Shown here: positions 1 to 64,000 of the stretch, one piece after another
How the letters are laid out: every line of letters begins with the position of its first letter
Position numbering within the stretch: position 1 is the stretch's first letter
Assembly (NCBI GenBank): GCA_006384855.1
Contig: VCJN01001366.1
Location: 1 to 64,000, forward strand
Length of the DNA stretch: 64,000 bases
Reading direction: 5' to 3'
Origin: Tetraselmis striata
Lineage: Eukaryota; Chlorophyta; Chlorodendrophyceae; Chlorodendrales; Chlorodendraceae
Made by a program: the position numbers and the translations under genes
The notes under the pieces: model-generated
What the model was told of the DNA's origin: nothing
The model's database searches: none
The model's input: only the letters and a program-made list of their open reading frames with translations

Positions 1-545
1 GTTTTTGGATAATATCATACATACTAACGCGTAGGTGGCAACGAATCGAAACGGCGGTGCGTACCCTGGCCGTGTTCGATTTGCCACCCTCAGGCGTTTC
101 CTAATTATGTTTACATGTAGTCCATTATTCTCATGTTCTAAATAATATTATGGCTACAGTTTCAATATAAAGAAATGTTTAAACGCAGTACTAAGGATTG
201 TGTGATCTTCACATCATGCATGGCTACGGCGGATAGTACGTATACCGGAAAACCACCTACTGGTATGATTGCTGCGCTACCTAGTGATTACTGGTACCCG
301 TGCGGATATCGGTACTGGTCTGCAAGAATCATTATATTACTCGTAAACAAGGATCTGTCAAAATATCCAATCGCTATTAAATGTGCGGTACGCAACCGAA
401 AGGTGCAGATAACAAACGCTAATCAGTCCATGCTGAATGGGCAATACAAACTAAAAAATGTACTTAGTGCTATTTGAAATCGATTCGCAGATGTATCTGT
501 GTGTTTACTTCCAAGAAAAGGCCAAGTCATCAACCATTTTTTATT
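1..545 (+). repeat. AT-rich dispersed repeat, copy A
   Basis: First of six copies of a repeat. The left end carries a segment like cggtgcctggccgtg followed by tttgccaccc and agcgttt (here near 50-105). The middle is AT-rich with a shared segment around actaaggattatgtg. The right end reads gggcaatacaaa, then a tcgattcgcaa-like box, then a T/C-rich tail. The other copies are near 3064-3700, 7558-8125, 8525-8830 (left part only), 35740-36505 and 37450-38055. No coding capacity or terminal inverted repeat was seen. Confidence 0.7.
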
Positions 546-712
546 CTATTCTATTCTGTTCTATTCTGTTCTGTTCTATTCTATTCTATTCTATTCTATT
601 CTATTCTATTCTATTCTATTCGATTCGATTCGATTCGATTCGATTCGATTCTATTCTATTCTATTCTATTCTAGTCTTGGCTAGTCTTGGCTAGTCTAGT
701 CTAGTGATGCGT
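538..712 (+). repeat. TTCTA/TTCGA pentanucleotide microsatellite
   Basis: Roughly 30 tandem pentamers, mostly ttcta with interspersed ttctg and ttcga variants, ending in a few tagtc/ttggc variants. It begins exactly where the T/C-rich right tail of AT-rich repeat copy A ends, so it may be an expansion of that tail. Open frames through it (poly FYSIL) are artefacts of the repeat. Confidence 0.9.
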
Positions 713-757
713 CCGTGATGATGCGGCCAATCGATTCCGCTAAGAGCTAACATTGCA

Positions 758-3700
758 ATGATGCTGCGGTACGACGGCTGCCAGGCCGGCGCAGTCAACA
801 TGCCAGGGGCTGATGAGGCTGAGGACTCACCCACCCGCCCCGGCGACGACTCTCCTGCTACATGCCTCCGCAGCACCGCCGGGCCCATCCGCATGTTCCT
901 GGATGTCGGCAATGCCGCGCCCTATTTCCATGCCCTTCCACTCACAGGGGCATCCCTCGGGGAGGCGCAGCGCCACTCCTCGCTGAGCTACCGGCTGGAG
1001 CGGCTCAGGCCAGATTACGGCTCCGGCGGGACCAAACCGTAAGCGGCCGCATCCACATGCGGTTTGTGGCACCTTCCCGCCCGCGAAGTACCCCGCGCAA
1101 ACGACATTTAATTTTCTTCATTTTCGAAACATCTCCACTATTGAGCAAAGACGTTTTTCTTCGAGAAACTCGCCACACCGCAAGACGACCCTTGACTACG
1201 TCGTTGGCGTTCGAAGCTTGCCGCTGAGATTTCCCGCCGGACTCCCGCAGAAGCCCGGCCCGCGCGCAAAATGTGGGATGATGCATGTGGGGGGTCTGAA
1301 ACACACAGTATGTGCGCGAATCACTTGCGAAATGTCACTTCCCATTGCTGGTATGATTCGGCTCCATTCCACGCAAAGTTGATGGCATATCCGTCCGTTG
1401 ACCGGGTCAACTATCGAATGTCGTTTCTGCGCCGCCCATGAGCTTCCGACCACATGCCATGGGCACCGGATGCCATCCCCTTGCAACGCCCTGCACCAGC
1501 ATTGCTGTGCGCCATGTTGCCGTTGGAATCGGCTACTTTGTGAAGGAGTAGCGCCAAGGTGTTTCAGAGTCCCACTGCCGCGCGTGTTCTGTGCGCGCCA
1601 TCGCAGGCCCGTGTACCAGCTGCATCACAAGATGGCCGGAGCGAGGGCATGGACCCTGGCCCTCGAGTTTGAGGACGTGCCGCGGCCGCGGGCCTTCTTT
1701 CTGCCTATGATCCGGGTGCGGCATGGGCCGGCGTAGTGTTGCCGTAGTACAGACAGGGGAGGGGGGGGGGGGGGACTTTAGGTTGGGGCAGTTTCAGTAG
1801 TATGGGAGGCCTGCGGTACCTAGGCTCGTCGAACGGAAACGATAGACGATATTTGACCAACCGGTCGTAGGACGGAGAAACCGAACGGTTATAGCGTGGG
1901 ATAAAGTCCAATCTTACGAGAAGCATGCGAAGCAACATTTCGCTAGTTACTCGTGCGCATACCGAATGTTTCGGACCACCCCACATGCACAGCATGCATC
2001 CCCCCACATTGCGTGTGCGCCGAGCTTCTCCGGGAATGCTTGGTGGGCAAGCCTCGTATGCCACCGATGTGGTCAAGGATTGTCTCGAGGTGCTTCGAGT
2101 TTCTCGAAGGAATATGTCGAAGTTTTCGCACCATGCTGGTGGCGGTGATTCGAAAATAAAACGGAAATAATGTCGGTTCCGCACCGGGGAGCGTACCCCG
2201 GGCTGGGATTGCCAGGCGGTGGCTGCCCTAGCAGTCAGTGACTTTGAGCAAGAAGAAACCCCATCGCAATAAAAGACTCAATGTCCTGGTGGATTCGCAG
2301 GAGTCTCGCACGCAACCGGGGCGGCACAACCCCTTCCTGCAGTCCCTCCGCATTTGCGCCTTCCCAGGCGGCGAGAAAGTGGCCATCCGGGGCGCGCAGC
2401 TGGTGCAGGGCGGCAAGCGGGCGTGGATCCCCACGGAGCGTGCGATGACGGCGCTGGTGGCGCGACACTTCCCGCCGGCTTCCTTCCACTCCTCCGCCCG
2501 TCGCTCGGCGCATTGCGCGCGGGCGACTCTCCCCTGTTTCCCGCCGGGCCGGCCGGGCGCGGTATTTGCGCTCATCGCCACGTGCGGCCGGCTCGGCCTG
2601 TTGCTTGGGCGCAGCCTGCCCTCGGCGCTGAAGCAGACGCAGCCGCCGCGGCACGTGGTGGTGGTGATGGACTGCGACGTCGGACGGGAGGAGCTGGAGC
2701 AGCGTCTCGCCTCTGCGGGTCTGGTGAAGCGGGACCCCGCTGACGGCACATGGACCTGGCAGCTCGGGCGTGTCCCGGGCGGCGCCGGGAGCAAACGGGA
2801 CGACCACGTAGTGCCCGTATCGTTTGTCAACAATTCGCGCACCATGCGCAGCGCCAGCGGGGCGTGGAACGCGGGGCTGCACGTCATCCGAGGCCTCACC
2901 ACAGAGGCTGAAGGTGCATGGGTCGCCATCCTGGACGACGACGACTCCTGGGAGGATTGCCACCTGGAAGCATGCGCGGACGCACTGCAGCAACACGGCT
3001 CCCGTTGCGGCAGCGCTGAGGTAGGAGTCGTTATAGCGGGAGATGGGGCCCTAAAACCCAAAAACGTGGCAACCAATTTTCAACTGCGGTGCCTGGCCGT
3101 GATTTGCCACCCTTCTAGCGTTTTTCTATTTTATCCTGCTGCATTCTGGTATTATTCTGCTGTCTACTAATTGTCATTTGCGAAAGTTACATCGTAATAT
3201 ACTGTATAAACGCGCTAATAATAAGGCTGACGTAATCCTTCATGTCCAGTACACTTGATAGCACACGCGGCGTTTGTAATTCTAACCCGTACACAACGCA
3301 CTGTCACTGGAATCCTTCCCCGTACCCGTATTCATAAACATATTTTATGCGTGAAGTCAAACCGCAGACTAAGGATCACGTGACGCGGACGATTACCTAT
3401 CAAAATCGCAGTCGTAGTCGTTAACTGTAATGACTGGAATTGTCTTATGATCGCTGCGCATCGGTGGGCCTTCCTCTATGGCTGTCTAATTTCAAACAAT
3501 GCACGTATACTTTCCTGAATAAATGGGCAAGATTACAAAGTCAAACATTGTCCTAATAAGTGTTTCCGAAATCAACTCGCAATGCGACTGAGGAAGATCT
3601 GTCAGTACATTTCTTTCAAGTACCAAATTATCAAAGCATTTTCTATTTTATTTTACTTTCTAATCTATTTCTAATTGGCCAACCTCCAACCTAATATACT

Positions 3701-6700
3701 GCTTGGTTTGTTATTATATCTTGGTTTAGGGTCTATGAACCTCAAACATAGACCCTGTCAAACTCTTTAACAAACCCAAACCCCTTTTTTATGTTTCCGC
3801 ATGTTTGTGCAGCGACTCGCCTCAAAAGAATAACAGTGTGCTTGCGCTGGCAGCACGCGCGAGTCACGCATGTGCACATGGTGGTCTGCGGGCTCCGCCG
3901 CCTCGACGGCGAAGGCGGAGAGGAGCTGCAGCCAAGCCCCGCCGCGCTGGACGATTTGCGCAGCGGCGCGGTGTCCCTGTCCGCCGCCGACTTCCTGGTG
4001 GGCAACCCCGGCGTGCAGGGGAGCAACATGTACGTGCGCTTGGATGCCCTCATGGCCGCCGGCTGCTTTGATGAGGCGCTCCGGGCGGGGACGGACCGCG
4101 ACCTCCTCATCCGCCTCCTGGACCTGCCTTGGTTCACCATCGCCTACGGCTCCTCCCACACTGTGCGGCACTACGCGGAGGCGGGGCGGCCGCGCTTGTC
4201 ATCGCCAGGTTGGGGCGTCGCAGGGCACACGTCATGCCGTGTGACGTCCACCATGCCATAATGCCGTCAACAATGACCCCCACAGCGCCCATCGATCCCT
4301 AAATGTTTCCGCTATGAACCGCACACTATAATAAATGCAATGCGCAGCATATATTCATTATTTATCTTATTTAGTATTTATGTATACTATCTATTTACTC
4401 TGGCTAGCTTCTTGTGCTCAAAGGGCCCACCTGAAGGGGTGTGCGCGATAAACATTATGCCCTTGTGGCACCTACCAACACGGCAACGTGGGGGTTGCCT
4501 ACATGCCCGTATTGGCCTAGCAATCAGTGCTGTTTATTCGCGGAGCGCGTCAGTGCTGATTGTTTGTCGTGTCGCTCTGGTCGCCTAACTACGTGACTCC
4601 GTTTAGCCGCTCAGGTGTCGTGCGCATGTCGCACCGCTGCTCGGGGGTGATCAGCCGCACGTACACCGCCAAGTGATCTCTGATGCCCGGCCTGTGGTAC
4701 CTAGCTTACGGTACGGAAACAGCATTCGATACTTGAACCGGTAAACGGACGGATACAGCGCAAAGTTAGCGCGCAATTAAGTCGACATATACAAGCCGCA
4801 TGCGAAGCGGCATTTCGCGAGTGATTTGTGTGCGTACCCCACCTCTCGGACCGCCCCACATTCATCACCCCACATTAGCGTGCAGGGGTTGGGCTCCTCC
4901 GGGACTACTCCTCGCCTCGCATGCCACCGACGTAGGTGGTCAAGGGTCGTCTTGAGGTGCTGCGAGTTTTCCTAACGGGAATGATGACATTGTCGTACGA
5001 TGGTGGCGATGTTTCGAAAATAATCGCGCCGAAAATAATGTCGTTTGCGGGGAGGACTGCGTGCGCGGGAAGGTGCAACAGGCCGCCCGGCAGCAGCAGC
5101 ATCAGCAGCAGCAGCCCCACCCCGCCTGGCAATGCGGCAATCAGTGTAACCCACCTCCCCTCGGCGGCGGCTGTGGTTGCAGGGGTCGCCAAGCACGACG
5201 CGCTCCACGCCTTTTGGCGGAAGTACTCCCCCAGGATGTCGGCGGAGCAGCAGAGGCGACACGTGCAGCGCTGCGGCGCCCTGTTTGGCTGGACACCGCC
5301 GGCGGAGGGCAGCGGCAGCGGCAGCAGCGGCAGCCAGGCGCACCAGGCTGCCGCGCCGCACAGTGGCGGCTCCCGCGCACCGCTTAGACTGGCGTCCAGC
5401 CCGGAGCCGTGTGCCGTGCTCGTCGGCGCCATTGCGACGGGCAGCCCTGCCACGCTGCTTCAGTCCCTCTGTCGGCTGCAGGAGGCGGAGGAGGTGGAGT
5501 ACATGGACGTGCTCCTGCTTGACAACGGAGGAGGCGGCGGTGGGGCGGCGGGGGCGGCGGTGGGGAATGGGCTCCGGTGCGTGGTCATCTCCGAGGCGCA
5601 GGTGAGGGCAGACGCGCGCGCGGGGCTGTTCGGCGCCGCGGTGGGGGCGGCCGCCATCCTCGCACCGCCGCGGCCGACGGCCGTGAACCGCACCATCCTG
5701 CAGCTATACCTGTACCACCACGCCAAGCTGCAGGGGCTGGAGAAGCATGACCGGTGAGTGCGGCACTGCAGACCGCGGTTATTACCCACAGGGGCACGGC
5801 AAGGCGTTATTCCCTGAAACACCGATATCGCACTTTCCTCGTACACGCCCCAAAGCGTCTTTAGTACTTAGTCCATTACATCGCGCACTATATCACATTT
5901 GAGTGCAAAAACAACACTTCGCGGCGGCAGACCTCTTAGGCATCCCCGAAGTAGGGCGGGAGTTAAAGGGGGCATTTGTGTCGGGTAAGATCGGCCCGGG
6001 AACCCCCTCCGGTTTCCTTTTGAGTATTGATACATCGCAAATAGTATGTTACGCAGTACATCTGCTGGGAATCGAAACCGGAAGACCGTCGAACACCGGG
6101 CGACAGTTCTGAAAACGGTATTCCATAGAACTGATCACCGGCTTTAGAGGTCCATCGTGCCGCTTTACTGTTTTCGATGTAATTCGGTGTAGTGCGTACA
6201 TTGGTATATTATTGAGTACTGTCATATAAACATGACTCATACGGTTTTGGCCGGCCGGGAACGTCGCCACGGTTGCCGACGCAGGAAGAAGAACACTTCT
6301 GTGAATAAGAACATATGCCCTGCGCTGCGAGAGGTCAACTGCAGACGAAACCGCAGCGGTGTATTATAGCAAATTTTCTTATGTGTTGCATTCAGCAAGT
6401 TCACTCTGAAGCTTTCGCAAGGAACGTTTGCTTCGCCGAAGAATGCCGGGTCAGGTTAGAAGTTTTGAAAACCAAGAATTTGCAGGCACACCAGCCCGCG
6501 AGAGGGGGGAGGGGGGCTGGGGTGCGCTTGATGGAGCGTGCCACAGCAAAGGAGAGTGGGCCGGGCGTCCGCCGTGAAGGCAGGTGGTCATCGCCGCCCG
6601 GCCCCGCGTAAACATAGGCCGCGCAGGAGTACACATTATGGCGGCACCCGGCCGGGTCAGCTCTTGAAATAAACGGGTAGAAACCCCAATTATAAAGTAG

Positions 6701-9700
6701 TTTAGAACATTAGACTATCGATTCCTAGTTCTTGTTATAAGGTGCATCGGCCCATGTAGTGCGCCGGTGCGCGCTGACTACTAGGACGCTGTTGATATGC
6801 CGGTGGCGGCGGCAGGTGGATGGTGTGGATCCTGGATGAGGACAAGGACACCACCTCCGCGGTGGTGGACGGCGGCAACGGGTGGCTGGAGGAGCGCGCG
6901 ACGGAGAACATCCTCACGGCGGCGCACCTTGTCCACGAGCGAAGCGGCGCAGACATTGTGCTGGGGCGAGACACCGGGGCGGCCCCGCTGCCGGCGCTGT
7001 GCACCCTGCGCACCCAGCTTGTCGACCTGCTCGCGAACCTGCACATGCTGGCGCGGCTGTCCCCGCGCGACGCCGTGCCGTGTCGGAGTCGCGACAATGC
7101 CGAGGCCGCGCGGCGCCATGCGGACGACTTTTACCACGACCTCGCGTGCTGCGGGCTGTTGGAGTCGCCGTTCTGGATGCAGCCCGAGCGCGCGGACGGC
7201 GGCGAGGCAGCGGCGCAGATGTTTGACAGAATCGCGCACGGCTGCGACGCCATGCTGGGCGGGCGGCAGCTCTTCCGGCCGTTGTTTGCGACGGAGCCCA
7301 AGGACATTAATGACATCCTCCGCGCCACGGCCCCGTCTGTGCGCCGGGGAGGCAACACCTTTGTCTTTGCCCTGGACGCGCTGCTGGTTCCCAACATGCT
7401 GGCGCCCCACCGGACTACGTGCTGCCGGAGGTCCGACTTCATTTGGTGCATGCTCAACGTGCGCCGGGGCAGGTAATGCTTTATCAACAAAACTCCAAGC
7501 CGTAGCTGTAGTGCCAACGGCATGTTCTCCACATCATTATTGCTGGTAGCGCTTAGGTGATGGCAAATAGTTTTAAACGACAGGGCCTGGCAGTCTCTAA
7601 TTTGCCACCCTTCTAGCGTTTTACTAATTCTATTATATTCCGTGGTTGTTTTTTTAATTATTATTGTTGTAATAATTTCATCTGAGTAGATCATTTAGAC
7701 GCAATACTAAGGATTATGTGGTTATTCAAAATGTCTGCAATGCTTGATTACAAGCACGTGCACACGCGTTATATACGTGTTGATTTTACCCGGTACCGGC
7801 ACGGCAAGGTTTATGCCCGTGGTACTAGTAAGGGTTACGACAATATGATAATATGGATATTACCTGCACCTAAGAACGCGTAGTAGTATTGCTACCGTAT
7901 CCCAATCGCTACTGTGCATCGGTATGCATTCATGCATCGCTATATATAGTTTCAAATAATGCACGTATACATGGGCAATACAAACTGAAACCGTGTTCTT
8001 AGTGCTTTCCGAAATCAACTCGCAATATGACTAATATGTAGCTTTTCGATCTCTTTCAAGAACTTCAAATTATCAACACATTTTCTATTTTTATTCTATT
8101 TCTAATTCCCGAACCTCCATCCTGATACCCTTACACTGGTGAGTCGGGAGTGCTGCATTATAAGCTCTTATGATGTTCGCCCGAAGCCATCGCCCTCTGA
8201 CCGCAGCACGTGCGCTATGCCACCGGATCATCAGGAAGGTGGTCGCCTCCCCCCACCTGGCCGTCCAGCATGTGCGCAACGCCCCGGGGGACCTCAGCGC
8301 GGAGTGGGCGCGCCTGCAGGGCGACGTCGCGGGGTTTGCCACCTACTGTGCGTTGGACGCCACCGTTGGCGGCACGCCGGGCCGGCGCTGGGAGGACGGC
8401 GACGATGCCACGCTTGAGGGGGCCTTTGCCCAGAGGTGCGCCTGCTAGCGCACCGCCCACAGTGCCCATAATGCTGCTGGTGGTTGGCACAGCAGTAGGT
8501 TATTCAATACATGGTACTAGCGCGTCAGGCGGCAAGTAAGTTATACACGGCGGTGCCTGGCCGTGTTAAAATTTCCACCCTTCCGGCGTTTTTTCAATTT
8601 GTATTCTATTCCGGTATTCCGTATTCTTTTATTCCTACTATTGCTGAAGTTCCATCGCAGTAGACTGCGTATACGCGGCACTAAGGATTATGTGGTGGTT
8701 CGTGTCTACACATATTATGCGATGGTTCATGTGCACAGTTGATATTGATTTATACACTATCTACAATTCTTACTAGTATATGTGTGTTGCTTGTTTACAC
8801 GTTAATTTATACCGTACACCGGAACTAGTACCGGCACCAGACTACGACCAGTACGCTGGTCGGATGCCCACTGCCCTACTTATTAGACATGCCGCATTGC
8901 ACCAGGGCGGCGCTACATGGGCAGGTATTTCCCACTTGTCTCAAAATACAGGTGCCGGCAGCCTAGGTCCGAGTGGTGCGCCATCACATTCAAGAAACGG
9001 GCCCGAAAGCGTCGTTGTTCCGCCACGCGTAGTATGGCCCAGTGACAGCATGTCCACGTCGGCAATCCTGCTACTAATTGCGAAAAAGAACTACGGGTGT
9101 CAGCACACCTGCACGAAGCCTGATAGCATGAGCCTCAATTTGGGCTTGAATTCAATCTATGAGAACAATTGCTACAATTCCGTCTGCGTTTACCATTCAC
9201 ACAGGCACGGCATACTCTTATTTGCCGTGTCCGGTGGAACCTAGCTCACGGCGCAGAAACGACATTCGATATTTGACCCGGTCAACGGACGGATATACCG
9301 TAGACTTTGCGCGGAATTGTGTCGAATCGTACCAGCAAAATTGGGAAGTGACATTTCGCGAGCGATTCGTGCATGTACCGCATGTTTCGGAGCACCCCAC
9401 AATGTGCGCGCGGTAGGCTCCCCCGAGAATGGTCTGCCACAGCGGTTCCAGGGGGGCACAGGCAATCCTAAAGGCCGTGTAGTAGGCGTGAGCACAATCC
9501 AACATGAATCAAACTTCCGGGGGGGGGGGGGGGGGGGGTAAATAGTGGATTAAGACTCGAACGAGGAGTATACCACATGCCTCGTTGTCTGTCCGCTCGG
9601 TAGAGCGGTGGTCTCCCACTCAGGAGGTCCTGGATCGATTCCCGGCTCTGTCAGCTCAGGGCAATGTCGACCGGGCCCGTGTTCCGGGTTCCGGTTGATG

Positions 9701-12700
9701 CATTAGCACTTCGGGGTTCGAATGAGGCAACGGTCTAAGGGCTATGCCAGACCTACGACTGCAGTTGGCGCACGAGGTCAATCACTGGGGCGGCTTGGGC
9801 CGGGAACCCGGGGCGAACTTTACTTTTATTTTTACCACGTGATCTATCCACATGATTGTGACGAGTGCCGTTGTATGTTACGCTGCAGCGCTGACAATAT
9901 CATGTTATCCGCGACACACCGTGGCATCGATGGATATATATATATATATATGATACCATTGTCCGTGGCTACGAGTGCTTTGCCATGGGCGCGTGAGACG
10001 CGCCGCGTGTACGAGACTGTACGGGCCCTAACCACGTTACCGCAAGAAGATGTGCGGCGCGCACGCGCAGCGTATGGGCACGCCCATGAGATCTTCGAGT
10101 TACTTACGGTCAGTAATGCTACGACCACCGCTGCATCGGATCCAGCAGCTGGTACTACGACCCGTACGGGTACGAGCACTAGCGGAGGATTGCGCGTCAC
10201 CACATCTCCTTTTACGGCCACTCCTCTTGGAGTTGGTACTGGTGAGGCCGCCTCTGCTGCCCAGCAATTGCTTCCTATCGGTGGTACGAGTACTGCCAAT
10301 ACCGTTACTACATGCGCTTTTGTAGCTCTGAAGATACCGTCGCCGGGCGAATTAGTGGCACCCCCTCCGTCAGCAGCCACTGTTTCCCTCCCAGAATCGC
10401 TGCCAGGTTCCACTGCTCCGCCCTCGGGTACGGGTTCGGGTGCGACCTCCGATGATCAACCCACGACCATGGTTGTCCAACGCCACCTCAGCCGTGCGAT
10501 TCGCTTGCGTGACTTCGTGGCCCTCGATCTCAGCTTCCAACGTACTGGTGCAGCGGCCTCGCGACTTGATACCCTGCGCCTGTACAGCGCGTGCGGGCCG
10601 GGCTCCCTATCGCTTTTCCAGTCGGATCACGAGTCCGCCCGCAAGATTCCCCATGCTGCTTATGCGGCCGCCGCTGCGCGGGTACTGGGCCTTTGCCCGC
10701 GCGGAGGTTCCGCGCTTGTCACTTGCCCTGGCCCAACGTGTGGTATTGATCCCTTATGGCTTCGCTCTACGGATGGCTCGAACCGGAGCGCTACGGATTT
10801 CATCGTGGATCATCTACCCATATGCCCCGTAGCGAACTACAAGCACCGCATGCATACCGCTTTGAAGAATCTGTGGGCATCTGTGGCAATTGATGCGGGG
10901 GCGGTGCTTGACCGGGACCGCTCGGGAGCCGGCGACTTGACCCTTGAGACGAGTGGGCTGCGCCCAACGGACCGCTCGCGGCCGTCGGACCTGACGCTGG
11001 CGGGGTGGGGAGGGGCAGCGTGCGATTACATGATCGACTTCGCGTGCGTGTCCTCCACGACCCCCACTTGGAGCAACGACCCCCGCTGGTGCATCCCGGG
11101 AATCGCGGCGACCGAGGCGGAGCATGCTAAGTTGGCAGCGGACCGGGCGTCTTCCGCCCCAGTGCAGGGTGTTCACCGGTACTACCCTTTTGTGGTTGAG
11201 GACCGCGGCCGACTCGGGAAGTCCGCTTTGACTGTGGTCTACATCTTTGCGGTGCTGTTGGCTGTGCGCAACTTCCCTGGCGGTCCTTCCGCCCCGACCT
11301 CTTGCTTTCTTCGTGGTCAATCCGTTCAGGCACTTCGAAACTTTGTCGCCGGCCAACCTGCTGAGTTCCGCCGTCACCTGTCGCGCACACGGCGGGGGCT
11401 GTTGCAGCGGGTCTCGGCTTGCGTGCATGGTACCCTGGGCGGCATCCTCTCTGCCGGTGTGCAGATGGCCAAGTCTGATGCGTGTGCTCGTGCCCACTCT
11501 GCGTCTTCTCATGTTACTGCTTCCACCCCGCAGTCGCTGTAGAGGACCTTTCTGATTGCCTTTTATTTTGGTGATTTCCGATATCGCCTTCTGCTGATAC
11601 CATTGTATACATCGTCTGGTATAATCGCTTTGCTCACGGTGACCAGACACCTCTAAGTATTGCAGCACTGTCGCCGCGACAAAGTGCGACAAACCGTCGT
11701 GATCGGCGGGCAAGCCTCGTATGCCACCGACGTGGTGAACCATCGCCGCGAGGTGCGGCGAGTTTAGCGGAGGAAAACGATGAGATCTTTGCACAATGCT
11801 GGCGATGTTACGAAATGAAACGGAGATGTCGTTTGCGCGCCCGTTCCCATGCCCGGGGGCATACCATGACAGGCTCGCAGTATCGATCACCGTGTTGGCG
11901 CCGGCTGGGAAGAGTAGTTGTTATTGGTAGGTAATTACTGAAGCTGAGATTGACAGCCGTTGTGCCGCGCCAAGGTTCCGCGAGGCGTTCGAGGCGCGCG
12001 CGGTGCGGTTCGACTTCTCGCTGCATCGCATCCTGGGTTGCCTGGCGGCCGCACTCAACCTGCTGGAGGCGCCCAACACCTGGTGGGCTGACTCAGAGGC
12101 GCAGCGCCGGCTGTGCGCCGACCTGAGGCGCTGCCAGGAGGCACTCTCGGCCTACGCGCGCCACCCGCCGTGTCGCACAGCGCTCGCCACGCCGCCCCCC
12201 TGGCCATCTTCCGCGCGTTCCGGGAGCAGTCCCTATGCGCTCCGGCTGGTGCGGCCCGTGTCCCGGCAGCTGTGCCGGAAAGCTCCCGGGAGTTTCTCGG
12301 CAGCGTGAGGGTCGACCTGGCGCGTTGCACGCTGCGCTGGCTGACGGGCCGCGGCGGGCCAGACCAAGCGTGCGAGCTCCTGGGTTGCGGCAGCGAAGGT
12401 GTCGTGTTCCGGCTGCCATCGCCCCTGTCTTCACGGGCCGCGGTGGGAAAGGTGATGGACCGCTTCCTTCTGCGGCAGGGCAGGCGCCACGTCCCCGTCC
12501 TCTGGGAGCTGCAGGCCCAGCGGGCGTCCTTCGCGAGCGTCTGTCCGCTGCGGCGCATATGTCGCGGCCGTGGAAGCACGGTGCTCGTCGCGGATTTCCA
12601 GCCGGGCGAGGTGCCGGCGCGTGGACTGGCGCCCTCGCTGGCCGTCGTGGCTGCAGCTGCTCCGCGAGTGCCGGGAGCGCAGGGTGGTGCTGACCAACTT

Positions 12701-15700
12701 CAGGCCCACCAACCTCGTGCTCCACCCCGGGGGCGGGAAGCTTGTGCACGTGGACCTTGGCCTGGACGTGGTCCGCTACAACCACCCCGAGTGGCTGGCG
12801 ATGGCGCGGCAGCTGTACTGCATGCTGTTCTGGGGCGGCAGGCCGGACCTGCCGGCGCTCATGGCCGCCGCGCGGGCGCACCCCGACCCTGGCGGCCCGG
12901 AGCTTGCGGGGCTGCCGGGCTTCATGGGGGCCTTGGAGCGCGAGTTGGAACCCCAGGGGAACGGCTCGCAAGGTCCCATCGGCAGCCCGGAAGTGTACCT
13001 TGCAGGTGAGCGCAGCTCTTGGCCCATGGTCGACGTGTTGAATTGGCGTTATTGGAAATTTGGTATAACTTATCCCTGCCAGTCTTCCGACGACACCGGC
13101 CAGCGGTCTTACGGCTGCATGAACCCGCACAGGGCCGGCTGTAGCTCGTAGCACGCAGCCCTCTGAAGGCCAGTTGAGCCGGCGGTATCAACGCCACAGA
13201 CCTGATGTCTGCGCATCCGGCCCCCGCAAAGATGACGCCGCGCCCCATACAGAGGAAGCAAATAGCTCGGACCCGGGAGGGGTGGTGCGGGAGAGCGTGG
13301 AGAGCCCCTTCCTGGAGGAGCCGCCGGCGCTCCGGGCCCTGCTGCGCTCTCTCCACGCGCGCGGCGTCGCGCTGCTGGACGCCCACGAGGGCCCCGCCTG
13401 GCCGGTGTGCAGCGCCATGCTCGGGCTGACGTGCCACCGGCTGGACCTCACGCTCCGCCACACCTCGCCCGCCGTCGCGTCGGCCGGGCGGGACGTGGCG
13501 CTGGTCATTCGGTCGTGCGCCCGAGAGCACGCGACCATCTACCAGACGGCCAGGCACCTGTGCGAGCAGCTGGAAGGGCCACACGTCTTCGGCCGGCGGG
13601 CGCTGCTGTGTGACAGCCCGCCGCCGAGTGCGCTCTGCGACGCGGACGCGGAGAAGCAGTGGCGGCGCCAGGCGGAGCGCTTGCGGGCGGAGGGCGTCAT
13701 CACGCAGGTGTTTTACGCGAGCAGTGCGCCCGCCGCCGTCCGGGAGCACAACGTCCGCTGGATGGGGCTCGACTCGGAGCAGACACACAGCGCCGGGAGG
13801 TCCGCGCCGCTGTCGTCCATGTTCCAGGCGCTGCAGGCCGTGGAGGGCCGGCACAGCTACTGCGTGCTGCTGGACTCGGACATGCTGGTGGCGCGCCTGG
13901 GGCGCCCGCGCGACCGGTACCTGGCGGACATGAAGGGGATGCTGCAGCGGGACGCCGCCCTGCTTGCGGTGGCGCTACCCACTAGGGAGGCTGTGTGCCG
14001 GGGGCCAGTGCCGTGCGGCAAGCTGGAAGTGCGCGGAGCCCTCATTGACCTGCGGCGCCTGACGGCGGCGCTGCCGCTGCCTGTTGGTGGGGCCTCCGAC
14101 GACGGCGCCCCGCATCTTTGCGGTGGCGTTGTCCAGGCATGCGCCTGCCTTTCTCAACGCGGCGCCGGCGGGATGTCGGGCAATGCGCGAGGAGGTTTGG
14201 CGCTGAGGCTGGCCGGGGCCTGACGTGTGTGCCGCTGACCCTCACCGCCGCAGGTGGGTTGGAACCGCCTCCTGGACGAGGGCGCAAGGAGGCGGAGGCA
14301 AACCTTCGCTCGCTGCGGGAGCCCAACCACGTTTGCCATGCACCCAGACTACCTCCTCAAGAGACGCACAGCAGACCACATGCTGCTGCTGGACGGCGTG
14401 GAGCACGGCCGCATGCCCAGTGCCTCCGCGCAGCGGCAGCTGCTCTCAGAGCTGGAGGGCGTGCGCAAGTTCAGCCTCCCCGAGCGCTGCCTCCCGCTCT
14501 TCCTGCCGGCTGCGCGCTGCGAGCCAGTGGTGGTGTACGCCTACGGCCGCTCCGCCGACAGCCCGGCCGCCGCAAGGCGCTTCCTCCACCAGCTGAGGCA
14601 GCAGGAAGGGGTGGAGTGGAGCTGTGTGCTCGTGGTGGACGGGCCGGGGAGCGGCGAGTGCGGAGAGTACGTCGACGTGGCGTGCGGCCAGGATGCCCGC
14701 TTCACTGTGGTCCGCCTTCGGACGGTATTGAGCAAGGCCGCTGCCATGGGCCTCGTCGCCACCCAGCTGATCCAGCCCCGCAACGCCGTCGTGGTGCCCA
14801 TGGACCTGCGGGAAGCCCTCATCGGCAGCGGCGTGCTGCACGCCATCTACCGCTCGTACCAGGGGGCTGCGGTGGCGGACGCGACGGTCGGCCGGTCCCT
14901 CCTCGCCTGCCCTCACGACTACCAAGACGCGCGGCTCCCATCTGCCAGTCCGATCCAGAGCTTCCGCCGGGAGCTCCTCCTCCGCCTGTTCGCACTGCAG
15001 GAGGACGGTCAGCGCAGCTGGCAGGCACGGGCCAAGCGCCGAGCCATTTTGCCCGCATCGACAAGTCTCCTGACCGGCTACCGGCTGATGCCGCCGATGC
15101 GCCTGCATGCATGCTGGGCCCAGTCACGAGGGGCTGCTACACGATCCCACTATCTCGCTCTTTCCCGGTGATTGGCACGCGTACTGACCGATTTGCGCCG
15201 TCCGCCTACCGCAGAAGGAGGCGGACCCTGAGGCCTCTTACCTGCATTGCCTGGAGGCCATCCGCGCCACGGCAGCCACGGTTGCCTCTGTGCCGGACGC
15301 TGCCGTCCTGGTGGACTGCCCTGCAGCATGCGCGGCGCTCCTTCGGGCCGCCGGCGAGGGGGGCGCCCCCACGGCTGGACGAGGCCATCCGACAGTCCTC
15401 CAAGCAGCGCCTGCGGGTCGCGGTCGTGGGCAGCGCCAACCTGCTCCGCGTCCCCGCCGAGCACCGCGCGGCGGTCGCAGCCTTTGCGGAGGAGCTTGGG
15501 CGGCTGCTGGCGGAGAGCGGCTTCCTGGTGGTGACGGGTGGGATGGGCGGAGTGATGGAGGCGGCCTGCCGGGGCGCAAGGCGAGCTTCCGGAGCAGGCG
15601 GCCTGGTCACGCTCGGGCTCCTGCCCTGGGCGAGCAGCGCTGGCGCCAACAACTTTGTGGACGTGCCGCTGCCGACCGGCCTGCAGGAGGCGCGCAACAA

Positions 15701-15977
15701 CCTGGTGGCACTGGCGGATGCCGTCGTGGGCGTTGCCGGGGGCGGCGGCACCCTAAGTGAGATGGCGTACGCTTGGAGTTCCCGCCGGCTACTGATTGCG
15801 GCGCGAGGGCCCGGCACTGCTGGCAAGCTGGCTGACACTAGCCTAGACAATCGCCGGGATGGTGTCATCCATGGGGTCGACCTGGACAGGCCTCAGGACG
15901 CCGCCGCCATCATCTTCAGGGAGCGCCACTCTCTGTATGGGCGCCAGCAGGCGCCGGGCGGCATCCAGGCGGCGTAA
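758..15977 (+). CDS. Giant modular glycosyltransferase / kinase-like / SLOG protein (about ten exons)
   Basis: Proposed exons: 758-1038, 2249-3020, 3854-4208, 5183-5753, 6816-7472, 8235-8435, 11975-13005, 13253 to about 14082, 14254 to about 15110, 15215-15977. The first seven junctions agree in phase, which is why I treat this as one gene of about 2,100 codons. Modules in order: a GT2-type GT-A fold (LDDDDSW near 2930-2950); a second GT-A-like fold (MVWILDEDK near 6820); a kinase-like fold (12.36-12.90 kb); a third GT-A-like fold (YCVLLDSDMLV near 13860); a fourth, weaker one (14.5-15.0 kb); and a C-terminal SLOG/LOG-like Rossmann module. The first exon and the ends of exons 8 and 9 are the least certain. 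At least three frame changes are needed, two of them clearly at G/C runs, so assembly indels or early decay are possible. Substrate unknown; a role in building a cell-surface or storage glycan is inference. Confidence 0.7.
1078..1450 (-). mobile_element. MITE, copy 1 (inverted orientation)
   Basis: About 340 bp bounded by inverted termini: gcgcaaacgacatt near 1095 and aatgtcgtttctgcgcc near 1417-1433. The internal sequence is shared with copies 2-4, including catgccaccgacgtggtcaagg-like and gtgacatttcgcgagtga-like blocks. It has no coding capacity and lies in the first proposed intron of the giant gene. Confidence 0.75.
1757..1774 (+). repeat. Poly-G homopolymer tract
   Basis: A G run interrupted by one A, in the first intron of the giant gene. 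Tracts of this kind recur throughout the window. Confidence 0.9.
1815..2190 (+). mobile_element. MITE, copy 2
   Basis: Same family as the copy at 1078-1450 but in opposite orientation. The left terminus is ggtaccta... cggaaacga and the right is aataatgtcggttccgcacc. A poly-G tract (1757-1774) lies just upstream. It sits immediately before the acceptor proposed for the second exon of the giant gene. Confidence 0.75.
2249..4208 (+). CDS. Module 1 of the giant gene: GT2-type glycosyltransferase
   Basis: Exons 2249-3020 and 3854-4208, joined in phase 0. The N-terminal strand FALIATCGRLGLLLGRSLPS and the following HVVVVMDCD have the GT2 pattern of a Rossmann strand ending in Asp. NNSRTMRSASGAWNAGLHV resembles the conserved Arg/Gly/Asn stretch before the metal site, and LDDDDSW is the DXD-type metal-binding motif. 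The second exon carries the acceptor half (GNPGVQGSNMYVRLDALMAAG, then GTDRDLLIRLL, then IAYGSSHTVRHYAEAG), like the C-terminal part of bacterial GT2 enzymes. Expected activity is sugar transfer from a nucleotide sugar by inversion; donor and acceptor cannot be read. The intron between the exons holds AT-rich repeat copy B. Confidence 0.75.
3064..3700 (+). repeat. AT-rich dispersed repeat, copy B
   Basis: Full-length relative of copy A inside the intron 3021-3853 of the giant gene. The left box cggtgcctggccgtgatttg is at about 3085 and the right box tgaataaatgggcaa at about 3515. The element is shorter than the intron. Confidence 0.8.
4690..5055 (+). mobile_element. MITE, copy 3
   Basis: Starts with ggtacctagcttacgg and ends near aatgtcgtttgcgggg, same orientation as copy 2. 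It lies wholly in the intron 4209-5182 of the giant gene, just ahead of the exon start. Confidence 0.8.
5183..8435 (+). CDS. Module 2 of the giant gene: second GT-A-like glycosyltransferase domain
   Basis: Exons 5183-5753, 6816-7472 and 8235-8435. Splice phases (1, 2, 2, 2) match on both sides. The start AVLVGAIATGSPATLLQSL and the strand VEYMDVLLLDNGG resemble a nucleotide-sugar binding half. RTILQLYLYHHAKLQ followed by MVWILDEDK places an acidic D-E-D cluster where GT-A enzymes hold the metal. The rest (FYHDLACCG, then FVFALDALLVPNMLAP) is helical and not recognised. Identity as a glycosyltransferase rests on pattern and on being flanked by clearer GT modules. Confidence 0.55.
5754..6815 (+). 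other. Intron without recognised element
   Basis: About 1.06 kb between two well-supported exons. I see mixed-composition sequence and no repeat family shared with the rest of the window. Short open frames here have no family resemblance. Confidence 0.6.
7558..8125 (+). repeat. AT-rich dispersed repeat, copy C
   Basis: Lies inside the 762-bp intron 7473-8234, whose borders are fixed by phase (exon ...AG, then G...). The left box is gggcctggcagtctctaatt and the right box gaaatcaactcgcaatatga. The element fills about three quarters of the intron. Confidence 0.8.
8525..8830 (+). repeat. AT-rich dispersed repeat, copy D (left part)
   Basis: Left box cggcggtgcctggccgtg near 8540 and the shared middle actaaggattatgtgg near 8680. 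The right end typical of other copies was not found. It lies in the 3.5-kb intron 8436-11974. Confidence 0.65.
9070..9200 (-). repeat. Short dispersed repeat R4, inverted copy
   Basis: The reverse complement contains caattgttctcatag and caaattgaggctcatg-like blocks. These match segments near 28600-28690 and 48060-48130. Function unknown. Confidence 0.5.
9520..9538 (+). repeat. Poly-G tract
   Basis: About 19 consecutive G inside the nested insertion. Confidence 0.9.
9583..9655 (+). other. tRNA-like sequence (probable SINE/tRNA relic)
   Basis: gctcggtagagc resembles a D arm and ggatcgattccc a B-box/T loop. The would-be acceptor stems do not pair and the anticodon loop lacks U33. It is therefore better read as a tRNA-derived promoter relic than as a functional tRNA. 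Confidence 0.4.
9722..11542 (+). CDS. Long ORF of the nested element; C-terminal retroelement-type domain
   Basis: The first part is low-complexity Thr/Ala/Pro-rich. The second half has TSGLRPTDRSRPSDLTLAGW, a hydrophobic YMIDFACVS strand, AATEAEHAKLAAD and YYPFVVEDRGRLGKSAL. That order resembles the nuclease-like tail found after reverse transcriptase in many algal retroelement proteins (a D at the strand, then a conserved Pro-Phe-Val-Val-Glu stretch, then helices). A Cys/His-containing segment precedes it. The identification comes from memory of the pattern. The opposite-strand frame over the same region is judged a shadow. Confidence 0.5.
   Translation: MRQRSKGYARPTTAVGARGQSLGRLGPGTRGELYFYFYHVIYPHDCDECRCMLRCSADNIMLSATHRGIDGYIYIYMIPLSVATSALPWARETRRVYETVRALTTLPQEDVRRARAAYGHAHEIFELLTVSNATTTAASDPAAGTTTRTGTSTSGGLRVTTSPFTATPLGVGTGEAASAAQQLLPIGGTSTANTVTTCAFVALKIPSPGELVAPPPSAATVSLPESLPGSTAPPSGTGSGATSDDQPTTMVVQRHLSRAIRLRDFVALDLSFQRTGAAASRLDTLRLYSACGPGSLSLFQSDHESARKIPHAAYAAAAARVLGLCPRGGSALVTCPGPTCGIDPLWLRSTDGSNRSATDFIVDHLPICPVANYKHRMHTALKNLWASVAIDAGAVLDRDRSGAGDLTLETSGLRPTDRSRPSDLTLAGWGGAACDYMIDFACVSSTTPTWSNDPRWCIPGIAATEAEHAKLAADRASSAPVQGVHRYYPFVVEDRGRLGKSALTVVYIFAVLLAVRNFPGGPSAPTSCFLRGQSVQALRNFVAGQPAEFRRHLSRTRRGLLQRVSACVHGTLGGILSAGVQMAKSDACARAHSASSHVTASTPQSL
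12300..13005 (+). CDS. Module 3 of the giant gene: protein-kinase-like fold, probably atypical
   Basis: Part of exon 11975-13005. LLGCGSEGVVFRLPS looks like a glycine-rich loop. VGKVMDRF supplies a candidate ATP-binding Lys and VLWELQAQRA a candidate helix-C Glu. LTNFRPTNLVLHPGGGKL aligns with a catalytic loop plus the following strand, and VHVDLGLD with the metal-binding DFG position. The residue matching the catalytic Asp of HRD appears to be Asn, so it may be a pseudokinase or a small-molecule kinase-like fold. Two reading-frame changes occur in this exon, one at the C run near 12190 and one between about 12600 and 12625. The helical stretch before it (11975-12170) is unassigned. Confidence 0.5.
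13253..15110 (+). CDS. Modules 4-5 of the giant gene: two more GT-A-like domains
   Basis: Exon 13253 onward joins the kinase-like exon in phase 1. VALVIRSCAREHATIYQTAR opens a GT-like fold, and SYCVLLDSDMLVARLG supplies a D-S-D metal motif preceded by a hydrophobic strand. The next exon (14254 on, VGWNRLLDEGARRRR) resembles the end of GT2 enzymes, where VGWD-type motifs sit. A further repeat of the fold then follows: EPVVVYAYGRSA, then WSCVLVVDGPGSG, then NAVVVPMDLREALIGSGVL. This last copy lacks a clean DXD and may be inactive. The 3' end of the exon changes frame near 15030-15060, so its border with the SLOG exon is unclear. Confidence 0.5.
15215..15977 (+). CDS. Module 6 of the giant gene: SLOG / LOG-like (TIGR00725-type) Rossmann domain
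   Basis: After the acceptor at 15214 the frame opens with KEADPEASYLHCLEAIRATA. The core is VAVVGSANLLRV, then GFLVVTGGMGGVMEAACRGA, then NNLVALADAVVGVAGGGGT and LSEMAYAW. The GGMGGVM and GGGGTLSE signatures are typical of the LOG/lysine-decarboxylase-like SLOG family, which includes nucleotide-binding proteins and cytokinin-activating phosphoribohydrolases. Catalytic activity cannot be assumed, because SLOG domains also serve as nucleotide-ligand sensors. A frame change is needed at the G/C run near 15358-15372 between the leader and the core. The stop is at 15977. Confidence 0.75.
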
Positions 15978-16865
15978 AGAGCGCTCCGCCACGCCGAACT
16001 CCCGCATGGCAACAGCGCTACATAATGCAATCGGCACATTTACCAAACTGTGAAAAAGGCTCAGCTTGAGATAGTACTACTATTAGCGCTGATGAGCGGC
16101 TGTTGCTCTATCCCTGGCTAGGAGGACCAGAACCAAAACAGCGTCGTTAGTAGCCCCCATCACGCTTGACGACCCTAGCAGCAGCACGCACCCTAGGTAG
16201 ACACACTGTCCCTGCTTCGTTGCCAAGTAATATCCCTGAGCCAGTCTTCCTACTACTTTTTTCCGTCCCCGGGACAGGACTGGCACCAGTGAAACCCTTA
16301 CAGCGTCTCTACGACGGCCGTTTGGGCAGCGATCCAGATACGGAAAGCCCTGGGTGGGCAACGCTCCGTTATATAGTCAAGAAGCAAATCGCCTGAGCAT
16401 TCTGCAAGACTAATTGGAGGCTAGTGACGGAATTTCCAACCCTGTTGGATCACCGTCTAAAACACTGCCATCAAAATGCCCGGCACTGGCCACGAAAGGT
16501 CTGCCTTACCATTGCATGCATGGGCAGTGACTCTCCGGAGGACTTTGTGGCCCTCTGCTATGCTGCATTGCTGCTAGCGGATATCACGCTGCTGCTTTAG
16601 CCTATCCGGTTTCTTGGCCAGCGACAAAGGGCGGACATACCACTATTACGTGCGGGGAGAGCAGGCACTGCATGACCGGCAGGAGGCACAGCCCCGCGAG
16701 AGACCACCACCACCACTGGCGGGATAGACAACCAGAAGGCGGAGCCATGCCCCGCCAGCATGGACACCATTCCATGGTTGGCGCTATACACAAACAAAAT
16801 CTGGCACCATCACAAATGTTGTTCCGAGCAAGGACGTTGACATGATGGCGCCGCGCGGGGAAAGT
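15978..16865. other. Intergenic region between convergent genes
   Basis: Lies between the stop of the giant plus-strand gene and the stop of the minus-strand SEX4 gene. The only recognised content is the SINE-like repeat copy near 16257-16512. No RNA gene was seen. Confidence 0.7.
16257..16512 (+). repeat. SINE-like 250-bp dispersed repeat, copy 1
   Basis: Begins at a T/C-rich start and the block cccgggacaggactggcacc, and runs through gtctctacgacggccgttt, ggaaagccctgggtgggc and ttggatcaccgtctaaaaca to cacgaaaggtc. Near-identical copies lie at 44580-44836 and, shorter, 50975-51172. No A or B box was certain. Confidence 0.85.
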
Positions 16866-19571
16866 TTACAGCCCAAGGCTCGACCTAATGGCGGCGGCCT
16901 CGTCGGACGACAGGTGGGGGTCGGCGCTCATCAGCCGCTCGCGGTCCCGGCGCTGCTGCTCGTCCGCATTGCTCGGCACCTGCCAGCCATCCAGGCACAT
17001 CCTCATACATCGGGCGGGGGAGCCGTGATAGACAGGGCAGGGATGCATGCCATGATGGTGACCGACTTGACAGCTTCATTGGCTGGCGGCGCACAACGAT
17101 GTGCAGACGTCTAATGTAAAGTGCTTGAATAGGTTCCCACCCGTGCTCAAACTCGACGCGTAAGCGGGACCAAAAAGCAGTGAGAGCGACATTGCCTATG
17201 TGGGTTTGGGTTTAGGGTTTTAGGTTTTAGGTTTTTATGGGTTTAGGGTTTGAAACCCGAAAACCCCAAACCCTAAAAACCCAACCCTAAACCCTAAAAT
17301 CCTAAAGCACGCCTGGCAAGAGGGGAAGGGGGGGGGGGGGGACATGCGGGAAGGCTGCCACTCACCATGACATAGTTGTTGGTGTGTTCGCCGTCGAAGA
17401 AGGTGGGATGGTCCGCTGGACACAGAGCGCCGTGCAATGTCAGAGCACTCTGTGGGAAAGGTGAGAGCTCATGCTATGGTAACTCGGCCATCACTACCAA
17501 CAGATGTGATGATGTTCTTGTTTGGGGGAGGGGAGGGGGGGGTAATATGGGCAGGCCGCACCCGAGTAGCCCCAAACGCCGTCGCAGATGAACTTGTACG
17601 GGTACTTGCCGGGCAGCAGCTCCCGCTCCAGCACAAAGCAGCGCCGCGCTGCGTCAAACTCCAGATCCAGCATCTCGCCCCAGCCGACATCCAGCCCGGA
17701 CACCTGCAGAGGTGCGATAGTGCCAGGCCCGGCGAGGCGCGAGGGAGGGTGGCAATGTCACCATGCTGTCACCTGGTGTCTCCACCTGCACGGGAACCCC
17801 CAAACACCACCACCTCACAGCTTTCGTTGTCCAATCTATGCTTCCGAGAGCATCAAAACGCCAATGCCCGTATCGTGGCCGTATGTATGTTGCACCGTAA
17901 CCTTGCTTTGGGATTGCTAAATAATACTATTTTCGACCCCTCACGAAAAAGGAAAACGACATTCATCTGAAAATCCACAGGTACCGACGCCCTTAACAAG
18001 TCTGAGAATGGGCTTGCATGCTGTTACGGCAATCGCTGTGGTTCCGCGTTGGTTTCGTCAACATTTGAGCTCTGCCAGGAAGGGGGGTTCTCATGTTCGC
18101 AGTGCTCCTGGGACTGCCACCGGTTTTAGAGTAGTTCACCACGGATACAGCACGGAATCCCCGCGTCGATGGTGCGTCACAGTTTATGGCGTTGACGACC
18201 CGTGAGCCCAATTGCATGTCTGCGCACGGGGCGGCGGCATTGCTGGGGCGCTCCGCTCGCACCTGGATGCGGCTGGTGGTGCCCCAGCGGTACACGCACA
18301 GCGCGACCGGCTGGCGGCTGCCCTGGAACAGGAGGTCGCAGGTGGCCTCCTTGATGGCCTCCAGCTTGGGGTGGCACGGCCGCACCTCCATCAGCATCGC
18401 GTGCGCCTCCATCAGGCGCAGCCCGCGCGTCCAGTACATGTACGCCAGGGCGGTGCCCGGCGCGCGGCCCAGGCCGGCGGTGCAGTGGATGTACGCCGGC
18501 CTGCCGGGGCCCGCCGCGGCATGCGCGGCCGCGAGCGCGGCAACTCCGTCCGGCAGGTTGAGGCGCAGGCTGAACGGGTCGAAGTCGGCCACGGGGCAGC
18601 GCACATGTGTGACGTCGCCGCGCTCCTCGCAGCGCGCCTAGGCAAGCAATGAAGGACAGGGGGCAGTTAATTCCCTGGGGGAGACTGAGAGCGCCCGCAG
18701 CGCCGTGCCCTCTGATTTGCTCTGCCCGGTGGCGTGCGCTGCACCTTGATGTCCGAGATGGCAAAGCCAAAGTACTCTGCGTCCTTGTCCTCCTGCAGGC
18801 AGAAGATGACCCCGACGTTCTCCTCCTCAACCAGCCTGCCGAAAGTGCCGCCGAAAAAGGTGGGGGGGGGGGGGGGGGGGGATATCAAACAAGTGGAATG
18901 GGCAGATGCGATGGCAGATGCAGGGTGAACAGTACAGCTCGCCACTACGTGTCTGTCTGATTGGCCAGCAAGGATTAGGGGTATTGAAATTTGTCTGATG
19001 GTGGTACGAACGTACTGCAACGTAAGCGTGCTGAAATCCCACATTGGAGCAGGCGAGCAGCAAGGGTGCGTGTGCAAATGCCGCCCCACCAACAGGCCGG
19101 TGAAGGGCCTGGCTGTATTCCAGAAGCGCGAAAAGGGCTACGAGGACGTTGCAACAGTCCTTGGAGTGAAAGGAATTGGCACCGAGTGGGCAGCCTGCGC
19201 GATGGGCGACGGGCGCAGCGCCCGGCACACCTGTCCACGTCGGCGGCCGACTGCGGGCACGACCCAACGATCACGTCCGGCAACACGTACGCCCAGTTAA
19301 TTCCATCCTCGTGCCGGTACTGCAAGCTGCCGCCCATACGCTTCTGCATCGCGTCGCTGTAGGCGTCCGACTTGGCCTCCTCCTCCTCGACTTCCGCCGC
19401 CGCCGCGAGTGCCTCCTCCGCCCCCTCTGCCGCCGCCGCCGCGCGCTGTCGCCTGCATCGACGCGGTGCCGCAAAGCGCGCCGGTGGCGGACAACGGCCG
19501 CGAGAGCCAGCCGCAGCGAGCGCCCCCAAGGGAGAGCGCACCGCCCTCGTTGTCGCCCTCGTGAGCGCCAT
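16866..19571 (-). CDS. SEX4: Phosphoglucan phosphatase, SEX4/DSP4 type
   Basis: Exons (minus): 19571-19231, 18835-18745, 18637-18263, 17703-17562, 17415-17366, 16979-16866. All phases agree and give 370 aa, close to plant SEX4. Residues 1 to about 70 are Ala/Arg-rich, like a plastid transit peptide. The dual-specificity phosphatase domain follows (YRHEDGINWAYVLPDVIVGS), with general acid near Asp162-164 and the active site HCTAGLGRAP (Cys about 196, Arg about 202). The carbohydrate-binding module (CBM48) starts at VSGLDVGWGE and includes YPYKFICDGVW and HTNNYVM. The C-terminal helix RERLMSADPHL matches the plant protein. Known role of the family: removal of phosphate from glucan chains on starch granules so that amylases can act. 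Start chosen at the Met giving the best transit peptide; an upstream in-frame start exists. Confidence 0.93.
17203..17310. repeat. Interstitial telomere-like TTTAGGG sequence, palindromic
   Basis: Degenerate gggtttagggtttt units on one side switch at about 17253 to ccctaaaaacccaaccc units on the other, forming an inverted pair. It lies in the last intron of the SEX4 gene. The motif matches the TTTAGGG telomere repeat of plants and many green algae. Confidence 0.8.
17328..17341 (+). repeat. Poly-G tract
   Basis: On the coding (minus) strand this is a C run starting about 25 nt after the donor of exon 17415-17366. Confidence 0.85.
18861..18880 (+). repeat. Poly-G tract
   Basis: On the minus strand it is a C run about 25 nt before the acceptor of SEX4 exon 18835-18745. 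Confidence 0.9.
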
Positions 19572-21083
19572 CGCCGCGCACGCCTGGGCCGAAAGTTGGG
19601 GGAGGGGGGGAGAAGGGGGGGAGGCTGTGCGCTGGCTGCGCTGGAACAACACCACAGGGTCAGATCAGAGTGCGCCACTGTCGACCTGGGAGGCAGAGGC
19701 GCAGATGGGTTCTTGGCGAGTCGCCAATGAGGCTCTGACAACCCTCGCCGACGGAGTAGCCAGTCTGCAATTGCACGCGTCGGCCGGACGTGGCGGCAAC
19801 CTGCCGGTAAAGTACACCTGCGCTGGCTAGTTTGCGATTGCCTGATGCTATTGCCTGTCGCGGACCGACGCTGACACTGGGTGTAGAACTGACTCAAAGC
19901 GAATGCTCCGAGATGATAACCGCTCGGGGTCGATATCGTCCCCGCCCTTCGGGGCACAGGACAACAGCAAGCCCCGCCAACACACCACTGTGCCAGTACG
20001 CGGGGGCTGCGCACCGGCAGCTGACTCGCAGGTTCGCACCTTTGGCTACGGCAGTCGTTTGATGCGAACAGGCGGCGGTTTGAGGACAGGCCAGGCCAGG
20101 GGCGGGCGGGGTGTGTCAGCTGTGCTACTGGTCTCGGAATATATACTTATAGGGTTCCGGCCTGGCCGCGGCGCCTGCCTGTGCTGGTCCGATGATGATG
20201 AACGAGTGGGCGGGCGGGCAGGACCGCGGGGCAGAAATAATATACCATTTTAAAACTGCTAATTCGGGTGATTCTCTGATGATCGCCCTTCGCCGCTCTA
20301 GCAGCTGACATAAACTGCTAACTAGTCCTGAATCGATAGTAGCCACTACACTACAGGTTCCTTGGTACCCGGTACTGTGCGCGAAAGGAATGCCGAGCAG
20401 ATGACCGGATATTAATCCTTACGTCTACGAAATAGAGTGGTCGTCGAGAATTCCGGGCAGGATGATTATGTAGGCGTTTGGATCCATGGTATTGCTATCG
20501 GATTAAGGCGGCAGTAACGGATATTTAATGGCAGTACGTTAAAACGTACCAGATGTTGAATGCATTTTTATTTCAGTAGTTGGTTTAGCAGCAGGACTAC
20601 TATTATCAAAAATACCCGAAGTAAATTTTCAGGATTAAATAATGTAAACAGAAGTCACCAGACGATATATATTTCTACGTACCAGCAACTGGCACACCCG
20701 GAGTATTTTTGTTTTTAAATGCCGTTGATGCAAACCATGAACCGGCGCGTCTCACTGCTGCCTTTATATTGTTGCTCCTGCTGGCGCTGAGTCCATGACC
20801 GCCGCGGGCTCGCACACGCGGAGTGGCTATATATGAACACTGGTTTCCTCCTGCGGCGTGTCGTATTCCAGGGCGGCCAGGCGCTGGGCGGATCAGCGCA
20901 GGGGTGGCGACACGGCCCGAGGCGGCGTAGCCACTTGCCTCCTCGGACGCCCCAACTAGAAGCAGGCTATTTCCGAGGCGGAGGCCGCCTGCACCCGGCA
21001 GCAATCATTCGTCTGAGAGCCCCGCGGACACACCACGACGCAGGCGCGCGCGGAGGGGCGGGACCGCCCTGGCGCGGTCTAAT
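19572..21083. promoter_or_regulatory. Shared upstream region of divergent SEX4 and GT31 genes
   Basis: About 1.5 kb separates the two start codons, so both promoters must lie here. A TATATA box (ggctatatatgaac, about 20826) stands some 255 nt before the GT31 start. The interval 20340-20700 is AT-rich and otherwise featureless. No repeat family seen elsewhere is present. Confidence 0.5.
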
Positions 21084-24000
21084 ATGCGCTCGCTCTCCGT
21101 CGCCTCCGCCGCTCTGCTGGCGCTCTGCCTCTTCAGCACCAGCTACGTCGCCTCAAGGTGGGCCGACCCATCTGCACCATGGCGAAAAGGCATGGCTCAG
21201 TTACCAGGATGGGTCGCCGCCGGATGAGCGACAGCAGCATTATCGGGCGGGTGCCTCGAGCCGGCCGACTGGTTTCGTTTCATGGCGAGATGCGAGTTGG
21301 ACGCTGACACACCGCGCTCGGCGGCCTCGTGCGCAGGCTGTGGTGGTACAGCCACCTCGTGGGCGAGCTTCAGGGGAAGCTGGCGGCCAGCCAGATCGAG
21401 CTGGCCCGAGAGCGGGCCTGGCGGGCGGCGCAGAGCGCAGAGCTGTTCCGTCAGCTGGAGGGCAGCCCGGCCAACAGGTGGGCGCCGCGCCGCCATCGCC
21501 CACTCTGCCCCTTCGGGCCGCCGGACTGTGCCGGTGGTCTTAGAAGTGCTGGCAGCTCGGTGCTCACGCGCTGTGTGTTCACGCGAAGCACCATGTACAG
21601 CTACCGCCCCGCGACCATGCCGGCGCTCGGCGTGGGCGGCCTGGGCGGCCGGAGCAGGACCCAGCTGGGCAGGCAGCCACACGGCAGCAGCGGTGGGGGC
21701 AACCTGCCGGTCGCGCCATGCCCCCCATGCTACTGCCGACCCCTGGTCCCCCCTTTGATTGCCTGCCCTTGGAGGCATGGGCCGCGTTTCTCACTGGGCG
21801 CGCGACGGCTGAGAATGCAGGTCACTTGAAGCACCGCCACCTGGCAGGGCAGTTGACTGTGGTGTCCGCGGGGCGCGTGGAGGGCTGGGCCTGCGTGCCC
21901 GCTACCCTGGGGGGCGAGCTGCGGGTACGAACCCATACTCCCCACTCCCTCCCCCAATCTTCGTCCTGCTCCCATCTTACCCTAGGCTCCGCTGGCACGG
22001 GTGCGGATGGCCGCGAGGCTGCGGCGGCATGAGGCGGCGCCCCATCCCGGCAGGTGGAGGTGTTTGTGGATGGGCAGCCGGCGGGAGAGGTGGCTCCCTG
22101 GGGGGACGGCTCCGCTGAGCCGTCAAGCCTGTGTAGCGGGAGCGGGGTGCTTGAGGCCGTGGGCGACTGGCAGCGCGTCCGCTGGGCCCATCCCTTGCCG
22201 GCGCTGGCGGAGGGGGAGCACCAGGTAGGGCAGCCCCACCCTTCCCCGCCCCGCCGTGCCCTCCCTATCAGGCTGCCCCCCTGGCGCCACACAACGCCGC
22301 CTCAGCTGACCGACTGCTGCTGGGCTCGCAGGTTAGGGCGTTTGCACGCTCGTGCGAGGCGTGCCCGGGGGATGAGCTCGAGGCGGGGGCCCCTCTTGAT
22401 GACCCTCCCCCCCCCCCCCCCCCCCCCGCGGTACCATTACAGCCGCATACGGCGGCGACAATCGCATGTTTATATCGGAAACGCAGGTTCAAAGCAAGCG
22501 GCACAGCCGCACAACGTCAGTTGTGGCGACGACATCTGCCGTAACACTTCACAGCGCTTGCGTGTACGGCCGACTGGGATCCTGCGTAGCGCCAGGTGGA
22601 ATCGGGGTTGCCGGCTGCTGACACAATGAGTACTGTTGCACCGTCAAGGTTCCGTGTTTTCTGAGATACTTCCAGATGGATAGACTATTTCCCTCTTTCG
22701 GAGGGGGTCAAGACCATAACCGTGTAGCAATCCCAAAGCGCATTCCCACCTAAGTTCCTCTGACGCCACGCGCAGGGGTCGCCGGCAAACTTTGTGGAGA
22801 CCTCGTCCAATCCCTCGGTAGCCCCCCCCCCCCCCCCCCCCCCCTTCCGTGCAGAACATAAACAGCCCACCCCCGTATATGTCGTCCTGAGTGCAGCTTG
22901 CCCTGAGGGGATGAGGGTTCGCACCATCCGGGGCTGACCGCCGATGCGGGGAATTCTCGTCCAGGTGGACGCCATCCTGCGGCGAAAGGACGAGCTCATC
23001 CGACAGAAGAACCTGCAGCTGGTGCAGATGTACCAGGACTTCCACACCGCGGACTCCTGGAGGGTGGGTCCGCCGGGCGTCTGGCTGCGGTCTGTACTAC
23101 GCGACCCGGGCGGGGCCTCGGCCGGTGCTGGGAGGCGGTTCGGGCAGGAGTGAAATGCGCCTACTGTTTGGACTGGCCACCTGGAGTACCCAAAACACGC
23201 ACATTGAGTGGTTTTCTCATATTCACCCACCCCCCCCCTCCACCCCCCCCAAAAAAAACAAGAGAGGAAACTCCATAAGAAAACCAATGAACACGTCAGA
23301 GCGCCCGACAGACACGGCACGGATTCATCCATGCAAACCTGCAAAGGCATACATTGTTATATTGAGTCCGCGCAAAAGCCGGTGAACTGTGGCTGAACGC
23401 AATACGATTGAGTTGGGCTTGCGTGTCCTGAGAAGTGCATTCCCACACCGGACTGGACATTCGTGCCCCAAGGCCGGGAGGGGGGGGGGGGGGGGGGGGG
23501 AAGGGTTAAAGGGATAATGAAGCTCAAATCCTAAGTGGGTCCACGGTAGGCATGCATGTCAATAATGCTCTATTATCCTGGACTATTATAATACTGGACT
23601 ATTCTAAGTGAGTTGGGCTTGTTGGGCTTGGATGTTCCAATCTATAAGAGCGTCCGCTAAAGGTGCGCTAGAGTATCCTCTGCGTTTCCCCTGTAGCAGG
23701 CAGAGGCAGGTTGGTATTCACAGTGTTCCTGTTCTCGGAGCGGCTCCAGTAGTCGACCGGGGCGCACACGCCAGCGCTGGCCTCTCTGGGCCCAAGCCGC
23801 CGCCCTGACCCCGGCTGTCACACGGGCTGCTCCCGGCAGGAGGCGCTGGACGAGGAGGACGAGCCGCGGCAGCAGCGCCAGAACCTGACCGCCTTTATTG
23901 GCGTCCACACGGTGCCCCCCTCCGCCCCCCCCCCCCCCCCCCCACAAGAACCATGGTTGGCGCGCCGTTTACCTAATTCAGGCTGTCCCTACGAGTAAGT

Positions 24001-27000
24001 GATGCGTGTTCCTGGGGCGGGGGGGAGTTTAAGCCTGTCGGGCGGCCTTTCCAATGGTCGGTGTGGAAGTTGTCGAGTCACGACAACACTTGATCTAGGA
24101 GGGGATTGCTAACGTTCCGATTTAGTAATTCCGGCACTTACTGTTCCGTGGGTGTTCCGATGTTGTCGCCCGCTGGTGGAGATGGAGACCTTGCCCCCTC
24201 TGATCATGAGCCGTGCTTGAGTGGGTGGGCAAGGTTCTTCGGCGATGGCCGGCCTCACTGTACAGTGTGGGGTTTGGAGGTGGTGGTGGTAAGGCCTCCC
24301 CGCCCGCTGCGCCTCTGCCCCCTTCACCCCCGCCCCTCCCCGCCCTGCAGACCATCGACGCCGTTCGCCGCCGCACGGCCGCGCGGCTCTCGTGGTTCCC
24401 CGTGGCGGAGCGGCTGGCCAAGCTGGAGGCGGAGCACGGCGTGGTCGTGCGCTTTGTGGTCGGGAAGAGGTACCCCCCCCCCCCCCCCCCCAAACACCAC
24501 CCCTCACCATCACCACCACCACACACTCTCTGTTATCGCCCCCCCTGCCTACCGACCGGCCGGCGCGGCGTTCGGCCTGTTTCCAGTCAGTTGACATTCT
24601 AATTGGGATTAGGATACTAAGGGCACTCAGGAGTACTGCCGGGACTTCAGAAGATGTATCAAGTATAAGAATGGGGCGTCACTCAATATGTTATAATACT
24701 ATCATATAACATAAAGTAATAATACAATCACAACATTATTATATTGTATTATTATTCGATGTTGTATGTAGTATTATATTATCATATTATGTTATATTAC
24801 TTCATATTCGCTCATTTCATTTTTTTGTTCTTCATTTTAGCGCTGGATGAAATAGATTGACCCATTGTCGTGGTACACTGTCCTTTCTTCTCGCCTTGGG
24901 TTTTAGGGTCAGCTGTGTAAGGGTACCATGAACCTGTCGCGGGGGTCCAGCCGGTGCTGACGTTGGCGGCCCTCGCCGTGCAGTGAGACACAGGCCGACG
25001 TCGCGTTTGCCGAGATGCAGGCAGAGGCGGCCCGCTTTGGCGACATCCTCATCCTGGACGCCAGCGACCGGGACAGCGAGCAGCCCGCCAAGATGAAGAA
25101 GTTCCTCACCGCCATCCCCGCCCTCTACAGCGCGCAGCTGTACTTTGCGGCAAGAACCCGGCCCACTGTGACCGCGCCGGCCCGCCTCCCTGCTCCGCCA
25201 CCGCACTCGCAGGCACTGATTCCCGTTGGGGTGCCCTCTCTGCAGGTGGACGACATCATGCTGGTGAACCTGCCGGAGCTGCTGGGCTTCATCGAGGCGC
25301 ACCACAGCCAGCCAAACCTTTACATCGTGCGCCCCCCTTCCAGGCCGCCCTACCATCTCAGCTACCGACGCATACGCTTGGCCACACACTGACCTCTGCG
25401 AATCCCCTGCCAGGCTGCCAGTGCACTCCCACGTAAACACGGCCACCTACTGGCGCCTTGCCTTGACCCCCCCCCTCTCTCTGCCTGTGCGCAGGGCTGC
25501 TTCAGGTCGGGGGAGGTGGTGAGCAATTCTAGCGAGCCATGGTACGAGCCGGAGTGGTGGCGGTTCGGCCTGCCCTCCAACGGCAGCAAGCCCAGCTACA
25601 TGATGCACGCAGCGGGCGAAGTCATCGGTGCCCCCCCCCCTTCAGCGTCCCTGCCGTCTCTTTGTGCATGTTAACGGTGCCACCTCCGACTATGCAGAGC
25701 GCCGAATACTAGTACCCCGGTGCCCCTTTTTATTCAAACGGGGTATGCAGCAGACGAGTTGTATTCCGAACCGGGGTGGGGGGGGGGGGGGGGGGAGTGG
25801 GTGAAGTCGGGACATGTGTCCAAACATGATGACGGATGAATAGGCGCAAAGTTCGCTACGTTTGCAACTTGCGGCCATATGTGGGCTTGTTGTCCCTTGC
25901 GTTTAGAAAAGTCAAGTGGAATGAGGCAGATCCGTTATCACGTCGACCGGATTTTAAACCGGTTGACAATGCTCCGAAACCCGTGAGACAGCCTCTTGTC
26001 TTGCCTTTGGGGGGGGGGGGGGGGGGGGTAAGGGGGTGAAGTCGGGACTTGTGTCCAAAAGTGATGACGGATGAATAGGCGCAAAGTTCGCTATGTTTGC
26101 GACTTACGACCTTATGTGGGTTGGATGTCCCTTGCGTGTAGAAACGTCAAGTGGAATGAGGCAAATACATTATCACGTCGACCGAGTTTTAAACCGGTTG
26201 ATAATGCTCCGAAACCATCAAGACAGCCTCTTGTTGGGGGGGGGGGGGGGGGAGGGTGAAGTTGGGACATTTTGTCCAAAACATGATGACGGATGAATAG
26301 GCGCAAAGTTCGCTAAGTTTGCGACTTACGACCTTATGTGGGTTGAATGTCCCTTGCGTGTAGAAAAGTCAAGTGGAATGAGGCAGATCCGTTATCACGT
26401 CGACCGAGTTTTAAACCGGTTGATGATGCTCCGAAACCATCAAGACAGCTTCTTGTCTTGCCGTGTGGGGGGGGGGGGGGGGGGGATAAGGGGGTGAAGT
26501 CGGGATATGTGTCCAAACATGATGACGGGGCGAATAGGCGAAGAGTTCGCTATGTTCCTCACTTACAACCTTATGTGGGTTTGATGTCCCTCGCGTTTAG
26601 AAAAGTCAAGTGGAATGAGGCAGATCCGTCATCACGTCGACCGGATTTTAAACCGGTTGATAATGCTCCGAAACCAGTGAGACAGCCTCTTGTCTTGCCT
26701 TTGGGGGGGGGGGGGGATAAGGGGAGGAAGTCGGGATATGTGTCCAGACATGACGACAGATGAATAGGCGCAAAGTTCGCTATGTTCGCCACTTACGACC
26801 TTATGTGGGTTGGATGTCCCTTGCGTGTAGAAAAGTCAAGTGGAATGAGGCAGATCCGTTATCACGTCGACCGGATTTAAACCAGTTGATAATGCTCCGA
26901 AACCATCGAGACATCCTCTTGTCTTTGCACCACCACTGCATGCCAGCTGTGTCTTTGTGTCTCTCCGGCAGCGCGGCAATGTCTGGCTCCCCGCAACTCT

Positions 27001-28129
27001 CCCGGGTGCAGGGCTGTCGGGCAACGTCGCGCGCTACCTGGCACGCAACGCGCCAGTGCTGCACACCTTTCGCAACGTGGACACGCAGCTGGGCGCGTGG
27101 TTGCTGGGACTCAACGTGAAGTACGCCAACGTGCCCCGGCTCTGCTGCGGCACCACGTGCAAGCCCGCGGTGCGGCCGCCCCACCACCCGCTCGCCCGCC
27201 CCCCTCTATATACCATACAATTAAAACGGTTTGTAGGGCAAAAATACATGAATGGTTTTGCATCTTTGCGTCGTAATATTCGCGCTGTATTCTGACTTAC
27301 TTCTCCGTTTTACGGTTTCCCCCTCTTTGCGCGAGGGGGCGGGGGGGGGGGGGGGGGGGGGAACGGTATGTGTTCGCCGACCGGTTGTGTTTGAACAGAA
27401 CCTGCCCCCGCAAAGAAGCAGCAGGGAAACCAAATTCATCCCAGAATTGATCAGAAACACCAAAGGAAATTCGCGCGGACAATGCGATTCTCTGCTGCAA
27501 GAAGACGTTTCGTTATTTAGGGTACTTGATCCCGAACTCTGACGGGATTTATATATGGATGGATGGATGTGTGTATGTATGCTTGTATGTTTGTATACAC
27601 TACGGATCGGACATGCGGATACCTGCACCCACGGAAGCACATGACGTGGCACGACTGGCAATTCACGGTTTTGTGATTTTATGTTTAACATTATCACCGC
27701 GTTTCACATTTTTTCTTTACAGATAGATCTCACTCCTACTCCCATACAGCCGTCATGATAGTTTGTCACTGATTAACGGTTGGGCGAAAAACAAGGGGAG
27801 TCGAGGTTACAATGGTTGTGTGGGAGAAGGGGGGGGGGGGGCGCCCAATGTGCGGTCTCTGACCTGTGCTGTTGCTGCCATGCTGTGTGCAGAATGGCAA
27901 GGGCACCTGCATCGCCGCGAAGCCTAAGTGGCTGGGGCCGGCATACGAGCATATTTCCTACAGGAAGCTGCGCAGGGCATGTGCCGAGTCGCGGGCAAGC
28001 GCTGAGGGCGCCACGGATACGGAGCAGCGCATCTACTCGCCGCTGGATGCGCTCCCTCACGAACCCAAGGGAGCCAATACAACCGCGGCTGTGAACAGTG
28101 ACTCGCCCCTGAAAACGATCCGCTCGTAA
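21084..28129 (+). CDS. GT31 beta-1,3-galactosyltransferase-like protein, Golgi type II
   Basis: Exons supported by phase: 21084-21157, 21337-21477, about 21850-21924, 22054-22224, 22332 to about 22393, 22965-23063, 23840-23911, 24351-24469, 24984-25149, 25246-25326, 25495-25627, 27012-27169, 27893-28129. A small exon may be missing before 21.85 kb, where the phase does not match. The N-terminal ALLALCLFSTSYVA is a signal anchor. GT31 motifs: FIGVHT, RRRTAARLSWFP, VVVRFVVGK, GDILILDASD, VDDIMLVNLPELL (metal-site strand), GCFRSGEV with WYEPEWWRFG, MMHAAGEVIG, LGAWLLGLNV and RLCCG. Family role: transfer of galactose or GlcNAc onto protein or glycolipid glycans in the Golgi lumen. The DXD is V-D-D here. 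The acceptor cannot be predicted. Confidence 0.85.
21850..22224 (+). other. Possible beta-sandwich stem module of the GT31 gene
   Basis: The exons before the catalytic domain encode VEGWACVPATLGGELR, then VEVFVDGQPAGEVAPWG, then a run ending LPALAEGEHQ and VRAFARSC. The order G-W-A, hydrophobic V-x-V-x-V-D-G, then G-x-H-x-V resembles small Ig-like carbohydrate-associated modules of bacterial proteins. Plant GT31 enzymes often carry a galectin domain in this place; this segment does not look like one. Low certainty. Confidence 0.4.
22396..22427 (+). repeat. Poly-C tract at an uncertain exon/intron border
   Basis: About 30 C follow the codons for Leu-Asp-Asp-Pro in the GT31 gene. The first GT dinucleotide comes only after the run, so either the exon encodes poly-Pro or the donor is unusual. 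Run length is likely unstable. Confidence 0.8.
22820..22843 (+). repeat. Poly-C tract
   Basis: Within the GT31 intron before exon 22965-23063. Confidence 0.9.
23480..23500 (+). repeat. Poly-G tract
   Basis: In the GT31 intron 23064-23839, one of the few intronic runs of G rather than C on the coding strand. Confidence 0.9.
25799..26925 (+). repeat. Five-copy tandem array, unit about 235 bp, in a GT31 intron
   Basis: Units begin near 25799, 26035, 26257, 26491 and 26727; the last is partial. Each holds gtccaaacatgatgacgg, aataggcgcaaagttcgct, gtcaagtggaatgaggcag, cacgtcgaccg and a poly-G spacer of varying length. The array sits in the intron 25628-27011, between the exons ending GEVI and starting GLSGNVARYL. 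Short open frames inside it (NRRKVRYV...) repeat with the unit and are not genes. Confidence 0.95.
27337..27361 (+). repeat. Poly-G tract
   Basis: About 20 or more G in the last GT31 intron; a second run of about 13 G lies at 27829-27841 near the 3' end of the same intron. Confidence 0.9.
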
Positions 28130-30600
28130 AACCAAAAACACCTACGAGACGTTGAAGTGTGCGCCTCGCGCGCCGCGATGGGTACTAGAGGCCACGAGCT
28201 CAGTAGTACATGCTGGTTGCAGGCGGACGCGGGTTCGCTATGCAGACCGCTTTGGCACCGGGGGTGTCCGACGATGGCCTAGCCTGGTCTGTGAGTCCCT
28301 TAGTGGTTTGCAATGGCGGGTCCGTAGAACACCTCGGCTTGGGCGGTGTAAGTGAAAAGTCAGCACTTTGAGATTCGTTTGAACTGAATTCGCCGGGCTT
28401 ATGCTGCGGCTACCTCAGCGACAAGCCACCCCCCCCCCCCCCCCCAACACACACACACACACACTCGAATGCCAGATTATCAAGTCGCTAGCTCTGCGCA
28501 TCGCATGCAACTTGCCTCTCAATTCCCGTGCATCTATGGGCGCATTAAAAAATGCAACAAGAACAGTGCGAACATGAACCTCCCCTGCCTGCCGAAGGTC
28601 AAATGACGAGACTATAGCGGAACTATATGCACAGCACATTTTCTTAAACATTGCACGCAAAGCACAATTTGAAGCTCAAATTAAAGAGTTCTTACTTTGG
28701 TACATCTCCACCTGTAGCCAATCAGGCGCCGCCAGTGGATGCTGGCGGGATTCAACAGTGTCAATAATTGCCTTCCAGGGCTGAAGTCAGGCACCCAATA
28801 GGGGCCAAGTGATGCCCTTCATAGCTACTTCCTGGGCTCAGAACCGGGTGTGTTTACCCCTACGATACCATGATTTCTCCTGCCACAGCAAGACGGCGGG
28901 AGTCCGGACACCGCAATTCGAGCGGTTGTTAAATGTAACAGCATTTGCTTAGAAATGCATGGCAGGCCAACATGTAACATGCACGGCGTACCTACATGAA
29001 ACCTACTGCGTACGTACCCCTTGCCATATAAGCTAAACGATACGAGTAAAGAGAGGTGTTGTTAGCTATTTAGCAAAGACGACATGGCGTAGCTTTGGTA
29101 CTTATAGCGATCTACTGTGTATAATTGTATAGTCATCCGTCGCAATGTGGGGTTTGACACTTTAACTAGCATAGAGTATGCGCCTCCCCCCGCCGCCAAC
29201 AATCTACGTGGCGCAAAGCAAGAAGGCGGCACAGCTGCGGACGGAGCCCCAGATACCCGCTAAAGATGTGTAGTGGCTGCTGCTTCAGCAACAGCGGGGA
29301 GAGTAGCAAGAGGAGCGAAACAACAAGGATAATTCACGCACGTAGGACTGTACTACAACCAACTACCACCACTGTTTGCACGAGTCTATACAGTGTGGTC
29401 GACAGCATTGGATTAACTTCGAGCAATTTAGTATAATTGTCTAACCGGGCTATGTTTATTTGCAATCCATAGTACATGATTGGGGTTTAAATAGATAGCA
29501 TTAGTTACCAATAGATCCCGGCAGGATATTTGCGTCACATACCTGTATACTCTCTACATCACATCTATCCAAGTAGCGAATAAGAGCAGTACAGCAATGT
29601 CAAACAAGAGACGCTACGGGCGATTTTCAGCGGTGCTCCGCTATTGCGCGCGCGCTGAATATCATATTCGTTGAATATGAATTGCTCCGAAATCAATACT
29701 ATACCCCTCTACATCGTCGCAGGCCTCTTTTCGCTGAATCTGAGTTACGACTTTACGAATATTAGTGCAGCTCAATATAGGGTTTATGACATGATACCCT
29801 ACTGAAATGCTGTACAATAAATATTGAAATGTAGTCAGCGCCTTTATCACCACAGTGGTTTAGCACGTCATATGGCCCTATAACAATTGTTCTACATATA
29901 CGCGAGTGGCACTTGAGCAACATCAAGCGCCGTTTATTCCACTTTTAGTACCTCACTAATACAACAACGGGTCCGTTGCCTGCTCGCGGACGTAGTGCCG
30001 CCGCACATGCACATACCTTGCAATGGTGGGATGGCCATGGATGAGTGAGGACACATGTCAAAACATGCTAGGGCAATGTTGCTTGGTTGGGGTGGGGGGT
30101 ACAGTGGCGTGCCCCCGTGCACTAGGCGGCGTGATACTGTCGCCGATGCAATGCTGTCTTGTGGCGTAGTCCTCAAACTCGCGGTATTTCTCATCAATCG
30201 TCGCAAGGCGACGTCGGTTTTTTAAGAGAATGAGTAATAAAAAATATTCGCGAGCGGGGCTACGACTACATTTTTTTCGCAACACGATTGTCCGAGGCCG
30301 TTAATTAAGGCCCTTTTGAGTATTTTGCTTTTGAAGAATGATATAGGTCGAAATCTGACGTCTCTGAAAGCGCGTGCGATCGTCTGGCCACCAAATTGGC
30401 GTGGAACTTTAGGCCAGGCTGATACCAAAACCGGATATGCACGGCGGCGTGACATTCCGTTGGATGTACTCGTGCACATGCCACTCATACCCGGCAGATG
30501 CCCCCTTGAGCGATGCCCGCAGCCGCGCCATGCCGGATCCCCCCAAACGAGGCAATATTTACAACATTGACGCGCATTAAAGTGCTCGCCATTTTCGCGC
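28130..30600. other. Gene-poor AT-rich region
   Basis: No exon, RNA gene or coding-like composition recognised. It holds a C run followed by (CA)n at 28429-28465 and dispersed repeat R4 at about 28540-28700. The rest is unique-looking AT-rich DNA with no open frame above about 90 codons that resembles a family. Confidence 0.6.
28540..28700 (+). repeat. Short dispersed repeat R4
   Basis: Shares tgcctgccgaaggtcaaatg, an actatag block and gcacaatttgaagctcaaat-like sequence with 47995-48140, and in inverted orientation with 9070-9200. Confidence 0.55.
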
Positions 30601-32000
30601 CACACAGCTCACGATGGCGCGCTACTGTGGCGGTATGCGGCCGCGCGCTACGATATACAGCAGCCCACAAAAGTCTCTGCATGTTTTTACGCGTATGATT
30701 TGGGTTTGGTCGCGTCTAGTCAGTAAACCCACGCACAGTCTACGCCGTTGCAGCCATTGCGAGGATGACCATGAAAGAGCGTGCACATGGTGTGCTAGGG
30801 CCAATCCGACGGCGCGCGAGGCGCGCGCGTCGCCTGTCATGTGGCACTGCCAGTGTAACAAGTGCTGCTCGGCCTGGCTGTGAACGGTTTGAGCGCACGG
30901 CACGCCGACATTTGGACATAAAGAACCGTGTTTTTCTCCCATGGTCGCCGAGATACATGTGTTGGCCACCTACCCCATGCCGCGCGGCGCATGGTTTGGA
31001 GTCTATGGTCAGCTAGCGGGCTGCCTGCGACATTCAGACAAACTGGTTGTTCGCCCTGCAAGAAGCAGTAATATTGCAATCACGTTTAATTCACAACATC
31101 TCCGCGTTTTATCAGATTGGGCTGTAAATAAGTGCGATGGTAAGGCCGTGACCTGCGCTTCCCAGCGCACTAATTTTCAGCCCAATATGATAAAACTCCG
31201 AAATGTTATGGCTTGTCAAAGTTACCCCCTGTTCTGGTATCCCAGCCAGCCCACTCACTGTGGGCGGGGGCGCATGATGGGGGCATGTAATGTGCCCTTC
31301 CACGCAAGCTCCCAGGCGGGAGGACCCCTTGGATAGGTCTCCACGTCGCGCGGACCCCGTCATCATTTTGATTTTCCCCTTTGATGATGCGTGACATGTG
31401 TGACAACATGCGCGCAGAACTGTGCAGCAATGGCGACATTGTTGTCGAGGGGGGCAGCCCGCGCTTGGCCTTCGGTGCGGGCGGTATACGCATGCACCTA
31501 TGGAATCGAAGGCATTTTATGTGTGGTACTTTCACCCAGCGAGGCGCAGCCAACGGCGCTTATCTTGCAGCTTGGAAAGTTGTGGGATGATTGGCCCCAT
31601 CACGACGACGGGAATACTGGCACACTCTCATGGAAATGCCATGCATTGCATCGGTAGCGTGCATGGATTGGGCTCAAGCTCGGTCGTCTTACAGCGCATG
31701 CATACGTCCACCCACCACCGGCAGCGCGCGGGCATATGCGACGGATGGTAGCTACGCCGCCAACAAGTTGCCCCCTATTTATCGCCCGTGTTTTTTGTGG
31801 TTTTAGCCATGTGCCAAGCAATGCCATTGCCGAAGAATAATTCTAAAAGTGCGATAAGCGGGAGAAACGGCCGCCTCCTTGGCGTATGAGGCTTGCATAA
31901 ACTGGATTACAAGGCTCCATGGCCCCGTGGCCCCATGGCTTGGGCACCGAGACGAGGATACGCGCGGATTTCTTTGTGCAAAAACTTTTGTGGACTGGTG
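30600..32000 (+). repeat. Large inverted repeat, left arm
   Basis: The reverse complement of 34000-35440 matches this arm in order: cacaaaagtctctgcatg, catttggacataaagaac, ggttcgg/ggtttggagtctatggtc, gacaacatgcgc, ttgcagcttggaaagttgtg and cttggcgta. The symmetry centre is near 33015. The arms are clearly diverged. Both contain Cys/His-rich coding-like relics of an unrecognised protein. Confidence 0.75.
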
Positions 32001-32209
32001 TGGGACGAAGCCAAAATCAATGCGAATTGCAAAATCCGATCTTAAACCTGCTATTGACCCTTGTGAGCCCTAGTAATGGGTCACCCCACTTTTTGTTGAT
32101 GCACTATTGCAGCCTATCTACGGCGGATGGAGTTGAATACCGGCATGTGTGTGGATTGCGGAATAGACGCCCAGTCCTCATGATGTATTGCTTGCTCAAA
32201 GTTGTAGAT

Positions 32210-33134
32210 GGGTTGGCCCTTCCCTAAACCCTACTCGATACAACCGCCCACATATTCTCAATTCAACTGAGGTCAGGGCTCTTGGCGGGCCATTTCATTG
32301 TATCGAAGCCCTCTTGATCGGCAAGCCACCGTTTCACGAGGTGGTGTGTGGCTTGGCGTTGTCATGTTGGAACACCCATGGTTTGTTTTGCTCGAATGCC
32401 GGTCTCTTCGACATGAGCTTCTTGCACGCGGGGATCAACTCGCGCTTGAGCAGGTCTAGATATACCGCCCCGGTCACTCCTTTGCTCTCGCCCTTGCCCC
32501 TCTTGATGCGAGTGCTTCCCACCGTCACGAACAAGGGCGTTATACCATTTTTGCTCACACCGTCATAGACATGCACCTTGAAGCAATTCTTCTCGGACGG
32601 CTTGGTGGGTGGTTCATCCTTAAACAAAACCCACTCCTTGAAGCCGGGGCCCTTCGTGCAAAGCCAAAAGTACTTGCTATCGGTCACAACCACGTTGTCC
32701 CATGACTTGCTTACCCACTCACGAGCGAACGCCAGTCGGTCTTGCAAGTGACGAGGAGTCAGATACACTACGCGCTATCTGGGTCTGAGCTGACGTGCCA
32801 AGTACGCGGCGACGTGGCGTCTTACTGTCTCCGCAGTCACACACAGCCCCTCCACCTCGTCCTTGAGCTTTTGTGCCAGTTGGGGGCACTTGAGCCCCGC
32901 CCGTATCCCCCCTCGTAGGTTATCCTCGGCCTCACGCGTCCCGAGCGGCGCGCGCGGGCGCCCCGACCTCGGCAGGTCATCTACGCATCCGGTATCCTTG
33001 GCACGTTTCACCCACTTGACAACCGTCCTAACGTCGGCCCCAAGCGCCTTTGCAGCCGCTCGGCAGCTCCCGAGTCGCTCGGCCTCGTGAACGAGCCGCC
33101 ACCGCCGCACAATGGTAGCTGCACTAGCAGGCAT
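32210..33134 (-). pseudogene. Tc1/mariner-type transposase, decayed
   Basis: The N-terminal part (33134-32775) is a helix-turn-helix region ending in the linker DLPRSGRPRAPLG. The catalytic part (32768 down) has VVVTDSKYFWL (first Asp), VFQHDNAKPHTTS (second Asp) and, in another frame, KWPAKSPDLS followed by IENMWAV (third Asp), giving a DD-about-30-34-D spacing. One in-frame stop separates the N-terminal and catalytic parts. Two further stops and one frame change lie near the C-terminus. It is a cut-and-paste DNA transposase that can no longer be made whole. It lies off-centre between the arms of the large inverted repeat; whether the arms are its own termini or an older host element is unclear. 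Confidence 0.85.
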
Positions 33135-33239
33135 AGTGCGCCAAGGCTGTGGTTGAAGGGGGTGTCGGGTCGGCTTTGTGCGGTAGCCAAAATACGGTTG
33201 GGGCGCTAAACGAGCCGCCCAAATATGTCGAGCTGCGGG

Positions 33240-33990
33240 ACGAAGCTATTTGCATACATCTACCCGAAGGTGCACTGCTCGGAAAATAATGTTTCCGGAG
33301 TTGTCCGTTGGTCGTCCGACGACACCCGCTGCCAATATACAATGAACCCCCAACCGGACATCGTGGGATGACCGACGGTGTTGCCGATCAACATGCCCGC
33401 AACATCCGTGTGTATTCGATTCGACGGGTACCTAGTAGCTGTTGCATAAATTCCATCACCGCCATGCCTCATATTAGTCGTCGCGCCGAAATTGAAGAAT
33501 AAACTTAATTTGAAATCGGCACGGTAGTGTCGTCGCTCCGCAGCAAGTATGTTGTTTGCGCTGCTGCTCGGCTCTTTCGCGCGCGTACGTATTTCTGTAG
33601 CCGAGCGCCAATAACAATATGAACCTGATCGACGCTCAGAGCGCCCTACTGGTTCCAATGCCGCCTTCTCCATTACATTGCCCCGCGGCCACGGTGGCCA
33701 TCTCCCGCAGCACTAACAATCCACCGCCCGACGTCGCACCATCGCGGGCTTCGCGCTACTCGGCTCGTTGCAAAGAAGCCTACGAGCAACGTCGTGCTGG
33801 GCGGCAAACTACGTTGTCACGCCGCTCAGCTACTAGGGCGGAGGCGAGGCATGTGTGGTGCTGGCGCCATCCCACGCGTGCAGCACCACATGTCATAGTA
33901 TTCAGCGCCGCTATTTGGCGCCGGCCTGGCCTCGGTCTATGGCTCTATGCCTACTGCTGGTCCTAATTCCTTATCGCGCGACGCGCTCAG
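33240..33990. other. Spacer of the inverted repeat with unassigned coding-like sequence
   Basis: A minus-strand open frame (33673-33260) has normal amino-acid composition (for example MRHGGDGIYATATRYPSN) but no family I recognise. It may be a relic of the protein of the element that formed the inverted repeat. Confidence 0.3.
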
Positions 33991-33999
33991 CGTGTACAC

Positions 34000-35440
34000 C
34001 ATCCCATATAAGTCTTGGCACAATGAAACCCGCGCGCATCATCGACTTGGTGGCCAAGCCATGGAGCTACGGGCTATGGAATCTTTGCGTTTCAATGTAT
34101 GCACGTCCCCTACGCCAAGGAGACAGCCGTTAATTCGTCCTGTCGTCGCACTTGCGAAAAATTTTCTGCCATGCTGGCGTTCTGTGGCACAAGGCTAGAA
34201 CCGTCGAAACACGGCCAACACAAAGAGGAGCAACATGTTTGCGGCGGCGTAGCTTCCGCCCGTCGCGCATTTGGTCGCGCTCCCAGTGGTGGGTGGACGA
34301 CATATGCATGGGATGTATGACGCACAAATTTGAGCCCAATCAATGCATACTACCGTTCCAATGCATGGGTATTTTCACGAGAGTGTGCCAAAAACGCGGA
34401 CAATTCTCTGCAATGTTCAATCCCACAATTTTCCAAGCTGCAAGATATGTGCCGTCGGCTGCACCTTGCTGGATGAAAGTAGTACACGTGCTTTCGATGC
34501 AGTCCACGGGGGCAAGCTTAAACCACCCTCGGCATGGCCTAAGTGCGGGCTCGCCCCCTCAACAACAATTTCACGAGTATTGCACATGTGCGCGCACAGC
34601 ATGTTGTAACACATGTCATTCATGATCCAAGAGGAGGATGAGCCGAAATGTCGACGTGGTCGACGCGATGTGGAGATCCATATAAAAGGTCCTCGCGCTT
34701 GGGGCTTTCGTGGAGTGGCAAATTACCTGTCTCGAGTATACGCCCCCACCCACAATGAGTTTGCTGGATGGTATACCGGCGAAATGGGGGTATAACTTTG
34801 ACAGGCAGTAAAGTTTTGCCGTTTTATCAGCTTGAGGTGTAATTGAGTAATCTGGTAGAAAGACCTGCTCGCAGGCTTTCTAGTTAAATATTCAGATCTG
34901 AATTTGGATAAAACGGCGAATTGATATGAATTCTCGCGTGACTTCAGGATCACGGCTCTTTGCAGGGCAAACAACCGATTTGCGAATGTCGCATGCAACG
35001 CGCTAGCTGACCATAGACGCCGAACCATGCACCGAGCAGCATGGGGTAGGCGGCTAACACACGTATCGGTAACCATGGGAGAAAAATACTGTTCTTTATG
35101 TTCAAATGCTGGCGTGCCATGCACTCTAACCGGCCAGCACAATCATCTTTTCTAACACATGTCACAGTAATATTGCCAGCAACTGGCAGGTGCTGCACAA
35201 TGTCGCATTAAGCATAGGACACCATGTAGGACGCAAGCATAGGACGCCCCTGATGAGTCTCCCCACAATGAACGCAATGGCATAGGTTTTGCGTGGGTTT
35301 GTCGACTAGAAGCAGCCCAAGCGAAATCACACCCATTGAAACATGCAGAGAATTTTGTGGTCTGCTGTAGTTTGCGTAGTCTTCTTCCTCGTCCGCGCGC
35401 CCTTGCGCCGTTCTCGTGATGTACCGTGCCACAAATATTT
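34000..35440 (-). repeat. Large inverted repeat, right arm
   Basis: Inverted partner of 30600-32000. Coordinates on the two arms sum to about 66,030 along the whole length, showing collinear pairing without large gaps. An AT dinucleotide run (35620-35642) lies just outside. Confidence 0.75.
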
Positions 35441-35739
35441 GTCTGGCAATATGATAATGTACAAACGTTTATGTAATACAAGATATGCAATGTACAAATG
35501 TTTTTTTGTTTATAATATCTGGACACGCGGCCTAGGTGCACATAGGGGGCCCTACGCAAGACTTGGGTCCACCGGTGATTTGATCCACATAGGCTGCATT
35601 GTTCCACATGGATCTGATATATATATATATATATATATATATGAGTAGCTTCATCGTTTCTGCGCCTGCTATATTAAGGCATAAATGTAATTAAAAGAGC
35701 CGACAGCCCCCGCCCTCCACGCGAGCACACACATACACA

Positions 35740-36505
35740 CTAGCGGGTAGGCGGCAATCATTTATTAACGGCGGTGCCTAGCGTGCTTTGCCACCCTTTG
35801 AGCGTTTTCTGTTCTGTGTATATTAGATTCTCTCGTTCATTCTTTTCACTTATAATTTTCATATCAATGCTGAAGTTCGATCACAATACACTGCTTGAAA
35901 GGCGCGGTACTACTAAGGATTATGTGATCGTTCACGTCTGCACTTTGTAACAGGTGCACGGCGTAGTTTGTGATCCTTCGTTCCTTACAAAATAAACTAC
36001 GCGCTGTGTGGTTCTTACGAGAATATATAAGCGGCGCATACGCGTTTATCTGTACAGAAAAATAATGATCAGATACGAACCGATGATACGAACTGTACTA
36101 CTTGATATTACTGAAGATATCTTACCACAATATACTACTGGTGCCTGATACCATGAGTTCCCTGCTGATACCACATGTTCGACAATTAACGAAAAAAACA
36201 AGGACTACTCATGCAAACACGTTTAATCGCGTTCAGAGCGTAGCATGATTAACGTTATTTTATTGAAGCGCAACGGTCCGCATTCCGGTATCGCTATCTA
36301 TAATTTCATACGATGGACATGTGCTTTTCCTGAATAATAATTGGCAATACAAATTCAAACAGAAATGCACTTAGTGCTATCCGAAATCGATTCGCAATAC
36401 GACTAGCATGTATATAGTGTCAGTTTTCTTTCAGAAAATTTCAAACTATCAACACATTTTCTATTTCTATTCTGTTTCTACTCTATTGTTTTTGATTCCC
36501 GATCT
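35740..36505 (+). repeat. AT-rich dispersed repeat, copy E
   Basis: The longest copy: left box ggcggtgcctagcgtgc near 35770, middle actaaggattatgtgat, right box ttggcaatacaaattcaaac and cgaaatcgattcgcaatacg near 36380. It lies downstream of the PEX14 stop, in intergenic DNA. Confidence 0.8.
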
Positions 36506-36721
36506 TCCATCCTGCTAGACCGGATGGATATACAGAAGAGAGGAGGCTTAGCGGAACTTGGCGTAGGAACTTGTGTGTAGGGGAGAACATGTCAGCATGG
36601 TGCAGTTAGTTTCATTTTCGGGCAGGCTCTGTGTACCCAGACACGTGGCTCTGCAATGCAGTCACCGGGCTGCCACATGTACTGCCGGTCAAACCGCAGG
36701 CCCACGCTGTACAGAAACGTT

Positions 36722-39700
36722 TCAGGGCGCGGTTGAGGGGCCGGCCTGCTCGTCAGCAGCGGGTGCCGGCGCCTCGCTCGAAGGAGAGTCTGCGGGCTCC
36801 TCCGCTGCTGCGGCCACTGAGGCGTAGCTTGCCTGGGGCAGTGTGGGCTTCGGCCGCGGCGGCGGCGTCCATTCGCTCGGCGACGATGGGACCGCGCTGT
36901 TTGGTGTCGGTGGCGGCATGCTGTCGGCCGGCTCAGTGCTCAGCAGCTCCGCCTGGTGGGCAGCACCGCGTTTTTGGGTTTTAGCTTTTGGCCGTTTTAA
37001 ACTAATCACAAAAGTCTACTGTAAATCTCACTATCATAACCTAAAAATCAAAACCCGAAAACCCGGCGATGAGGGGCCACGCGAAGGTTGGATTCTTTGT
37101 CGAAGGGCCTGCAGAAATGAGGCAGGCGCACCTGCTGCTGGAACACACTGTGGGGCTGGGCCGTGTTGCTGCCCCCAGGCATTGCGTCCAGACTGCCGTT
37201 GGAGGTGCGCGAGCTGAGGGGCGTATCCGCAAGGGAGAGGGTGCCGCCAGGGGGTGGGGCCCCGCCCTGACGCAACACGTCCATGCCGGTGTTGCCAGGG
37301 ACGGTGTCCGCCGGTGCAGCGCGCTCCCAGGGCTGCGGGCAATGGAAGGGCATCACATCAGCGGTCCGGCCACTCTCAAACCCTAGACTGCACCTGAAAC
37401 CCTACGTGTCATGAAACCCCCTTGACATGACCTGGCACTCATCAGATCCTATTTGAATAATACTGTGTAGGTGCCAATTAATTAATACGGCGATGCCTGG
37501 CCGTGTTTAACTTTGCCACCCGTCTAGCGTTGCAATAAACCGCTACTTGCAATAAACCTGATTACTCGAGTACTGGTGCTACCAGGACGATGTATCATAC
37601 GGGCATTGTATTCATTGTACTAATAACGTGAATGTAGGAATCGTTGACGCAAGTTGAAACTTCTTTCAACTTTGTTCCTGCTCAGTCTTTGATGCTAAAC
37701 AGGCCAGCTGTCTAGCGGCCCGGCTGCGCGAGCCCCCATAATATGGTCCACTAATGAAAGCGCGTAGCGTGTAGCCCTCTGAGGGCCAGGTCCAGGAAAG
37801 AGCGGTGTCGTCTCCCCTCCCTTCCCCGCCCCCCCGCCCCTCGTCCTCTCCTTACCACCCGGCCCCTAAACTTTTCCTGAATAAATGGGCAATACACAAT
37901 CAAACAATGTCCTTAGCGCTGTCCGATATGGATTCGAAATATGACTAAAGATGTATCTGTCAGTAGTCTTTCAGAAAAGCCAAATCATCAAAACCTTTTC
38001 TATTTCTTTTAATTTTACTATATTCTCATTGCCGAACAAGCATCCTAATTGACTGGTCAGTTAGCTATGCCCCCAGTTCAGCCCAAACCATGATAAACCA
38101 TGAAAAAAAGCTTCAGCCCTGGCGTGGGGCATCCACCAAACCTCTGCCGATATGAGTAATTAGGGGATAGGGAACTACGTTCTGGTTCCCCATGACATGC
38201 AGGCAGGCCTTGCTTAAATTAGGGTAAGAAATACACCCTAATCAAGACCCTCTAATAATTGAAAACCTAACAATCATAGGACATCAGACCGTAGGCCCTA
38301 AGTTCGCCTACCCCACTATCATGTTTGCGTGAATTCAGATCCAGCCCAAAAGGGCCTTGGACTTTTGTGGAGAGGTGTATTTTTCCGGAGTAGTAGTCAT
38401 GGCCACTGCTGCTGGGGGATGCGCGGACCCCCCCCCCCCCCCCCCCCCCTTCCCCACACTCCCCTCAGACCCCATTCCCTCGCCCGGAGGCCACGCCCAC
38501 CTTGCGCCGCGGTGCCGCCTGCGAGGAGGACGGCGGCTGCGTCGGATCTGGCGGAGTGTCCACGATGTCCGTCTGCGCACACGTGGTGGGTGCAAGTCAG
38601 TGCACCTGCCCAGCGCTGGCGCCAACAAGATGATAATGCACCGAATGGGCTTTCGTTGATATGTGTTGTTGTTAAGGGGGAGGGGGGGGGGGTCTCGCGC
38701 ACCCGGATACCCGGCGGTGTCTTGCCCTGCTCCAGCATGCGTAGCACCTGGGGAGTCGTCCGGACGGGGTTGAGGAGTTTGCGTTGTGTGCGGGACGGGG
38801 TGGGGGGGGCGGGGGAGGAGGAATCAGAGGGAAGGGGGCGGGGCGGGGATGGATACACGCAATATCTCGATTGCTCCTAAATGTTTGAGCACCCCATCCG
38901 AACGGAAATAATATAATGTAATTCGATAACGTTCTTGCATTGATCCAGGAACACCTTTCAACGTAGGAATGCCGGTGCCGCATCACTGGCGCCAATTGTT
39001 GCAAGGGGATGCTGCACCCGCGCGGCGCCAGGCAGTGCTCACCTCCTGGTATGACGCGGACTGCGGCGGCTCCATCGGGGCTGATTCCCCCGTGGGGGGG
39101 AGATGGGGGGGGGGGGGGGGGGGGGGGGGCGGAAAGGGGGGGGCTCAGCCTACGACCTTGGGGTACATGCTGCCTGGATGCGGTGTCACTGCGCGCCGAT
39201 GCCTGCTGCAAGGAGCGCATGCCTCACCTTTGCCCTTGACGTCCACCGGAGGGCGCACCTGCGGAGTGGCGGGTGGGCGGTGGGGGCGCATCAGAACAGG
39301 CACGAGGGGCAGTTGCTATGTGGTGATCGGTGGAGTCGGGCGATGGGGGGCCTGCATGGGCTGCCACTGGGGGACAGGCGCACACCTGGTTGAGCCCAGT
39401 TGCAGGCAGCGCTGTCGGCTGTGGCAGCCGCTGCCGGGACAGCAGCGACTTGATCTCCTGCATCTCGCCGCGCAGCTCGCCCGCGCCGCCTCCAGCGGGT
39501 TCCAGCCTGCCCCAGCACAGCAGAAGGTGGGGAGGCATCGGTGCTCAGCCCGCCTGCCACCCGCTTCGCCCGGGAGGCGCGAAAGAAAGTGGTGGAATGT
39601 AAATTAAAACGCAGTTAATTGAGCTGTGAAAATGCTTTTAATTGAGCAATAGAGTGTCAGTGGATGTTAGTGGATGCAATAAAGTGTTGTAATTTTCATA

Positions 39701-40677
39701 AGGAGGCGGGGGGGGGGGGGGGGGGGGGGGGGGGCACTCACCGCTGGAGAGCGGCCGTCAGGGTGGCCAGGGTGGCCTGCAGCTCCGTGGGTGTGTCCTG
39801 CCGGGCTGGCTGCTGGCCGATGGCCGATACAGTGGCTGTGAGCGCCGCCACACTGGCAGCAAGCTGCCCTGTCTGCGCCTCCAGTGACGCCACACAGGCC
39901 TCCAGCGCCGCCTCCTTGCGATCCTCTGACTCGCGCGCGGCGCCCTGCGCCTGCGCGTCCTCCTGGGCGAGGTCCTCCTTGGGCGCGATGGCGCGTGACA
40001 GCGCGTGGAGGAGCTGGTACCGGTACGGCTCCAGCAGCTTGCGCACGCCCACCGCCACCAGAGCCGTCAGTCCCGCGCCCAGCACTACCTGCGACCAGCG
40101 CACCGGCTGCGGAGGAGGCGGTGACTGCACCACAGCCATCGGCTGTGGCTGCGGCGATTGGAGCGACTGCGATGGCTGCGGTGTGGGCGCCGGCGCGGCA
40201 AGGGCCGGGGATGCGGGATCGGCGGGCGGCACACGGCGGAAGGCCTCCGCAATCTCCGCCTGGCTGAGCCCTTTCCTCTGCAGGAATGCACGCTTAGAGG
40301 CGTCGCTGGAGCCTCGAACCTGGGCCGTACATTACGCCAGCAGGCACAAGCAGGGTGGGTAGGGCTCAGCGGGGGAAGTAGACACGGCAGGAGGGGGGAG
40401 GGGGGCAGCGACTCCGACAACTTCAGCTCCGACAACACCAGAGGGCCCCACCGCAGTGGGCCCATCACCACGGCCGCCGCACCTTAGGGTGCGACAGGAA
40501 GCCGACCGCGTTGGTGACTTGATCCTCGCGCGGCGGCGGCTCCTCTGCGGCCGGCGCCTGTGGCAGCACCTCCGACAGCGGCGTGGGGGAGGCAGAGGCA
40601 GCCGCTCCCGCGCCCTCCCAGGGCTTCGCAGGCCGGGCCGGCGGCGGCGCATCTGGCACGTCCTCCTCCGATGCCAT
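36722..40677 (-). CDS. PEX14: Peroxisomal membrane docking protein PEX14
   Basis: Exons (minus): 40677-40483, 40319-39742, 39506-39386, 39205-39157, 39080-39043, 38747-38703, 38572-38501, 37332-37132, 36952-36722. All nine agree in phase and give 509 aa, the size of plant PEX14. The N-terminal domain has VTNAVGFLSHPKV, then AFLQRKGLSQAEIAEAFRRV, which binds the WxxxF/Y motifs of PEX5. A hydrophobic segment follows (VVLGAGLTALVAVGV, about residues 141-158). Next is a coiled coil (KEAALEACVASLEAQTGQLA, then EMQEIKSLLSRQ), then SASYQEVLRMLEQGKTPPGI, DIVDTPPDP and KPWERAAPADTV, which match plant PEX14. Role: docking of the cargo-loaded PEX5 receptor at the peroxisome membrane. Two tiny exons (49 and 38 nt) are needed to keep phase. 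Confidence 0.93.
37450..38055 (+). repeat. AT-rich dispersed repeat, copy F, in a PEX14 intron
   Basis: Left box cggcgatgcctggccgtg, right box tgaataaatgggcaatacac and tttctatttctttt. It lies in the intron 37333-38500 of PEX14, opposite to the gene's orientation. Confidence 0.8.
38429..38450 (+). repeat. Poly-C tract
   Basis: G run on the coding strand of PEX14, about 50 nt after a donor. Confidence 0.85.
39105..39130 (+). repeat. Poly-G tract
   Basis: Lies in the short PEX14 intron 39081-39156, of which it makes up about a third. Confidence 0.9.
39709..39734 (+). repeat. Poly-G tract directly behind a PEX14 donor
   Basis: On the minus strand the donor GTGAGTG is followed at once by about 25 C. 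Confidence 0.9.
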
Positions 40678-41201
40678 TCTTGGGGGCGGTTGGGAAGGTT
40701 GGCAGGTTGCTGGTTGAGCGAGGCGAGTACTGGCGCTGGCGGTTGCGACAGCGGCGGTATGAACGCTGCGCAAGTGCAAGGGCGGTCGGGAACGCGACAG
40801 GGGTTATCGCCTGAGCGACGTGAGCTCGAGAGCGCCAGCGCGGCGGAATACCGTCTCGGATAAAGTAATCCTCGATAATGCCTGTCGTATATAACGATTA
40901 GTGTCAAATTCTCATTTGTATTGATTTATATAAAGGGCCGTTATTACGGAATAATCCTTTCACTCGTCTGCAAGGTGTCACTGTTGCCAGTACAGGGTAC
41001 AGTACGGACTCTGGCTGGTATATTTTAAAGAATTAGGTCCTGTCCCCGACGGGGGCGGGGGAAAAAGTCCCGGGGTGGGGAAAAAGAATGGAGTCACCCC
41101 GCGCGCATATACCTGTAGATATTAATGTGTCGTAGGCCCGTAGGTCGCTACCGGAACCTGAATCGTTTTTACATCGGGGCTTTAAACATCGCTACCGGTA
41201 T
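40678..41201. promoter_or_regulatory. Region upstream of PEX14
   Basis: About 0.5 kb between the PEX14 start and the tyrosine-recombinase element, so the PEX14 promoter should be here. I see no clear TATA box or repeat. Confidence 0.4.
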
Positions 41202-41498
41202 GATCTAAACTAGTTTATGGGGTTTCCTCCCTTGACCTAACCGCTTTAGCTACAAGTGCTGCTCAGTGGTACGGGAACTAGGCATCTGTTGTTGCGCCCT
41301 TTTTGGGTGCAACACGAGTAGACATAAAAGCAGCCATAACAGCTGAGCCTGCCATCTTCCAGTTTTCGCTGCGTTCCACGCAGCGATGTAAAAACTGTCT
41401 CGTAACCAGTTGCGAGCAAGGTCACCCCAGGTTGTTCAAGACCACACCCGGCTCACCACCCGAGTGTGATATTCTCGTCCGTACGTCCGTGCGTTACC

Positions 41499-42353
41499 AT
41501 GCCAGATGGAGAAGAACCCGTCGCGGAGCCGACGTTGGAGTCGTTGCAAGCAGATGTGCGAGCGCTGGCTACAGCTGTGGCTCAATTGACGGCTCGTGAG
41601 CGCGTTGCTGATCGAGAAGGGGCACATGGCTCCGGCTTCGGGCAGCGCGTCGCGGGACAGCCGACAGGCAGCGGGGGAGCCGCAGAGCGCCCCGACTTGC
41701 TAGAGCTTGCCCAGAGCGGCCGTGTCGGAGCAAAATCCGCGAGTGCCGAGGATGATTACCTCGCGGTGCCAGAACTACTGCAGAGAGCAGAGTCTGGTTA
41801 CGAGGCCGTTCGACCGGTCAGCCGAGTGCCTGGACTCTTTCCCCTGAGCACCGACCTAACGAACGAGTACCTCAAGCAGGATGACCGGCGTCTGCCGGCC
41901 CAGGAGGAGTATTTGTGGATGTCTTGTTTCGGGGCCCACATGGCCGCACTTTTCGTGGCTCTCGACGAGCTGCTGCCCTACGTCCCTGTCACCAACCAGG
42001 ACTTCACCCCTTACCTCGCGAGAGCTCGGAACCACGCCGAGGCCATCGACAAGGCGTTTCGGTTTCGTTTGGCCTTCCTGCGGAGGCTAAATGAGATCAA
42101 GCGTGTGCACGGTGACCAAGGTGTTCTGGACGTGCTGCGAGCCCAGCACTTTCAGCCTGCTTCGGAGCATCTGGGTTCTGCGATTTTTGGGGACCTCATG
42201 AGGGACTACGAGCGCCGAGTCTTTGAGGCGACCGTTGCCAGCAGCGCAAAGGCGACCGCTACTGCTCGAGTGGCGGCTGCAGCTGCAGGTCGTGGACGTG
42301 GGCGAGGACGAGGCGGGGGACGCGGGCGTGGCCGCGAAGGTGGGCACGAGTGA
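41499..42353 (+). CDS. Gag-like ORF of the tyrosine-recombinase element
   Basis: An open frame of about 284 codons. It starts acidic, has a helical middle (LSTDLTNEYLKQDDRRLPAQ, then an AEAIDKAFRFRLAFLRRL helix) and ends in an Arg/Gly-rich tail (GRGRGRGRGGGRGRG) of the kind that binds nucleic acid. Proteins like this precede the recombinase in many algal DIRS-type elements. No zinc knuckle seen. Confidence 0.6.
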   Translation: MPDGEEPVAEPTLESLQADVRALATAVAQLTARERVADREGAHGSGFGQRVAGQPTGSGGAAERPDLLELAQSGRVGAKSASAEDDYLAVPELLQRAESGYEAVRPVSRVPGLFPLSTDLTNEYLKQDDRRLPAQEEYLWMSCFGAHMAALFVALDELLPYVPVTNQDFTPYLARARNHAEAIDKAFRFRLAFLRRLNEIKRVHGDQGVLDVLRAQHFQPASEHLGSAIFGDLMRDYERRVFEATVASSAKATATARVAAAAAGRGRGRGRGGGRGRGREGGHE

Positions 42354-42389
42354 CGGTGTGGGGCGCCTTCCGTCGGAGCTGCTGGAGCT

Positions 42390-44015
42390 TTGCGAGGCCA
42401 CCTTTCGGTGACCGCCGCAAGACGCACCCTTGCAGCTCAACGGCGGGATGAGCGCCCTGTGTCAGGACCTGACCCCCCCACCTTACAGACTTCCTTTAGA
42501 CCTTCCTCGGTGCGGCGCTTCTTACAGCTACAGCCGCGTGTGGCTCAACCATCCACACACCTGCACATGGCGGCTCAACCAACCGCTTTCTTTTCACCAT
42601 CTCTGCGTCCGTCGGTTGTTACACTACGTGTCACAACTGGTTCGCAACGACCAAGTTTCGCGCGGGTACGTTACGCGCGTGACATGCGCTACGAGCGCGA
42701 AGGGCGCGCGGGGCGGCCCTCTTACCTGAACCTAGCCCCGCAAACCCGTACCGACGCTACTGCAAAACCGTCCAGCAGCTACCGGCCAACCGCCGGGAAC
42801 CTAACCGCTGCTGCCGAGTACTTTGCGAATAGCAGTCACACCGGTGGAACTCTTTCGGTAAAACGACGCACTTACGTGATTGACGAGCCCGAAGCTGTCG
42901 CTCCCTGGGCTGCTTCATTGCGATCCCGGCTGCAGGACGCGTTCGGCTCAGACGAGCTGGGCCAACGGACGCTCGACTTACTCCCCAGCTCCCTCAGCGC
43001 TCAGACACTCAAGAGCTACGCCGGCCGGCTGTCTCAATTCGCAGAGTTCTGCCACGACTCCGAGAACATCAGCCCGCTGGAGGCGACTACTGCCACTGTC
43101 GTTCGGTATGTTGCTTGGATCGGCGAGCGAGGACACATTGCAGCTAAGTCGCTGCAGTCTTATTTGTCTGCAATCAACACCTTCTTCGAGCTGCACAACC
43201 TCGACCCAATCGCTAAAGACAGCCTACACCTGACTTCAGCAAGGCGTGGGCTGATGCTGCGCCAGCGTCGACTGGACGCTGCCCCCTTACGTGTCCCTCT
43301 GCCTGCGGATGTAGCTTACCGCTTCGTCACAAAAGACGAGCTGATTGTGTCTGCTCCCTCCCCAGAGTACCACCACGACTTCCGAGCCCTCCTGGCCTCG
43401 GTTGTCAACTTCATGTTCTTTGCCAGGGGCCTCACTGGCGTGTCCTGTCGAGTGCGAGACGTGCACGTCGACGCCTACAACATCACCCTGCAAGTGTACC
43501 GAGAGAAGGGTCGCGCTGGTCGACGGGGACCCGACGACCTACGCGTACTTCTCCTCCCAGTGTCAGAGCACCCCCGAGTGGCGCGTCTCCTGCACCACTT
43601 CCTCGACCACGTCCAGTCAGTTCCCCTTGTTACTGTTGGGTTGGCTGTGTCAAACTTCTGGGCTGTCAGATCAAACGAGTAGTCACAATCCTGGACTGCG
43701 GCTACAATGTCAGACTGGCTGACCACAACCGTCCGTCTAGTCAACGCTGCCCCGCCCCCCGCTGGCACCTCCTGGACCTCGCACAGTCTTCGCAAGGGCG
43801 CAGCCTCTGCAGCGAACGCCATCGGGGTACCATTGTCCCACATTCGCTACCAAGGCGGTTGGGCCACTAACTCTGACGTCGTTCTGGACTACATCGACCC
43901 CAACGTTCTTCCTTCACCTGGCGCATGGTTCTTCTTTGGACACATCGCCCCCCTACGCCACTTCCAAGTCCAACAGGACTCCGCAGCGGTGGCCTTCCCA
44001 TTGCCTCCTTCATGA
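42390..44015 (+). mobile_element. Tyrosine recombinase region of the element
   Basis: The N-terminal SAM-like core-binding part is LSAQTLKSYAGRLSQFAEFC and SYLSAINTFFELHNL. The catalytic part includes MFFARGLTGVSCRVRDVHVD and, further on, TSWTSHSLRKGAASAANAIG and IRYQGGWATNSDVVLDYID, the HxLRxG, W and Tyr signature of tyrosine recombinases. Family role: strand exchange that inserts a circular intermediate without target-site duplication. Confidence 0.85.
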
Positions 44016-44411
44016 CTTGGCGCTACCTCTTCTCCGTCAATCCACCGCTCTCTCCGTTCGCTCAAGACTGGCAAAACCAGACTCAACTTTGAAATGATCT
44101 AAACTAGTTTATGGGGTTTCCTCCCTTGACCTAACCGCTTTTAGCTACAAGTGCTGCTCAGTGGTACGGGAACTAGGCATCTGTTGTTGCGCCCTTTTTG
44201 GGTGCAGCACGAGTAGACATAAAAGCAGCCAGAACAGCTGAGCCTGCCATCTTCCAGTTTTCGCTGCGTTCCACGCAGCGCCCTCCCTGACTCCGTTTTC
44301 CCTCCACGCTTTCGCTAAACCATCCTGCCAATATCGGCTCTTGACAATGTAAAACAGCCTGAGCGACCTTTTTGGCAAAACCAGACTCAACTTTGAAATC
44401 CATATACGTCG

Positions 44412-44520
44412 TTGGCCAAGTCTGATGCGTGTGCTCGTGCCCACTCTGCGTCTTCTCATGTTACTGCTTCCACCCCGCAGATTGCCTTTTATTTTGGTGA
44501 TTTCCGATATCGCCTTCTGC
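44412..44520 (+). repeat. 3'-end fragment of the retroelement family nested at 9.4-11.7 kb
   Basis: ggccaagtctgatgcgtgtg through tgcttccaccccgcag and gattgccttttattttggtg matches 11466-11595 almost base for base, lacking a short segment. It directly follows the outer repeat of the tyrosine-recombinase element. Confidence 0.85.
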
Positions 44521-44579
44521 TGCTAGCTGATGTAAATATATACGTCGTTGCCTGTCCCTATGTGTATAAGGATTAACGT

Positions 44580-44836
44580 TTTTTTCCCGCCGCCCCCGGG
44601 ACAGGACTGGCACCGGTGAAACCCTTGCAGCGTCTCTACGACGGCCGTTTAGGCAGCAATCCAGTTACGGAAAGCCCTGGGTAGGCGACGCTCCGCTATA
44701 GTCATCAAGCAAATTGCCGAAGCATTCTGCAAGACTAATTAGGGGCTAGTGACGGAATTTCCAACACTGTTGGATCACCGTCTAAAACACTGCCATCAAA
44801 ATACCCGGCACTGACCACGAAAGGTCCGCCCTACCC
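44580..44836 (+). repeat. SINE-like 250-bp dispersed repeat, copy 2
   Basis: Same start (cccgggacaggactggcacc) and end (ccacgaaaggtccgccctac) as the copy at 16257-16512, with few differences, suggesting recent activity. Confidence 0.85.
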
Positions 44837-45128
44837 GTTTGGGCGTCGGCCCATTCGAGTAATTAACGTTACTGTGCCCTTACTGGTGTGTTGAATATCG
44901 CCGCCCGATGCCTGCCTCATGTGCTCCGCGCGTCGGCGGACGAGCCGAGGGTTGCTTCCATCATTTCGTGGGTGCTGATACTGCGGAATTCTCACGAATT
45001 CTGATGGATTATATCATCATTTCTAGACGGGGGGCAGGAACTCAGGATAGCTCCCGCTGAAATCACGCGACCATAACGCATTATACAGGAAAAAAGAAAG
45101 AGGATCCAAAAGGGAAACGGAAATGATG

Positions 45129-45201
45129 TGGAGTCGCGGGGCATCGATCCCCGTACCTCTCGCATGCGAAGCGAGCGCTCTACCAAGTGAGCTACGACCC
45201 C
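45129..45201 (-). tRNA. trnA-CGC: tRNA-Ala (anticodon CGC)
   Basis: The minus strand folds as a complete 73-nt tRNA. The acceptor stem is GGGGTCG/CGACTCC with a G3-U70 wobble, the hallmark of alanine tRNA, and discriminator A. The D arm contains TAGCTCACTTGGTAGAGC. The anticodon arm is CTCGC-TTCGCAT-GCGAG (anticodon CGC). The T arm is ACGGGGATCGATGCCCCG with a B box. No intron; CCA is not encoded, as usual for nuclear genes. Confidence 0.95.
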
Positions 45202-45466
45202 TGCTGTGATTCATGTCAATCTTAACTTTTTTTAAATTTATATATTATTTTTCTGTGGATACGCGAGCGCATGATAGTCGCTACTGCCTTCTCGAGCTGC
45301 CACCTGATGAAGCCAGCCGAGGTGATCGGGACTGATCTGATGGACATATGTTCAGCACAACTCACCACACCATGACTGATGACAGCAGCCCCCTGCCGTA
45401 ATACGTCGCCCGCGTCTCACTAAAACGCTGCCGCGACACACGCCCTTCCTGCTTCCTACCTCTCAA

Positions 45467-45474
45467 TATAAATA
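45467..45474 (+). promoter_or_regulatory. TATA box candidate
   Basis: tataaata about 60 nt before the ATG at 45526, in a spot without competing starts. Confidence 0.5.
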
Positions 45475-45525
45475 CTCACCTCGCACCCAGCTCTGGCGAG
45501 TCGCAGCAGCGGTAACGGCGACGAT

Positions 45526-47833
45526 ATGTCAGTGGCGGGCCAACAGTCGCCACCTGGGCGCGCGGTCCTTGCGCCCCGGGACAGTGGCACCTCCGAGGTG
45601 TACTTCCCCTGGGAGCTCGACGACGCATACTACCTGCGGCGTGTGCTCGCCCACGCGGGCGCGGCCCTGCTGGTGGTACGACCGGGCCGCGACACCTGTG
45701 CCTGGCTGCCCGCTATCTGGCGCCTCCCGGGCGGCGGCCGCCGCTGGTCGAATTCGAAAATCGAAATGTCGAGCAGGGACTGTGCACGGAATAGGGGCCG
45801 AGGGAATGGGGACTGATGGCTTGGAAGGAAGAAATACATATTTGAAACGGTAAATACACGTTTGAAAGCAGACGAGGGTTACTGCTGCCGCTGCTGCTAT
45901 CTATGTGCCTAGCATCCAATGCAGCAGCACGATACAAGCTGCTGTACGTAATAATCAATACTATTTTAAAATACACCTCTCGAGAAACCTACTTTCAGTG
46001 TTTTACTTTTGCATGGTGTGCCCTGTAGTAGCTGTCAAAAAGTGAAATTTGGCAAAATGGGGAGCCCGAACAGCAGACGCCCCTTACGCTCTGCTGTCTG
46101 TGAACGTGTAGCATCCCCCCCCCCCCCCCCCCTGCAATCGTGTGGCGTTATAAGGACAAGCGAGCGAAGCGGGCCAAAAGTGGCGATGTCGCTTGTGGCT
46201 GCGCCCATTGAACCAACTGCATGTATGATCTATGCCTCGTGCTTGGCCGCTCGCCGAGCAGGTTTACTACAGCACTGCCGTCTGGGGCTCCCAAAGCTGC
46301 GGGACAGCCGCGGGCAAGAGACGGGCGCCGCCCGCTACAGCTTTGCCGCCGCTCTGGGGCACGCCGCTCGGCATGAAGCACACTACGCTGCTGCGTTAGG
46401 GATGCCAGAGGAGGCGCTCCGAGAGACCGCGCACGAGTTACTGGCGACCTGCTGCGAGCTGGTGGAGATACTGTTGCACGAGCAGCTACCGGACGTCTTC
46501 CTGGAGCGCACCTTCACCAACGCAACAGCGCTGGCCGCTAAGTGTGGCACGCCCCATGCGAAGGACAACCTGCGGAACCTGCGCAGGCAGTGGGAGGAGC
46601 GTGGTGAGGCGCAGAGGGCGCGGCGTGCTGTGGGTGACGCAGCTCCAGCACAGCAGCCGGCTGTAGTTGGAGCAGCGCCGGCCTCAGAGCTTATCGCGCG
46701 GGCCTCGGTGGCACTTTCTGGAGAGGGGCCCTGGCAGAATGGGAAGAGGGCTTCACCTGCAGCGTCTTACTCGTCGAGCCAGAGGGCTCGGCGGAGCCGC
46801 GGAGGCAGCGAGTGGCGATGGATTTGCCGAGAGTCCATGGAGTGCCGCCCTCCTCCCTTGCCTGGGAGGGCACGGCCGTGTCAGCTGAGGAGGAGGAGGA
46901 TGTGCAGGAAGCGCAGCTGGTGGATGAGGTGAAGAGAGCCCGCGCACTGGAGCATGTCCAGACGCTGATGCGCACACACACGGGGCTGGAAGCTGTGCAG
47001 ACGGCGGCATGCAACGCAATTGTCGACGTGGCACTAGCAGCAAAGGTCTGCCAGGAGGGCGTGGGGCAACTGGGGGTGCTGGAGGACGCCAAGCGGCAGA
47101 TGCGCCGCCACGCGGACAACGCACCCGTCCAGAAGGCGGCTTGCAGAGCCACCTACAGCATTGCATTGAGAAACGCTGCCAACCTTCAGGGGGCGGGGAA
47201 GATCGGGGTGATGGTGGACATCCAGGAGGCGTTTCGGCAACATTGCGACAGGTCGGATGTTCTGTTGGAGGCATGCACAGCCATTTGCTCCATGACAGTT
47301 CACAGCGCAAATCAGATGATGACAAGGCAGCCGAATCTGCTGGCGGAGCTCCAGAAGGCCATGCGGGGTCACCCTGACAACGCCTCTGTAGACAGCACAT
47401 GTATCCAAGCAATCTGCGCATGCGAGCAATCTCGTGCATGCAGTCATGCGGTTGCTGACATCCAGAAGGGGCGGCTGGGGCTGCCGGTGGACATTCAAAA
47501 GGCCATGCACCGGCTTCCCCACGACAGTGCTGTCCAGCAGCGGGCACTGCCGTTGTCGCCAGAACGATGGGGTCCGCTGCCAGCGTGGAGGCCGCAGGGC
47601 GGCTGGGGATGCTGACAGACATCCACGAGTCGATGCAGGCACACCCCAATGATGCCGCCTCAGACGGATGCGTGCCATGCAATCCTGTACCTCTACCCCC
47701 GGAACAAGGGGGCCGGCGTGGACAAGCTGAGCTGCTGGGGACGGTCCATCGAGCCATTCGTGCACATCCAGGCGCGGCGGACTTGCAGATGAACAGAGCG
47801 GCGGCGGTGGACGGCATCATGGCATGCCGGTGA
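45526..47833 (+). CDS. Helical / ARM-repeat protein, gene model incomplete
   Basis: A first segment (45526 to about 45745) encodes TSEVYFPWELDDAYYLRRVL and LVVRPGRDTCAWLPAIWRLP. After an interval with a C run (46112-46131), a second segment (46183 to about 46700) encodes helices (RYSFAAALGHAARHEAHYAA, then LLATCCELVEILLHEQLPDV). A third frame (46812-47615) has ARM-like repeats of about 43 residues: VQTAACNAIVDVALA, VQKAACRATYSIALR, LLEACTAICSMTVHS, each followed by a G-[IL]-G-x-[LM] turn and a new helix. A sixth or seventh repeat follows in yet another frame (47567-47833). At least two frame changes are unexplained by introns, so this may be a decaying gene, or there are indels. Whether the first segment belongs here is uncertain. 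ARM proteins are scaffolds; the partner is unknown. Confidence 0.55.
46112..46131 (+). repeat. Poly-C tract
   Basis: About 18 C followed by tgcaatcg, near a possible acceptor of the ARM-repeat gene. Confidence 0.85.
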
Positions 47834-49190
47834 CGCGGTCGCGTGAGACGCCTGTTGGCATGTTGGTAGCAAGTTATTTGGCCGGGGCCAATAGCCGCAC
47901 GTCAATCCGAAGCACGGCGGCATTCGTAGTGCCAACAAACCAGCCCCGGGGGATTATCTGGGTTACCTGGCACCCCACCATGCATCATGTCTGTACCACT
48001 TTGAGCGCCGACGCAGCAATAAGAACCTGCCGTGCCTGCCAGAGGTCAAATGTAGGCAAAACTATAACAATTGTTGCCATAGCTTGCACGCAGGCCCAAT
48101 TTGAGGCTTATGATAGCGGTTCTTTTGGGTACGATGGCACCCGTATTCATTTGGCCCCCTCCTCCTTCCCCCCCCCTCCCTCTACCCTGCCCACCAATGT
48201 CTTTGCGGGTGAATGCAAGAGGGGTGAATACGGCGGCCATCTGGGAAAATACTACTTTGCATCTCGGTAGTTGGGGTGCCCCGGTGCTAGTAAGGAAGGA
48301 AGGACACAATTTATGCTGCCGATGCCTCCTGGCGGCCACAGTCCTACCCTTCTACTCTCATGGCTCGCACGCTTATTTGCCAGCCTGCTGTACTCGCCCA
48401 GTACACTTAAACATGCCAGATGCGAGGGAAGGGGAGGGGCAGGGGGGGGGAGACAGAGAGCCGTACAGAACTAACCAGAACGAGCACGGACAGCTACGGG
48501 ATGGACACCTAAGCGGACGACGCCCCCAGGAGAGTAAAAGAGAATAACGAATGTGATATCGCATCAACCCCGAATTAAGCCGAATCCCACGTGTTGGACG
48601 TCACCAGATCCATAGCACAGGCGCAGGTCGGGATCAGGATACCAACATGACGGATGGGCCATCAATGTCACGGCTTGCCACACACCGCATCCGCATCAGG
48701 CAGGACCCCGCACGAGAGAGAGAAAGAGAGTAAAGAGGCTACAACACAAGCAAGCAAGGGGACTCGTCGTGGCTGCCGAGCGACAGACGGAGACAGAGGG
48801 ATGCACTGGGACAAACTGGCCGACATACCGAGACACGGCGGACATGCCTGAAAGGGTATGATAAAATGCATGTTGGCGGGCTTAACCCAACTCATCCGGA
48901 CAGCTCTATGCCGACTGCCAGGGCCCGGTGGCTACCCAGGCCACCCAACCCAGGGGCTGGAGTAGCGTGCAGGTGGGGAGAATGCTCACATCTATTTGCA
49001 GGAGGCCACAAAACGCAATCGGATCCTTGAGATTTGGCGGGGGGGGGAGGGGGGGGGAGGGGGGACTTTCTGATCTCGCCCTTTTGCCTTTGCCTTGAGA
49101 GGGCTACCTACTGAGGCCCTATTATTATTCTGCGAGTACTACCGCCGTCGTTCTGTCGATTGTACTGTAAATGTACTCGGAGTTCTTGAT
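47834..49190. other. Intergenic region
   Basis: Contains R4 at about 47995-48140, a CT-rich stretch (48160-48200), a GA-rich stretch (48710-48740) and interrupted G runs (49038-49065). No gene or RNA recognised. Confidence 0.6.
47995..48140 (+). repeat. Short dispersed repeat R4
   Basis: Matches 28540-28700 (tgcctgccagaggtcaaatg, an actata block and caatttgaggcttatgat). Confidence 0.55.
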
Positions 49191-49440
49191 GGGAAGTTTG
49201 GCAGGGTGCAGGGTTGAGGTCAAAGACAACCAGGATTTCAGAATTCAGAAGGTGGAACGTTATGGAAGTTAGAACAGTTATTTCAAGTTGTGCTGCTGCG
49301 AGGGAGTGACATATATGTGATGTGGACAGGTGAAGCGTCAACCTGTTAATTATACTGGGGTCGTTAGCTGGAGCTTTGTGAAGCTTTGAGGGTTTAGCTA
49401 GTCTCAGGGTTTGTTTATCTCACATTCCTCTCCGCAATAG
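49190..49440 (+). repeat. Direct repeat pair, left copy
   Basis: tgcagggttgaggtcaaaga, aaggtggaacgttatggaag, caagttgtgctgctgcgagg and tgatgtggacaggtgaagcg recur in the same order at 50455-50725. The two copies flank about 1 kb of AT-rich DNA without a recognised gene. Confidence 0.75.
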
Positions 49441-50454
49441 AAGGATCAGCTGTTGCAGGCTTTTGGTGCGGATGATTGTCAGGAAGTTTTCAGGAATATA
49501 ACGGCAAGGAAAGGGGGATATCAGAAATAACATATATAGAAAAGTATTAATTCTTATTTGTTATTAGTCTTATTTTTACCATCATGTTTTCAAACAGAAA
49601 GACCATACAGGGCGGGTGCATTAAATGCATTGTTTGCGTGGTAATACCAGAAAGGCCTGTATATAATTATGCTCGATAGAATCAGCAAATCCTTATTTAA
49701 TAGGTAGCTGTTTTATGGTTCAGTTGAGTTGGTGTTCATCAGTTTCTTATCGGTCAGTTTGGGTTGGTGTTGTTGTATTGTCTGCAGTTGTCCAGTAATC
49801 AGTTGAATGACAGGCAAAGCCGAATCAGATTCAATCACCAGCCCGGGATTTTGCGTAGGCTTTGACATCAATCAGTACACGCTGTAACGTCGTTACTGGC
49901 CAATACATCAGTTCCCTCGCTATTGGTGATCTTAACAGAACAATACAGTATCTTTATTGTTTGTTGGTAGACATTTAGATGTATGTTTCAGCAACTTAAT
50001 TATATTTACATCTCTGAATGGTAAACATCCATTGGGGAACATCCGGCAGGAAATGCATGCTATTGGTGGTAGTGAAGGTTTCAATATATCAGAATGTAGC
50101 TGGTTTTTGCCTTTCAGACAAGCTATCTTGGTGTTAAGGACAGGTAGGCGAGAGCTCACCGATGGTTGGTGAGAAGACCTCCCCTTGCGTTGATATATCT
50201 CTTTTTTAATCGCCGCATATGAAGGCTGTCACCTGTAGTCTCTACCACAGCACATAGAGTGACTGTGCTGCTTAGGAGGTGACAAAAGTTGGCCGAAGGT
50301 TATATGTCGCCAGTTCCGGCCGTAATCTCAAGAGTTCAGGCTCAGTAAAGTCGGCAAACAAGTCGACATACCTGTGAAAGCAGGGCTCAGCGCGAGAGCA
50401 ACGATCGGTAGTAGGTAGAAGCACCATTTGTGACAGGAATTCCGGTTGGCATGA
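49441..50454. other. AT-rich segment between the direct repeats
   Basis: AT-rich, no open frame above about 75 codons, no recognised domain. It could be the interior of a non-autonomous terminal-repeat element or simply spacer. Confidence 0.4.
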
Positions 50455-50725
50455 TGCATGATGCAGGGTTGAGGCAGAGAAAACAAAAGTATTTTTCAGG
50501 ATTAAAAAGGTGGAACGTCATGGAAGATACAGCATAATGATTACAAGTTGTGCTGCGAGGGATGAGAGTGGCATGTGTGATGTGGACGTGAGGTGGAGTG
50601 GTGTCACCAGGTGTAGCGTCACCCGTCTCCGCTATTATGGTATCTGTATACCGGCGGGGTAGTAGTCGTTAGCTAGAGGGTTGTTAGGTTGTGCAGGGTT
50701 TGGCTATTCTCTCACATCTGTGCCC
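50455..50725 (+). repeat. Direct repeat pair, right copy
   Basis: Same blocks as 49190-49440, with several substitutions and indels. A short run of tacggg units (50735-50755) follows immediately. Confidence 0.75.
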
Positions 50726-50974
50726 CATGTGTACGGGTACGGGTACGGGTACGGTTAGTAATGTAACGCGCAACACAATAAATACTGCTGCTGCAGCAGC
50801 AGTCGGTGTAAGGATACCGCGCAAAACGCACCGCCAGGCACTGGGTACCCACGTGGGGATTTGTGTAGTATATATATCCTTACAGTTAGGAAGTACGAGG
50901 TCGATGTGGGTAGTTGTATTTCCGAAATACGACTCAAATACGAGGTACTCCGAAATTCGAGGTTGTACGAGGTT

Positions 50975-51172
50975 TGTTATTTTTCCCGCTCCCAGGACAG
51001 GACTGGCAGTGAAACCCTTGCAGCGTCTCTACGACGGCCGTTTAGGCAGCAATCCAGTTACGGAAAGCCCTGGGTGGGCGACGCTCCGTTATAGTCAAGC
51101 AAATTGCCGAAGCATTCCGCAAGACTAATTGGAACACAGTGACAGATTTTCCAACACTGTTGGATCACCGAG
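50975..51172 (+). repeat. SINE-like 250-bp dispersed repeat, copy 3 (3'-shortened)
   Basis: Runs from ccaggacaggactggcag through gcagcgtctctacgacggcc and ends at ttggatcaccg, where the other copies continue for another 70 bp. Confidence 0.85.
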
Positions 51173-51219
51173 GTTGTCCTGTTCAGACTCCCATTTCAGG
51201 CCTGAAAAGCCTTTTCAGC

Positions 51220-51246
51220 ACCCCCCCCCCCCCCCCCCCCCCCCCG
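51220..51246 (+). repeat. Poly-C tract
   Basis: About 26 C, followed by a short inverted repeat (gcactaatagcaggggaa / cccctgctattagaggc). Confidence 0.9.
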
Positions 51247-51429
51247 CCTCAGCACTAATAGCAGGGGAACCCCTGCTATTAGAGGCGAGTGGCGCGTCCG
51301 TAATGGTACCTGTAGGAAGGTTCAATAAATTACATCAGGCCTTTCACAAAAGCGCACTACAACAGAACTAACAGCAACTATGAAAGGTTGCCTGTAGGAA
51401 GGATTAGTATGTAGTTACCTGTAGGAAGG

Positions 51430-51490
51430 ATTTAATCTTAGAGGACCTTTCTGATTGTCCTTTTTTTGGTGATTTCCTGATATCACCTGC
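51430..51490 (+). repeat. Retroelement 3'-end fragment
   Basis: ttagaggacctttctgattg and ttttttggtgatttcctgat match the 3' end of the element at 9.4-11.7 kb. Confidence 0.65.
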
Positions 51491-51946
51491 TTATAGCTCA
51501 TGTGATTTAATCTATGATGATGACAACGATGATGGTACATCGGGACGCACATCGTCGTCGCAGTCGGCATGCGGCGTCGGCGGCGTAGTGGCTGCCCAAG
51601 CTGCCAGGTGCCGTCTATCTGTACTGGAACCATCTGTGCGCCCATCGCAAGCTCTGATGCGACGTGGGCCGGTGTGGACTCGCACCCACGAGGCGGGGCC
51701 GTCCTGCCGCCGCAAGGTTGCCACAGCCGACTCCCGACCTGTGCTCCCACGGACTGAACACGGTTTACGCGGACGAAGCCACCGCCAGGAGCGGCCGGGC
51801 CAGCGCTACCTCCGACAGAAGCCGTAGATGCGAGCTGCTCGTGCATAAGCTCGCCGACAGCAGCAAGCCGCGCCTGGAAACATAGTCTGTTCGCTCCGGA
51901 CTGCATCGGCGCCTGCCGGCGGAAGTTGCCCATTTCTTGGACCAGG

Positions 51947-54299
51947 ATGGCCGAAGCAGCGATGCCGAAGAAGTGCTCGGGACATGCGGCCCTGCTGCTG
52001 GCCATGGTCGTGCTGCTGGCATGCTCCTGCCTGGGCAGGGGCAAGGACTTCTCGCTGGCCCCTTTGGAGCAATGGGGGCAGATATGCAGCATCAGCGAAA
52101 CGGCAGCGATGGAGATAGGCAGGCGCCCCTGACCTCCCGAATCTCGGCCGCTTATACTGTCTACTGTGTCCCCATTTGTTTTTTTCCCTCTCTTGTGCTC
52201 TTGTTATCTACCACCTTGAGGCAAGAGGCATGGCATAGATAGGAAGCCTGTCCAGCCACCCTGTACAGAAGGTGGCCGCACACGCACTCATCATACTGCC
52301 GGCACTGCTGATGGCCTAAACCATGCCAGCCAGCCAGCCAGACAGACAGACAGACAGTCAGTCAGTCAGTGTTACACACGTCCTATCAAGATATTACGCC
52401 AAATGAGATCACGCCTAATCATGAACAATCTGCCGCATAGAAAAATGCGGATTCTCTAGGCGCTGAGGCACTGGCACAATTATCCTGATTATAATCTCCC
52501 TAGGTCCACTCACACTACGATATCTAGCCAGTTCATCAAGCTGAATCACCACGAAATGGAGTCCGGGCGGTCCAGGCGCATGGTGGCCAAAGACCCTTAG
52601 CCCCCCTTGCTGTTGCCCTGCACACAGACTCGTGCTACAACACCCTGCGCTACAACTTCTCTGCGGACTTTCAGTACGCCAGCGCCGAATTCAATGAGGA
52701 GAAGGACGCCCTGATGGCCATCAGAGCGCTCGCGCCGCCTTGCCCTGCGCGCAGCGACAATGCCACGGCCGCCCACCCGGAAACGGTGAAAGATCTCTGC
52801 GCGCTGCAATGGGCATGGAACGTGTCTCAGCCCCACTGCAGCTGGCCGCTGGTGGAGTGCCGTGGCGGCCACGTGACTGCCCTCTTCCTGGAGGACACCG
52901 ACCTGGTCGGGGAGCTGCCCCCGGAGCTCTCGCTGCTGCCGCGCCTGCAGACCCTGGACCTGGGCCTCAACTTCCTCCGCGGGACAATCCCAACATCGCT
53001 GTCGACGTTGACGGACCTGCGCGCAATACGGCTGTACTACAACAAGTTCACTGGGCCAGTGCCAAGTGCGTGTCGCCCCGGCCTGTTCCGCTCCCCAACC
53101 GTCTAACTGATCTACATATCTGACGACGTCATGGCCGTTGCCCTCCTCCTGAGACTGCAGCCCAGTTCAGCGCGCTGACCATGCTTGTGGAGATGGAGAT
53201 CTTCGACAACGAAGAAGTCACTGGTTCGCTCCCACGGGAATGGTCAACGCTGCGCGACCTATCCCAACTGTGAGTCCGCCACTGCTGCCATGGGCGTGTA
53301 TGAGCAGCTGTAGCACTGAGTCACCACCACTGACCCCACTGAGCGCGCTGTGCGCAGAACCCTCTGGGACACAGGCATCAAGAGCCACCTCTGGCCGGAG
53401 TTTTCTGTGCTCACTAACATCCGCCACCTTGGGCTCAGCTCCACGCCCATCGTCTCCGATCACTTTGCGCTGCCCCGGGAGTGGTCCACCCTCACCTCCA
53501 TGACGTACTTCTCCATAGCACTGGATGTCAATGACGGGGAGGTTGGAGAGGATGAGGACGAGGTGGCGCGCGGCCGCTCCCTGCCGGCGGAATACTCCAC
53601 CTGGGTCAGTATACACGACATCACCATGCACTCGTCCCATGTCACTGGTGAGTCGCAGAATCCGATTGGTCATGCCATGACACACGAAGCCATGACATGA
53701 CACGACATGACATGACATGACATGATACAGCATTATATGACATTACATGCTTTGACTTATGACATGACACATGATATGTCATGACATCACATGACACGAC
53801 ATGACATGACATAAGACATAACATGTTAAATGATTATACATATGATCATATATGACATATGTCATGTTTGTCGTGTCCTATCGTGTTCTGCCGTTTCATG
53901 TCGTGCCGTGTTGTGCCGTGTCGTGCTGTGTAGTGTCATGCCATGTCGACATGGCATAGCATGGCATGGCGTGGCATGCCACATGACACATGAGATGATA
54001 TGACACAATGCATGCACAACCTCAACATGCTTGGCGCCCCATGGTACCTACTCCTTCCTGTTAAAGCCGAATCCTGACCTGCTGCGGCCCTGCAGGCACG
54101 CTCCCGCAAGAGTGGAGCGGCCTCCTCGAGCTCAACTCTCTAGACTTGCAGCACAACCGCCTGACGGGCACCATCCCTAAGGTGGTTGCTCCCACCCCCT
54201 CTGATAGACTGCGCAATGCCGGTGTTCCGCGGAGAATACCGATGCCCAATAGGACCTTAGACTGGTGCTACGCAAAGCGAACACCGATGTATTAAACCC

Positions 54300-54336
<37 letters not shown>

Positions 54337-56765
54337 CATTATTTGACCGGCTGATGTTTACCCGTCACTAAGTGCTCACAGACAAGTGAGGTACCCCCCG
54401 CTCCCCCAATCCAATGCCTCTAGTATATTATGATGCTGCTTTCGAAATTGGAGCTGACTGGTATAAACATAAAATCGTGAAGAAGAGCCACGCCCGTTGG
54501 AGCGGTACCCTGCCGCCGTACTTTACAACTATAGCGCAAACCTCAACACTGGGAGAGGCATACGGAACCTGGCGTGCTGCTTAGGTGCCCCCCATGGGGC
54601 GCGGATTGACGTAGCCCTTGCGTCTACAGGCCTGGAGCGCCCTCCCTGTCCTCGACTCGTTCTGGATGTCCAACAACGAGGACCTCGCGTGCCCTGCGTC
54701 AGGCGGCATCATCGCATCGGTCCCCCCCAACATCGCAGCGGCCCTCCGTCGAGGCGCGTTCCGCGACCCGTGCCTGGAGTCGCGCACCGTCTCCGGAGTG
54801 GAGGTGGCGATCATCGTGGGTGCCGCGGTGGGCGGGATGCTGCTGCTCACGGGGGTGATTGCCCTCGTCCTGACCGTCTGTGCGCTGCATCACAAGGTTT
54901 CCTGCAAAGACCCCAGGTAAGCAGCCGCCGCGGGGTCACACTGCCGGTGGGAATGGCTCTCCATGGCGAATATTGGAAATCGCTGCGTTGCTGGTGCCGT
55001 TGACCCTGGTGCGCCTTGCAGCTGCTGCCACCGCCACCCCGGGAAGCTGCACTCCTTTGCCGGCTGCTTTGGCCTGCGCGTGGCGGGGCAGGAGCCGTGC
55101 ACGTGGTGCTCGGTGTGGTCGGGGCACCTCGACCTGGAGGTGGACGCGGCCGAGATCACGCCCTACCTCACCGATGACAACTGCGTCGCGTCTGGCGGCT
55201 TTGGGATGGTGTTCCGCGCCAAGTGGCGGGGCCAGGCAAGTGCTCCGAGGCTCAGAGCGCCCATTCCCTCAGCATGCCACCCGCCCAGCTCGCCTGGCCC
55301 GTCATGCTGTGGCCTCAGTCTCCCGATGCGCATGCGCCCGCGCTCCGGGCCTGACTCGCGGCGGGGGTGCCCTACAGGATGTGGCGGTGAAGGCGATGCT
55401 GCAGAAGGGGCCCGAAGCCTTCGCCAAGCTCCAGGAGGAGGTGCAGGACTGCCGCAAGTTCCACGGAGTGCCGCAGATTGTGCAGCTGCTGGGAGCGTGT
55501 ACGACGCCCCCGCAGGGGCTGCTCATCATGGAGTTCATGCCAGGTGCGCCACCGCCCCCGTTGTGCGCCGCGCTGCCCATTCGACCATGCACAAAGGGCA
55601 GCTGATGCGATGCAGGATATGCCCGCTGCGAACAGGCGGCACCCTCCAGTCGCGCATTCACAGCCACGGCGCCGGACATTGCCAGCCGATGGAGCTGCTG
55701 GAGGCGCTGAGGATCGCGCGTGATGTGACCAACGGCCTTGTGGCGATGCACCCGGAGTTTGTGCACCGCGACATCAAACCAGACAACATTTTGCTGGACA
55801 ATGATGGCCGGGCTAAGATTGCCGGTGACCCCCCCCCCCCCCCCCCCCCGCGTACATGCTCTACTGTTGGCACTCGCAATGTAAACTGTGACATAAATGA
55901 ATATGCTAATCAAATTAGAATCGAACATGACAGTAATTTAATCTAATTTTTATTGTATTGACCACATGCAAAAACAGTGAAGAGTAAATTGTATTAACGT
56001 GAAATTAACATTGATTCATTCAACGTACTGAACGTATTGCTGTGCAATGCGCAATGACAAATGTGAAAGCCATGATTAAGTGAATGAAATTAAAACAAAC
56101 GCTGAAGAAATCTCATTTATCATTTCATGTATTGAACAGAACAAAACATTTTAATAGAAGATGCCAGAGCCTTTAGTGGGCTGAGATGCTGTCCCGGCGG
56201 TGCCTGGATGGCTGCAGACCTCGGGCTCGGGAGAGTTGCCGCCAGTCCTCTGGACACCAAGGCAGTCACCGATGCAGCCGGGACGGCAGTGTACATGTCT
56301 CCGGAGCAAATGGGCGGCCAAATGACGGCCAAGGTGGATATCTACGCCCTGGGTGTCGTGCTCAACGAGTGCCTCACGGCGGAAACTCCGTTCAGCGACT
56401 ACGGCCACAGCATGCAAGTGTTCTACGCCGTCATGGAGCGCGGGGCGAGGCCGGCCCTCCCCGCAGCGGCGCCAAGACAAGTCAAGAAGCTGATTGAAAT
56501 GTGCTGGGCCGCAGACCCAAACACGCGGCCCTCGGCGCGAGACTTGGCGTTTATGCTGGATAAGCTCATCATCGACCTGCAGTCGACGGAGGTCGAGAAC
56601 ACGGCGCTGCTGAACCGCTTGCACGCTGCGTCCGCTGCCAACCCGCCGATGAAGCGGGGAGAGTCGGAAGTGGCTCCGGGCACGCCAATGGGTGAGGAGG
56701 CGAAGGCAGATTCGTGGACGCCTATGATGGAGGGCGGTGCCGTGGACCCCAGCAGCTGTGTGTAA
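51947..56765 (+). CDS. LRR receptor-like protein kinase
   Basis: Exons: 51947 to about 52118 (tentative), 52628-53065, 53161-53269, 53358-53647, 54096-54181, 54630-54916, 55022-55235, 55378-55543, 55636-55824, 56218-56765. From 52628 on every junction agrees in phase, giving about 830 aa with the first exon. The signal peptide is GHAALLLAMVVLLACSCLG. The ectodomain has an LRR N-cap (WNVSQPHCSWPLVEC) and LRRs such as LQTLDLGLNFLRGTIP and LNSLDLQHNRLTGTIP. The membrane helix is VAIIVGAAVGGMLLLTGVIA. The kinase has VASGGFGMVFRAKW, DVAVKAM, FVHRDIKPDNILLD, ADLGLGR, AVYMSPEQ and DIYALGVVLNE. DFG is DLG, common among TKL/plant-type kinases, so activity is expected. Likely senses an extracellular ligand; which one is unknown. 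Confidence 0.88.
52322..52371 (+). repeat. Tetranucleotide microsatellite
   Basis: ccag units pass into gaca and then gtca units, in the first proposed intron of the receptor kinase. Confidence 0.9.
53680..54000 (+). repeat. ACATG pentamer-derived satellite in an LRR-kinase intron
   Basis: Runs of catgacatgacatgac-type pentamers (53685-53825), then a related segment in which gtcgtg and catgc variants appear, partly as the inverted form. It lies in the intron 53648-54095. Confidence 0.85.
54298..54340 (+). repeat. TA dinucleotide repeat
   Basis: (TA)n interrupted by two C, in the intron 54182-54629 of the receptor kinase. Confidence 0.9.
55830..55849 (+). repeat. Poly-C tract directly behind a donor
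   Basis: Donor GTGA is followed immediately by about 20 C in the kinase-domain intron 55825-56217. Confidence 0.9.
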
Positions 56766-57994
56766 GGGGCTGTGCGGGCATTGTGGATCACGCAATGAGT
56801 GGGTGGGTGTAGAGATGGTGGTGTTGATTGCGGTCAAGCAAAAAGCTATAGCGGGGCCGCAGACAACAGCAATTGGAACCGTTGTGCTTCAACTCACTGA
56901 CCGGCTTCCAATGCGCCTCTGCCTGCTGCTTGTCCGTGATGAAGCACCGCAGCCCCTCTGCAACTATACTACTATTCCTACTTCCATGCCAGCCTCCCAC
57001 GGCGGAGCGCATCGACACCGCATCCGGGTCCATGTTGCCATCAGTACATGGAGTGTCGGGTCAATGTACTCAAGCGCATTTATTGGATGTGGTGTCAGAA
57101 AAGTGCATTCATGATATTACACATATGATGCATGCAGAGTGATGCACCAATATGCGCCGCTAGCAGCAGATGCCACGGAGCGCATTATTTAGGCACTCGC
57201 CCTATCATGATGACAATATACACACCGCAATACCCCCCCCCCCCCCCCACACACACACACACGCGCGGAGTGCCATGAAGTGATACACTAACAGAGACAT
57301 GCGCAAACATCATGTGACATATGTGACAATCAGTGACAATACAATTATACATGCTTCTTGGGTTGTTTTGTAGTTGTAATTCAGTGTTTCATTAATCAAT
57401 ACACAATAGAATCAATGCCCATGTTCCGTCAATGCGCCTATTTCCATGTCGCGACAGCATGGATGAGTCAAACTCCGAGTTGGCCGCACCATTAAAAGGA
57501 AAATGACTATCTGAGCGACCATCCCACCAGGCGGTGCAGCAATCGGGCAGTGCCATCTACATTGCAGCAGCGCATGATGCCGGCCCTGTCCCCAAGGATC
57601 CCCGGCCGGCGGATGGCGCGGTGGCGGCACGACAGCCGGATCATAAGCAATCCCCAACAACAATGAAACTCGGCTGCAGCCGTGCTCGCCCCCACAGCGT
57701 CCCCCGTAACTATCCCAACATCGGTGGAGGAATGCAGGTGCGAATGAACGAGATATATGCGTTGTCACACCGATGCCGGGGGCGAAGTGGGAGTGAACTT
57801 CAGCCCACAGTTATGCCCATTTATACAGGGTTTGTTAGAGTAGTTATGACATAACACAACTAGCTATGCTATGCCTTATTCTTGTGCCTTATGACAGATC
57901 TCTGGACGCATGCGCAACCCTGCTGCAGTCGCCTCTACGTTCAGAATTGTGGCGGCAGTCACTGAAATAATAAGAGCATGCAAGAAAGCACTGT
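56766..57994. other. Intergenic region
   Basis: Holds a C run followed by (CA)n at 57233-57263. No further repeat family or gene was recognised. The two flanking genes are convergent, so 3' untranslated regions should lie here. Confidence 0.6.
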
Positions 57995-59383
57995 CTATAA
58001 ATAATAGACAGCGCGGCACGCGGCCCACACGCGCTGCCGCAGCCCCTTGCCAGCAGATGCACGAGGCGCATCAGTCACTGGACCACCGGGCGCAACGGCG
58101 TTCCCCGCGCGACGGTTTTGGCGGCCCGCCCATAGAAACCAGAGGCTCAGCGCCACCTCTGGCCCCACGAAGACCACCGAGCTGTAGCCCGACACCTCCA
58201 CCAGCAGCCGCGGCGCCACGTAGAACTCCATTGCAAACAGCGCGAAGAACGGGATGAAGCACTGGACCACAGCGGGGATGAGAAGGAGGCGCAGGATGTG
58301 CAGGACATGGAGCCACCTCTGCCCGGTCGCCTCCCCCGCGTCCATTGCAACGGCCCCCCACACGCGCAGGGGCGTCCGAAGCACAGTGACCATCGCGAGA
58401 GAAGATACGTGCCCCGATATTAGCATCATCGGCATCCTGGCATGCCATGTGGCAAAGCACATGTTGAGCGCCGTCGCTTTGCCGGTGGATGCGCACTCCG
58501 ACACTGCCGCCTCCCGCGACGGAAAGGCGGACGTCGCCGCGCTGTAGTCGGTGCACATTGCGCAGGCATACTCATCCCACGATGCGCCGGTGGCACTCCG
58601 ACCAGTCGAGTCTGGCAGCGCATCGGCTATGTACACCGCCGTCACGGTGGTCATGATCACCAGCATGGAGCAAAGCATTGCCGCCACACCGCGCCCACCG
58701 TCTCCAGCCACGCCTGGCGGCTGGGCGCCACGGTCCACCCCGCCGAGCCGCTGCCCCACGGACGGCGCCCGCTGACGGGTTTCACCATGACTAGAGAAGC
58801 GCGGGCGTACCGCGACAGCTCAACGCCGTCGCTGGCACTATCCCGGTAGCAGCTCAGGGGTGCGTCCAGGCTTGTCGCGGGGCGGCATCAGCGGGCCCTT
58901 CATTGCCGCCGCCTACCTGCCCGGCCTGCTGCCGACGATCACATTAGAACGAGCTTGACTCATTCGCACGAGCCTGCACACGCGCTGGAGCCAGATCGCC
59001 AGCAGGCAGGAAGCGGCCACCATGCATCGGGTGACTCCGACGAAAGCGTACGAGAGGCGGAATGCTGGCACGCAGGCGTGCGGCACGCCGACTGCCTGGT
59101 AGAAGGAGCGCGGGCAGCCCGGCGGCATCGGCGCGAAGGCTTCGACGGCGTAGTCCACGCACCCCGCCGTGGCACAATCACCGCCGGGGCAGCTGCCACC
59201 AGCAGCCCAGACGAATCGCCGCAGTTGCGAAGCAGCGCCCGGCACTGCGCCAGCCGCAGCCGCAGCAGCTTGCGAGCCCGCCAAATAAGCAAGGGGCGCG
59301 CGGCGGTGGCGCGGGGCGCGGCCGCCCCGGTGTCGAAATTGAAATTGAAATTGAAATTTGTTACAACGTCTAGTCTGCTGCAT
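57995..59383 (-). CDS. Multi-pass membrane protein, unknown function
   Basis: Two exons (minus), 59383-58917 and 58790-57995, joined in phase 2 by an AG|GTAGGC donor and a CTCTAG acceptor; about 420 aa. At least five hydrophobic helices: VGVTRCMVAASCLLAIWL, AAMLCSMLVIMTTVTAVYIA, MPMMLISGHVSSLAMVTVL, LLLIPAVVQCFIPFFALFAM and SVVFVGPEVALSLWFLW. Before the first helix lies a Cys-rich loop (GGSCPGGDCATAGCVDY, then PPGCPRSFYQAVGVPHACVP). Another Cys cluster (DEYACAMCTDY) sits between helices 2 and 3, suggesting disulfide-bonded lumenal or extracellular loops. I do not recognise the family. The N-terminus includes a GAAATT repeat encoding FQFQFQF, so the true start may be downstream. Confidence 0.7.
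59331..59360 (+). repeat. GAAATT hexamer repeat
   Basis: About four tandem gaaatt units at the 5' end of the membrane-protein frame. Confidence 0.85.
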
Positions 59384-60190
59384 CCACTCGCTCAGAATGA
59401 GTTGCTCTCAGGACCTGCTATCTCTAACCACAGTGGGGAACACGAAGTGTTATCACAGCTCAAGCTACCGGCCATCCTCCAATGTTTCCTAGCCCCTCCT
59501 CCTTCTAGTGGGCTATAGCTAAGACAGCAGCGCCCCCCTGCTGTCCCTACCTAAGTCAGACCCATCCCATCCAGAGCTCAGCATGCACGCTAAGGCAGCC
59601 AGAGGCGTCCCGCCTGCTGCTACTGAGGTGTGATGGGGGAGGGGAGCCAACCGGAGTAGCTATATTGTGCTCAGTATTTATGTACCGCTGAGCCGGCTAG
59701 CTTCGGGGGGGGGGGGGGGGGGGGCGGGTACAGTGCCCTCCATTTCTATAATTTGTTTTTCATATAGTGCACGCAACCATCACCACGGCGACAGCGACTA
59801 CCTTTCGTCCATCGCCCACGGCTCATAGCAGCCCTTTGCCTTCCCAGTTTGCATCTCGCTTGCTGCCACTCGACGTGATTCGACGCATACACGCCGACTC
59901 TCGCCGACTCTCTTTCCATCAGTGACAGTGCCACTCAGCCATCACTTCGACAATCTCCCTCCGACATGTTTTTGGGCCCTCTCCTTTGGTTCGACGTCTT
60001 GCCCCGTGCTCGACGCCTGCCAGAGGCTTCAACCTGCGTGTATCTCGACCCTCGACAGCTTTCGACGATCGACGGCGACGTGCGACGAGACTTTTCTTCC
60101 CACCCGCCCACCCCTACAATTATATACATCTTCCAAGATAAGTGCGCCATCCTTCCACCATATCTACCAGCATCACCACCGGCATGATGA
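59384..60190. other. Region between the membrane-protein gene and the copia internal region
   Basis: Contains a poly-G tract (59705-59724). The 5' long terminal repeat of the copia element would be expected in the right part, but I could not mark its borders by matching it to the 3' side. Confidence 0.4.
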
Positions 60191-63100
60191 ACACCCCTCT
60201 GCCTAATCTAGCTGGGAGGAGTGCGGTCAAGAAGGACCCTGGCAACGACGGATCCACCGCCGCCTGACTTTAGTGACAGCGATACCAGAATTTCTGAAGG
60301 CGCTTTCATCCTACACGGTGCGTCCGACAGTGACATCCAGTGGATCAAGCCGTCTGCAGTAAAGCCGACACTCGACCTCGCGACGGTCCCCGTGTGGGAC
60401 CAGAGCATCTCTACGCGTGATAATGCTCAGGCCATCAAGATCTCCCTCGGCAGCGCCGGCTACCTGGACACCACCAAGGGCAAAGGCAGCCACCAGGAGC
60501 AGCTCATTCTTCTGGCAGCCCTGCGCCACGCGACAGCAAATTATTCCATGGCACTGGCCATCGCCGACAGCATCAACATGGACGGCCCTATTTACTGAAC
60601 TCCAGGGCTCGGCCATAGAGGAGCGCATGCGCTTGGAGGAAGAAATCACAGCAGACCAGCTCCCGAATGAGCCGGTCCAGGTATACGTTCGCCGCTGCCG
60701 GAACCTCTGGAATTTGATGCGCAAGGCACATGGCCAGTGGACATTCGAGTACGTGGCCATCAACTACCTCATCCCAGGACTTCACCCAGCATACGATCAC
60801 ATTGTCGACGCCACCATCTCGGCAGCCAATGTCACCAAGCGGCTAGCAACCATCATAAGTGCCGGACAGAACATGGAGGCGCGCACGCGTCAGCGTCAGC
60901 AGCGCGCCCGTTCACGCACGCCAACCCTCAATTCCTGCGACCCCAAGGACCAGCTACATGCCACCAAGCCCAACATTGTCTGCAGCAGGTGTGACCGTCC
61001 AGGCCATGCTCAGCAACAGTGTTTGGCCAGGCGCTATGCCAACGGCCTGAGTCTCCTGGGTGACACCGCCCCACCCAGCACCATGACCAACCTAGCTATG
61101 GTCACTGTCAGCGCGCGCCTGCGGAGCGTCACATCAATGACAACTATACCCACAACCTGCGCAACGACTACGATCATCAAAACAGGCCCCAGCGGCAGCA
61201 ATATTGGCCCATCCAGAGCGACAACGACGACCGGCAGCGCCATCACCGGCCATTTGGCTTCGTCTCCCCGGCCGGACATTACCACTACGGACATCACCCG
61301 GCCAACAACGACTCTGACCAGCAGCCGACAGGATGCCAGGAGGCCTACCCGTTAATGGGTGTGTCCTCGTTGGCACCACACCACAGCGGCGTGCCCGTCA
61401 TGCTCACCTGCACCACCACCGCCCCAGGAGAGGCAGCCACCGGAGCGCAGGAGGGGGAGGGCGAGGACGACGAAGACGATGAATTTCATGAATCCTGGCA
61501 CGTCCCCTACTCCAACTCTGACGACAACTTCCAGTTCCCGTTCTCACACCCATGGCGTGCCCGCCATTTCCGCTCTCAACCCATTCCCACCCCAATTCAA
61601 CCTCTATGCCTTGCTTCACCCGCATTCCCAACCTCAGCGGCACTGGCGGCCCACGACGTTCACACAGGGCAGGGCGCCCTACGTGGAGACCTGCCACCGC
61701 CGCTCCCAATACTCACCGCTGCCCCGCTCCTCCATATGCCAAGCTCTTCTTTGGTAATGGAACATCTCTTTTCGCCCTGCCATGGCCCATCGGCATTTGA
61801 GATGGAGGCGGTGGTGGAATACGGCTTCTCCATCCACGCATTTATCGGCGCCGACCCATCAACGGAGGCTCGCACTATGTGGCCACATCACCTACAGGTC
61901 ATCAGCAGCAAATACCCGGGCCGCCTGCCTCCATCAGCATTTCATGACTGTCATGACGGGAACCCCATGGACATCAACGACATCACTATCACGGAGCTGG
62001 AGCGGCTGCGCCCGTTCACCCTCGTCGTGTCAAGCACACCGTTACAACCATGGTCACCCACGGGCTCACGCCTTGACTGGCAGGACCATCGCTCTCGTGC
62101 CTTCGCCTCCGTCATCGGCTTCACCCGCTTCTACCTGTCTTCTCAGCCCACACCAGTGCGCTATACTGTGCAGGATTTTCCAGACGCGCTAGCCTTACCA
62201 GAAGTACTCTCCTCATTTGGCGCATGCAACATCGTGCGCGCGGCGTCCTGCGGCTCGGCGGTTCACCGCGACACCCTTCTGTGGACCACTATCACTCAAC
62301 CGCGAGACATCCGGAGCTGCGGCAACAACGTCGCCGCCATCAAGCTCGCCGACCCCGGCCCCTTCAGTGGCTGCCGCATCTACAACCCGGCTACCGGGCG
62401 CAAGACCCCACCTCTCTCCATGCCGGCCTTTCAGTTCTCCAACGCTGCCGACCTGATGGACGCGTTTCAACCCTCGGGCCAGCAGGAGGGGCCCCACGCA
62501 CCGCCAACCATGCTGCCATCGGCGGCGCTTGCTTCGGCGCAGGAGGGGCCCCCACCTTCACATCACAACGAGCAACACCCTCCGCACCATCAGGAGGGGG
62601 ACGCCACGGCACTGTCGGCTCCTCACACCAGCAAACATGCACAACTGACTTCCCATTATGTCGACCTCAGCGACTACCACCCAACACTGGTGGCATCCGC
62701 GATCGCGGCGGTTGTGCGCCCCCGCTCAGCGCGGCTGACAGCCCTCGCCCTACCAGCACCCACTGTCCGCGTGTCCACGGCGCCGCGCAACTATCAAGAG
62801 GATATCCCCAGCACTCACCCCGATGACTGGAAGAAGTCCATGAACCATGAGATCAACTCTATCTCCACGATGGCACTGTTCGTCTGGGTCAACGTCCCTG
62901 AGCTTCGACGCGGCAACGAGTCAGAGGTCATCCAACAGACGGCGTGGGCCTTCGCGGCACAACACGAGGATGGCAACATCATCAAGCGCGAGGCCGGCGT
63001 GATCGTTCGCGGCAATCTACTCAACACCGGCGAGACCTATGCCTATGACTACCTCCCCCCCGGCTGCGGCCGTAAGGACCGGGCTTGGCATCCCGTTGAG

Positions 63101-63700
63101 GCACTCTACGACCTGCCGCAGGCATCCAAGGCATGGTTTATGTGCTTTTCTTCCTTTCTACATGATTTCGGCTTCATCGGCTCCGAGCCGGGCGGCGTGA
63201 TCCATCTTCATCGGGAAACCTGCATCAATGACATTCTGACTACCTCTCACGTGACGGAGAGCAAGCCTCGCCGCCTGCCCTGCACGCCGAATACCAACTT
63301 TCATAACCCTGCAGTCACCTACCGTGCGCAGGTTCGGACGCAGCGTGGCCATGTCTACTGCCACAGCGGGGTACGTGGCGCTCTGCGTGGTATGCACATG
63401 TTTGGCGGTTATTCGCGTTCTTCTGCGCCAAGCTCAGCCACCCCACTGCTGCCCCGGTGCAAGTATGCGGGGACAGCCACGCATGCATTGCTCAGGTGCA
63501 ACATGGTATAATTACAGGCGCGCAACGCCACATTGACCTCCGGTTTCAGTATGCGGTCCAACTCTACCAAGACGGCATCATCTACATGCACTACACGCCT
63601 ACCCCATGCTAGCTCGCCGATTTCTTCACTTAGGCGTTGCCGCTGACTACCTTTCTTCATTTCCGCGCTTTCCTGAGGGGGTCATCCGAGGAGCCTTGCG
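60190..63700 (+). mobile_element. Ty1/copia LTR retrotransposon, fossil
   Basis: Parts in order: gag with a helical middle (PVQVYVRRCRNLWNLMRKAH) and a CCHC zinc knuckle (CSRCDRPGHAQQQC, about 60985-61025); a long pol-like frame (61355-63511) whose end has the copia reverse-transcriptase start (WKKSMNHEINSISTMALFVW); and a short tail resembling the RNase H end (RHIDLRFQYAVQLYQDG). The element is broken, with several breaks, and is shorter than intact copia elements. Terminal repeats were not identified, so its age cannot be dated from them. Confidence 0.8.
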
Positions 63701-64000
63701 TTGCGCCCCTGCCGCCATCACTCCTGCGCCCGCGGGATTCCACAGGAAGAGGAGGGGTGTTGGACCCAGGGTACCCCGGTACCCTGAATCCGCTTTTTCT
63801 CTCTGTGAAATCCGCATTTTTCCAGTGAACAGCTGGCTGCCGTACATGTGCCTAATTTGGACCATGTGGCAGAAGTACGACACCCAGTTGTTACCAAAGC
63901 ATGGCACCTAGGCATCATCGCCAGTTGGCCTTCTTAGACGGAGAGGTGTGCGTCCTAATTGACACCTAGCCGGCTGGTATAAATTGTCAGCCTCGGCTCC
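63701..64000. other. End of window
   Basis: No gene recognised. It may include the start of the copia 3' terminal repeat, which would run beyond the window. Confidence 0.3.

Follow-up and report, generated by a model that had tools for sequence, protein, structure and literature searches.

A uronamide sugar of Porphyromonas is the product of an AsnB-type enzyme, according to the account in PMC7468200. For the phosphoribohydrolase CgLOG, Arg99 and Glu122 have been put forward as the catalytic pair (PMC4979012). NADAR proteins are presented in PMC11125620 as N-glycosidases with a suggested place in early riboflavin synthesis and as enzymes that take ADP-ribose off guanosine, and NADAR domains also act as antitoxins (PMC11125620). 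Our literature search, which mainly covered sources outside subscription journals, recognised no described system with the gene combination found in the green alga Tetraselmis striata. Its parts belong to known families, while the pathway and the fused algal form appear to be new.

The window analysed is a stretch of 64,000 nucleotides (GenBank assembly GCA_006384855.1, contig VCJN01001366.1, positions 1 to 64,000 of the forward strand) at the start of a contig, here C1098, in an assembly of 224 Mb and 2903 contigs. A sequence-only reading had proposed one gene at 758-15977 that joins several glycosyltransferase folds (GT1 to GT4), a kinase-like fold (K) and a SLOG domain. This was partly confirmed, and the gene proved larger than claimed. 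The window opens mid-gene. The end of contig C1967 overlaps window positions 1-5466 at about 96 percent identity, save for a 0.4-kb insert, and supplies an upstream asparagine-synthase-like module (AsnS) and an N-acetyltransferase-like module (NAT) on the same strand. Position 758 is probably not the gene start, which lies outside the window with AsnS and NAT. Our best gene model is AsnS-NAT-GT1-GT2-K-GT3-GT4-SLOG. The locus is nuclear, on the basis of its introns, a mobile element common to many contigs and green-lineage light-harvesting genes, as the assembly encodes chlorophyll a/b light-harvesting proteins of that type. Bacterial contamination was rejected on the strength of the introns and the shared mobile element.

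Seven window exons, all on the forward strand, join into a 964-residue frame with six junctions that agree in phase. The first (758-1038, coding from 785 after an acceptor at 783-784) carries the middle part of NAT with the catalytic-Asp motif FLDVG, and both it and the NAT exon end on C1967 are in phase 0. Exon 2 (1607-1715) continues NAT through a phase-consistent splice. Exon 3 (2301-3020) is a single open exon that spans the NAT-like end and GT1's first half, with the GT1 profile at 2562-3038 and a match of bacterial NAT L036 to window 2208-2486 (E 7.5e-6). Splice phase and profile likewise define exon 4 (3854-4208; second part of GT1, motifs NPGVQGSN and TDRD), exon 6 (6816-7472; GT2 core, WILDEDKD) and exon 7 (8235-8435; GT2 end). 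Between these, exon 5 (5183-5753) contains the end of GT1 and the start of GT2 in one open exon (profiles GT1 5185-5298, GT2 5380-5730). A seventh junction, from 8435 to 11957 or 11975, agrees in phase 2, such that the seven consecutive in-phase junctions of the sequence-only reading were recovered. The 3.5-kb intron 7 (8436-11956) contains a recent mobile-element insertion with an open frame at 9707-11542. In total, 80 other near-identical copies of this element were scored, placing it in at least 80 other places.

Downstream, K and the stretch preceding it (11957-13005) were located by profile and by bacterial chains. The reading frame changes at two places. The shift near 12190 could also be accounted for by a 68-98-base intron with weak splice sites; an intron of 46 bases at the shift near 12640 would come at the expense of about 11 residues. 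An in-phase splice can join K to the GT3 exon (13253-14082), which has seven in-phase candidate acceptors, matches its profile and is co-linear with bacterial chains. GT3 can in turn be joined in phase, through a weak donor, to the profile-defined GT4 exon (14254-15000, end approximate). The interval between GT4 and SLOG (15001-15368) offers 20 in-phase candidate splices, with the best donor at 15167. Equally possible, the in-frame ATG at 15111 could begin a separate SLOG gene. Unless the sequence ahead of SLOG codes in its other frame, no frame change near 15365 is required. The SLOG module and its stop codon occupy 15369-15977.

Three module pairs each lie within one open exon (AsnS-NAT, NAT-GT1 and GT1-GT2). 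These data support one large multi-module gene from AsnS through at least GT2, to which K, GT3 and GT4 can be joined in phase or nearly so. The proposal of a single gene thus stood for this portion, with the reservations that K is interrupted in the assembly and SLOG is possibly separate. SLOG probably lies on the same polypeptide as AsnS-GT4.

Family profiles placed the modules in the order that had been read from the sequence, with GT1 at 2562-5298, GT2 at 5380-8376, K at 12266-12956, GT3 at 13459-14085, GT4 at 14272-14985 and SLOG at 15393-15935. Because the alga's own modules went into these profiles, the resulting E-values do not count as independent evidence, which comes instead from blastp and from tblastn of bacterial chains. 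Against bacterial proteins, the best blastp E-values were 3e-50 (GT1), 8e-42 (GT2), 4e-17 (K), 7e-23 (GT3), 7e-16 (GT4) and 1e-41 (SLOG). None of the modules was assigned by profile to an unrelated family. A methyltransferase (MTase) was not found by profile search in the window or in C1967:1-60000.

GT1 to GT4 are probable glycosyltransferases. GT1 of the alga matched Glycos_transf_2 just under the cut-off (E 1.2e-4), and a bacterial relative, P0001, exceeded it (1.3e-15). The acidic metal-binding motif DDDD is kept in the alga, which places GT1 among the GT2-type (GT-A) glycosyltransferases. For GT4, the bacterial-only profile matched the solved glycosyltransferase TagF (3.6e-8) and scored 96 percent against GT1 by hhalign, in line with the same class; the alga segment alone reached 0.035 in the family-library search. 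However, the acidic DxDD that is invariant in 13 bacterial rows reads D-x-R-E in the alga, where GT4 is probably structural. The family library gave no match for the GT3 segment, and the bacterial-only profiles of GT2 and GT3 found no convincing match among solved structures in the PDB. Their GT-A assignment consequently draws on acidic motifs and weak profile similarity to GT1 (hhalign 36 percent for GT2 and 9.5 percent for GT3).

The alga K segment had no match in the family-library search. The bacterial-only K profile matched solved kinases (6e-6), in agreement with the kinase-like fold first proposed. We judged kinase likeness by a glycine-rich loop, Lys, catalytic-loop Asn and DFG-type Asp; the Lys, Asn and DFG-type Asp are kept in the alga's joined pieces, which fall within the protein-kinase-like superfamily. 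K lacks the catalytic-loop Asp of active HxD-type kinases. This residue is replaced by Asn in the alga and in 15 of 15 aligned close bacterial rows, and is retained in some remoter rows.

SLOG gave a strong Pfam match, to LDcluster4 (PF18306), with E 8e-31 and 107 bits against a cut-off of 26.3, bearing out the SLOG/LOG-like domain originally named. The best library match was LDcluster4/TIGR00725, with a score below the TIGR00725 cut-off. The alga retains 22 of 24 family-conserved columns and has the LOG Arg and Glu, and its AGGGGTLSE corresponds to the LOG motif PGGxGTxxE with Pro changed to Ala.

On C1967, AsnS starts with MCGILAVVA and contains SGGLDSS; the N-terminal Cys after Met and the SGGxDSS loop are those of glutamine-dependent asparagine synthases. 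Its first four exons are in phase, and an in-frame TAG lies between the two motifs. An alternative genetic code for this TAG was rejected, since the seven window exons are stop-free and use CAG for Gln. The NAT triad is divided between the contigs, with Cys (GGPC) and His (HCH) on C1967 and Asp (FLDVG) in window exon 1. This Cys-His-Asp triad, characteristic of arylamine N-acetyltransferases, is invariant in 10 of 10 bacterial rows. Bacterial relative L036 matched Pfam NAT at 4e-17, and the alga matched the NAT profile weakly (best 0.015). Head to head upstream, exons at C1967:13419-14936 match a bacterial M20-peptidase-like cluster, with overlapping frames and an apparent frame change.

The proposed search for the same module order in bacteria found it on single chains. 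By tblastn, a Pseudoalteromonas plasmid protein, GT1-K-GT2, adjoins RibA-NADAR, asparagine synthase and NAT genes. A GT1 scan of prokaryotic genomes returned at least 148 relatives, of which 80 were kept; our counts cover these plus L022, L023 and L104-L107. A viral-contig scan added four more relatives, and later viral-contig scans also yielded few. Among the matches listed, taken together with two plasmid loci, the GT2 or GT3 profile was found in 62 loci and the GT2 profile in 47; L147-L151 stand outside both counts, with L147 a further chain with SLOG. At least 17 prokaryotic or viral contigs (2 labelled viral) encode GT1-GT2-K-MTase-GT3-GT4 on a single chain, including the near-duplicates L079/L105 and L031/L104. 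Among the matches listed, SLOG accompanies 15 of the 17 chains at their loci; the two exceptions are L031, which stops at the contig end, and L043, in which no SLOG is seen. SLOG is fused C-terminally to the chain in L078, L079 and L105 and forms a separate open frame in 12 of the 15.

The alga shares the GT1-GT2-K-GT3-GT4 order and SLOG with this bacterial SLOG-type system, which is apparently undescribed. The MTase between K and GT3, present in 17 of 17 chains among the matches listed, is missing in the alga. The additional algal modules also recur in bacteria. AsnS and NAT are fused in L026, and L061 brings together SLOG-K, M20, AsnS, NAT and GT1-GT2. Among the matches listed, 16 loci combine AsnS with RibA-NADAR, and L061 alone combines it with SLOG. 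None of the loci examined carries all eight modules. GT3 was found in 7 of 392 sampled genomes of Planctomycetota, the phylum of L048, with 3 of the 7 already among the known relatives, indicating that the system is patchy. A plasmid search with GT4 and a phage search with P0001 gave no match. Bacterial neighbours include polysaccharide deacetylase, epimerase/GDP-mannose-dehydratase-like and sulfotransferase proteins, and in L105 a UDP-glucose-dehydrogenase-like gene follows the chain.

SLOG and RibA-NADAR were mutually exclusive within these loci. Of the 47 loci with GT2, among the matches listed, 26 have SLOG, 16 have RibA-NADAR, 0 have both and 5 have neither (L031, L033, L043, L049 and L068). 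The 16 NADAR loci and L033 form one tree group (84/96). One replacement is therefore enough to explain the pattern; the zero overlap does not amount to many independent events, and a hypergeometric p value for it is not appropriate. This was probably a single exchange between two enzyme families that are both known to cleave N-ribosyl bonds.

To place the alga, we used a GT1+GT2 tree of 45 rows, rooted at the midpoint only, in which the relatives compared are prokaryotic, plasmid or viral-contig sequences and the alga is the sole eukaryotic genome. With 99/99 support, the alga joins 19 rows (Planctomycetota, Myxococcota, Pseudomonadota and others), 14 of the 17 chains among them. It sits on a long branch (1.98), and its immediate neighbour is uncertain (85/70). 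This grouping with 14 of the chains, together with the missing MTase, makes transfer from bacteria followed by fusion and intron gain the best reading. The introns and the mobile element in intron 7, taken with the tree, point to a bacterium-to-alga direction and a long residence. The route may have been indirect, via another eukaryote.

Retention of family-invariant residues in the alga is uneven (GT1 33/38, GT2 29/29, K 10/12, GT3 6/8 and GT4 13/25). In a leave-one-out control, the alga's share for GT1, GT2 and K fell among the values of the bacterial rows. For GT3 (0.75 vs a bacterial minimum of 0.80) and, by a wide margin, for GT4 (0.52 vs 0.83), it was lower than in every bacterial row. 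Over so long a branch, this unevenness suggests past selection on most modules.

We consider it reasonably probable that this is an algal nuclear gene going back to a horizontally transferred biosynthetic operon of bacteria, whose proteins were fused and which gained introns. About half as probable is that the transferred cluster was long functional and is now a recently decaying pseudogene in this strain, as the in-frame TAG in AsnS, the probable frame change near 12640, the possible one near 12190 and the overlapping frames of the M20 gene would suggest. The two contigs also differ by four exon indels (2, 1, 8 and 1 bases), none a multiple of three. Exon differences are spread flatly over codon positions (5, 4 and 5), with 5 synonymous and 9 non-synonymous changes among 583 codons, which does not look like protein-level constraint. 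As controls for assembly quality, at least 594 of 599 positions are in open frame in each of four HSP70 copies, and no stop occurs in 54 of 58 HSP70 stretches or in 54 of 63 light-harvesting stretches, these lists showing stops and not frame changes. Yet the same controls reveal breaks elsewhere in the assembly, with stops in 4 of 58 and 9 of 63 stretches and what looks like a broken HSP70 copy on C2315, and the locus itself sits at contig ends. Exons moreover differ less than introns between the contigs (15/1738 vs 89/2925, p 3e-7), residues invariant in the family persist to either side of the K breaks, a short intron could explain the 12190 shift and the 15365 shift is not required. The assembly yielded no second genomic copy of 11940-15980 that could have served as another haplotype for the frame changes. 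The breaks may stem either from assembly error at contig ends or from recent decay.

Slightly less probable than decay is that two or more neighbouring genes are present (e.g. an AsnS-GT4 protein and a separate SLOG, as in most bacterial loci). The ATG at 15111 and the separate SLOG frames of 12 of 15 chain loci, among the matches listed, fit this arrangement, against which stand the three module pairs in shared open exons, the 20 in-phase candidate splices from GT4 into the SLOG frame and the chain-fused SLOG of L078, L079 and L105. SLOG domains occur in conflict systems, which raises a different function for the family, namely a conflict or defence system on mobile elements in which SLOG or NADAR acts on nucleotide signals. 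Relatives on plasmids, a contig (L105) that resembles a prophage and carries integrase, antirepressor, replication and DNA-methyltransferase-like genes, and the antitoxin NADAR domains of PMC11125620 are compatible with such a role. We consider it unlikely, given that the recurring partners are sugar, amide and acyl enzymes and that nuclease-like neighbours occur in single loci only (L023 and L105). PADLOC likewise gave no whole-system match, returning single domains only (mad2 2e-10 for MTase, PDC-M42C 2e-12 for NADAR, PD-T4-6 2e-4 for K and PsyrA 3e-4 for SLOG), and a known anti-phage defence system was rejected accordingly. The notion that unrelated eukaryotic genes fell into this order by chance is effectively eliminated, since single chains in bacteria follow it too and modules are fused inside open exons.

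Our preferred reading, a transferred and fused biosynthetic operon, suggests how the modules could work together. Separate bacterial proteins would have been fused into AsnS-NAT-GT1-GT2-K-GT3-GT4, probably with SLOG, beside a divergent M20-peptidase-like gene upstream. GT1 to GT3 would draw on nucleotide-sugar donors to glycosylate a soluble acceptor. AsnS would convert a carboxyl group (e.g. of a uronic acid) to an amide with glutamine, and NAT would transfer an acyl group via its Cys-His-Asp triad. Because its catalytic Asp is Asn, K is predicted to bind nucleotide as a regulator or scaffold. SLOG would cleave the N-ribosyl bond of a nucleoside monophosphate, so that a base or ribose 5-phosphate becomes available to the product; in the other bacterial lineage, RibA-NADAR would supply this step. 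The product is likely an amidated or acylated oligosaccharide-type metabolite. A role in sugar assembly was kept from the sequence-only reading as the most sensible one given module homology, and the polysaccharide deacetylase, epimerase/GDP-mannose-dehydratase-like and UDP-glucose-dehydrogenase-like (L105) genes provide a sugar context. The interpretation of a glycan assembly machine is partly supported, as GT4 has lost its acidic motif and K lacks the catalytic Asp.

More speculatively, a whole bacterial natural-product pathway may have been fused into an eight-module nuclear gene, the glycan counterpart of a megasynthase, with LOG-type phosphoribohydrolase and RibA-NADAR able to stand in for each other in bacteria as the source of a nucleotide-derived building block that goes into an amidated oligosaccharide. 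If expressed as one chain, the gene would be an unusual example of several bacterial pathway genes turned into a single eukaryotic protein. Patchy in distribution, and with some members on plasmids and a prophage-like contig, the bacterial family has the look of a pathway not yet characterised. The exchange of SLOG and NADAR also offers a concrete biochemical prediction for LDcluster4/TIGR00725, a large and mostly untested enzyme family.

Among known systems, the cytokinin-type LOG phosphoribohydrolases share the SLOG fold family and the kept motif, and the SLOG Arg and Glu, 22 residues apart, correspond to Arg99 and Glu122 of CgLOG. They differ in that the algal and bacterial SLOG sits in a multi-enzyme locus and best matches LDcluster4/TIGR00725. 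WbpS/AsnB of Porphyromonas gingivalis (PGN_1234), as described, is likewise an asparagine-synthase-like enzyme beside sugar genes and a precedent for sugar-acid amidation, but no genes of the Wbp pathway were recognised at the algal or bacterial loci. Acquisition of a bacterial biosynthetic cluster by an alga has a parallel in the eustigmatophyte metabolite cluster (PMC5133447), which differs in being plastid-borne and of six genes. The nearest gene set is that of Thalassolituus marinus (L061), with M20, AsnS and NAT alongside SLOG, although its genes are separate, GT3 and GT4 are absent and it is distant in the GT1-GT2 tree. Also close is the bacterial GT1-GT2-K-MTase-GT3-GT4 chain with adjacent SLOG, which shares with the alga the order and homology of five modules and the SLOG partner. 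In contrast to this chain, the alga lacks the MTase and the C-terminal deacetylase or histidine-phosphatase module, adds AsnS and NAT, has introns and carries a degenerate GT4. By these comparisons, the algal locus would be a derived variant of the bacterial SLOG-type multi-glycosyltransferase system, short of full membership.

Intron 7 of the studied gene (8436-11956) contains a long open frame at 9707-11542. Among the copies scored, 80 others match it at 96-100% identity, and several of these sit within frames of approximately 1450 residues. A Pfam search of the frame returned no match. The frame is a high-copy, very recent mobile element.

A second dispersed sequence lies in the intron region between the kinase-like module K and the glycosyltransferase-like module GT3, where a stretch of approximately 125 bases (13051-13173) has at least 40 relatives scattered over the algal genome at 70-84% identity. 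At gathering scores, Rfam gave no match for this stretch, which is possibly a short interspersed repeat or an intron-borne repeat. The sole Rfam match at these scores within the 64-kb window was a tRNA-Ala (CGC) on the minus strand (45128-45201).

Other repeats in the window include a short, contig-internal, TTTAGGG-like telomeric repeat (17202-17291) and a tandem array of five copies of a 235-base unit (25774-26925), the consensus of which opens with a long G run. Minus-strand open frames at 17990-19400 resemble a dual-specificity glucan phosphatase gene, which we take to be an ordinary algal neighbor. On C1967, the second algal contig, a frame-shifted second stretch (9100-8964) adjoins the AsnS synthetase exon. 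By eye, it is similar to the portion of asparagine synthase that this exon encodes, as if a piece of the synthase had been duplicated.

Outside the alga, the entire chain with a fused SLOG domain, followed by a UDP-glucose-dehydrogenase-like gene, occurs on a viral-labelled contig (L105). This contig is prophage-like, carrying integrase, antirepressor, and replication genes. Two more viral-labelled contigs, one with L104 and L154 and the other with L152/L153, harbor either the system itself or its GT2/GT3 modules. L104 may be bacterial DNA. Its close relative is a Phycisphaerae locus (L031). L105 is almost identical to a locus on a Bacilli chromosome (L079).
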